DNA of 40,066 nucleotides from Deltaproteobacteria bacterium (GTDB taxonomy: Bacteria; Myxococcota; UBA727; VGSZ01), in NCBI GenBank assembly GCA_016874845.1, contig VGSZ01000014.1, positions 1-40,066 on the forward strand, written 5' to 3'. This document shows, one piece after another, positions 1 to 40,066 of this stretch. Each line of letters begins with the position of its first letter. Position 1 is the stretch's first letter. Made by a program: the position numbers and the translations under genes. Under the pieces are notes generated by a model, which saw only the letters and a program-made list of their open reading frames with translations, had not been told where the DNA came from and did not search any database.

Positions 1-132
1 GGTGAAGGCGAGGGTGAAGGCGAGGGTGAAGGCGAGGGTGAAGGCGAGGGTGAAGGCGAGGGTGAAGGCGAGGGTGAAGGCGAGGGTGAAGGCGAGGGTG
101 AAGGCGAGGGCGAGGGCGAGGGCGAAGGCGAG
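1..132 (+). repeat. 12-bp tandem repeat encoding (Gly-Glu)n
   Basis: Nine identical copies of GGTGAAGGCGAG (1-108) are followed by two degenerate copies (109-132). The array continues off the left edge, so its full length is unknown. It is in frame with the surface-protein gene and encodes alternating Gly and Glu. Identity at the DNA level suggests recent slippage expansion, so length is probably variable between strains. Confidence 0.95.
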
Positions 133-1893
133 ACCGTCGCTTGCGATCCGGCCACCTTCGACGCGACGTGCGCCGGTGACCGCATCGAGATCTGCCTCGT
201 TGAAGGCGCGGCGGCTGCGGAGGCGACGTTTGGATGCGCGACGGACTTCTTCCTCGACGGCGACGGCAACCCCCTGGCGATCACCGGTGCGACCTGCGGC
301 GACGTCGCCTGCAGCGGCGCCGAGTGCCCGGCCGAGGCGACGAATTGCGTCCAGTCGGTGGTCGGCGGTGCCTGCATCGGCGTGTTGTCGTTCCTCGACG
401 GCAGCGAAGGCGCGAACTTCAACCTGCTGCCGTGCGGAGCGAACCTGACCTGTGCGGTCGCCGCCGATGGTGACGAGTCGTGCGTGGCCCAGGTAGGCTC
501 GGACTGCACGAGCGCCGGCGAGGCGACCTGCAGCGGCAACCAGCTGCGCGTGTGCGTCGGCTTCCAGGATGGCTCGTTCTTCGTCGAGCCCTACGCCGTC
601 GACTGCGGCGTCTTTGGTCCTGGGTTTGTCTGTGATCTGGCTGGCGGCACGGCGGGCGGCGCCGACTGCGTGTTCGAGCCCGGCGACGAGACGGCCCCGG
701 TGCCCGACACGCTGCCCTTCTCGTCGACGACGGCGCTGGCCATCGGCGACCGCGACTGCTTCGTGTTCACCGTCGACGCCGACACGACGCTGGCGGTCAC
801 GGCGGACTCCGCCAACTGCGCGACCGAGGACACCGTCGTGCAGGTCTTCCAGAACGGGGTGCTCATCGGCGACGGCGACGATCGCTCCAGAAACTCCCGG
901 TGCTCGACGGCCACCGTCGACGTCCTCGCCGGCGACGTCGTCGTCTGCGTCGAGGAGTTCGAGCGGGATGCCGCCCTGGCGGAGGTGACCCTCACCGTCG
1001 CCGTCACCAGCGCCACCGGCGACGACGCTGGCGGCCGGGCGAACGCCGCTGCCACCGCGCTGCCGCTGCAGCAGACCGTCGACCTCGCCGTCAACGGTGA
1101 CGAGGATTGCTTCCGCCTGAGCCTGGGCGTGGTTGGCACCTTTGAAGCCACGACGAGCGGCGCTGCGGGCTGCCCGGGTGACACCGTGCTGTCGCTGTTC
1201 GACGCCGCCGGCAATATCGTGGCCAGAAACGACGACGCCAACGGCGGGCGTTGCTCGGCGTTCGAGGTCGACGTCGACGCCGGCGTGTACACGCTGTGCG
1301 CTCGCGCCTTATTCGACGGTGACGCCATCGCCGGGGTGGCCGTCGCCGCGGCGTTCGGGCCGGGCCTGCTCATCTCCGAGGTCGCCGACCCGCAGCAGCC
1401 GTCGTCGGGCGCGGCGCGCTTCGTCGAGCTCAAGAACGTCACCACGGTCGACGCCGCCGCCGGCGCCTACCGCCTGCGCACCTTCAGCAACGGCAACCTG
1501 ACGGCGAGCGGCACCATCACGCTCACGGCCGGTGGCGTCATCCCGGCGGGTGGAACGTGGATCGTGGCCAACGACGCCGACGAGTTCGCGACGACCTTTG
1601 CCGCGTTGCTCGATCCGGCGGCGGTGCCGTCGGTGGGGCGCACGGGCGCCGACCAGCAGAACGGCTCGCTGAACGGCAACGGCAACGACGTCTACGAGCT
1701 GCTCGACGCCGCCGGCGCGCGCATCGACGTGTACGGTGTCGTTGGCGAAGGCGCCACGACCCCCGCCTGGGACTACGCCGACGGCGCCGCGGCGCGGAAC
1801 GACGACGTTGTCGCCCCCTCGGCCACGTTCGACGCGTCGCAGTGGACCGTCGTCAAGGCGCCTGCCCAGCCGAGCTTCACGCCGGGTCGCTGA
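1..1893 (+). CDS. Surface/secreted protein with (GE)n stalk, two PPC-like domains and lamin-tail domain (5' partial)
   Basis: The frame is open from base 1, so the N-terminus and any signal peptide lie outside the window. The first 44 codons are a pure Gly-Glu repeat, probably a flexible acidic stalk. A Cys-rich region follows (about residues 45-220), then two related beta-sandwich segments of bacterial pre-peptidase C-terminal (PPC) type (about 235-450, each with a D-C-F core and ending in an ordered strand). Last is a lamin-tail domain (LTD) starting at the typical LLISEVADP (about residue 456) and running to the stop. LTDs in bacteria are found on exported proteins, often beside nucleases or adhesion modules; no catalytic domain is visible here. 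The many Cys residues suggest disulfides and an extracytoplasmic location. Exact role unknown; cell-surface or matrix binding is inference. Confidence 0.85.
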   Translation, partial: GEGEGEGEGEGEGEGEGEGEGEGEGEGEGEGEGEGEGEGEGEGETVACDPATFDATCAGDRIEICLVEGAAAAEATFGCATDFFLDGDGNPLAITGATCGDVACSGAECPAEATNCVQSVVGGACIGVLSFLDGSEGANFNLLPCGANLTCAVAADGDESCVAQVGSDCTSAGEATCSGNQLRVCVGFQDGSFFVEPYAVDCGVFGPGFVCDLAGGTAGGADCVFEPGDETAPVPDTLPFSSTTALAIGDRDCFVFTVDADTTLAVTADSANCATEDTVVQVFQNGVLIGDGDDRSRNSRCSTATVDVLAGDVVVCVEEFERDAALAEVTLTVAVTSATGDDAGGRANAAATALPLQQTVDLAVNGDEDCFRLSLGVVGTFEATTSGAAGCPGDTVLSLFDAAGNIVARNDDANGGRCSAFEVDVDAGVYTLCARALFDGDAIAGVAVAAAFGPGLLISEVADPQQPSSGAARFVELKNVTTVDAAAGAYRLRTFSNGNLTASGTITLTAGGVIPAGGTWIVANDADEFATTFAALLDPAAVPSVGRTGADQQNGSLNGNGNDVYELLDAAGARIDVYGVVGEGATTPAWDYADGAAARNDDVVAPSATFDASQWTVVKAPAQPSFTPGR

Positions 1894-1912
1894 GCGTGTG
1901 ACGAGCCCTTCG

Positions 1913-1950
1913 GCGGGGACCGACGCGCAGGCGGCGGTCCCCGCTCCTCT
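1913..1950 (+). terminator. Intrinsic-terminator-like hairpin after the lamin-tail gene
   Basis: Arms GCGGGGACCG (1913-1922) and CGGTCCCCGC (1935-1944) are perfect inverted repeats around a 12-nt loop. A pyrimidine-rich TCCTCTTT follows. The position, 20 nt after the stop codon, fits transcription termination. Confidence 0.6.
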
Positions 1951-2011
1951 TTGAGGCGCGACGGGCTCGTGGTCAGGGGCGTTGTCGCGGTTCGTCGATG
2001 GTCACGCCTGA

Positions 2012-2041
2012 GCTCGCGTGGGCTCGCGTGGGCTCGCGTGG
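2012..2041. repeat. Three tandem copies of a 10-bp unit
   Basis: GCTCGCGTGG is repeated three times without interruption in the gap between two convergent genes. No function is evident; it may be replication slippage. Confidence 0.8.
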
Positions 2042-2067
2042 GTCGACGTCCGTCGCCGCGCGCGATG

Positions 2068-2493
2068 TCAATCGTCGTGGTCGACGCGGCCGCGGCCGCG
2101 CTTCTTCTCGCCGGTGCTCTTCTTGTCGCCGAGCCGCCGCCGCACCGAGCCCTTCGTCGGCCTCGTCTTCGTCCGCGGCTTCGGCGGCACGAGCACGCTG
2201 CGGATGAGCGCCGCGAGCTTGTCGCCGGCGTCGTCGAGGTTCTGCTTCTGGTCGCGCGTGCGCTCGCTGCTGACGAGCAGGCAGCCGTCGTCGGTGAGCC
2301 GGCCCGGGCACGCCGCGCGCAGGCGCTGCTTGACGTCGTCGCGCAGCACCGAGGTGCGGTCGAGAAAGAAGCGCAGCTGCACCTTCGACGACACCTTGTT
2401 GACGTTCTGCCCGCCGCTGCCGCCCGAGCGGACGAAGGCGACCTCGTAGTCGTCGTCGGGGATCGTGATGCGGGGCGTGACCTCGATGGGCAT
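2068..2493 (-). CDS. arfB: Peptidyl-tRNA hydrolase / ribosome-rescue factor ArfB (YaeJ family)
   Basis: This 141-residue protein is of usual ArfB length. It has the release-factor catalytic loop with GGQ at residues 27-29 (context SGGSGGQNVNKV) and a Lys/Arg-rich C-terminal tail (about 110-137). ArfB enters ribosomes stalled without a stop codon: the basic tail occupies the empty mRNA channel and GGQ hydrolyses the peptidyl-tRNA. No codon-recognition domain is present, which separates it from RF1 and RF2. The gene lies 53 nt downstream of guaB on the same strand and may be co-transcribed with it. Family assignment is firm; the gene symbol is by family. Confidence 0.9.
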   Translation of the reverse strand: MPIEVTPRITIPDDDYEVAFVRSGGSGGQNVNKVSSKVQLRFFLDRTSVLRDDVKQRLRAACPGRLTDDGCLLVSSERTRDQKQNLDDAGDKLAALIRSVLVPPKPRTKTRPTKGSVRRRLGDKKSTGEKKRGRGRVDHDD

Positions 2494-2546
2494 CGCGGGA
2501 GCCTCGGTCGGTTCTTCGTCCGTCAGACCGTCCGTCGGTCGGCCTG

Positions 2547-4007
2547 TCAGCCGTCGGCGCGGTAGTTCGGCGCCTCGCGCGTGATGATCACGTCGTGCAC
2601 ATGCGCCTCGCGCAGCCCCGCCGACGTCACGCGCACGAAGCTCGCCTTCGCGCGCAGGTCGGCCAGCGTCGCCGCGCCGAGGTAGCCCATGCCCGACCGC
2701 ACGCCGCCGGTCAGCTGGTACAGGTTCGCCGCCAGCGGCCCGCGCGCCGGCACCCGGCCCTCGATGCCCTCGGGCACGAGCTTGCTCGCCTCTTTAACGT
2801 CGGCCTGCCCGTAGCGGTCCTTCGAGCCCTGCTCCATGGCGCCCATGCTGCCCATGCCGCGGTAGACCTTGAACGTGCGGCCCTGGAACAGCACGAGCTC
2901 GCCCGGCGCCTCGTCGGTGCCGGCGAACAGCGAGCCCACCATGATGGCGTCGGCGCCGGCGGCCAGCGCCTTGACGCAGTCGCCTGAGTACTTGACGCCG
3001 CCGTCGGCGATGGTCGTGGCACCCCGCGCGCGCGCCGCCGCCGACACGTCCATCACCGCGGTCACCTGCGGCACGCCGACGCCGGCGACGATGCGCGTCG
3101 TGCAGATGCTGCCCGGGCCGATGCCGCACTTGACGACGTCAGCGCCGGCCTCGACGAGGGCGACGGCGGCCTCGGCGGTGGCGATGTTGCCGCCCACCAG
3201 GCACACGTCCTTGAACCAGCGGCGCAGCTGCGCGAGCGCGTCGAGCACGCCCTCGCTGTGCCCGTGGGCGGTGTCGACGACGAGGACGTCGACGCCGGCG
3301 TCCACCAGCGCGTGGGCGCGAGCCTCGAGGTCGCGGCTGGGGCCGACGGCGGCGGCGGCCAGCAGGCGCCCGCGCGAGTCGCGGGCAGCGTGGGGAAACT
3401 CCTTCACCTTCAGCAGGTCTTTGACCGTGATCAGGCCCTGCAAGCGGCGCTCGTTGTCGACGAGCAGCAGCTTCTCGACCCGGCGCTTGACCATCAGCGC
3501 CATGGCGTCGTCGCGGCTGACGCCTTCGGCGGCGGTCACCAGATCGGTGGTCATCACCTCGCTGACCGGGGTCTCGGGCTGTGCTGCCCGCAGGTCGCGG
3601 CGGGTGACGATACCCTTGACGCGGCCGCCAGCGTCGACGACGGGGAAGCCGCTGACGCCGTGCTTGGCCATCCGGTCGAAGGCCTCGCGGGCAAGCGCGT
3701 CGGGACGCAGCGTCAGCGGCGCGCGCACGATGCCGGCCTCGTACTTCTTCACGCGGGCGACCATCGCGCCCTGCGCGTCGGGCGGCATGTTCTTGTGGAT
3801 GACGCCGAGCCCGCCGTTCTGCGCCATCGCGATGGCCGTGCCGGCCTCGGTGACGGTGTCCATCGCCGCCGAGAGGAAGGGGATCGACAGGCTGACGCCG
3901 CGGCCCAGGTGCGTGCGGGGATCGACGTCGGCGGGCAGCACCTCGCTCATGGCCGGGACCAGGGAGACGTCATCGAAGGTCAGGGCTTCGCGGATCGGGG
4001 CGGGCAT
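2547..4007 (-). CDS. guaB: Inosine-5'-monophosphate dehydrogenase
   Basis: The 486-residue product has the normal length and order of bacterial IMPDH: an N-terminal segment ([11 protein letters not shown]), a CBS-domain pair (about residues 95-205) inserted in a TIM barrel, and the catalytic loop [13 protein letters not shown] with nucleophile Cys302. The flap and C-terminal regions are also present. It oxidises IMP to XMP with NAD+, the committed step to GMP. The ATG is preceded by GAGGA at suitable spacing (GAGGAACCCATG). The usual partner guaA is not in the window; arfB follows closely downstream. Confidence 0.97.
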
Positions 4008-4126
4008 GGGTTCCTCGACGAGAAAGGGCGGCGAGAACAGGCAGCGGGAGCAGGCAGCGGACGTCGATGTGGGGGACGTCGAGCGACGGCGCCGGCGGGC
4101 CGCGCACGGCGGCGAGAGGATGCGAA

Positions 4127-4148
4127 GCGCGCGCCCACGGGCGCGCGC
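4127..4148 (-). terminator. GC-rich hairpin after the exported-protein gene
   Basis: GCGCGCGCCC (4127-4136) and GGGCGCGCGC (4139-4148) are perfect inverted repeats, 13 nt past the stop of the leftward gene ending at 4162 and before guaB. There is no U-tract, as is common in very GC-rich genomes, so termination is inferred from position and stability. Confidence 0.45.
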
Positions 4149-4161
4149 GGGGCCACGAGCG

Positions 4162-5286
4162 TCAGCCCTTGTCCTTCTTCTTCTTCTTTTTCTTCTCCGG
4201 GTTGTCGGCGGGCGGCTCCTCGGCAGGCGGCGGTGGCGGCGGCGGTGGAGGCGCCAACAGCTCGCTCATGGCCGCCGACAACAGCGCCGTCGTCTTTGCG
4301 TACGCCGCCAGACGCGGTGCCATCAATTCCAGCGCCGCCTTCGCCTCGGCGTCGCCCTCAAGGGCGCCGCAGGCCACCGGGGTGGCGCGGACCTCGCGCG
4401 CCACGGCGCAGGCGAGCAGCTCGCGCGCGTACAGCTTGTCGGTGGGCAGCGCCGTCTTCGTCGCCTCGGCGAGGCGGGGGTGGCCCTCGAGCAGCGAGCC
4501 GGCGGCGGTGAGCTTGTCGGCCTCGGCGGCGACGACGGTGCGCGCGAAGGCGAAGGTAGCGGCGTCGAGCAGGCGGGCGTCGTCGGCGTCGCCGCGCGAC
4601 GGGCCGGTGATGATGCCCGTCGTCTCGTCGGCGGTGACGACGAAGAACGCGCCGTGGGCGTCCAGATCGTTCAGGACGACGGCGACGCGGCCCTGGGCGC
4701 CGCCATCATCGAGCAGTTGGTCGGACGCGTCGCCCAGGCGCACCGCCTTCGTCACATCGCCGATCGCCTTTGCCAAAGGCGGCAGCAGCCGCTTCTGCGT
4801 CGCGCGGGCGTCTTCGTAGGCGTTGCGCAGCAGCGCCGAGCCGCCTTCTTCGTTGAACCACTCGCGCAGCGGGCCGGCCAGGGCCTTGGCCAGCGGCGAT
4901 GTCGCCGCCTTGTCGTCGCAGCGCGGCGCCGGGCCGAGCTGCAGCACGGCGTCGACGTAGTCCTGCACCGAGCCGGGGTTCTTCTCGAACAGCTCAGCCA
5001 GCTCCTTCGACGACGACCGGCCGAGGTTCTGGCGCAGCTTGTCGCGCGCGGCGGCGTACTGCGGACGCTCGAGGGGACCCGGGCCGAAGACCGTTTCTTT
5101 GTCGTAACCGACGCTGTTCATCAGCGCGAACAGCGCGAAGATGCGCGGCTCGACGCCAAGCTCGACGCCGTCTTCGGTGAAGACGCTGGCGCTCGACCAC
5201 TGCGCGCGCGCGCCGGTGGACGCCGCCGCGACGATGGCGAACAGGAACAACGAGCGACAGGAGGGGACAGGCAGCAGGCGACGCAT
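4162..5286 (-). CDS. Exported protein of unknown function with poly-Pro/poly-Lys tail
   Basis: I do not recognise this family. Two adjacent ATGs occur (5289 and 5286); GGAG lies 5 nt before the second, which I chose, giving 374 residues. An N-terminal signal peptide (RRLL...LFLFAIVAAASTGARAQ) predicts export. The body (about 30-335) looks alpha-helical, with few Cys. The end is low complexity: nine Pro, an acidic/Pro linker, then about eight consecutive Lys before DKG. The basic tail could bind nucleic acid, anionic lipid or polysaccharide (inference). Hairpins on both sides suggest a single-gene transcript. Confidence 0.75.
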   Translation of the reverse strand: MRRLLPVPSCRSLFLFAIVAAASTGARAQWSSASVFTEDGVELGVEPRIFALFALMNSVGYDKETVFGPGPLERPQYAAARDKLRQNLGRSSSKELAELFEKNPGSVQDYVDAVLQLGPAPRCDDKAATSPLAKALAGPLREWFNEEGGSALLRNAYEDARATQKRLLPPLAKAIGDVTKAVRLGDASDQLLDDGGAQGRVAVVLNDLDAHGAFFVVTADETTGIITGPSRGDADDARLLDAATFAFARTVVAAEADKLTAAGSLLEGHPRLAEATKTALPTDKLYARELLACAVAREVRATPVACGALEGDAEAKAALELMAPRLAAYAKTTALLSAAMSELLAPPPPPPPPPAEEPPADNPEKKKKKKKDKG

Positions 5287-5361
5287 CATGGCTCCGTGAC
5301 GACCGCCGCCGTCGATGCATTCGACGATCACGCGATCTCTCGACGAGACCACGATGGGCTA

Positions 5362-5396
5362 GCAGGCGCCCGCCTGCACACAAGGGGGCGCGCCCC
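5362..5396 (-). terminator. Double hairpin after the CRP-family gene
   Basis: GCAGGCG (5362-5368) pairs with CGCCTGC (5371-5377). A second palindrome, GGGGCGCGCCCC (5385-5396), lies next to it. Both sit within about 50 nt downstream of the leftward regulator's stop at 5408. No T-run is present; a termination role is inferred. Confidence 0.45.
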
Positions 5397-5407
5397 GCTC
5401 CGGCGCG

Positions 5408-6127
5408 TCAGCGAGTGCGGGCGACGGCCTTGGGATCGAGCCCCTCACGCACCAGCAGGCCCTTGCCGCGTGGCTCGATGAAGCCCCGGCGCTGGAACTC
5501 GGACAGCGCGCGGCTGACCGTCTCGCGCGAGGTGCCGATGCGGCTGGCGATGTGCTGCTGCGTCGGGATCTTCTTCAGCACGTGACCCTCGGCGACGATG
5601 TCGCCCTCTTCCTCGCAGCGCTCGAGCAGGTAGCGCGCGACGCGCCCGTAGACGTCGAGCAGCGCGAGGTTGCCGATGCTCTCGTCGGCGCGGCGCAGGC
5701 GCACGCACACCTCGGTCATCACGTTGATCGCGATGGTCGGGTACGAGCGCAGGGCCTGTAGGAACTCCTTGCGGCCCAGCCGCAACAGCAGCGAGTCGGT
5801 CAGGCAGGCGACGTTGGCCGACCGCGGCTCGCCGTCGACCAGCGACATCTCGCCGAAGAAGGAGCCGGGGCCAAGCGTCGACAGGATGATCTCGCGTCCG
5901 TTGTCGGACCACAAAGAGACCTTCACCTCGCCCTCGGCGACGACGTACAGCGCGTCGCCCGGGTCGGTGGCCGACACGATCACGGTCTCTTTCGGGTAGT
6001 GCTTCTCGGTCAACAGCAGCGACAGACGCGAGAGGTCGTCGGCCGCCAGCCCCGCGAACAGCGGCACGTCCTTCAACAGCTCGGCCACGGCCCGTGTCCG
6101 CGCGTTCCCCGTCGTCGTCGACGTCAT
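5408..6127 (-). CDS. CRP/FNR-superfamily transcriptional regulator (CRP-like)
   Basis: The 239-residue protein has the CRP architecture. A cyclic-nucleotide-binding beta-roll (about 22-140) contains the phosphate-binding cassette FFGEMSLVDGEPRSANV, with the Gly-Glu and Arg-Ser-Ala that contact cAMP in CRP. A dimer helix follows, then a winged HTH (about 165-225, IPTQQHIASRIGTSRETVSRAL). There is no N-terminal Cys cluster, so it is not an O2-sensing FNR. The ATG at 6127 is preceded by GGAGGG, fixing the start; the open frame further upstream is antisense to the next gene. It is divergent from the giant fusion gene across 199 bp and is the obvious candidate to regulate it (inference). Confidence 0.93.
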   Translation of the reverse strand: MTSTTTGNARTRAVAELLKDVPLFAGLAADDLSRLSLLLTEKHYPKETVIVSATDPGDALYVVAEGEVKVSLWSDNGREIILSTLGPGSFFGEMSLVDGEPRSANVACLTDSLLLRLGRKEFLQALRSYPTIAINVMTEVCVRLRRADESIGNLALLDVYGRVARYLLERCEEEGDIVAEGHVLKKIPTQQHIASRIGTSRETVSRALSEFQRRGFIEPRGKGLLVREGLDPKAVARTR

Positions 6128-6213
6128 GCGCACCCTCCGCAAGTGTCCGCACGCTAGCCGCACGGGCGTCCGGCGGTCAAATGCGACGACGACCGGCGTC
6201 ATCGACAAAGCGT

Positions 6214-6260
6214 CGCCACGGCGCACGCGGCGCGCGCGGCGCGCGCGCCGCGCCGTGGCG
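6214..6260. promoter_or_regulatory. Very large inverted repeat in the divergent CRP/fusion-gene intergenic region
   Basis: The outer arms CGCCACGGCGC (6214-6224) and GCGCCGTGGCG (6250-6260) are perfect complements. The inner arms GGCGCGCGC (6229-6237) and GCGCGCGCC (6241-6249) continue the stem around a 3-nt loop, leaving only 4 nt (6225-6228) bulged. This gives 20 paired bases. It lies 66 nt before the fusion gene start and could be a cruciform operator, a 5'-UTR structure or an antisense terminator. Confidence 0.6.
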
Positions 6261-6326
6261 TGACGCGATCCGCCGCGCGGTGTATCGCCTCGACGTCGAC
6301 CACGACCCCCTTCGCCGGAGCGCCCG

Positions 6327-9300
6327 ATGCAGCTGACGAATCTCCCCTCCACCGGCCCCGGCCCCGAAGAGGGCCGCGGCGACTTCGTCGACGGCGCTTT
6401 CCGGCGGTCGCGGGGTGAGAACGTCATCACGAGCCGCGACCCGGCGCGCGACTTCGCGCCGGTCTTCCGCGCGGCGGTGGATGTCGCGCGCGTCGACGAC
6501 GCCGTCGCCGCCGCGCACCGCGCGCAGCCCGCGTGGCAGGCGCTCGGTGTAGAGGGCCGCAAGAAGCACCTGCTCGCGCTCAAGGCCGCGTTCGACGAGA
6601 ACGTCGACCTCATCGCGCGCGCCATCGTGCGCGAGATGGGCAAGCCGCTGCGTGAGGCGCTCATCGAGGCGAAGTCGCTCGGCGACCGCGTCACTCTCGT
6701 GCTCGAAGACGGCCTGAAGCGCATCGAGACGTTGAAGCCCGCTGGCGTCGTTGGCGAGGCGCGCGCCCACCCGCAGGGCGTGCTTGCCGTGCTCGGGCCG
6801 TACAACTTTCCCTGCCACCTGATGAACAGCCACATCATCCCGGCGCTGGCGACGGGCAACACCGTCGCCGTCAAGCCGAGCGAGATCGTGCCGTTGTGCG
6901 GCGAGCTGTACGCCCGCTGCGTCGAGCGCGCCGGGCTGCCGCCGGGCGTGTTCAACCTGGTGCAGGGTGGCGGCGACGTCGGCCGCGCGTTGGTGGCGCA
7001 CCCCGACACCCACGGCGTCCTGTTCACCGGCTCGTGGAAGACCGGCCGCGCCATCAGCGAGGCGATCCTCGACCAGCCGCACAAGATCGCGGCGCTCGAG
7101 ATGGGCGGCAAGAACGTCGCCGTCGTCTGCGACGACGCCGACCTTCCGCAGGCGCTCGCCGCCGTCGTGCAGGGCGCCTTCCTGACCGCGGGCCAGCGCT
7201 GCACGGCGACGTCGCGCTTGCTCGTCTTCGAGAAGGTCGCCGAGCGCTTCCTCGACGCTCTCGTCGCCGCCACCCGCGAGCTGCGCCCCGGCGACCCGAT
7301 GGACATGGCCACCGCCTTCGGCCCGCTGTCGACCAAGGACGCCTTCGACAAGTTCACGCGGCTGCGCGGGCTCGCGCCCGCCTTCGGCTGCGAGACGCTG
7401 CTTGCCGGCACCGCGCTGCCCGGCGGCGCGTTCGTGACGCCGTCCATCCACCTGCTGCCGAAGAAGGACGGCCGCGTCATCGACGCCAACGGCTACCTCG
7501 ACGAAGAGCTCTTCGGGCCGGATCTCGCGGTCGAGATCGTCGCCGACCTCGACGAGGCCATCGCCCGCACCAACGCGCTGCCGTTTGGCCTGTCGAACTC
7601 GATCTTCACCGTCGATGCCGCGAAGTTCGAGCGCTTCTACGAGCGCACGCGCACCGGCTGCGTCAACTGGAACCGCAGCACCAACAACGCCAGCGGCAAG
7701 CTGCCCTTCGGCGGCGTCGCCAAGAGCGGCAACCAGCGCCCCGCCGGTATCGACGCCGTGCGGTTCACGACCTATCCCGTCGCCATCCTGCGCGGCGAGC
7801 CCGGCGAGGTGCAGCTCGAGCCGCCGTTTGCGGCGGCGTTCCGCGCGGGCGAGGAGCGGCTGAAGCTGAAGGTCGACCGGCTCGCGCTTCGTCATCGCGT
7901 CGAGGCGCTGCTCGAGCGCTACCGCATCTACCTCGACGACGTGCGCGGCCCCGACGTGCTCGTGCCCCTTGAGCAGCTCACCGACCTCACCGTCGAGGAC
8001 AACCTCCTCGATGACGACGACCTGCTTGCGCGCCTGCAGCCCTACGCCCGCATCGAGGAGCCGCACCTCGTGCTGACGGTGCCCGACGTCGACTCCGACG
8101 ACGACGACATCGCCGAGGCCTTCCTCGCGACGGTGACGGCGCTGTTAGACGACATCGCCCGTGACAACCCGGTGCACCTGCTGCGCTTGCAGCCTCGGCA
8201 GATCCGCCGCCCGCCAAGCGGGCGGCTGCCGCGGTCCGAGGCGATGCTGCGACGGCTGTACCGCGGCGAGTTCGTGCCGAAGGAGAAGAAGGAGCCGGTC
8301 ATCGATCTGGGCTGGTCCGACGGTGCGTACATGTCGTCCATCGACGACGACGCGCTCATCGTGCTCGACGCCGGCTCGCAGATCGCGTCGCTCGGGCTCG
8401 GCTTCTCGGCGGGCCGCTTCCTGCGCGCCCTCGACGACGGCCTGCTCGGCGACGCGCTGGTGGCGAACCCCGACACCGAGGCCATCGGCGTCGACCGCGG
8501 CGTCCTCGACGACTACGCCCGGCTGCTGCTGAAGCAGGCGTGGCCGGGGCTGCGTCACGTGTCGTTCACGGCGGCGGGCAGCGAGGCCAACGAGAAGGCC
8601 TTCGACCTCTGCCGGCTGCATGGGCCTGGTGGCCGGCGGGTCATCGCGTTCGAGGGCAGCTTCCACGGCCGGACGCTGGTCTCGCTGCACGCGACGTCGA
8701 ACGCCGAGAAGCGCAAGCCGTTCGAGTTCAAGGGCTACGAAGCGACGTTTGTGCCGTTTCCGCGCTGGAGCGATCCACGCGAGGAGCCGCGCTTCGCCGA
8801 CGCGTGGGTGGCGGCGTGGTCGACGGGGCAGACGCCCGACGACGAAGGCGACGCGCTGCTGCGCGCCGAGATCGAGTCGCTGGTGGCGGTGCGCGACCAG
8901 ATCAAGAAGGGCGACGTCTGCTGCGTGATCGTCGAGCCGATGCAGGGCGAGGGCGGCGACAACTACGCCACCGCGCGCTTCTTCAATGGCCTGCGCGCGC
9001 TGACCCGCGGCTTCGGTGTACCGCTCGTCTTCGACGAGGTGCAGGTCGGCTTCGGCACCGGCGGACCCTTCTGGTGGCACGCGCTGTTCAACCTGAAGAA
9101 CGCGCGCGGGCAGACAGACGGGCCCGACTGCGTGACGACGGCGAAGAAGGCGCAGGTCGGCGCCTGCTTGAGCGTGTGGCCCGATCCCCGGCCGGCGTCC
9201 ACCCATGTCGCGCAGGTGCTGCGCGGGCGCCTGCACGCCGAGGGCATCCTCGAAGAGAGCGCGAAGTCCATCGAGACCGAGGTGCAGGAGCGGCTGTGGG

Positions 9301-11681
9301 CGTTGGCCGTCGACTACCCGGCGCTCGTCGCCAATCCGCGCAACGTGGGCTGGATCTTCGCGTTCGATCTGCCGAGCGGTCACCTCGCCAACCAGCTCAT
9401 CAACCAGCGCTTCTACCGCGGATTCATGGCCTACACCGCCGGCGACAAGACCGTGCGCTTCCGCCTCAACGCGGCGTGGACGACGAAGGAGCTCGATCAG
9501 CTGTTTGCCGGGTTGCGCGAGGCGCTTAACGCCATCGCGATGAAGACCCGCGGCGTCGAGCCCGCGAAGCAGCGCGAGGCGATGGAGACCTACGTCGCGC
9601 CCCGGTGGGAGGAGGGCCCGTCGACGACGCAGGGCGAGAGCGCGCGCCAGTCGGGGGGACCGTTCGCGCAGAACTACGAGACGCTGAGCGAGGACCCGCC
9701 GCGGCTCTTGCGCTGGATGAGCCACCTGCCGCGGGGCCCCCTCGAGAAGGTGTGTGACCGCGTGCTCGCGATGGAGGGCCAGTACGACGATGCCAAGGTC
9801 GAGGAGGCGCTGCGGCGGCTGATGGGGCGCGAGCGCGCGTGGGCGTTCCCCTCGCAGGTCATCGAGCGGTTGCGCGCGGTCTCTGACGAGCTCGACCGCG
9901 CCGACAAGCCGTTGCACGCCTACGAGGAGCTGACGGCGCAGCTCGGGCTCGAGCCGGTGCGCGTGCTGGCCGAGGTGCTCGGTGCGCGCGTCGTCGTGCT
10001 CGATCCGGGCGAGTGGGGCGACTACGCCGACAAGATCGTCGAGATCGAGGTGGCGACCTACGAAGAGGGCCGGCGCGACAGCGAAGAGGACCTGCGTCGG
10101 ATGGTGCAGGGCGAGGGCGGCGTCGGCGTGCTGCTCGTGCGCTACACCGACGTGGGCGAGCGCGTGCTCGGCTACGCGTTCGGCGGCCCGGTGGAGCAGT
10201 ACACCTCCGACGGCCCGCGTGAGGACGTCATGAACGGCCGGCACAACACCTTCTACTCGAGCAACATCACGGTGGCGCCGACGGCACGCAGCGCCGGGCT
10301 CGGGCGCCGGCTCAAGAGCGCGCAGGTGCGGCGCGTCGCTGAGCTCAAGGACACGGCGGGGCAGCCGCGCTACCAGTTCATGACGGGCCGCAACCGTCTG
10401 GGCTTCACGCGGGAGATGGCGGCGATCAACCGGCTCTTCGGCGCCTACGTCGTCGAGCACTTCCGCGGTAACCAGTACGGCGACCTGAGCGGACAGGCGC
10501 TCTACTACCGCATCCCCCTCAGGCGGCCGCGCGCGCCGACGGCGCTGCCCGAGCAGCCGTCGTGGGCGACCTACGCGTCGACGACGACGTCGATCGTCGG
10601 CAACGCGCCGCTCATCGACTGGGCCAGCTCGGTGCAGGCACCGCTGGGCCAGCGTCACCCGCGGCTGGTGCGCGCGTTGTTCGACGGCGAGTTCACGCGC
10701 ATCGTCGGCACGAAGCTGACGCTGTCGAACTGGGCGACGCCCGACATCGTCCGCTACGCCGAGACGCTGATGAACGTCGGTCCGCGCGGGCTGCCGCACT
10801 CGTACTTCACGTCGAGCCGCGCCGAGCTCATCGACAAGTCCATCCGCATGCTGCGCGTGAAGCGCCCGGGCGCCGACGTCGTGCTCGGCCTCGAGCGCGC
10901 GTACGTGGGCCACACGACGGCGGCGGCACGCTCGTTGACCGATCCGCTCGGCGAGCAGCTGCCGTTCGGCTGGTTCGACTGGCCGCGCATCCCGCACCCC
11001 GCCGAGGTGGGCACCGACGCCGCGCTGGGCGCGCTGATGGCGACGGTCAACCGGCTCGGCCCCGACCGCGTCCTCGGGCTCTACGTCGAGCTCGTCGGTG
11101 AAAGGACCGGCTACACGCTGCCCGAGGACTTCCAGGCCGGGCTGCAGGCCCTGCACGAGGACACGGGCGTGCCCATCGTCGCTGTCGAGACGGCGTCGTC
11201 GCTGGGGCGGCTGACGCCGAACCTATGGGCGTGCGACGGCGTGCCGCTGCAGCCCAATGTCGTGCTCTGGTACGCCGGCGCACAGCTCGGCCACGTCTTC
11301 GTCGACGACAGGTACTACGTCGGCAAGCCGCTGACGTTGATCTCGACGTGGGATGGGGACGAGCTGTCCATCGTGCGCGCCCACCACCACCTGCTCGAGG
11401 CGCGGCACCTGCTGCGCGAGGGCCGCGGCGCCGCCTTCGCGCGGGCGCTCGACGACAAGCAGCTGCCCGGTCGTCGCCACGGCGGCGGGCTGTGGCAGGT
11501 GGTCGAGCTGGGCGACGAGCTGCGCGCCGACGCCGTCCGCAAGGCGGCCATCCGGCGGGGCCTGCGGCTGGGCAAGGGGCTCCCCGGCCGTGTCGTGCTC
11601 GCGCCGCCGCTCGGCGTCGACGACGAGCAGATCGCCACCGGCGTGGCCCGGCTCGAGGCGGCGATGCGCGAGGTGCTCTAA
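6327..11681 (+). CDS. Giant fusion enzyme: aldehyde dehydrogenase - class III aminotransferase - GNAT acyltransferase - pseudo-aminotransferase
   Basis: One unbroken frame encodes 1784 residues. (1) Residues about 15-490 are an NAD(P)-dependent aldehyde dehydrogenase resembling succinylglutamate-semialdehyde dehydrogenase (AstD). It has the GPYNFP motif near 157, general base Glu258 in LEMGGK and nucleophile Cys292 in AGQRCT; the 34-residue spacing matches the family. (2) After an acidic linker (490-680), residues about 680-1085 are a class III PLP aminotransferase: GSEAN at 751-755, PLP-binding Asp903 in FDEVQVGFG, Schiff-base Lys in AKK (940/941). (3) After a helical linker, about 1237-1398 is a GNAT domain with the acyl-CoA motif RSAGLG (1321-1326). 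(4) About 1415-1784 is a second aminotransferase-like fold lacking both the Asp and the Lys. The likely chemistry is transamination of an omega-amino group to a semialdehyde and its oxidation to an acid, with acyl-CoA-dependent N-acylation. The substrate (lysine, ornithine or another diamino acid) is inference. Confidence 0.88.
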   Translation: MQLTNLPSTGPGPEEGRGDFVDGAFRRSRGENVITSRDPARDFAPVFRAAVDVARVDDAVAAAHRAQPAWQALGVEGRKKHLLALKAAFDENVDLIARAIVREMGKPLREALIEAKSLGDRVTLVLEDGLKRIETLKPAGVVGEARAHPQGVLAVLGPYNFPCHLMNSHIIPALATGNTVAVKPSEIVPLCGELYARCVERAGLPPGVFNLVQGGGDVGRALVAHPDTHGVLFTGSWKTGRAISEAILDQPHKIAALEMGGKNVAVVCDDADLPQALAAVVQGAFLTAGQRCTATSRLLVFEKVAERFLDALVAATRELRPGDPMDMATAFGPLSTKDAFDKFTRLRGLAPAFGCETLLAGTALPGGAFVTPSIHLLPKKDGRVIDANGYLDEELFGPDLAVEIVADLDEAIARTNALPFGLSNSIFTVDAAKFERFYERTRTGCVNWNRSTNNASGKLPFGGVAKSGNQRPAGIDAVRFTTYPVAILRGEPGEVQLEPPFAAAFRAGEERLKLKVDRLALRHRVEALLERYRIYLDDVRGPDVLVPLEQLTDLTVEDNLLDDDDLLARLQPYARIEEPHLVLTVPDVDSDDDDIAEAFLATVTALLDDIARDNPVHLLRLQPRQIRRPPSGRLPRSEAMLRRLYRGEFVPKEKKEPVIDLGWSDGAYMSSIDDDALIVLDAGSQIASLGLGFSAGRFLRALDDGLLGDALVANPDTEAIGVDRGVLDDYARLLLKQAWPGLRHVSFTAAGSEANEKAFDLCRLHGPGGRRVIAFEGSFHGRTLVSLHATSNAEKRKPFEFKGYEATFVPFPRWSDPREEPRFADAWVAAWSTGQTPDDEGDALLRAEIESLVAVRDQIKKGDVCCVIVEPMQGEGGDNYATARFFNGLRALTRGFGVPLVFDEVQVGFGTGGPFWWHALFNLKNARGQTDGPDCVTTAKKAQVGACLSVWPDPRPASTHVAQVLRGRLHAEGILEESAKSIETEVQERLWALAVDYPALVANPRNVGWIFAFDLPSGHLANQLINQRFYRGFMAYTAGDKTVRFRLNAAWTTKELDQLFAGLREALNAIAMKTRGVEPAKQREAMETYVAPRWEEGPSTTQGESARQSGGPFAQNYETLSEDPPRLLRWMSHLPRGPLEKVCDRVLAMEGQYDDAKVEEALRRLMGRERAWAFPSQVIERLRAVSDELDRADKPLHAYEELTAQLGLEPVRVLAEVLGARVVVLDPGEWGDYADKIVEIEVATYEEGRRDSEEDLRRMVQGEGGVGVLLVRYTDVGERVLGYAFGGPVEQYTSDGPREDVMNGRHNTFYSSNITVAPTARSAGLGRRLKSAQVRRVAELKDTAGQPRYQFMTGRNRLGFTREMAAINRLFGAYVVEHFRGNQYGDLSGQALYYRIPLRRPRAPTALPEQPSWATYASTTTSIVGNAPLIDWASSVQAPLGQRHPRLVRALFDGEFTRIVGTKLTLSNWATPDIVRYAETLMNVGPRGLPHSYFTSSRAELIDKSIRMLRVKRPGADVVLGLERAYVGHTTAAARSLTDPLGEQLPFGWFDWPRIPHPAEVGTDAALGALMATVNRLGPDRVLGLYVELVGERTGYTLPEDFQAGLQALHEDTGVPIVAVETASSLGRLTPNLWACDGVPLQPNVVLWYAGAQLGHVFVDDRYYVGKPLTLISTWDGDELSIVRAHHHLLEARHLLREGRGAAFARALDDKQLPGRRHGGGLWQVVELGDELRADAVRKAAIRRGLRLGKGLPGRVVLAPPLGVDDEQIATGVARLEAAMREVL

Positions 11682-11710
11682 GTGGAATTTGAGGGGCCCG
11701 GGCAGGCGAC

Positions 11711-11738
11711 GAGGACCGGCGCGCCGTGGCCGGTCCTC
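11711..11738. terminator. Bidirectional terminator hairpin between convergent genes
   Basis: GAGGACCGGC (11711-11720) and GCCGGTCCTC (11729-11738) form a perfect 10-bp stem with an 8-nt loop. It sits in the 79-nt gap between the fusion gene (stop at 11681) and the leftward protease gene (stop at 11761), so it can end both transcripts. Confidence 0.65.
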
Positions 11739-11760
11739 CGGCCCCCCCTTCAGCGGACTC

Positions 11761-13770
11761 TCAGCGCCGTCGACGACGCAGCAGCAGCAGCAGGCCAAGC
11801 AGCGGTGCCGCCGACGTCGACGTCGTCGATTGCGCGCAGCCGCCGTCGGCAAGGAGCCCGACGTTCCCCGGTCCTCCCGTCGTCGGCGCCTGGGTGCGCG
11901 GGGCGGTCGGGTCGCCGCCGTCGTCGTCCTCGTCGCGCGGGTCCGTGGGATCGGTCGGGTTCGTCGGGTCCGTCGGGTCGCTCGGGTCGGGCGGCGGCGG
12001 GTCGACGGGCTCCGGCGGAGGCGGGCCCGACTGCGTGCAATCCAGAGACAGCGTGTAGGGGCCCTCGGCGGCGGCGCCGGTCTGCGCGTTCACGAACGGA
12101 TTCACGAGGATGACGATGCGCTTGTCGACGTCGAGGGTGCCGTTGATGGTCTCGGCGCCGGTCTCGGTATCGCTGCGGGCCACGATCTCGGTGCCGTTGC
12201 GCACGATGTACAGGTCGAGGTCAGTGGCCCCGCCATCGATGGCGACGACGAGGGAGCCGGCGGCGGCGTCGACGGCGAACCAGTCCTGATCGCGCGCGCC
12301 GGCCACGAGGTTCAGGCGCGCGCCGCAGCCGATCACGGCCTCCTGGCCGGCGGCGTCGTTCTCTTCGCGAATGTCGTCGACGAGGCCCGGCGGCGGGTCG
12401 GGGTCAACCGGGTCCACCGGGTCGGGTGGGGTCGTCCCCGGCGGCGGCACCGCGCGCACGGCGGCGGCGGCGTCCATCGACACGAGGCTATCGCAGTTGC
12501 CGCAGGCGCCGCCGGTGTCGCGCAGGATCTGCTCGATGGCCGCTCGCGACAGCGCCGGGTTCACCGCCTGCATCAACGAGATCACGCCGGCGACGTGGGG
12601 CGCGGCCATCGAGGTGCCCTGGTAGAACTGGTACGTCCGCGCCGTCGGGCCAAGGGTCGACAGCACGCCGTTGGGGTCGCCGGCGTTGCCAGAGCCGCCG
12701 GGAGCGAAGATGTCCACCTCGGGCCCGAATGACGAGTAGCCGGTGCGGTTGCGGTTGCGGTCGTGGGCGGCGACGGCGACGACGCCGTCGCAGTCGGCGG
12801 GGCTGCCCACCGTGCCGCTGTCGTTGCCGGCGGCGGCGACGATGACGACCCCCGCCGCGCCGATCTGCGTGACCGCTTCCTGCTCGAAGGCCCCACAGTC
12901 GCCCGGGCTGCCGAGCGAGAGGTTCATGACGCCGACCTTGTTGGCCCCGATGGGCGGCACCCCGGGCACCGCGAGGCCAGCGAGCCACTGCGCGGCGACG
13001 AGGATATCGTCGGTGGTGCCGCCGCAGCGCCCCAGCGCCCGGGCCACCACGAGCCCCGCGTTCCAGTTGATCCCCGAAATGCCGACGCCGTTGTTCGTGC
13101 CCGCCGCGATGATGCCGGCGACGTGGGTGCCGTGGAAGCTGTTGCCGGCGCCGCAGTCGTCGCCGGCGTCCTCGTAGTCAGCGTCGCGGCCGTCACCGTC
13201 GTTGCCCGTCGCCGGGTCGGACACGAAGTCGTACCCGGCCACCGCGCGGTCGCCGACGTCCTCGTGGCCGCGCAGCAGCCCGGTGTCGATGACGCCGACG
13301 CGCTGGGTGGCCGTGCCGCGCGTGACGTCCCAGGCGCTGTCGGCGCCGATGACGTCGAGGTTCCACATGTCGGCGCGCAGGGGGTCGTTGGCGACGGCGT
13401 AGGGGCGCATCCACTTGTTGTCGCTGGCGCGCAGCACCCCGACGTCGGCGGCCAGCCTGTGGACCAGCGCCAGCGTGGCGTCCTCGTCGGGGACGGCGTC
13501 CGCCGGGCCTACCTGGACGAGCACGAAGCCCGCTGCCGACGGACGCACGTAGCGCAGGGGTACCCCGGTGCGCGCGGCGATGTCCTTCAGGGCGTCGGCG
13601 GGCACCGCGGCGGCGGCCTTCGTCGACGGCACGAACTTCAAAAGCGCCTGCCCGGGTACGCGCAGCCGCGGAGCGTTGAAGCTCGACGCCTTGGTCGTCG
13701 ACGGCGCCGCAAGGACGGCGGACGGCGCGAGGCTGAGCAAGCTGACGACGGCGATGGACCCGACACGCAT
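11761..13770 (-). CDS. Secreted subtilisin-family (S8) serine protease with PPC domain and MYXO-CTERM-like anchor
   Basis: The 669-residue preproprotein starts with a signal peptide (MRVGSIAVVSLLSLAPSAVLA). A propeptide-like segment (about 35-125) follows, then the catalytic domain with Asp162 (IDTG), His216 (HGTHVAG) and Ser387 (GTSMAAPH), plus the oxyanion-hole Asn region (VAAAGND). A PPC domain (about 465-585) comes next, then a repetitive Pro/Asp/Thr linker (DPTDPTNPTDPTDP). The tail has Gly-Gly-Cys, a Leu-rich stretch and five Arg, as in the MYXO-CTERM class of C-terminal sorting signals, in which Cys is the processing/lipidation site. The product is likely an outer-surface protease. GAGGAGGG precedes the ATG at good spacing. 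The linker DNA carries imperfect repeats. Confidence 0.93.
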   Translation of the reverse strand: MRVGSIAVVSLLSLAPSAVLAAPSTTKASSFNAPRLRVPGQALLKFVPSTKAAAAVPADALKDIAARTGVPLRYVRPSAAGFVLVQVGPADAVPDEDATLALVHRLAADVGVLRASDNKWMRPYAVANDPLRADMWNLDVIGADSAWDVTRGTATQRVGVIDTGLLRGHEDVGDRAVAGYDFVSDPATGNDGDGRDADYEDAGDDCGAGNSFHGTHVAGIIAAGTNNGVGISGINWNAGLVVARALGRCGGTTDDILVAAQWLAGLAVPGVPPIGANKVGVMNLSLGSPGDCGAFEQEAVTQIGAAGVVIVAAAGNDSGTVGSPADCDGVVAVAAHDRNRNRTGYSSFGPEVDIFAPGGSGNAGDPNGVLSTLGPTARTYQFYQGTSMAAPHVAGVISLMQAVNPALSRAAIEQILRDTGGACGNCDSLVSMDAAAAVRAVPPPGTTPPDPVDPVDPDPPPGLVDDIREENDAAGQEAVIGCGARLNLVAGARDQDWFAVDAAAGSLVVAIDGGATDLDLYIVRNGTEIVARSDTETGAETINGTLDVDKRIVILVNPFVNAQTGAAAEGPYTLSLDCTQSGPPPPEPVDPPPPDPSDPTDPTNPTDPTDPRDEDDDGGDPTAPRTQAPTTGGPGNVGLLADGGCAQSTTSTSAAPLLGLLLLLRRRRR

Positions 13771-13978
13771 CGACCCTCCTCGACCGTGACACCCCTGTTC
13801 TGGATGGCCCTAGTGTGCCGCGCCCTCATCCGAACGGACGATGCGACGTGTAGGTGTGCCTCGAATCAATCCGGCCGGGTGAGAGTGGCGCCGATGGTGT
13901 CGGCGATTGAACACGGGCTTGACGCCGGCCGTTCTTCGACCACAACCCTGAGCGGCCCACCGGGGGCCCGGAGAAGCC

Positions 13979-14839
13979 ATGCGAGCCACCCTGCGTCCGA
14001 CCCGACTTCCGCGCCCGCTGTTGCACCTGTCGCCAAGCCCGTGCCTGATGCGCCGTGTGGCCTTCGTCGTCGGCGTGTTCGCCCTGTCGTCGACGGCGGC
14101 CGTCGCCGGTCCCGCGCCGGCGAAGGAGCTGACCGCGGCCGAGATCGTCGACAAGGCGCTGTCGAAGGGGGCGGTGGGCTTCAAGCAGGGCTCGGCGACG
14201 CTGCAGATGACGCTCGTGACTGCCAAGGGCGAGCCGAAGGCGCGCAGCCTCGAGATCAAGGCCATGCGCGGCAAGGACGGGATGCTGCGCAGCATGGTGC
14301 GCTTCACCAAGCCCGCCGACGTGAACGGCACCACCTTCCTCGTCGTCGAGAAGAAGGACGCGCTGCCCGACCAGTACGTCTATGTGCCGAAGGCCAAGAT
14401 CGTCCGCCGCATCACCGCCGGCAACGCGTCCTCGTCGTTCTTCGGCTCCGACTTCACCTTCGCCGACCTGATGCCGCTGCCGGTCAGCGAGCAGGACAAG
14501 GTCGACGTGCAGAAGATCGCCGACGCCGAGGTCGGCGGCCAGCCGGTCTACGTGCTGCAGGTGACGCCGAAGATCGAGGGCGCGCCCTACGGCCGCGTCG
14601 TCGCCTACGTGCACAAGGAGCTGATGCTGCCGGTGAAGATCGAGTTCTTCGACCCGCAGAAGGCGCCGCTGAAGACGATGCGGGTCAAGAGGCTGCAGAA
14701 GGTCGGCGGCGAGCAGGTCCCCGTCGAGGTCGAGATGAAGGCCGAGAGCGGCTCGCGCACCGACCTCGTGCTGGAGCAGGTCGACCCCAATGCGGCGCTG
14801 ACCGAAGCCGACTTCACCGAAGAGGCGATGCAGCGCTGA
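13979..14839 (+). CDS. Outer-membrane lipoprotein-sorting protein, LolA-like
   Basis: The 286-residue exported protein matches the LolA-like 'outer membrane lipoprotein-sorting protein' family: an N-terminal helix (ELTAAEIVDKAL), an incomplete beta-barrel with the typical SMVRFTKPADVNGTTFLVVE and YVYVPKAKIVRRI segments, and a GSDFTFADL turn. Members are periplasmic and are often found with exporters of the RND type; none is adjacent here. GGAG lies 5 nt before the ATG at 13979. The more typical signal peptide begins at Met24 (MRRVAFVVGVFALSSTAAVA), which has no clear ribosome site, so the start is uncertain by 23 codons. It is divergent from the protease and followed by an envelope protein gene. 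Confidence 0.82.
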   Translation: MRATLRPTRLPRPLLHLSPSPCLMRRVAFVVGVFALSSTAAVAGPAPAKELTAAEIVDKALSKGAVGFKQGSATLQMTLVTAKGEPKARSLEIKAMRGKDGMLRSMVRFTKPADVNGTTFLVVEKKDALPDQYVYVPKAKIVRRITAGNASSSFFGSDFTFADLMPLPVSEQDKVDVQKIADAEVGGQPVYVLQVTPKIEGAPYGRVVAYVHKELMLPVKIEFFDPQKAPLKTMRVKRLQKVGGEQVPVEVEMKAESGSRTDLVLEQVDPNAALTEADFTEEAMQR

Positions 14840-14933
14840 GACACGCTGAAACACGCGCCGGAACGCGTTGTCCCCGGGGCGGTGCTCTGGCAGACCCACG
14901 CTCGAGGCCGCGTGTCCGCGGCCGGGAGCCGCC

Positions 14934-16682
14934 ATGCGCCGTCTGCTTGCCCCGCTTTATCTGTCAGTCGCCGTCTTCGCTGCCGCCGGCTCCGTCCGCG
15001 CCGCCGGCGACGACGCCCCTGCCGCCGTCGGCGATGCCGAAGACGACGAAGGCGACGGCGACGGTCCCGTGCGTGACGCCGCGCCGGCGAAGAAGCCGGC
15101 GAAGCCTGCGCTCAATCGCGACACGCCGCCCACGTCGGGCGACGGGGTTGACGACGACGATATCCTCGCGCCGGTGCGTAGCCCCGCCGAGCGCGGCCCC
15201 ACCGCGGTGCCGATGAAGGAGCGCGCCACCAAGATAGGCCTGCTGCCGCTGGTGCCGGTGGGCGACGCGGGCAAGCCCCTCGCCGACTCGCTGACCGCCG
15301 AGTTGCTGAAGGCCCTGAACGAGTCGGCGGTCGCCGAGGTCAAGGCCCTCGGGCTCGACGCCGGCAACGCCGCCGGCGGCTCCGTGAACGTCGCCCGCGC
15401 GACGGCGGCGAAGAAGGCCGGCGACGAGTCTCTGGCGCGCGGCCGGCAGCTGCTTACCAAGCTGCAGTTCGGCAAGGCGAAGAAGATCCTCGAGGCGGCG
15501 CTGGCGTCTTATGACAATGCCGCTCCGCTGCTTGAGTCGCCGCAGCCGCTCGTCGACGCGTGGCTCGCCCTCGCCGAGGTCGCGGCTCGCCAGGCGCAGG
15601 ACGACGAGGTGCACCGTTGCTTCGCCGCCGTCGTCGCGCTGAACCCCGAGCTTGAGCTCGACAAGAAGCGCTTCCCCGGTCTCTTCCTCACGACGCACCG
15701 CAAGGTGCGCGACCAGCTGCTGAAGGGCCAGCGCGCCTCGATCCTCGTCGACGAGACCGGCACGGGGGCGACCGTCTTTGTCGACGGCCGTCCGGCGAAG
15801 ACGGCGCCGGCGCGCATCGGCGGGCTCTTTCCCGGCCCGCACCTCGTACGCGCGGCGCGCGAGGGCCTGCCGGCGTGGGGCGCCGTCGTCGTCGTCGAGC
15901 CGGGCGCCACCGCCACGGCCTCGCCGGGCTTCCTCGCCAAGGGCACGCGCGGCCCCGGCGAGGACCTCGCGCAGAACAAGCTCTCGGCCGAGGCCGCGGG
16001 CGTCGTCGCCGAGGCGGCGCGCAAGCAGGGCCTGAAGGCGGGCGTCGTCGGCGTGGTGTCGAAAGACGCCGGCCGCGCGGTGGTGCAGCTCGTCTACGTC
16101 GACGCCGCCAGCGGGAAGGTCGCGCAGCTGCCGACGGCGACGTTCTCGCCCTCGCTGCTCGACGCTGGGATCGAGGCGCTGAAGGCGCGGGCCCGCATGG
16201 ACGAGCTCGTCGGCCTCGACAAGCCGTCGCTGGCGGACGCCGACGACTCGGAGGCGCTCATCGAGGACGCGCGGGCGGGCGCCGCCGTGACCGTGGCCGC
16301 GGTCGAGTTCAAGTACAACGTCAAGATCTCGAAGGACGCGCCGGCGGCGCGCAAGGTCGCCGCCGACGACGAGGTCGAGCGCGACGACGGTGACGACGAG
16401 GGTGGCGAGCGTGTCGTCGCCGAGGCAAGGTCGGGCAGCCGCCGCAGCATCGACGGCGACGAAGAGGTCGACGGGGGCCGTCGGTCAGACGGCTCGGTCG
16501 ACGAGGACGCGCCCCTGACCGCGCAGCCGTGGTTCGTGCCCACGATGATCGTCGTCGGTGTCGCCGGGAGCGTCGGAGTGCTGGCGGGGACCGGGGCCGC
16601 GCTCGTCGGCGCGGGCGTCCTTCCCGACCCGCGGCCGGCGGACGGCGCCGCCTTGCGCATCACGCTGCCGGCGTCGCCGTGA
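14934..16682 (+). CDS. Exported PEGA-domain protein with C-terminal membrane segment
   Basis: The start at 14934 is supported by GGGAG 6 nt upstream and by a clear signal peptide (MRRLLAPLYLSVAVFAAAGSVRA); 582 residues follow. After an acidic, Pro-rich stretch, the middle (about 90-260) contains a helical, TPR-like block (ARGRQLLTKLQFGKAKKIL...). A PEGA beta-domain lies at about 266-330 (ATVFVDGRPAKTAPARIGGLFPGPH). A highly charged Asp/Glu/Arg segment (about 470-525) precedes one membrane helix near 532-563. PEGA domains are found in surface and periplasmic proteins of deltaproteobacteria; no enzyme activity is predicted. The layout resembles many myxobacterial PEGA proteins of unknown role. 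The Kelch lipoprotein gene follows after 71 nt. Confidence 0.8.
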   Translation: MRRLLAPLYLSVAVFAAAGSVRAAGDDAPAAVGDAEDDEGDGDGPVRDAAPAKKPAKPALNRDTPPTSGDGVDDDDILAPVRSPAERGPTAVPMKERATKIGLLPLVPVGDAGKPLADSLTAELLKALNESAVAEVKALGLDAGNAAGGSVNVARATAAKKAGDESLARGRQLLTKLQFGKAKKILEAALASYDNAAPLLESPQPLVDAWLALAEVAARQAQDDEVHRCFAAVVALNPELELDKKRFPGLFLTTHRKVRDQLLKGQRASILVDETGTGATVFVDGRPAKTAPARIGGLFPGPHLVRAAREGLPAWGAVVVVEPGATATASPGFLAKGTRGPGEDLAQNKLSAEAAGVVAEAARKQGLKAGVVGVVSKDAGRAVVQLVYVDAASGKVAQLPTATFSPSLLDAGIEALKARARMDELVGLDKPSLADADDSEALIEDARAGAAVTVAAVEFKYNVKISKDAPAARKVAADDEVERDDGDDEGGERVVAEARSGSRRSIDGDEEVDGGRRSDGSVDEDAPLTAQPWFVPTMIVVGVAGSVGVLAGTGAALVGAGVLPDPRPADGAALRITLPASP

Positions 16683-16753
16683 GCGTCGCGCGTCCTCGCC
16701 CCCTGCTTGTTTCCTGTCCCTTCGGATCCTTCGGACTCTTCGGAACGAACCCC

Positions 16754-18406
16754 ATGCGCACCTTCGCCCGTCCCATGCTCCACGTCGCTGCGACTCTGCT
16801 GCCGTTGACCCTCGGGGCCGCCGGCTGCTCGCGGCTCGTCGCCGTCGACCTGACCCTGGCCGAGCCCTGCGGTCAGGAGAACCAGGCGCTCAACGGCGTG
16901 TCGTCGTTCCGGATCGTGTCGTCGGGGGCCGAGCCCGACGGCGTCGTCGCCTTCACCAGCGACCAGCCTCAGACGCTGCAGATGGGGCTGGGCGACAAGG
17001 TCGTCATCACCGTCGAGGCCTATGCCGACGACATCACCGCCGGCGGCGACCCGACGGCGCCATCGGTGCTGCCCAAGGCGGCGGGGGCCACGATGCCGCT
17101 GGCCATCGGCGCCGAGACCGACGCGGTGAAGGGCGTCGTGCTGATCGGCAAGGTCGACTCGTTCGGCGCGCCCCGCGGCGCTGGCGGCTCGTGCACGGCG
17201 ATGACGAACGGCGCGGCGGTCCCCGGGCGCCACGGCCACACGGCGACGTACCTGCCGAAGGTCAACAAGGTGCTGCTGTTTGGCGGCGCGGTGTGGACGC
17301 CCGACGGCGCCGAGGCCTTCCTGAAGAGCGCCGAGGTCTACGACCCGGCGACGGGCACGTTCTCGGCGCTGCCGGCGCCGGCGAACGCGCGCGCGTACCA
17401 CACGGCGACGGCGTTGCCTGACGGCCGGGTGTTGATCCTCGGCGGGTTCTCGGTGCTGAACGGCACGACGGCGCCGCTCGGCAGCGGCCTGCTCGTCGAC
17501 GTCAACGCCGACAATACCTACGTCAAGGTCATCCGCATGCGCGTGCCGCGCGCGCACCACACCGCGACGCTGCTCGACGACGTCGGCCTCGTCGGCATCA
17601 TTGGTGGCTGCACCGGCTACTCGCTGGCTGACGGCTGCGCGCCCGACCGCGCGTCGGGGGGCTCGACGACGGCGCTGACGCCGTCCGTCGAGTACGTGAA
17701 CGTCGAGGACGTCGGCGACGAGACGCTCGCCGCCGCCGGCAACCTGTCGGGGGGGCGGGCGATGCATACCGCGGTCGCGTTCCCCGGCGGCGCCGCGGGC
17801 TTCATCGCCGTGGCTGGCGGGCTCAACGGCGTTGGCGCGCTCGACACTCTCGAGCTCGTGCCGCTGGCGGGCGGGTCATTCGGCGACGGCCTGGTGACGA
17901 CGGGGCGGCTGCCCGAGCCGCTGGTGCGACACCAGATGGTGGTGGTGGGCGACAAGACCATCGCGCTGACCGGCGGTCAGACGCAGGCGTCCAACGGCAT
18001 CCTGAATCCGGCGGCGCCAGCGTCGGCGAAGGCGACGGTGTGCGACCTGACGCTGGGGGCCGGCACGTGCAACCAGTGGGCGGATATGACGTCGACGCGC
18101 TTCGGCCACGCGATGGCGCGGCTGCGCGACGGCAGCCTGCTGGTGGTGGGCGGCGTGTCGCCGGCGGGGGCGACGGCGGAGGTGCTGCGCGTGGTGCCGG
18201 AGGCGAGTGCACCGACGTGGGTGCCGACGGCGGGTCCGTTGGCGGTGGCGCGCGACCGGGCGGCCTTCGCGCTGCTCGGCGGCGACGACTCCCTCGACGG
18301 CTTCGTCAACCAGGTCTTGTACTCGGGCGGCCACTCGACGGTCGCGCCGTACGTGACGTCGTCGCTGACCGACATCTATTTCGGCAGCTTGTCGTTCGGT
18401 CGCTGA
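16754..18406 (+). CDS. Kelch-repeat lipoprotein
   Basis: The 550-residue product starts with MRTFARPMLHVAATLLPLTLGAAGC. A lipobox-like AAGC predicts lipidation at the Cys. The body contains at least five Kelch motifs with the double Gly and paired aromatic/His pattern (RHGHTATYLPKVNKVLLFGG; AYHTATALPDGRVLILGG; HHTATLL; MHTAVAF; FGHAMARLRDGSLLVVGG). These form a beta-propeller. Such secreted propellers usually bind proteins or glycans; the Cu-oxidase residues of galactose oxidase are not evident. An open frame extends upstream, but the signal sequence places the true start here; the ribosome site is weak. A short dyad follows the stop. Confidence 0.85.
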   Translation: MRTFARPMLHVAATLLPLTLGAAGCSRLVAVDLTLAEPCGQENQALNGVSSFRIVSSGAEPDGVVAFTSDQPQTLQMGLGDKVVITVEAYADDITAGGDPTAPSVLPKAAGATMPLAIGAETDAVKGVVLIGKVDSFGAPRGAGGSCTAMTNGAAVPGRHGHTATYLPKVNKVLLFGGAVWTPDGAEAFLKSAEVYDPATGTFSALPAPANARAYHTATALPDGRVLILGGFSVLNGTTAPLGSGLLVDVNADNTYVKVIRMRVPRAHHTATLLDDVGLVGIIGGCTGYSLADGCAPDRASGGSTTALTPSVEYVNVEDVGDETLAAAGNLSGGRAMHTAVAFPGGAAGFIAVAGGLNGVGALDTLELVPLAGGSFGDGLVTTGRLPEPLVRHQMVVVGDKTIALTGGQTQASNGILNPAAPASAKATVCDLTLGAGTCNQWADMTSTRFGHAMARLRDGSLLVVGGVSPAGATAEVLRVVPEASAPTWVPTAGPLAVARDRAAFALLGGDDSLDGFVNQVLYSGGHSTVAPYVTSSLTDIYFGSLSFGR

Positions 18407-18453
18407 CGGGCGGCGCTGACAAGCTCGCTGGCGAGCGACGGTGCCCGCGACCT

Positions 18454-18732
18454 TCAGCGCAGGCGGATCGTGACCTGGGTACGGTCGACCTTGACGCTCA
18501 GGATCGACGAGAACGGCAGGATCAGCTGCTCTTCGCCGAGCAGCTTGATGACGATGTGGTCGGCGCCGACGTCACCGATGCCGTAGCGGGAGTCCTGCAG
18601 CTTCTCGGGCCCGGGGCCGAGCACGAGCAGCTTCTTGTCGGCGGTCTGCTCGACGAGGACGTGCTGCAGCGTGCGCACGGGCGGGGCCTTGGTCGCGGCG
18701 GGGGTCGGGGCGGAAGAGCGAGGATCGGGCAT
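18454..18732 (-). CDS. Small conserved-looking protein of unknown function
   Basis: This is a 92-residue protein with no signal peptide. A Pro/Ala-rich N-terminus (about 1-20) is followed by a compact segment predicted to be mostly beta-strand (LQHVLVEQ, KKLLVLGPG, DHIVIKLL, QLILPFSSILSVKVDR, VTIRLR). The alternating hydrophobic pattern suggests a small barrel, but no family is recognised. The start is the last plausible ATG before the divergent heme O synthase promoter region. The ribosome site is weak. It is convergent with the Kelch gene. Confidence 0.6.
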   Translation of the reverse strand: MPDPRSSAPTPAATKAPPVRTLQHVLVEQTADKKLLVLGPGPEKLQDSRYGIGDVGADHIVIKLLGEEQLILPFSSILSVKVDRTQVTIRLR

Positions 18733-18836
18733 GTCCGGTTTTTGCCACGGGGACGGCGCGGGGGCGACCCTGACGACCTTGCGCGCGCGCCGTCGCCCGG
18801 TCCCGACGCCGCCCAATTCGCCCGACGCCGTTGAAT

Positions 18837-18851
18837 CTGGACAGTGTCCAG
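18837..18851. promoter_or_regulatory. Perfect palindrome, putative operator upstream of heme O synthase
   Basis: CTGGACAGTGTCCAG has 7-bp arms around one central base. It lies 80 bp before the cyoE ATG in a 199-bp divergent region, directly after TTGAAT, which could be a -35 element. Perfect dyads of this size in intergenic DNA are typical of TetR-, Rrf2- or LexA-type operators; the regulator is not identified. Confidence 0.55.
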
Positions 18852-18931
18852 GGTCCGCGCTCGGTGCGGCGGGACTCCGCATCGACGTCGACGCCGTTGA
18901 CGCGTGCCCTCCTGATCGGTCCCATACGGAC

Positions 18932-19930
18932 ATGACCAGCGTCGCCGTCGCCGACCGCTCGCCGCCGTCCTTCGAGCCTGGCGCCGCAGCCGGCGTCGCA
19001 GCCGGCGCGCCCGGGGCCCGCGCCTCGTCGTCGACAAGGGTGCTCGCCGACGTGGTGTCCCTCGGAAAGCCGCGCATCGCGGCGATGGCGGCGGTGGTGG
19101 GCGCTGGCACGTTCTGCCTGTCGACGCCGTCGTTCGCCGCCGCCGCCGTCGCGCGTGGCGCCGTCGGTCTGCTCGGCGTCGTGCTGCTGGTGATGGGCGC
19201 GGGGGCGCTCAACATGTGGGTCGAGCGCGACGTCGATGCGCTGATGGTCCGCACGCGGGACCGCCCGTTGGCGGCGCGGCGCCTGTCGCCGCTGGTCGCT
19301 TGGCTGGTGGGCGTCGGGCTCGTCGTCGCGTCGCTGCCGCTGCTGCGCGTCGGCGGCAACGACCTGACTTGCGGCCTCGGGCTCTTCAGCCTGTTCCTGT
19401 ACGTGCTCGTCTATACGCCGATGAAGCGCACAAGCCCGTGGTCGCTCGTCGTCGGCGCGGTGCCGGGGGCGATGCCGGCGTTGATGGGCGGCACCCTGGC
19501 GGCGGGCGTCGTCGAACGCGCCGGCGCGGCGATGTTCGGGCTCGTGTTCCTGTGGCAGCTGCCGCACTTCCTCGCGATCTCGCTGTACCGGCAGGACGAG
19601 TACCGCGCCGCCGGGCACCGCTTGTTCTCGACGGCGCTCGGCATGCGGACGACGCAGCTGTGGATCGTGGGCACGGCGGCGCCGCTCGCGCTCTTCGGCG
19701 TCGCGCTGTGGCCGCTCGCGCTGGGCGGCGTCGTCACTGGCGTCACGGCGGTGGTGGTCGGCCTCTGGTTTCTCGCCGTGTGCGTCGGCGGGCTGCGGCT
19801 GCGGGCCCGCGCCGACGTCGACGCCTGGGCGCGGCGGGTCTTCTTCGGCACGCTGATCTGGCAGACGGTGGTCTTCGGCGCGCTCGCCGCCGACCGCCTG
19901 CTCGTGGTCGCGGCGCGCCACGCGGGGTAG
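18932..19930 (+). CDS. cyoE: Protoheme IX farnesyltransferase (heme O synthase)
   Basis: The 332-residue polytopic membrane protein belongs to the UbiA prenyltransferase superfamily, CtaB/CyoE type. Key motifs are the first Asp-rich region, here N-MWV-E-RDVDALM with Glu in place of the first Asp, followed by RTRDRPL, then YTPMKRTSPWS and HFLAISLYRQDEY. It transfers a farnesyl group to heme b to give heme O, which heme-copper oxidases use directly or as the precursor of heme A. A 45-residue Ala/Ser-rich N-terminal extension precedes the first helix. The SCO1 gene begins 6 nt downstream, so the two form an oxidase-assembly operon. Also named ctaB. Confidence 0.95.
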   Translation: MTSVAVADRSPPSFEPGAAAGVAAGAPGARASSSTRVLADVVSLGKPRIAAMAAVVGAGTFCLSTPSFAAAAVARGAVGLLGVVLLVMGAGALNMWVERDVDALMVRTRDRPLAARRLSPLVAWLVGVGLVVASLPLLRVGGNDLTCGLGLFSLFLYVLVYTPMKRTSPWSLVVGAVPGAMPALMGGTLAAGVVERAGAAMFGLVFLWQLPHFLAISLYRQDEYRAAGHRLFSTALGMRTTQLWIVGTAAPLALFGVALWPLALGGVVTGVTAVVVGLWFLAVCVGGLRLRARADVDAWARRVFFGTLIWQTVVFGALAADRLLVVAARHAG

Positions 19931-19936
19931 CCAGCG

Positions 19937-20626
19937 ATGACGTCGGAGCCCTCGCCGTCCTCTCCCGATGCGTCGTCGCCGACGTCGACGCGCCAGCCAC
20001 CGTGGAAGAACCCGTTCGTCATCGCGTTCGTCGCCGGCGCGATCACGCTGACGGTCTTGCCCTTCCTCGCCAGCCAGACCCTGCGGGCGCCGCCGGCCGT
20101 CGCCTCGCTGGGGCCATGGCAGCTCGTCGACCAGGACGGCAAGGCCATCGGCAGCGAGACGCTGCGCGGCCAGGTGTGGATCGCGTCGGTGTTCTTCTCG
20201 CGCTGCCCGAGCGTGTGCCCGAAGCAGCAGCGTGCCTTCGCCTCGATCCTGCGTCACGTCGACGATCTGCGCGCGCCCGGCAAGCAGCCGGTCCGCCTCG
20301 TCAGCTTCTCTGTCGACCCTGGCTTCGACTCCCCAGAAGTCTTGCGCGCCTGGGCGACGAAGCAGGGCGTCGACCTGTCACGGTGGTCGCTGGTCACCGG
20401 ACCCGAGGCCGACCTGAAAAAGCTGCTCGTCGAGCGGATGTTCCTCGAGATCGGCGACAAGACCCCGGTGCCCGGCACCGACCTCTTCGACATCGCCCAC
20501 GCCAGCCGCTTCGTGCTCGTCGACCAGAACGGCGACGTGCGCGGCTACTGGCCCACCGACGACCTGGGCCGCGGCAACCTGATCAACGCCGCGCGCCTGC
20601 TGTGGAAGAAGGGTCCGCGGCCCTGA
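19937..20626 (+). CDS. SCO1/SenC/PrrC-family copper chaperone for cytochrome oxidase
   Basis: The 229-residue protein has one N-terminal membrane helix (about 25-48) and a periplasmic thioredoxin-like domain. The copper-binding CxxxC is at Cys90 and Cys94 (SRCPSVCP), and the distal ligand His188 is in the typical DIAHASRFVLVDQNG segment. SCO proteins deliver Cu to the CuA site of subunit II. The gene lies 6 nt after cyoE, which fits joint maturation of one terminal oxidase. The oxidase subunits themselves are not in the window. Confidence 0.94.
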   Translation: MTSEPSPSSPDASSPTSTRQPPWKNPFVIAFVAGAITLTVLPFLASQTLRAPPAVASLGPWQLVDQDGKAIGSETLRGQVWIASVFFSRCPSVCPKQQRAFASILRHVDDLRAPGKQPVRLVSFSVDPGFDSPEVLRAWATKQGVDLSRWSLVTGPEADLKKLLVERMFLEIGDKTPVPGTDLFDIAHASRFVLVDQNGDVRGYWPTDDLGRGNLINAARLLWKKGPRP

Positions 20627-20685
20627 CGACGGCGACGGCGACCACCCACCGCCGGCGACCGCCGATGCTCCGTCGGACCGTCAAC

Positions 20686-20803
20686 GGCTGACGGAAGGTC
20701 GAGCGAGACGATGCGCCGGGCGAGGAGCGCCGCGAGCGTGGTGGACGCCGGTGAGCGAGCGCCGCCGGCCGGCAGCGAAGTCGCAGCCGTGCTTCCGTCA
20801 GCC
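20686..20803. repeat. Widely spaced 12-bp inverted repeat in a convergent gap
   Basis: GGCTGACGGAAG (20686-20697) and CTTCCGTCAGCC (20792-20803) are exact reverse complements separated by 94 nt. Together they span most of the gap between SCO1 and yggX, and the second arm almost touches the yggX stop codon. It might form a long-range terminator stem. Nothing else is seen in this 179-nt gap. Confidence 0.6.
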
Positions 20804-20805
20804 TG

Positions 20806-21081
20806 TCAGTGTTTCTCGGGGACGAAGTCCGGCGGCAGGTTGCTGCCGTCGCCGAAGAAGAATTGCTCGCACTGCTGCTTCAACAGCTGCCGCGCCGACT
20901 TGTCGGACAGGTCGATGCGGTACTCGTTCATCAGCATCTTCTGGTGCTCGAGCCACTGGCCCCACGCCTCCTCCGAGACTTGCGCAAGGATCCGCGCCCC
21001 AAGCTCGCCGGGAAACGGCGCCTTCGCCAACGCCAGAGCGGTCTTCTTCAGTTTCACGCACTGCACGGTCTTGTCGCTCAT
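20806..21081 (-). CDS. yggX: Fe(II)-trafficking / oxidative-damage-protection protein YggX
   Basis: The 91-residue protein matches YggX across its length: N-terminal Cys region (TVQCVKLKK), PGELGARI, EEAWGQWLEHQKMLMNEYRI and a C-terminal PEKH like the family's PED/PEK end. YggX protects Fe-S clusters from superoxide damage and is linked to cytosolic iron handling. AGGAGG lies 5 nt before the ATG at 21081; an in-frame GTG two codons upstream abuts that site and is rejected. The gene is divergent from a peroxiredoxin gene across 84 bp, so both may respond to oxidative stress. Confidence 0.93.
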   Translation of the reverse strand: MSDKTVQCVKLKKTALALAKAPFPGELGARILAQVSEEAWGQWLEHQKMLMNEYRIDLSDKSARQLLKQQCEQFFFGDGSNLPPDFVPEKH

Positions 21082-21165
21082 GGCCACCTCCTACGCTCTC
21101 GGGCTGGATGCGCAAGCGAGGGGACACGCGCTCCACGCCGCCGCCGACTTGCGATAGCATGCACC

Positions 21166-21648
21166 ATGTCCGACGCTCCCCTGGTGGGCAGCATGGCCCT
21201 CGACTTTGCCGTCCCGCCGACGGAGAACCGCCTCGTCCGCCTTGACGACTACGTCGGCCGCTGGCTCGTTGTGTTCTTTTATCCGAAGGCCTTCACCCCC
21301 GGCTGCACGAAGGAGGCAGGCGCCTTCACCGCGCAGAGCCACGCGATCGAGGCGCTGAGCGCCAGCGTCCTTGGCGTCTCGGTCGACGACCTCGCCGTGC
21401 AGTGCGCCTTCGCCCGCGAGCAGCACCTGGGCTTCGCGCTGCTCGCCGACGTCGACCAGCCGATGTTGAAGGCGTGGGGCGTCAGCCGCGGGCTCCTGCC
21501 GTTCGACGAGCGTGTGACCTTCATCGTCGACCCCGACGGCGTCGCGCGCGCGCGCTTCCACCACGAAGTGCAGGCGACGAGGCACGTCGACGACGTCCTC
21601 GCCTTCCTGCGCGCGCAGGTCCCTGGCCCGGCGTCCTCGTCGCCATGA
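21166..21648 (+). CDS. Peroxiredoxin (AhpC/TSA, BCP-like) without the usual resolving cysteine
   Basis: This 160-residue thioredoxin-fold protein has peroxidatic Cys47 in FTPGCTKEAGAF. In Escherichia coli BCP a resolving Cys sits five residues later; here that position is Gly. The only other candidate is the Cys in DLAVQCAFA (about residue 84). It may therefore act as a 1-Cys enzyme or use another partner. It reduces H2O2 and organic hydroperoxides in the cytoplasm. The last codons overlap the next gene by 4 nt (ATGA), implying translational coupling to an SDR. The start was chosen at the family N-terminus (VGSMALDFAVP); longer frames overlap yggX. Confidence 0.92.
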   Translation: MSDAPLVGSMALDFAVPPTENRLVRLDDYVGRWLVVFFYPKAFTPGCTKEAGAFTAQSHAIEALSASVLGVSVDDLAVQCAFAREQHLGFALLADVDQPMLKAWGVSRGLLPFDERVTFIVDPDGVARARFHHEVQATRHVDDVLAFLRAQVPGPASSSP

Positions 21649-22475
21649 GCGCGCTGTTCTCGTCCACCCGCGACACCTTCGCCCCCGGCCTGTTCGACGG
21701 CGTCACCGTCGCCGTCACTGGCAGTGGCTCGGGCATCGGCCGCCTCACCGCGATCCGTTTCGCCGCACTTGGCGCGCGGGTCAGCCTGTGCGGCCGCCGC
21801 CCGCACGCGCTCGAGGAGTCGAAGCTGCTCGTCGACGAAGCCGCCTGCGCCGCCGGCTTCAAGACGTCGTGCTTCGTCGCAAGCGCTGACGTCAAGCAGC
21901 CCGCTACGCTCGCCGCGTGGGTCACGGACACCGTCGATGCGCTGGGCCCCGTCGACGTCCTCGTCTGCAACGCCGGCGCGAATTTCCTCGCCCCGGCGGC
22001 GAGCATCAGCCCCAACGGCTTCGCCACCGTCGTGGGCACCGTGCTGCTCGGCACCTGGAACACCGTGCACGCGTGGTTCCCACATCTGTCCGAGCGCGGC
22101 CGCGCCAGCATCGTGATGATGGCGGCGACCAACGGCTACACCGCATCGCCGCTGATGGCCCACTCGGGCGCTGGCAAGGCGGGCATGTTGAACCTGACCC
22201 AGACGCTGGCTGTCGAGTGGGCGGGGCTTGGCATCCGCGTCAACGCCGTCGCCCCCGGCCCTGTCGACACCGAGGGCGCCAACGCCCGCCTGTGGGCTGA
22301 CGCCGAGGCGCGCGCGCGGGTCGAGCAGACGGTGCCGCTCGGCCGCATGGGGAACGCGCGCGACTGCGCCGACGCCGTGCTGTTCCTGTGTTCGCCGGCG
22401 GCGTCGTTCATGACAGGAACGACGCTGACCATCGACGGCGGCAACTTCTTGAAGCCGCTGCCGGCCCTTCTGTGA
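21645..22475 (+). CDS. SDR-family oxidoreductase resembling 2,4-dienoyl-CoA reductase
   Basis: The 276-residue Rossmann-fold protein has the cofactor motif TGSGSGIGR and the NAG motif (CNAGANFL). In the active-site helix the usual YxxxK Tyr is not present: the segment reads MAHSGAGKAGMLNLTQTLAVEW. This closely follows peroxisomal-type 2,4-dienoyl-CoA reductases (DECR2), which lack the Tyr and have His-Ala-Gly-Ser-Ala-Lys there. The following IRVNAVAPGPVDTEGA also fits that branch. The likely reaction is NADPH-dependent reduction of polyunsaturated acyl-CoA. It overlaps the peroxiredoxin gene by 4 nt and precedes an enoyl-reductase-like gene by 31 nt. Confidence 0.86.
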   Translation: MSALFSSTRDTFAPGLFDGVTVAVTGSGSGIGRLTAIRFAALGARVSLCGRRPHALEESKLLVDEAACAAGFKTSCFVASADVKQPATLAAWVTDTVDALGPVDVLVCNAGANFLAPAASISPNGFATVVGTVLLGTWNTVHAWFPHLSERGRASIVMMAATNGYTASPLMAHSGAGKAGMLNLTQTLAVEWAGLGIRVNAVAPGPVDTEGANARLWADAEARARVEQTVPLGRMGNARDCADAVLFLCSPAASFMTGTTLTIDGGNFLKPLPALL

Positions 22476-22506
22476 CGATGTCGCCGCGCGCGCGAAGGAG
22501 ACGACG

Positions 22507-23469
22507 ATGAAGCAGGTGTTCTGTGTCGGCACCGACGACGACGCCAGCCGCGCGGTGCGCGTCGACGACGTCGCCGATCCTGCCTGCCCCGACGACGGCG
22601 TCGTCGTCGCGGTCAAGGCGCGTCCGATAAACCCTGCCGACCTGCTGCTGCTGAACGGGCGGCACGTGTTCTCGCCGACGCTGCCGGCGGCGGTGGGCAT
22701 CGAGGGCGCGGGCGTCGTGGTCGCTGCGGGGCCGCGCTCGCGACTGACGGCGGGCACCGTCGTCGCCATCCCGCAGGGCGGCACATGGCGCGAGCAGATG
22801 GCGCTGCGCGACGACCAGGTGCTCGCCTTGCCCGCCGACGTCGAGGTCGAGCAGGCGGCGATGCTGTGTGTGAACCCGTTCACGGTGATGGGCATGCTCG
22901 AGGGCGTCGCCGCCGGCGCCACGGTGATCGTCAACGCCGGCACGTCGGCGGTGTCGAAGCTCGTGATCGCGGTCGCCCGGCAGCGCGGGATCGCCGTTGT
23001 TGCCGTCGTGCGCGACGCCCGCGCCACCGATGAGCTGAAGGCGCTGGGCGCCGTCGCGGTGCTCGTCGACGGCGACGACCTGGCGGCGCGGGTGGCGCCG
23101 GTGGCGCCGTCGCCGGTGGTGCGGGCGCTCGACGCCGTGGCGGGCAGCGCCAGCGGTCGCCTCTACGACTGCGTCGCCGACGGCGGCGACCTTGTGGTGT
23201 ACGGGCTGTTGGCGAGCGACCGCGTGGAGCTGCCGGCGGCGCGCCTGGTCTTTCGCGACGTGACGGTGCGCGGGTTCTCGCGGCTGCGGATCTTCGCGGC
23301 GATGCCTCCCGCGCGCCGGCGCGAGATCACCGACGAGCTGGTGGCCCTGCTCGCCGACGGCACGCTGCGCGTCGACGTCGAGGCGCGCTATCCCCTCGCC
23401 GACGTGGCCGCCGCTCTCGCCCACCAGACCCGCCCCGGGCGACGCGGCAAGGTCCTGCTCGTGTCCTGA
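22507..23469 (+). CDS. MDR-family oxidoreductase, trans-2-enoyl-thioester reductase (MECR)-like
   Basis: The 320-residue protein is a zinc-free medium-chain dehydrogenase/reductase. Motifs in order are RPINPADLLLLNG, an LPAAVGIEGAGVV segment, GTWREQM, the CVNPFTVMGMLEG helix and the nucleotide-binding VIVNAGTSAVSKLVIAVAR. These match the MECR/Etr1 branch (enoyl-ACP/CoA reductases, NADPH) better than general quinone reductases. No zinc ligands are visible. AAGGAG precedes the ATG. Its neighbour is a dienoyl-CoA-reductase-like SDR, so the pair may handle double bonds in acyl thioesters. Quinone oxidoreductase is the alternative. Confidence 0.85.
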   Translation: MKQVFCVGTDDDASRAVRVDDVADPACPDDGVVVAVKARPINPADLLLLNGRHVFSPTLPAAVGIEGAGVVVAAGPRSRLTAGTVVAIPQGGTWREQMALRDDQVLALPADVEVEQAAMLCVNPFTVMGMLEGVAAGATVIVNAGTSAVSKLVIAVARQRGIAVVAVVRDARATDELKALGAVAVLVDGDDLAARVAPVAPSPVVRALDAVAGSASGRLYDCVADGGDLVVYGLLASDRVELPAARLVFRDVTVRGFSRLRIFAAMPPARRREITDELVALLADGTLRVDVEARYPLADVAAALAHQTRPGRRGKVLLVS

Positions 23470-23567
23470 ACAGACCGTGCCGTTCGCGCAGGGCCGGGCC
23501 GTCTGCTTGCTTCGCACCGACCGCCTCGGTGAGAGTCGGGCTGCCGCCGAAGCGGCCAGAGGCTCCC

Positions 23568-24548
23568 GTGCAGAAGCGTGTGTCGCGTTCGATCCTCGCC
23601 GCGTTGTCCGTCGTCGTCGCCACCGCCTGCGCGACGCCCGCGCCGTCGCCGTCGTCGACGGCTGGCGCCACGCAGCCCGCGGCGCCGTCGGGGCCGCCCG
23701 CGGGGCTCGGCCGCCGCGACAACGCGGCCACGATCGGGCCCTTCGGCAGCGGGGCGCTGACGCTGCGCGCGCACCAGTCGGCCGAGTACTCGGCGACGGT
23801 CAACTCGTGGCTGCTCGAGACCGCCACCGAGGTCGCCATCGTCGACGCGCAGCTGGTGATGCCCGAGGCGCAGAAGGTCGTGGAGCTCGTGCGCTCGACC
23901 GGCAAGAAGCTCGCGTGGGTGTGGGTCAGCCACGGCCACCCCGACCACTACGCCGGCCTCGAGGCGCTGGCGACGGCGTTCCCCGGCGTGCCGCTTTATG
24001 CGCGGTCGTCCACGGTGACCGACGGGCCCGAGCTGCTGAAGAAGTTCGACGCGCCGCTGCAGAAGTTCTTTCCCGGCGAGATGACGAAGGGGCCGATGGC
24101 GCTGTCGCCCTACACCGCGGCGACCCTCGCCGTAGGCGGCGTCGAGGTGAAGATCGTCGACATCGAAGGCGGCGAGCACCCGACGTCGACGATGCTCGTG
24201 ATCCCGTCGCTGCGCGGCGCGCTCGTCGGCGACCTCGTCTACCACAAGGTCCACCCGTGGCTGAACGAGATGGACGACGTGGGCGTGCTGAAGCACGTCG
24301 ACATGCTCTCTACCCTCGCCGACGTCGACACGTTCTACCCCGGGCACGGCGAGCCCTTCGGCCGTGACTTCCTGCCCGTCTACCGCGGCTACGTCACTGA
24401 CTTCCTCGCCGAGGTGCCGCAGGCGAAGGACGGCAACGACCTCATCGAGCGCGTCTGGCGTCGCTACCCCGACTGGCGCACGATGGCGGGGCTGCGCTTC
24501 TCGGCCAACGCGTACATCGGCGCGCGCGCGTCCGGCGCCGCGAAGTAG
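23568..24548 (+). CDS. Metallo-beta-lactamase-fold hydrolase, predicted lipoprotein
   Basis: The 326-residue protein carries the MBL zinc motif HGHPDH, an acidic/Gly metal-loop (LVGDLVYHKVH) and a late His (YPGHGEPFG), so both zinc sites look intact. The N-terminus from the GTG at 23568 (QKRVSRSILAALSVVVATAC) ends in a lipobox-like ATAC. AGAGG lies 5 nt before this GTG, whereas the longer GTG start at 23529 has no ribosome site. A Ser/Pro/Ala linker precedes the fold. The substrate is unknown; lactonase, sulfatase and beta-lactamase-like activities are all possible in this family. It stands 98 nt after the enoyl reductase gene. Confidence 0.88.
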   Translation: MQKRVSRSILAALSVVVATACATPAPSPSSTAGATQPAAPSGPPAGLGRRDNAATIGPFGSGALTLRAHQSAEYSATVNSWLLETATEVAIVDAQLVMPEAQKVVELVRSTGKKLAWVWVSHGHPDHYAGLEALATAFPGVPLYARSSTVTDGPELLKKFDAPLQKFFPGEMTKGPMALSPYTAATLAVGGVEVKIVDIEGGEHPTSTMLVIPSLRGALVGDLVYHKVHPWLNEMDDVGVLKHVDMLSTLADVDTFYPGHGEPFGRDFLPVYRGYVTDFLAEVPQAKDGNDLIERVWRRYPDWRTMAGLRFSANAYIGARASGAAK

Positions 24549-24782
24549 CGCCACGTCAGCTGCACGCCAGCTCCCCGTCAGCTTCGACCGGCGGCCGCGC
24601 GTGAGCCCGCGCACGTCGGGGGAGCCATCCACGCAACGCGCGCGGAACCGGGACCCATGCGGCCGATGGGGGCCGTGATAGACGCCGTCCATGCAGCGTG
24701 CGTTGCACCGGGTTATCTTACCGCCGCCCCTTGCACGCGTCGCGCAGGCGACACCACCGGCTGCCACCACAGCCAGAGAGAG

Positions 24783-25424
24783 ATGAGCGCCATGAAGATC
24801 GGAATCCTTGGTTCGGGCAACGTCGGTCAGTCGTTGGCGAAGGGGCTCAAGGGCCTCGGCCACGACGTCGTGATTGGCAGCAGCGCCGGCAACAAGCTCG
24901 CGGCGTTCTCGGCCGAGACCGGCGTCGCCGAGCAGAAGTTCGCCGACGCCGTCGCCGGCGCCCACGTCGTGATCGTCGCGTTGAAGGGGCAGGGCGCCGA
25001 AGAGATCGTGCGCGGTCTGGCCGGCTCGCTGGCCGGCAAGGTCGTGCTCGACGCCACCAACCCCATCGCCGGCGAGGCGAAGGGCGGCATCGTGCCGTAC
25101 TTCACCGGGCCCAACGACAGCCTGCTGCAACGCCTGCAGAAGGCGGCGCCCGGCGCGAAGTTCGTCAAGTGTTTCAACTCGGTGGCGGCGCATGTGATGG
25201 TCAAGCCGCACTTCAAGTCGGGCACGCCGGCGATGTTCATCTGCGGCGATGACGCCGAGGCGAAGGCGACGACGACGAAGCTGCTCGCCGAGCTCGGCTG
25301 GGCCGCCGAGGATGTCGGGGGCAGCGAGGCCGGCAACGCCGTCGAGGCGCTGTGCCAGCTGTGGTGTGCGCCGGGCTTCCTGCGCAACGACTGGTCCCAC
25401 GCGTACGCCGTGCTACGGTCCTGA
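24783..25424 (+). CDS. NAD(P)-binding reductase of the F420-dependent NADP oxidoreductase family
   Basis: The 213-residue Rossmann protein starts with (MSA)MKIGILGSGNVGQSLAKGL and includes the NADP-specificity loop HDVVIGSSAGNK, then VVLDATNPI and FVKCFNSV, all typical of the F420-dependent NADP reductase (Fno-like) family. Many bacterial members occur where F420 synthesis is not known, so the true electron partner is uncertain. The ATG at 24783 follows AGAGAG; an alternative ATG is 9 nt later. The 234-nt upstream gap contains no gene, and no clear promoter could be called there. Confidence 0.85.
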   Translation: MSAMKIGILGSGNVGQSLAKGLKGLGHDVVIGSSAGNKLAAFSAETGVAEQKFADAVAGAHVVIVALKGQGAEEIVRGLAGSLAGKVVLDATNPIAGEAKGGIVPYFTGPNDSLLQRLQKAAPGAKFVKCFNSVAAHVMVKPHFKSGTPAMFICGDDAEAKATTTKLLAELGWAAEDVGGSEAGNAVEALCQLWCAPGFLRNDWSHAYAVLRS

Positions 25425-25568
25425 GCATCGGAGAGTGAGCAGGGCTCCGGGTCATCCTGACTGGCCATCGTCGCCGGTCGGCTCGACCCGGGCGCTTTGC
25501 GGGTAGGGATGCGGGCGTCGTTTTGAGGGGGCTGCCGCGTCGGGCTCCCTCACCGGAAGGAGATTGCA

Positions 25569-27278
25569 GTGGCTCGTACACCGCTGTTTCGTTTGCTGCA
25601 GAAGCTCGATCGCCGTCATCGCGCCCGTGATGCCGCGTCGTCGTCGGAGGCGAGCGTGGGCGCCGCTGCGGGCCCCGTCCGCATCGACCGGCGTTCGTTT
25701 CTCTGGGCCGCCGGCGCCGTCGTCGCCGCGCCGACGCTCGGAGCGGCGTGCGGCGGCAGCGAGAACCCGCCGCCGTCGTCGGGCAAGCGGGTCGCCGTCG
25801 TCGGCGGCGGCATCGCCGGCCTGCACTGCGCCTATCGCCTGAAGGACCTGGGCGCCGACGACGTCGTGCTGTTCGAGGCGCAGGACCGCATCGGCGGGCG
25901 CATGTTCTCGGACCGCACGACGTTTGCTCCGCTGAATTGCGAGCTCGGCGCCGAGCTCATCGACACCGGTCACGAGACCATGCGCGATCTGGCGGCCGAG
26001 TTCGGCATCGAGCTGCACGATTTCACCACCGACGACGCCGAGCTCGAGCTCATCGTGGCGTTCCTGGGCGGTCGCCGGGTGCCGGTGGACGAGCTGCTGA
26101 CCGCCTACGCCCCCATCGCCGCGCGCATCGACGCCGACCTCGCCACCATCGGCGGCGACGGCTACGTCACCTACGACGCGCCCAACGGCGGCGAGCTGCT
26201 CGACGCGCTGTCGATCACCGGCTGGTTCGATCGGCTCGTCGACGAAGGCGTGATCGCCGCCGACAACGTCGCCCGCCAGCTGTTCGAGCTCGCCTACACC
26301 ACCGAGTACGGGCTCGAGCCGTCGGAGCAGTCCGCGCTGAACGTGCTCTTCCTCGTGTCGACGTCGACCACCGACCTCGCGCCCTACGGCGACTCCGACG
26401 AGCGGTTCCGCGCCGCCGCAGGCAACGACACGTTCATCACGGCCCTGGGCGACCGCCTCGGCGACGTGGTGAGGAAGGGTCACCGGCTGACGGCGCTGCG
26501 GCGCGGCACCGATGGCCGGTTCACGCTGAGCTTCACGACCGCCTCCGGCGGCGTCGAAGAGACCGCCGACGAGGTCGTGCTCGCCCTGCCGTTCACGATG
26601 CTGCGCGAGGTCGCGCTCGACGACAGCCTCGCGCTGTCGTCGGCCAAGCGGGCGGCCATCGACACCATCGGCTACGGCACGAATGCCAAGCTGATGGTCG
26701 GGTTCAACGAGCCCGTGTGGCGCAACAAGCAGGCCGGCAACACGAGCAACGGCGAGGTCTACAGCGACACCGGCTTCCAATCGATGTGGGAGACCTCGCG
26801 GCTGCAGACGGCGTCGACCGAGGGCATCGCCACCAACTTCACCGGCGGCGCCCACGGCGTGGAGATCGGCGACGGCACGCCCGCCGAGCAGGCCACGGCC
26901 TTCGTCGGCGAGCTCAACGGAATCTTTCCTGGCGTTGCCGCCGCGTTCAACGACAAGGTCGCGCGCTTCCACTGGCCGACGAACGCGTTCGTGAAGGCCA
27001 GCTACGCCTGCTACCGCCCCGGCCAGTACGCCGCGATCTGCGGCGCCGAGGGCGAGCCCGAGGCCTCGGGTCACCTGCACTTCTGCGGCGAGCACACGAG
27101 CCTCGACTTCCAGGGCTACATGGAGGGCGGCGCCGTTACCGGCGCGGCGGCGGCGCTGGCCGCCGCCGAGAACGTCGGCGTCGACACCCAGGCCCTGCGC
27201 GTCGATGGCCCCGCGGCGCGCATCCTCGCCCGCGCCGACGTCGTGCGTCGCCATCGTCGGCTGCGTCGTCGTCGCTGA
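25569..27278 (+). CDS. Tat-exported flavin amine oxidase, predicted lipoprotein
   Basis: The 569-residue protein starts at a GTG with AAGGAG 6 nt upstream. About 40 polar residues precede a twin-arginine signal (IDRRSFLWAAGAVVAAPTLGAAC) that ends in a lipobox (GAAC), so a folded, FAD-loaded enzyme is predicted to be anchored outside the inner membrane. The FAD dinucleotide motif VAVVGGGIAGLHCAYRL and RIGGRMF identify the amine-oxidase family (monoamine oxidase, amino-acid oxidase, polyamine oxidase). The C-terminal FAD segment CGEHTSLDFQGYMEGG is intact. The tail ends in a strongly basic run (RRHRRLRRRR). Substrate unknown; it should yield H2O2 outside the cytoplasm. Confidence 0.92.
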   Translation: MARTPLFRLLQKLDRRHRARDAASSSEASVGAAAGPVRIDRRSFLWAAGAVVAAPTLGAACGGSENPPPSSGKRVAVVGGGIAGLHCAYRLKDLGADDVVLFEAQDRIGGRMFSDRTTFAPLNCELGAELIDTGHETMRDLAAEFGIELHDFTTDDAELELIVAFLGGRRVPVDELLTAYAPIAARIDADLATIGGDGYVTYDAPNGGELLDALSITGWFDRLVDEGVIAADNVARQLFELAYTTEYGLEPSEQSALNVLFLVSTSTTDLAPYGDSDERFRAAAGNDTFITALGDRLGDVVRKGHRLTALRRGTDGRFTLSFTTASGGVEETADEVVLALPFTMLREVALDDSLALSSAKRAAIDTIGYGTNAKLMVGFNEPVWRNKQAGNTSNGEVYSDTGFQSMWETSRLQTASTEGIATNFTGGAHGVEIGDGTPAEQATAFVGELNGIFPGVAAAFNDKVARFHWPTNAFVKASYACYRPGQYAAICGAEGEPEASGHLHFCGEHTSLDFQGYMEGGAVTGAAAALAAAENVGVDTQALRVDGPAARILARADVVRRHRRLRRRR

Positions 27279-27293
27279 CGACCGCGACGGCCG

Positions 27294-27875
27294 TCAGAAG
27301 ACGCCGGGGAGAAAGCGCTTCTTCGTGCCCATCTGCTCGGCGTAGCCGGGCAGGGCGAACAGCACGCGCTCCTCGGCGCGGATGCGGAAGAACAGCACGA
27401 CGGCGTTCAGCGCCGAGACGACGACGAGCGTGACGAAGCAGCCGTGGGCCAGCGGCAGGAAGACCAGCTCGGCGATCACGATGGCGTAGTTCGGATGACG
27501 CACGTACCGGTACGGCCCGGCGACGACGACGGCGTCGGGCTGCACGATGCGCACGTTCCAGCGCGCGCCCAGCGTCGACAGCGTCCACACCCGCGCGACG
27601 CCGAGCAGCAGGAGCGCCGCCGCCGACGTCGCGAACAACGGCGTCGAGAACGGCCGCTCGAGCAGCGCGACCTCGAGGGGGCCGAGCAAGAACGGCAGCA
27701 CGTGCAGCACGACCATGACGACGAACACCGGCTCGCGCTGCGGCCGCGCCCCGCGCGCCGTCGCCTGCGCCGTCAAGCGACGCGCGACGACGAGCTCGGC
27801 GATGCGCGCTGCGCCCATCACCGTCAACAGCACGAGATAGGCGACGAAGCCGGCGTCCACCGACGTCGTCGTCAC
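27294..27875 (-). CDS. Isoprenylcysteine carboxyl methyltransferase-like integral membrane methyltransferase
   Basis: The 193-residue polytopic protein has the ICMT/phospholipid-methyltransferase core VVVAGPYRYVRHPNYAIVI and a C-terminal RIRAEERVLFALPGYAEQMG, which form the SAM and substrate sites. The GTG start at 27875 overlaps the TGA of the type III polyketide synthase by 4 nt, so they are translationally coupled. The same pairing is known in Bacillus subtilis bpsA-bpsB, where the methyltransferase O-methylates alkylpyrones made by the PKS. That role is therefore the best inference here, rather than protein prenyl-Cys methylation. Confidence 0.88.
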   Translation of the reverse strand: MTTTSVDAGFVAYLVLLTVMGAARIAELVVARRLTAQATARGARPQREPVFVVMVVLHVLPFLLGPLEVALLERPFSTPLFATSAAALLLLGVARVWTLSTLGARWNVRIVQPDAVVVAGPYRYVRHPNYAIVIAELVFLPLAHGCFVTLVVVSALNAVVLFFRIRAEERVLFALPGYAEQMGTKKRFLPGVF

Positions 27876-28963
27876 GGCTCGCCCGTCGGCTCGCCCGTCC
27901 AGCGCCCGAGCACCATCTCGGCGGAGAAGCCAGGGCCGAACGCCGTCAGCAGGCCGCGTTGGCCGTCCTTCGGCGCGCGGCGCTCGAAGGTGTTCTTCAA
28001 GACGACGAGCACGCTGGCCGACGACAGGTTGCCGACGTCGCGCAGGCACTCGTAGCTCGAGGCCAGCGCGCCCTCTTGCAGGTCGAAGGTGCGGGCGACC
28101 TCGTCGATGACCTTCTTGCCGCCGGGGTGCAGCACGTGGAAGTCGACGTTGCTGCCGCGCAGGCCCTGGCTGTCGAGGTAGCCGAGCATCACCGGGCGGA
28201 TGGCGCGCTCGACGGCGCCGGGGATGCCCTTGTCGAGGACGAGGTGCAGGCCCGAGTCCTTGACCTCGAACCCCATGTAGCCCCAGCTGTCCTCGAACAG
28301 CCACGACTGCGACGACTCCATCGCAAAGCCGGTGACCGGGCCGGCCGTGCCGTCGTCGGCGCGGACGACGCAGGCGGCGACGCCGTCGCCGAACAGCAGC
28401 GCGCCGACGAGGGCCTGCATCGAGAAGTCCTGCCGCTGGTAGGTCAGCGAGCAGAACTCGTGGGCCACGATCAGGACGTTCCTGCCGCCGGCGGCGATGT
28501 GCTCGCGGGCGAGGCCGAGGGCGAAGGCGCCGGCGGCGCAGCCGCGCTCGGTGACCGGCAGGCGCTTGGTGGTGCGCGTCATGCCGAGGGCGGGGATGAG
28601 GTGCGCGCACAGCGCGGGGATCATGAAGCCGGTGCACGACGTCGTGATCACGAAGTCGATGTCGCCTGCCTGCAGGCCGGCGTTCACGATGGCTTCGCGC
28701 GCGGCCTGCTCGCCGAGCTCCTTGCTCGCCTCGATGAAGCGATCGTTGCGGTAGCCGAAGCCGCGCTCGACGATCGTGTCTTCGATCGTCTGCACGAGCC
28801 AGCGACGGTCGATGCCGGCGTTGCCGAGGATCTTCTTCATCCGGCCGAGGTGCCGGTGGTCGCTGCCAAGCACGCGTTCGGCGTAGACAGCTACGTCATC
28901 GCGGGTCAGCGCGTGCGGGGGCAGGGCGAGGGCGGGCTTGCAGGCGATGGCACGGGTAGGCAC
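27872..28963 (-). CDS. Type III polyketide synthase (chalcone/stilbene synthase family)
   Basis: The 363-residue protein keeps the complete catalytic triad: Cys142 (TERGCAAGAFALG), His279 (VLHPGGKK) and Asn312 (DVGNLSSASVL), with family spacing. It condenses malonyl-CoA units onto a starter acyl-CoA to give alkylpyrones or alkylresorcinols. The GTG start has GAGG 8 nt upstream (GAGGTTTCAAGTG). It is followed by a membrane methyltransferase in a 4-nt overlap, pointing to a methylated, membrane-located product. No acyl-starter-loading gene is adjacent. Starter chain length cannot be read from the sequence. Confidence 0.95.
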   Translation of the reverse strand: MPTRAIACKPALALPPHALTRDDVAVYAERVLGSDHRHLGRMKKILGNAGIDRRWLVQTIEDTIVERGFGYRNDRFIEASKELGEQAAREAIVNAGLQAGDIDFVITTSCTGFMIPALCAHLIPALGMTRTTKRLPVTERGCAAGAFALGLAREHIAAGGRNVLIVAHEFCSLTYQRQDFSMQALVGALLFGDGVAACVVRADDGTAGPVTGFAMESSQSWLFEDSWGYMGFEVKDSGLHLVLDKGIPGAVERAIRPVMLGYLDSQGLRGSNVDFHVLHPGGKKVIDEVARTFDLQEGALASSYECLRDVGNLSSASVLVVLKNTFERRAPKDGQRGLLTAFGPGFSAEMVLGRWTGEPTGEP

Positions 28964-29012
28964 TTGAAACCTCGTAGCAGGCGCGACGTCTTCGACAATG
29001 TCCGCTGCACAT

Positions 29013-30698
29013 TCATCCGGTGATGCTCACGTGGCCGGTGCGCTGCGAGCCCACGCGGATCGTCACCGGCCCGTCACCGAAGACGACGAAGCGGCACGTG
29101 CGCCGCGACGGCAGCGCCTGGCTCGACTGGTACGGCCACGTGCCGACGCCGCCATGGCGGCCGGCGTGGGTGCCGCCCAGGTGGCCGAGGGTGCGGCGCG
29201 CGCCGTCCTTCACGCGGCTCGCGTCGTCGATCACGACGTGCACCGGCTCGTTGTGCGGCAGCCCGCGGGCGACGTCGGGGCCCGCCGTCGACACGCCGCC
29301 GCGGTTCTCGACGGTGATGGTCAGCAGGTGGGCGCCGTCGGCGAGCGGCTCGCGGCGCGTCGTTACGTGCAGCCGCGGCAGCAGCGCCAGCAGGCGGAAG
29401 AACACCGCGGCGTGCCCACGGCACAACTCGTCGACCAGCGGCCCCTCGGGCGGGTTCCAGACGGAGAAACGGGCGTCGAGGCCGCCAATTTCGACGTCGC
29501 CGAGCTGCGGGTGGGTCGCCTTCGTCCACGGGCGCAGCGGGCTCGCACCCAGGTGACCGAGCGTGCGCGCGAGCAGCTCCATCTGGCCGCGGCTCTGGCG
29601 CGCGTAGACGTCGATGAAGCGCCTGGGCCGCGGCAGCCCGGCGCGGGCGTAGAGATCCCACAGCTCGACGGCCCACGCGTACGCGCCGCGCTGCAGGAAC
29701 GCGTAGTCGACGAGGTCGCCGCGCAGCGGCGTCTCGGGCGTGTAGAGGAACTCGTGGAAGCCCGACACCGTCGGCACGCGGGCGTGGGCCGTCGTCCACT
29801 CCTCGACGAGGCGAAAGAGCGCGAGGTCGTCGCCCGACAGCTTGTCGTCGCTCTTGTCGCCGAGGGGACGGATCCACACGCCGCCGTAGGTGTGCAGGTT
29901 CACCCAGAAGTACAGGTGCGGGGTCGCTGTCGCGAACGCCATCAGCGCGCGCGCCTCGGGGCTGCTGCCGACGTAGTCGCCGGCGCCGTACTGCAGCGGC
30001 TCGGGCTGCCAGCCCCAGCTGAAGTTGCGGTTCAGATCGAGGGGGTTGTCGTCGTAGAAGCCCCACGGCGGCACCGCGTTGCCGTCCCAGTCGTCGATGA
30101 CGCCCTCGGGGTACAGCGCGTAGAACGGGCCGTCGTCGTCGATGTCGCGGGGCAGCATCAGGCCGGGGATGGTCTTGCTCTCGACGAAGCCGCCGCACGG
30201 GTCGAGCACGCGCATGCGGCGGATCTGGCCGTCGCCGTCGACGTCGACCTGGCGCCAGCGGGGCAGGGCGGTCTGGCGCGTGTCGACGGGGGAGCTGCGC
30301 ACGAAGCGACCAGCCTCGTGCACGGCCTCGGCGCCGTCGGGGGACAAGGAGGGCGCGACGACGACGAGGGCGTCCTTCGCGGCGGCGGCGACGGCGGCGG
30401 ACAGGCCGTGGCGATCGTCGCCCTCCTGCAGCGCCAGCAGGTCGAGCACGAAGGCGAGGGCGACGTTGGTGCCGACGAACTCGCCGGCGTGCATGTTGGC
30501 GTCGATCCACAGCGCTGGACGCGGCCGGTCGGGATCTCGGCCGACGACGACGACGTACAGCGGCCGGCCGAGCGCCGAGCTGCCGATGCGCTGCAGCCGG
30601 ACGAGGTCGGGGTGACGGGCCGCGAGCTGTTGCAGCACCTGCTGCTGCTCGGCGTAGCGGAGATAGCGACGGCGTACGTCGTCCGGGGACACGTTCAT
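29013..30698 (-). CDS. M14-family zinc carboxypeptidase
   Basis: With the start at 30698 the protein has 561 residues. Zinc ligands are His70 and Glu73 (NMHAGE) and His269 (NLHTYGGV); catalytic Glu345 lies in AVELWDL. The family Asn-Arg is visible in DLNRNFSWGW. There is no signal peptide, so a cytoplasmic location is likely unless another route is used. A C-terminal region (about 430-560) looks like a beta-sandwich. The start is uncertain: an in-frame TTG at 30779 and an ATG at 30728 also exist, but the ATG at 30698 has GGG just upstream and overlaps the stop of a short leader-like ORF (ATGA). It is divergent from a small lipoprotein gene. Confidence 0.88.
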   Translation of the reverse strand: MNVSPDDVRRRYLRYAEQQQVLQQLAARHPDLVRLQRIGSSALGRPLYVVVVGRDPDRPRPALWIDANMHAGEFVGTNVALAFVLDLLALQEGDDRHGLSAAVAAAAKDALVVVAPSLSPDGAEAVHEAGRFVRSSPVDTRQTALPRWRQVDVDGDGQIRRMRVLDPCGGFVESKTIPGLMLPRDIDDDGPFYALYPEGVIDDWDGNAVPPWGFYDDNPLDLNRNFSWGWQPEPLQYGAGDYVGSSPEARALMAFATATPHLYFWVNLHTYGGVWIRPLGDKSDDKLSGDDLALFRLVEEWTTAHARVPTVSGFHEFLYTPETPLRGDLVDYAFLQRGAYAWAVELWDLYARAGLPRPRRFIDVYARQSRGQMELLARTLGHLGASPLRPWTKATHPQLGDVEIGGLDARFSVWNPPEGPLVDELCRGHAAVFFRLLALLPRLHVTTRREPLADGAHLLTITVENRGGVSTAGPDVARGLPHNEPVHVVIDDASRVKDGARRTLGHLGGTHAGRHGGVGTWPYQSSQALPSRRTCRFVVFGDGPVTIRVGSQRTGHVSITG

Positions 30699-30769
30699 GT
30701 CCCGAACATGCTGAGCGTAGGCGTGCATGTCGAGACGTAGTTCGCCCACCGGGGGCGAACCACGTTCAT
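30695..30769 (-). CDS. Possible 24-residue leader ORF overlapping the carboxypeptidase start
   Basis: ATG at 30769 opens a 24-codon frame whose TGA overlaps the carboxypeptidase ATG (ATGA). Its first three codons (Met-Asn-Val) and flanks repeat those of the downstream gene: ACGTTCATGNCCCGA occurs at 30691-30705 and 30762-30776 on the + strand. An inverted repeat lies inside the ORF. It lacks a strong ribosome site. It may be a coupling leader peptide or only the trace of a local duplication. Confidence 0.3.
   Translation of the reverse strand: MNVVRPRWANYVSTCTPTLSMFGT
30741..30759. promoter_or_regulatory. Perfect 7-bp dyad in the carboxypeptidase/lipoprotein intergenic region
   Basis: TTCGCCC (30741-30747) and GGGCGAA (30753-30759) flank five bases, with ACGT at equal distance on both outer sides. 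It could be an operator shared by the divergent genes or an RNA hairpin in the carboxypeptidase leader. Confidence 0.45.
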
Positions 30770-30835
30770 GACCCGACAACGTGCGAGCCCTTCACCGAAC
30801 CTGAATCCACGACCGTCTCGCGACATAGAGGACCC

Positions 30836-31168
30836 ATGAAAAGGCTCGCCCTGATGCTGCCTACGCTCGCCGTCGCCCTGGTCGCCGCCTGTACTTCGTC
30901 GCTGGATCAGCTCTGCCTGGAGCGGGCGACCCGCAGCGGAGAAGAAGACCCGGCCGCCGCCTGCGAGGACGCCGAAGAGGACCTCAGCGAGGACGAGCAG
31001 GCGCTGCGCGACGCCTGCAACGCCGAGTACGAGGCCTTCGCCGGCTGCTTCCTCGACGACGCCGCCTGTCAGGACTTCGGCCCGGTGAAGGTCTTCGCTC
31101 CCGGGGCCGAGGACGCCTGCAGCGCCGAGGGCGAGGCGCTGACCGACCGCACCGAGGCGAACGGCTGA
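30836..31168 (+). CDS. Small acidic, Cys-rich lipoprotein of unknown function
   Basis: The 110-residue product has a classic lipoprotein signal (MKRLALMLPTLAVALVAAC, lipidated Cys19). Six further Cys (27, 43, 61, 71, 78, 95) sit in a strongly Glu/Asp-rich mature domain, suggesting three disulfides. There is no recognised family. GAGG lies 4 nt before the ATG (GAGGACCCATG). A strong hairpin follows the stop, so it is probably a single-gene transcript. Similar tiny Cys-rich lipoproteins are common in myxobacteria-like genomes. Confidence 0.8.
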   Translation: MKRLALMLPTLAVALVAACTSSLDQLCLERATRSGEEDPAAACEDAEEDLSEDEQALRDACNAEYEAFAGCFLDDAACQDFGPVKVFAPGAEDACSAEGEALTDRTEANG

Positions 31169-31221
31169 ACGTCGCCCGCTGCGTGCTCGCGCGCGCTCCG
31201 GGGAGCACGACGAGCACAGCC

Positions 31222-31251
31222 ACGCAGGGCGGGCTTCGGCCCGCCCTGCGT
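31222..31251 (+). terminator. Perfect 13-bp stem with TTCG tetraloop
   Basis: ACGCAGGGCGGGC, loop TTCG, GCCCGCCCTGCGT: a flawless hairpin with an extra-stable tetraloop, about 50 nt after the lipoprotein stop. There is no poly-T tract. It is the clearest terminator-like structure in the window. Confidence 0.75.
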
Positions 31252-31337
31252 CGTCTCGGTGGGTCCGCCGGCGCCCACGGCGGCGCACGTCGAGCCTGCC
31301 CTTTTGCCACGCTGGCGAAGCGTCCTACCGTCATCGC

Positions 31338-32909
31338 ATGCACGATGCGTCGCTCGCGAAAGAAGCCCTGGCCGAGCTGCCCGCCGACGTCGGCGACAGC
31401 CCGCTGTTCAACGCCGACCTTGCCCCCGTGCCGACGGCGCGACGCAACTGGACGACGTACAACTTCGCGGCGCTGTGGATCTCGATGGCCCACTGCATCC
31501 CGACGTACACGCTGGCCGGCGGGCTGATGGCCAAGGGCATGAACTGGTGGCAGGCGCTGTTCACCGTCGGGCTCGGCAACCTGATCGTGCTGGTGCCCAT
31601 CCTGCTGAACGCCCACCCGGGCACCGCCTACGGCATCTCGTTTCCGGTGCTGGCGCGGGCGAGCTTTGGCACCACGGGCGCCAACATCCCCGCGATCCTG
31701 CGCGCGCTGGTGGCCTGCGGCTGGTTCGGCATCAACGCTTTCGTCGGCGGCGAGGCGCTGAAGACCTTCGTCGTCACGTTCGTGCCGGGCTTCGCGACGC
31801 TGGGCGGCGGCGCCACCATCGCCGGCCTGTCGCTGTCGTCGGCGATCACGTTCCTCGCCTTCTGGGCGATGAACATCTTCATCCTGTACCGCGGCATGAA
31901 CGCCATCCGCGTCTTCGAGAACTGGGCGGCGCCCATCGTGCTCGTGCTGGCCGCGCTGCTGCTCGGCTGGGTGTGTCTGCGCGCCGGCGGCGTGGGGCCG
32001 CTGCTCACGCGGCCGTCGCAGTTCGCCAGCGTCGGCGACTTCTGGCCGGTGTTCATCCCTTCGTTGACGGCGATGATTGGCTTCTGGTCGACGCTGTCTT
32101 TGAACATCCCCGACTTCACGCGCTTCGGCCGCGGCCAGCGGGAGCAGATGGTGGGTCAGGCTCTGGGCCTACCTACGACGATGATCGCGTTCTCGGCGAT
32201 GGCCATCGTGATCACGAGCGCCTCGGCGGCGGTGCTGCCCGCCGTGCCGCTCGACCAGCTGTGGAACCCCGACGTCGTGCTCGGCTTCATGACGTCCTCG
32301 ACGCCGCCGCTGGGCCACGACGCGCCGCTCATCGCCGGCGCCGGCGTGCGCGCCATTGTGGCCGTCATCGCCGTGTTCGGCATCGTGATCGCCACGCTGA
32401 GCGTGAACATCGCCGCGAACGTCGTCAGCCCGGCGCAGGACTTCGCCAACCTGTCGCCGCGGCACATCAGCTTCCAGACCGGCGGGCTCATCACCGGCCT
32501 GCTCGGCATCGTCTGCATGCCGTGGAAGCTGCTCGCCGACCCGGCGACGTATCTGGGAGGCTGGCTCGGCGGCGTCGGCGGGCTGCTCGGCCCGGTCGCC
32601 GGGATCATGATCGCCGACTACTGGATCGTGCGCCGCAAGCGGCTCGACGTCGCCGACCTGTTCCGCCCCCACGGCCAGTACACCGGCACCAACCCGGTCG
32701 CGTTGGTCGCCCTCGCCGCTGGCGTGTTGCCGAACTTGCCCGGGTTCCTCGCTGGCATCCACGCCATCGGCCCGGTCTCGGGTTTCTTCGCCGACGTCTA
32801 CCCGTACGCGTGGTTCTCGGGGTTCTTCCTCGCGCTGGTGGTCTACGCGCTGGGGATGAAGCTGAAGGGGCCGCTGCCCCAGTCCACCAACGACAGCTCG
32901 ATGAACTGA
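31338..32909 (+). CDS. NCS1-family nucleobase/hydantoin/allantoin-type permease
   Basis: The 523-residue protein has about twelve hydrophobic segments and NCS1 signatures: RNWTTYNFAALWISMAHCIP near the N-terminus and SLNIPDFTRFGRGQREQ in the middle, followed by APLIAGAG and IMIADYWIVRR near the end. NCS1 carriers take up cytosine, purines, uracil, thiamine precursors, allantoin or hydantoins with Na+ or H+. The sequence looks closer to PucI/allantoin-like members, but the substrate cannot be fixed. No ribosome site stands out. gluQ starts 2 nt after its stop. Confidence 0.92.
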   Translation: MHDASLAKEALAELPADVGDSPLFNADLAPVPTARRNWTTYNFAALWISMAHCIPTYTLAGGLMAKGMNWWQALFTVGLGNLIVLVPILLNAHPGTAYGISFPVLARASFGTTGANIPAILRALVACGWFGINAFVGGEALKTFVVTFVPGFATLGGGATIAGLSLSSAITFLAFWAMNIFILYRGMNAIRVFENWAAPIVLVLAALLLGWVCLRAGGVGPLLTRPSQFASVGDFWPVFIPSLTAMIGFWSTLSLNIPDFTRFGRGQREQMVGQALGLPTTMIAFSAMAIVITSASAAVLPAVPLDQLWNPDVVLGFMTSSTPPLGHDAPLIAGAGVRAIVAVIAVFGIVIATLSVNIAANVVSPAQDFANLSPRHISFQTGGLITGLLGIVCMPWKLLADPATYLGGWLGGVGGLLGPVAGIMIADYWIVRRKRLDVADLFRPHGQYTGTNPVALVALAAGVLPNLPGFLAGIHAIGPVSGFFADVYPYAWFSGFFLALVVYALGMKLKGPLPQSTNDSSMN

Positions 32910-32910
32910 C

Positions 32911-33942
32911 GTGCTGGCGGAGCGCACGCAGTCCGTCGGGCGCTACGCCCCCTCGCCCACCGGCGACCTGCACGTCGGCAACGCCTTCGCCGCCGTCGTG
33001 ACGTGGGCGCGCGCGCGGCAACGACGCGGTTGTTGCCTGCTGCGCATCGAGGATCTCGACACGCCGCGCGTCGTCGCTGGTGCCGCCGGGCGGATCGTGA
33101 AGGACTGCGCTGCCCTGGGCCTCGCCTTCGATCCCTTCGTGGTCGCCGACGCCGCCGGCGACGAGGCCGTGCAGGACGGCGTCGTCTGGCAGTCGCGTCG
33201 GACGCGCGCCTACGCCGATGCGCTGCAGGCGCTCGTGGACGACGGCCTCGTGTTCGCCTGCCGCTGCTCGCGCAGGGACCTGCAGCGCGCCGCGTCGGCG
33301 CCGCACGCCGGCGACGAGGGCCCGGTGTACCCGGGTACGTGCCGCGAGCTCGGCATCCCGCTGGATGCTCCCGACGTCGCCCTGCGCGTGCGCGTCGACC
33401 GTCTCGCGCGGCGCCACGGCGATCCGGGCCACGGCGCTGCGGGCCACAGCGCCGTCGTCGCCGTCGACGACGCCTGGCAGGGCTGCTTCGCCCACGATGT
33501 CACCACCGACGTCGGCGACTTCGTCGTGCGCCGGCGCGACGGCCTGTTTTCGTATCAGCTGGCGGTCGTCGTCGACGACCGCTGGCAGGGCGTCACCGAG
33601 GTGGTACGGGGCGCCGACCTGTTGGCGTCGGCGCCGCGGCAGATCCTGCTGCACCGCGCGCTCGCCGCGTCCGACGGGACGCCGCCTCGGCCGCCGTCGT
33701 TCGCCCACCTGCCGCTGCTCGTCGACGGCGACGGCCAACGGCTGAGCAAGCGGTCGCCGCAGGCGCCGGGGCTCTTGGGCGCGGTGCTGCAGCAGACGTC
33801 GGCGCCGGCGTTGATCGGTCACTTCGCGGCGCTGCTCGGCGTCGTCGTCGCCGGCGCCCGGCTCACTGTCGAGGAATTCGCCGCGCTGCCGCTCGAGGCG
33901 GCGCTACAGCGACCCACCGTGGGTTGGGCGCCGCCGGGCTGA
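32911..33942 (+). CDS. gluQ: Glutamyl-Q tRNA(Asp) synthetase
   Basis: The 343-residue protein is a class I synthetase core without an anticodon-binding domain, the hallmark of GluQRS. The N-terminal GRYAPSPTGDLHVGN carries the HIGH-like signature. A zinc-site Cys cluster (FACRCSRRD...YPGTCRE) is present, and QRLSKRS is the KMSKS-like loop. It glutamylates the queuosine base of tRNA(Asp). It begins with GTG 1 nt after the permease stop, so translation is probably coupled, though no functional link is evident. The C-terminus (about 300-343) is longer than the minimal enzyme. Confidence 0.93.
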   Translation: MLAERTQSVGRYAPSPTGDLHVGNAFAAVVTWARARQRRGCCLLRIEDLDTPRVVAGAAGRIVKDCAALGLAFDPFVVADAAGDEAVQDGVVWQSRRTRAYADALQALVDDGLVFACRCSRRDLQRAASAPHAGDEGPVYPGTCRELGIPLDAPDVALRVRVDRLARRHGDPGHGAAGHSAVVAVDDAWQGCFAHDVTTDVGDFVVRRRDGLFSYQLAVVVDDRWQGVTEVVRGADLLASAPRQILLHRALAASDGTPPRPPSFAHLPLLVDGDGQRLSKRSPQAPGLLGAVLQQTSAPALIGHFAALLGVVVAGARLTVEEFAALPLEAALQRPTVGWAPPG

Positions 33943-34023
33943 CGGCAAGGCGGGGCAGCGCGAGCGGCGGCCTATCGACGCCGACGACGGCCGCTGTATC
34001 GTCGTGCTGGTGGTGCATCCCCG

Positions 34024-36240
34024 ATGGTGAAGACAGCGCTCGTCGTCGAAGATGACAATGGCATGCAGGCCGTCGTGCGCGAGGCGCTCGAGGCCGCCGG
34101 GCTGCAGGTGTTGGTCGAAAAAGACGGCGACTGGGCCTTCAAGGCGCTGCAGCGGCGGCTGCCCGACGTGCTCGTGACCGACCTGCTGCTGCCGCAGATC
34201 GGCGGCTTCGAGCTGATCGAGAAGCTGCGGGCGCTGCCCGGTGGCGAGCACGTCGCTGTTGTCGTCATGTCCGGCATCTACAAGTCGGCGCGCCACAAGC
34301 GGCAGGCCACCGAGAAGCTCGGCGCCGTCGCCTGCCTCGACAAGCCCTTCGCCCTCGAAGAGCTCGTCGTCGTCGTGCAGCAGGCCGTAGGCGAGGCGCC
34401 GAAGAAGCGCCGCGCCGCCGACAGCGGTCTGCCGAAGGCGCCCAAGCCGCAGGCTCACGGCAGCGTCCGCGCCGAGGGCATGGTCGACGATCCCCTCGCC
34501 GACTTCGACAGCCGCCTTGACAAGAGCGATGGCGAGCGCGCCGGCCAGAGCCTGCCCGCCGAGCGCACCGTGCGCGGGAACCTGAAGAACAAAAGGTTCC
34601 CGGAGGTGCTCGCTCAAATGTATCGTTGGAAGGCGACTGGAGCGCTGCTGGTCCGTCGGGGAAGGATCAAGAAAATCGTCTACGTCAAGGACGGCTATCC
34701 CGTCTTCGTGAAGTCGAACCTGATGTCCGAGTGCCTGGGTCGTGTGCTCGTGCGCGAGAAGATGATCAGCGAGGACGAGTGCGAGCGCTCGCTGGTCATC
34801 GCGAAGAGCCCCGCCGGCGGCGGGCGCCAGCAGGGCACGGTGCTCATCGAGATGGGCGCGCTGTCGCCGCACAACCTCGTCTTCGCCCTGCAGCTACAGC
34901 TCGAGCAGAAGCTGTTCGATGTCTTCGCCTGGCCAGACGGCGACTACCAGTTCAGCGCCCGCATCGAACTGCCGGCGCAGTCGGTGCAACTCGACATGAC
35001 GCTGGTCACCATCGTCAGCGAGGGCGTGCGCCGCAAGTTCACCGACACGCAGCTGCAGGACCTGCTCGAGCCGTTCCTCGACGCGTTCGTCGGTCCGCAC
35101 CCCGAGCCGGGGATGCGCGTCGAGGACCTGCCGCTCGAGCTCGACGAGCGCGCCCTGGTCGACCGCATCGACGGCCGCCGCACGCTGCGTGACCTGGTAG
35201 CCCACGGCGGCATGCCGCCCCGGGCGGCCCGGCAGCTGCTGTACGCGTTGATCGCCGCCGAGATCGTGCTGCCCTCGATGCGCCCCGCGCGCTCCGGCGC
35301 GCGCGGCGACGAGCGTCCATCGACGCCGCCGGCCGCGTCGTCGTCGTCGGCGTCGATGGCGGCGTTGCCGCCGTCGCCGCTGGCGACGCGGACGACGCCG
35401 CCGCCCCTGCCGAAGAAGCGTGAGAGCACGGCCCCGCTGCCACTGCAGGCGGCAGTGACGACATCGCCGTCGTTGCCACCGCGCCGCTCGGCCGCCGGTG
35501 ATCCGGTGCTCGCCCCCGCCGCCCTCGCTGAGGTCGTCAGCGTCGAGGAGCTCCGCGCCCGCCTCGTCGAGCGGGCGCGGCTGTGGAAGCGCCAGAACCA
35601 CTTCGAGGCCCTCGGCGTCAGCCAGCGCGCCGGCGTCGACGAGCTCCAGCGCGCCTATCAGGCCCTCGTGCGCGACCTGCACCCCGACCGCCTGCGCCGG
35701 ACCAGCGACGGCGCGCTGCCCGCCGACGCCCGCGCCCTGGCCGACCAGCTGCACCACCAGCTCACCACGGCGTTCGAGACGTTGTCCGACGAGCGCCGCC
35801 GCGCCGACTACGCCGCCCGCCTCACACCGGGGCCCCGCACCGCGGCGTCCGACGACATCACCCGCTTGCTCAAGGCCGACACGGCGTTTCGCAAGGGCGA
35901 GGCGGCCCTCGACGCCGAGCGCCTCGCCGACGCCGTCGTCCACTTCCGCGACGCTGCTGGCCTCTTCCCCGACGAGGGCGAGTTCCAGGCGTCGCTGGCG
36001 TGGGCGCTGTACCGGCAGGCCCCCGACGACCCTGTCGTGCAGGTCGACGTGATCGGCCGCCTGCAGCGCGCCACCGAGCTCGCGCCCCGCTACGACCGCG
36101 GCTGGCTGTGGTTCGGCCGCGTCCTGCAACGCGCCGGGCGCCCCGGCGAGGCGCTGAAGCAGTTCGAGCGCGCCTTGCAGTGCAACCCCGACAGCCGCGA
36201 CGCGCAAAGCGAGCTGCAGCTGCTCGCTCCGGCCCGCTGA
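34024..36240 (+). CDS. Response-regulator receiver - PATAN (DUF4388) - J-domain - TPR protein
   Basis: The 738-residue cytoplasmic protein has four modules. (1) REC (1-122): phosphoacceptor Asp53 (VTDLLLP), Ser in VVVMSG and Lys107 (LDKPF) are present, so it can be phosphorylated. (2) A PATAN/DUF4388 domain (about 180-310, NLKNKRFPEVLAQMYRWKATGALLV), common in myxobacterial signalling and motility proteins. (3) After a Pro/Ala/Ser-rich linker, a J domain (about 523-600) with intact HPD starting at His553, which would stimulate a DnaK/Hsp70 ATPase. (4) C-terminal TPR-like helices (about 615-735). No kinase gene is adjacent. It may couple a phosphorelay signal to chaperone action or complex assembly (inference). 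Confidence 0.92.
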   Translation: MVKTALVVEDDNGMQAVVREALEAAGLQVLVEKDGDWAFKALQRRLPDVLVTDLLLPQIGGFELIEKLRALPGGEHVAVVVMSGIYKSARHKRQATEKLGAVACLDKPFALEELVVVVQQAVGEAPKKRRAADSGLPKAPKPQAHGSVRAEGMVDDPLADFDSRLDKSDGERAGQSLPAERTVRGNLKNKRFPEVLAQMYRWKATGALLVRRGRIKKIVYVKDGYPVFVKSNLMSECLGRVLVREKMISEDECERSLVIAKSPAGGGRQQGTVLIEMGALSPHNLVFALQLQLEQKLFDVFAWPDGDYQFSARIELPAQSVQLDMTLVTIVSEGVRRKFTDTQLQDLLEPFLDAFVGPHPEPGMRVEDLPLELDERALVDRIDGRRTLRDLVAHGGMPPRAARQLLYALIAAEIVLPSMRPARSGARGDERPSTPPAASSSSASMAALPPSPLATRTTPPPLPKKRESTAPLPLQAAVTTSPSLPPRRSAAGDPVLAPAALAEVVSVEELRARLVERARLWKRQNHFEALGVSQRAGVDELQRAYQALVRDLHPDRLRRTSDGALPADARALADQLHHQLTTAFETLSDERRRADYAARLTPGPRTAASDDITRLLKADTAFRKGEAALDAERLADAVVHFRDAAGLFPDEGEFQASLAWALYRQAPDDPVVQVDVIGRLQRATELAPRYDRGWLWFGRVLQRAGRPGEALKQFERALQCNPDSRDAQSELQLLAPAR

Positions 36241-36305
36241 CGGCCCGTCCCGACGACGCGCACAAAAAGCCAGCGCCCACAGCCACGTCGACGCCTGCGC
36301 CGACC

Positions 36306-37214
36306 TCAGCGCCCGCGACCGCCGAGGACGACGGCGCCGACGAAAAACACTCCACCGACGAGCACCATCGCCGCCCCCGCCGGCACCGGCGTAGCCGCCG
36401 ACACCACCAGCCCCAGCACCCCCGACGCCAGCGCGACGACGACGGCTGTGACGACGTTGCGTCCGAGCCCCGCGCCCCACGCCCGCGCCGTCGCCGCTGG
36501 CAGCACCAGCAGCGCCTCGACCAGCAGTGCGCCCACCACGCGGCTGGCGACGACGACGGCGGCGGCCAGCGCCACGACGAAGGCGAGCTCGGCGAAGAAC
36601 GCCCGCCGGCCGGCGGCCGCCGCGAGCCCCGGGTCGAGGGCGTCGAGCAACAACGCCGGCGCCGCGCCCGCGGCGATGACGGCGACGCCGACGGCGACGA
36701 CGGCGACCACGACGAGGTCGGCCGAGCGCACCGTGAGCGGGCTGCCGAACAGCACGGCCTCGAGCTGGTGGACATTGAAGCGGCGGGTGACGACGACGAG
36801 CGCCGCGACCCCCGCCGCCAGCGACAGCGCGAGGAACACCCCGGTGAGCGTGTCGGCGGGCAGCCGCCCGTGGCGACGCAGGACCACCAGCCACACCGCG
36901 CACAGCCCCGTCGTGCCGAGCAGGCCGACCCACGGCGCGTCGACGGGCTCGCCGAGGGCCACGCCGACGGCGACGCCGGCCATCGCCGCCTGCCCGAGCG
37001 CTGTCGAGAAGAACGCCAGCCGCCGCGCCGTGACGAGCACGCCCAGCGCGCCGAACAGCGGTGTCACCACGAGCACCGCGAGCAGCGCCTTCGCCAGGAA
37101 CGAATGCGCAAACGCCGGCGGCAGCGCGCCGGCCGCCGCCAGCGCCGCGAGCGCGCGCGACAGGGCGTCGACGACGTCGTCGACGACGCCGACCGGCACG
37201 GCGGCGGGGTTCAT
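36306..37214 (-). CDS. Zinc/manganese-type ABC transporter permease (ZnuB-like)
   Basis: The 302-residue membrane protein has about eight hydrophobic segments and the typical ABC-3 family landmarks: TARRLAFFSTALGQAAMAGVA (coupling region) near 65-85, LFGSPLTV and VGALLVEALLVLPAATARAW. It forms the channel of a Zn(II)/Mn(II) importer. Its ATG overlaps the ATPase stop by 4 nt. It is the last gene of the leftward operon and is convergent with the REC-PATAN gene (65 nt gap, no clear terminator). Confidence 0.92.
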   Translation of the reverse strand: MNPAAVPVGVVDDVVDALSRALAALAAAGALPPAFAHSFLAKALLAVLVVTPLFGALGVLVTARRLAFFSTALGQAAMAGVAVGVALGEPVDAPWVGLLGTTGLCAVWLVVLRRHGRLPADTLTGVFLALSLAAGVAALVVVTRRFNVHQLEAVLFGSPLTVRSADLVVVAVVAVGVAVIAAGAAPALLLDALDPGLAAAAGRRAFFAELAFVVALAAAVVVASRVVGALLVEALLVLPAATARAWGAGLGRNVVTAVVVALASGVLGLVVSAATPVPAGAAMVLVGGVFFVGAVVLGGRGR

Positions 37215-37909
37215 CGCGGAGCCTCCGCCGGTGCGAGGCGGGTGACGACGTCGGAGACGGCGGCCACCTGGCGCTCGTCGTGGGAGACCAGCAGCACGCC
37301 GGCGCCGTCGTCACGGGCGCGGCGCACCAGCGCGTCGACGACGGCGCGGCTCGGCGCGTCCACCGACGCCGACGGCTCGTCGAGCAGGCACAGCGCCGGC
37401 CGCGGCAGGACCGCCAGGGCGGTCAGCAGGCGCGCGAGCTCGCCGCCCGACAGCGCCGACAGCGCGCGCCGCGGTGGCACCCGCCCGGCGAGCCCCGCGG
37501 CGTCCAGCGCTGCGTCGACCGCGACGCGGCGCCCGCGCGGCGGCAGCCGGCACAGGTCGGCGACAGTGAGCGGCAGATGCGGCGGCGGCACCAGCCGCTG
37601 CGGCGCGTAGCCGATGTGGTCGGCGTGCACCGCCAGCGTCGAGCGCAGCAGCCCGAGCACGGCGAGCAGCACGCTGGTCTTGCCGGCGCCGTTGTCGCCG
37701 ACGAGCGCGTGCACCTGCCCGGCGACGACGACGAGGTCGAGGCCGTCGACGACGACGCGGGCGCCTGCGCCGTCGCCCCGCCCGTCGCCTCCCCCGCCGC
37801 CGCGCCAGATGCGCGCCTGCCGGGCCACCACCAGCGCCTCCGGCGCCGCAGCCGCCGTCGTCGCCGTCGACGGCGCGCTCGTCGTCGACGCGGACGCCGA
37901 CGACGTCAT
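37211..37909 (-). CDS. Zinc/manganese-type ABC transporter ATP-binding protein (ZnuC-like)
   Basis: The 232-residue protein contains Walker A (GDNGAGKTS), signature LSGGE, Walker B (LCLLDEPSAS) and switch His (VSHDE), so the ATPase appears complete. It energises metal uptake with the adjacent permease. A Ser/Thr/Ala-rich N-terminus and a Gly-rich insert (GGGGGDGRGDGAG) near 38-50 are unusual. It overlaps the binding-protein gene and the permease gene by 4 nt on each side, showing tight translational coupling. Confidence 0.94.
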   Translation of the reverse strand: MTSSASASTTSAPSTATTAAAAPEALVVARQARIWRGGGGGDGRGDGAGARVVVDGLDLVVVAGQVHALVGDNGAGKTSVLLAVLGLLRSTLAVHADHIGYAPQRLVPPPHLPLTVADLCRLPPRGRRVAVDAALDAAGLAGRVPPRRALSALSGGELARLLTALAVLPRPALCLLDEPSASVDAPSRAVVDALVRRARDDGAGVLLVSHDERQVAAVSDVVTRLAPAEAPR

Positions 37910-38808
37910 CGACCGCCCAGCGCCACCACGAGGGTGTCGAGGTTGCGCTTCATCTCGCGCTCGAAGCGGTCGGCGGCGAAGGCGCCGGTGGCGACGTGGC
38001 TGACGACGAAGGTCTTCGCCCCCGCCTGCTCCAGCGGACGGGCGAGCGCGGCGGGGAACTGCTCTTCGGCGAGCACGACGCGGATGCCCTCGCGCTTCAC
38101 CAGCGCGACGACGTCGCCCAACTCGGCCGCGGACGGCAGCAGCCCGTGGGCCGGCTCGACGACGGTGACCAGCTCGATGCCGAGCTCTTGCAGCAGGTAG
38201 CCATAGCCGTCGTGCACGGCGATCACGCGTCGGACTGGCGCGGCCTTCAGGCGCGCCTGCGCGTCGGCGAGCAGGCGACGCAGCCGCTTGCCGTACGCTG
38301 CAGCGTTGTCTTGCAGCTTCGCCGCCACCGCCGGCGGGGCGCCGCCCTGCGCGAGCCGTTGCCCGAGCACGCGGGCGAGCAGCGCGCTCTGCTGCACGGC
38401 GTTGGTCAACGACAGGAACGTGTGGCTGTTCTTGCCCTTGCCCTTGCCCTTGCCGTGGGCCGCGGGCAGCGTCGCCGTCTCGGCATTGATGTCGACCACC
38501 AGCAGGCGCGGGTTGTTCGCCGCGGCGACCATCGCGTCAGCGACGGCGTCGTGGCCGAGGCCGTTTCTCACCAGCACGTCCAGCGACGCCAGGATGGCGA
38601 TGTCGTCGGCGCGCGGCTGGTACGCGTCGACGTCGACGTCGCCGGGCAGCACGGGCACCACCACGACGTCCGTGCCCTGCACGACGTTGTGCACCCACGA
38701 GTGATAGGGGTGCAGCGTCACGCCGACCCGCAGCGGCGCGGCCGCGGCGACGTCGGCCCCCAGACCAGCGACGCCGAGCGCGACGATCACGAACGAGCGA
38801 AGCAACAT
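37906..38808 (-). CDS. Zinc/manganese-type ABC transporter substrate-binding protein (ZnuA-like)
   Basis: From the ATG at 38808 (GAGG upstream) the product has 300 residues and a signal peptide (MLLRSFVIVALGVAGLGADVAAAA). It is a cluster A-I metal-binding protein: HPYHSWVHN near 33-41, NSHTFLS around His129, AVHDGYGYLLQELG and VLAEEQFP. In ZnuA the first metal ligand is His in P-H-x-Y-x-P; here the segment reads DVDVDAYQP with Asp61 in that position. In place of a His-rich loop, residues 119-126 are alternating Gly-Lys. Both features suggest a different metal set or delivery route. It sits second in a four-gene operon. Confidence 0.92.
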   Translation of the reverse strand: MLLRSFVIVALGVAGLGADVAAAAPLRVGVTLHPYHSWVHNVVQGTDVVVVPVLPGDVDVDAYQPRADDIAILASLDVLVRNGLGHDAVADAMVAAANNPRLLVVDINAETATLPAAHGKGKGKGKNSHTFLSLTNAVQQSALLARVLGQRLAQGGAPPAVAAKLQDNAAAYGKRLRRLLADAQARLKAAPVRRVIAVHDGYGYLLQELGIELVTVVEPAHGLLPSAAELGDVVALVKREGIRVVLAEEQFPAALARPLEQAGAKTFVVSHVATGAFAADRFEREMKRNLDTLVVALGGR

Positions 38809-38834
38809 GCGAGGACCTCGGGGCAACACGGCTC

Positions 38835-38870
38835 GGAAGGCACGGCGGAAGGCACGGCGGAAGGCACGTC
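38835..38870. repeat. Three tandem 12-bp units
   Basis: GGAAGGCACGGC occurs twice (38835-38858), then GGAAGGCACGTC (38859-38870). The array fills most of the short gap between the binding-protein start and the stop codon of the upstream gene. It may vary by slippage. Confidence 0.8.
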
Positions 38871-39474
38871 AGAGGGCGCGCACCCGCAGGTAGCCGAGCG
38901 CCACCGGCGCGGCCACACCCCCCGTGTCCGCCGTGGCGACCGACGCTCCGGGCTGACCGCGGGGCACGATCCACACCGACCCATGCAGCCAGCGCGGCGC
39001 GCCGTCGGGGTCGACGACGCGGTGGTGCTCCTCGTCCTGCGCGTCCGACGCCGGCGCCGTGGTCGGCTGCACGTGCAGCAGGAGCGCCGCCAGCGGCGCC
39101 GCGGCGTCGCCGCGGCCGACGTAGACGACGACGTCGCCGTCCACGCGTCGCTCGAAGGTGAACGCCGGGTCGGCAAACGGGGGCACCAGCTCGTCGCGCA
39201 GCGCCGCGACGTCGACGGGGGCACGGGCGGCGACGCCGCGCTCGACGTCGGGCAGGGCAGCGAACGCGGCGCGAACGACGGCGGCCTCGCCCGCCGACAA
39301 CGACGACAGCGCCCGCTCCCACGGCAGCAGCTGGGGCCCCGCGGGGGCGGGGTGCAGGCGGGCGAGCACGGCCATGACGACCACGACCACGGCGGTGAGC
39401 TCGGCGGCGACGCTGCGCACACGGGCGCCGTCGGCTTCGGGCAGCGGGGCGGCGGTGACGGCCGGCGCAGGCAT
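38869..39474 (-). CDS. Membrane-anchored protein of unknown function upstream of the metal importer
   Basis: The 201-residue protein has one N-terminal membrane helix (VAAELTAVVVVVMAVLARL, about 22-40) and an outer domain with PVDVAALRDELVPPF and WLHGSVWIVPRG. From memory it resembles small proteins (DUF6162-like) encoded beside some zinc ABC importers, but I cannot confirm this. It lies 60 nt upstream of the ZnuA-like gene on the same strand, so a helper role in metal uptake is plausible. The region after the helix is mixed alpha/beta with no Cys. Confidence 0.7.
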   Translation of the reverse strand: MPAPAVTAAPLPEADGARVRSVAAELTAVVVVVMAVLARLHPAPAGPQLLPWERALSSLSAGEAAVVRAAFAALPDVERGVAARAPVDVAALRDELVPPFADPAFTFERRVDGDVVVYVGRGDAAAPLAALLLHVQPTTAPASDAQDEEHHRVVDPDGAPRWLHGSVWIVPRGQPGASVATADTGGVAAPVALGYLRVRAL

Positions 39475-39553
39475 ACGGCGAGCGTAGCCGGTGGACGCCG
39501 AAGGAGAAGCCGCGCCGCTTTACGCGGCGGGACGCGCGGCTACCATGGTCACC

Positions 39554-40066
39554 ATGAAGCACCTGTCGTTGGTCGCCGTCGTCGTCCTCGCGTGGTCCGC
39601 CTCGTCGGGCTGCGCGCCGCAGTGCACCACCGAGGAGCCGGCGTACGGCGGCGTCGCCACCGATGAGGTGTGGGCGGTGCTGTACTCCGCGCGCGCCGAC
39701 GCCACCGAGGGCGCCGACGCGCCGACGTTCACGACGCCCGGGGACGGGGCCCGGGTCAGCGTGTCGTCGCTGCAGTTCGCGTGGGACTCGCCCCTGAAGG
39801 TCGCGTCGGCGCCCCTGCCGCTGCCCCGCTTCGCGGGGCCGCGCTCCCGGCGAGCGCCGTCGCTCGTCGACAAGCTCTTCGCATCGGTGGTCCCGTCGGC
39901 CCACGCGCACCTGCCGCCGATCACGTCCGACGTGTATCTGCTCGAGGTCGAGGTGCCGGGGCGCGCCTGCCCGGTGGCCGCCTTGACGAGCGAGCTGTCC
40001 TTCACGTTCGAGGGGCCGGCGTGGGACGAGATCGAGGCGGGGGGAGGCCGGCGAACCGCGCACCTG
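39554..40066 (+). CDS. Predicted lipoprotein of unknown function (3' partial)
   Basis: An uninterrupted frame from the ATG at 39554 runs past the window end (171 codons seen). The N-terminus MKHLSLVAVVVLAWSASSGC is a lipoprotein signal with a SSGC lipobox. An in-frame ATG at 39545 is an alternative start. The mature part has Pro/Arg-rich segments and no recognised domain; one stretch (about 56-75) could be a beta-sandwich strand set. It is divergent from the metal-importer operon across 79 bp, which holds a CGCCGC/GCGGCG dyad around TTTAC. Confidence 0.7.
   Translation, partial: MKHLSLVAVVVLAWSASSGCAPQCTTEEPAYGGVATDEVWAVLYSARADATEGADAPTFTTPGDGARVSVSSLQFAWDSPLKVASAPLPLPRFAGPRSRRAPSLVDKLFASVVPSAHAHLPPITSDVYLLEVEVPGRACPVAALTSELSFTFEGPAWDEIEAGGGRRTAHL

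Follow-up and report, generated by a model that had tools for sequence, protein, structure and literature searches.

The window, a 40,066-nucleotide stretch of contig VGSZ01000014.1 read on the forward strand, carries a gene that joins four domains in the order aldehyde dehydrogenase (ALDH), class III aminotransferase (AT), GNAT and pseudo-aminotransferase (PAT). Its features are as follows.

6327-11681 (+): whole four-domain gene, 1784 aa, ATG start, stop at 11679-11681.
6384-7796 (+): ALDH domain, AstD-like, residues 20-490, with E258 at 7098-7100 and C292 at 7200-7202.
7797-8231 (+): linker, residues 491-635, with no Pfam match; absent or short in homologues of 1430-1470 aa (alignment).
8232-9551 (+): catalytic class III aminotransferase domain (AT), LAT-like, residues 636-1075, with D903 at 9033-9035 and K940 at 9144-9146.
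9552-10031 (+): linker, mostly helical (model), residues 1076-1235; absent in the short homologues (alignment).
10032-10526 (+): GNAT domain, residues 1236-1400, acyl-CoA motif RSAGLG at 10287-10304 (model, Foldseek and 32-row alignment).
10539-11678 (+): PAT domain, residues 1405-1784, with the partner-lending segment LISTWDGDE and T1674 at 11346-11348 (Pfam, residue table and alignment).

The sequence GGAG (GGAGCGCCCGATG) stands immediately 5' of the start codon, and a scan for promoters and terminators found none. All 1784 codons are uninterrupted in frame; an open frame of this length has a chance probability of about 1e-14 at local GC and its GC by codon position (0.72/0.47/0.95) is coding-like, which rules out a chance open frame in high-GC DNA. 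An overlapping minus-strand ORF (8145-11156) was dropped because the plus-strand frame is conserved as protein. The initial annotation had described one 1784-residue, four-domain chain with catalytic residues at E258, C292, D903 and K940/K941 and the motif RSAGLG (residue 1321), and each of these residues was found in place, while the four domains were borne out by Pfam, by searches with the protein cut apart and by the GNAT model. A sequencing error joining separate genes, raised there as a possible objection, is excluded by the same full chain in independent assemblies, and an assembly or frameshift artefact is likewise ruled out by the identical chain layout in many assemblies. One scan of viral contigs yielded no relative, and a viral origin was set aside.

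Of 58 genomes searched, relatives from the genus, the family and the order encode the whole chain (48-80% identity), and three more encode a shortened form of 1430-1470 residues. A scan of GTDB genomes added 30 loci, mostly titled Myxococcota, Myxococcales, Polyangia or Deltaproteobacteria, some encoding the four-domain chain and others an AT-GNAT-PAT protein without ALDH, the latter including a cultured strain, Enhygromyxa salina (L058). The architecture is thus shared by relatives of the same order and by a second clade far from them, answering the earlier question of whether related genomes have it, and the four-domain chain is a real, conserved and new architecture. Where the ALDH is not part of the chain it can be its neighbour: its gene ends two bases before the AT-GNAT-PAT gene at one locus (L059), lies immediately upstream at another (L064) and immediately downstream at a third (L076), and in carriers of family f14 the genome encodes an AstD-like ALDH separately, at another place. 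On the tree, the fused state requires at least three changes on well-supported branches, so joining or splitting of the ALDH has happened repeatedly. By the classical gene-fusion argument, an ALDH that is variously fused, adjacent and separate is evidence of parts that act jointly. No AstD-like ALDH was found in the Polyangia-type carriers searched (L057, L058, L060, L062, L066, L069, L075), where the best matches reached 1e-86 to 1e-93; these carriers have AT-GNAT-PAT together with C45 or a second AT.

Both catalytic domains were compared with curated families. The ALDH matches Pfam Aldedh at residues 34-483 (8.5e-112), its best PDB match is 3ju8, and E258 and C292 are kept in 10 of 10 ALDH-bearing homologues. 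Its nearest NCBIfam family is AstD (375 bits; the best of the non-AstD families scores 266), while its scores miss the AstD cut-offs of TIGR03240 and PRK09457 (357 versus 579 and 375 versus 514 bits). The AT matches Pfam Aminotran_3 at 652-1067 with 137.9 bits, above the gathering score, and its nearest family is lysine 6-aminotransferase (LAT, TIGR03251; 131 bits versus a cut-off of 521); with AstC it scores 72 bits. Because both domains fall under the curated equivalog cut-offs, these are likenesses and not memberships, and by this measure the ALDH is a relative of AstD rather than an AstD. AstD itself works on an N-acylated semialdehyde.

The neighbours of the fusion gene in the window encode an IMPDH, an S8 peptidase and a LolA-like protein, with no functional link to it. 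Further along, 18635-28963 holds genes for a UbiA prenyltransferase, a zinc-type alcohol dehydrogenase, a metallo-beta-lactamase fold protein, an amine oxidase and a type III polyketide synthase, possibly a secondary-metabolite cluster, and 34024-36240 (+) encodes a 738-residue protein with response regulator, DUF4388, DnaJ and TPR domains. Since the window offers no operon link, partners were looked for by co-occurrence in 195 genomes of the phylum, comprising 14 fusion carriers and 181 others; for the aminomutase and the C45 hydrolase described below, 18 further carriers from the GTDB scan were added, giving 32 carriers in all.

Four kinds of partner emerged. A C45-family autoproteolytic hydrolase adjoins the fusion in many loci and, counting unlinked cases, is present at E<1e-98 in 13 of the 14 carriers and in none of the 181 others (in the window's own genome it lies at C168); matches in 10 of the 18 more distant carriers are intermediate (1e-28 to 1e-54). 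A long KamA-family protein, homologous to lysine 2,3-aminomutase, has matches of E<1e-230 in nine of the 14 carriers and in one non-carrier among the 195 genomes. The 18 further carriers add 14 that have it, two of them with fragments, so that overall it is found in 23 of 32 carriers versus 1 of 181 non-carriers without being linked to the fusion gene. Hypergeometric values for partner association are 2e-11 and 2e-19, figures that overstate independence as the carriers are interrelated; counted by family, the association covers five of six families for the aminomutase (P 2e-4) and six of six for the C45 hydrolase (P 1e-6). In 12 genomes the fusion has a 3-oxoacid CoA-transferase gene close by, and in four (G001, G002, G003, G006) such a gene lies near the unlinked C45 gene; a second class III aminotransferase (PRK06062-like) neighbours the fusion in several loci.

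The aminomutase homologue matches lysine 2,3-aminomutase 2a5h (8.5e-73) and carries the radical SAM cysteine motif CPVYCRFC. The equivalents of D293 and D330, which bind the lysine side chain in 2a5h, are invariant in A3. Its scores of about 253-272 bits lie below the TIGR03820 equivalog cut-off of 525. EpmB was set aside as an identity for it, the long KamA-family protein being the one that co-occurs; most of these genomes also encode a second, shorter KamA-family protein, which may serve as EpmB. Among the non-carriers searched in the phylum, G019 alone encodes the long aminomutase (L098:3551-4912, minus strand); it also has an AstD-like ALDH (9e-163), and has neither fusion nor C45. In G003, the C45 gene lies beside genes with argB- and argC-like N-termini (L143:8874-11928; start sequences only), and next to the long aminomutase gene of the same genome is a gene (L092:10551-13565, minus strand) for a 1005-residue protein combining a DnaK/Hsp70-like region (1-411) with a PknB-like Ser/Thr kinase (570-846).

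The initial annotation had proposed that the chain combines steps analogous to AstA, AstC and AstD on a diamino acid such as lysine or ornithine. The general proposal is supported by an ALDH nearest to AstD, an AT nearest to LAT and a co-occurring putative N-acyl hydrolase. The choice of substrate has shifted: the aminomutase and CoA-transferase partners make beta-lysine likelier, and it is preferred to lysine or ornithine because a 3-oxoacid CoA-transferase suits a 3-oxo and not a 2-oxo product. We consider it unlikely that the substrate is instead alpha-lysine, with N2-acyl-lysine transaminated at N6, oxidised to N2-acyl-2-aminoadipate, freed by the C45 hydrolase and converted to 2-oxoadipate, the aminomutase being unrelated. 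That the AT is nearest to a lysine 6-aminotransferase would agree with such a route, as would the three f5 carriers (G009, G011, G015), in which the fusion is present, C45 accompanies it in two of three and no long aminomutase homologue was found; however, the aminomutase is present in 23 of 32 carriers versus 1 of 181 non-carriers, and a 2-oxo acid gives the CoA-transferase encoded beside the fusion no obvious task.

The two aminotransferase copies have lost complementary residues. Each subunit of a class III aminotransferase dimer lends its partner a Thr, located after the catalytic Lys, that binds the partner's PLP phosphate; the lent residue is T353 in GABA-AT and T330 in LAT. By counting in the alignment, the catalytic lysine of the AT is K940, which aligns with Lys329 of pig GABA-AT. 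The earlier assignment to Lys940/941 is thereby upheld as to the presence of the lysine and narrowed to the first of the pair, K941 being replaced by Arg in one of 13 unbiased homologues and in several others. Only the 13 homologues from the whole-protein search were used for residue counts; conservation of LISTWDG in the 30 GTDB-scan loci was excluded as evidence because that scan had used the motif as one of its two patterns. D903, K940, H780 and R782 of the AT are kept in 13 of 13, while the site aligned with T353 is R in six, V in five, A in one and T in one. In the chain itself this site is V, and compared with GABA-AT the stretch from Lys329 to T353 is about 14 residues shorter, the loop before the T353 site being gone. 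PAT, which the initial annotation had called a pseudo-aminotransferase, still matches Aminotran_3 when cut out on its own (5.6e-10, 38.9 bits) and truly lacks both the PLP Lys and the Asp; its S1673 and T1674 are nevertheless present in 13 of 13 homologues. The ordinary class III aminotransferase encoded in the same operons has Asp, Lys and Thr all invariant.

In a homodimer the partner-lent Thr would sit in the same domain as the Lys; here the Lys is in the AT and the Thr in PAT. As the losses are reciprocal, only one competent site would be left, built from both halves. AT and PAT, within one chain or across two, are therefore most likely a heterodimer-like pair with a single active site, and PAT, whose role the initial annotation had left unexplained, probably supplies half of that site. 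A model of AT-GNAT-PAT (pTM 0.76, pLDDT 78) is consistent with a defined domain arrangement, and its four best PDB fold matches are Mycobacterium tuberculosis LAT Rv3290c (TM to target 0.64-0.73), with T330 and N328 mutants of Rv3290c among the fold matches. Pseudoenzyme domains are often regulatory, and PAT might be a structural or regulatory remnant beside AT domains that form the usual homodimer across two chains; this is improbable given that the AT has lost the Thr and loop that such a homodimer needs and PAT keeps them invariant.

The GNAT domain is seen only weakly by Pfam (0.055, under the cut-off), neither Pfam nor NCBIfam offers a family for it or a match to AstA, and PDB sequence matches are weak. 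Its fold is backed by a model of 171 residues (pLDDT 92.9) whose Foldseek matches are GNAT structures, and the R/QxxGxG/A acyl-CoA motif, which the initial annotation had recognised as RSAGLG, is intact in the 32-row alignment. Those Foldseek matches include RimI, Naa60 and PatZ-type GNATs, which would suit a domain that modifies proteins, for example the enzyme itself, and so regulates the fusion rather than acylating its substrate; we think this a poor prospect, since a putative N-acyl hydrolase accompanies the fusion in 13 of 14 carriers, which agrees with a metabolite being acylated.

For beta-lysine we posit the following route. Lysine would be converted to beta-lysine by the lysine 2,3-aminomutase homologue, and the GNAT domain would acylate N3. 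The AT would then move the 6-amino group off, using its own K940 and D903 and the phosphate-binding Ser-Thr loop of PAT, and the ALDH would oxidise the resulting semialdehyde to N3-acyl-3-aminoadipate. N-acylation is sensible in such a scheme because a free 3-amino-6-aldehyde would cyclise to a five-membered ring. The C45 hydrolase would deacylate N3-acyl-3-aminoadipate, the second class III aminotransferase would convert 3-aminoadipate to 3-oxoadipate, and the 3-oxoacid CoA-transferase would activate the latter, with succinyl-CoA and acetyl-CoA as end products. The architecture, its conservation, the complementary residue losses and the co-occurrence and linkage of the partners are observations; the pairing of domains in three dimensions, the order of steps, the acyl group, the substrate, the direction and any channelling are inferred. 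That the protein is a single-chain catabolic enzyme for an N-acylated diamino acid, most likely beta-lysine, with an AT-PAT pseudo-dimer and a downstream 3-oxoadipate route, we regard as having somewhat better than an even chance. Counting against it are an aminomutase homologue that scores under its cut-off, is unlinked and is missing from the f5 carriers yet present in the non-carrier G019, the lack of an AstD-like ALDH in the Polyangia-type carriers searched, the intermediate C45 matches of more distant carriers, and the argB/argC-like genes beside C45 in G003. The full proposal, an oxidative beta-lysine pathway to succinyl-CoA and acetyl-CoA with its three middle steps in one chain and a single-chain catalytic/pseudo heterodimer as aminotransferase, is more tentative and falls a little short of evens. 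An AST-like degradation of ornithine or arginine, with the chain as a fused AstA-AstC-AstD analogue acting on N-acyl-ornithine, is very improbable: the ALDH is nearest AstD, the domain set parallels AstA, AstC and AstD and the argB/argC-like genes lie beside C45 in G003 (start sequences only), but the AT scores higher with LAT than with AstC, the GNAT has no AstA family match, and the aminomutase and the 3-oxoacid CoA-transferase would be superfluous.

If the beta-lysine model is true, Myxococcota-like bacteria, cultured Enhygromyxa salina included, would feed lysine into central metabolism by way of beta-lysine and 3-oxoadipate. The fusion would also offer a clear case of a PLP enzyme whose homodimer was turned into a single chain holding one active and one inactive copy, and the co-occurrence suggests a likely function for the lysine 2,3-aminomutase homologue and for a subfamily of C45 hydrolases. 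Among open-licence papers, no published description was found of the fusion or of a route from beta-lysine to 3-oxoadipate, a result that falls short of proving novelty.

Among known systems, the AST pathway (AstA, AstC, AstD) shares with the fusion the sequence of N-acylation, omega-transamination and semialdehyde oxidation, and an ALDH nearest AstD. Unlike AST, the fusion holds the three steps in one chain, its GNAT is not AstA, its AT is LAT-like and not AstC-like, its partner hydrolase belongs to the C45 Ntn family and is not AstE, and its substrate is probably not ornithine; we infer that it works like the AST arginine pathway without being a member of it. The Bacillus kamA-yod genes and the Pseudomonas N6-acetyl-beta-lysine route combine an aminomutase, an acetyltransferase, a class III aminotransferase, a CoA-transferase and a deacylase. 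Those systems acetylate N6 and transaminate at the 3-amino group, whereas the fusion would need the terminal amino group free for its AT and ALDH. LAT (Rv3290c) acting with an aldehyde dehydrogenase resembles the fusion in AT fold and sequence and in the aldehyde oxidation that follows, but LAT is a homodimer with two sites, whereas the fusion carries a catalytic domain and a pseudo domain in a single chain and adds a GNAT. A precedent for the AT-PAT pair is serine palmitoyltransferase SPT1/SPT2, a PLP enzyme of a Lys-bearing and a Lys-less subunit with presumably one active site (PMC6148460), which differs from AT-PAT in belonging to another PLP family and in consisting of two separate proteins.
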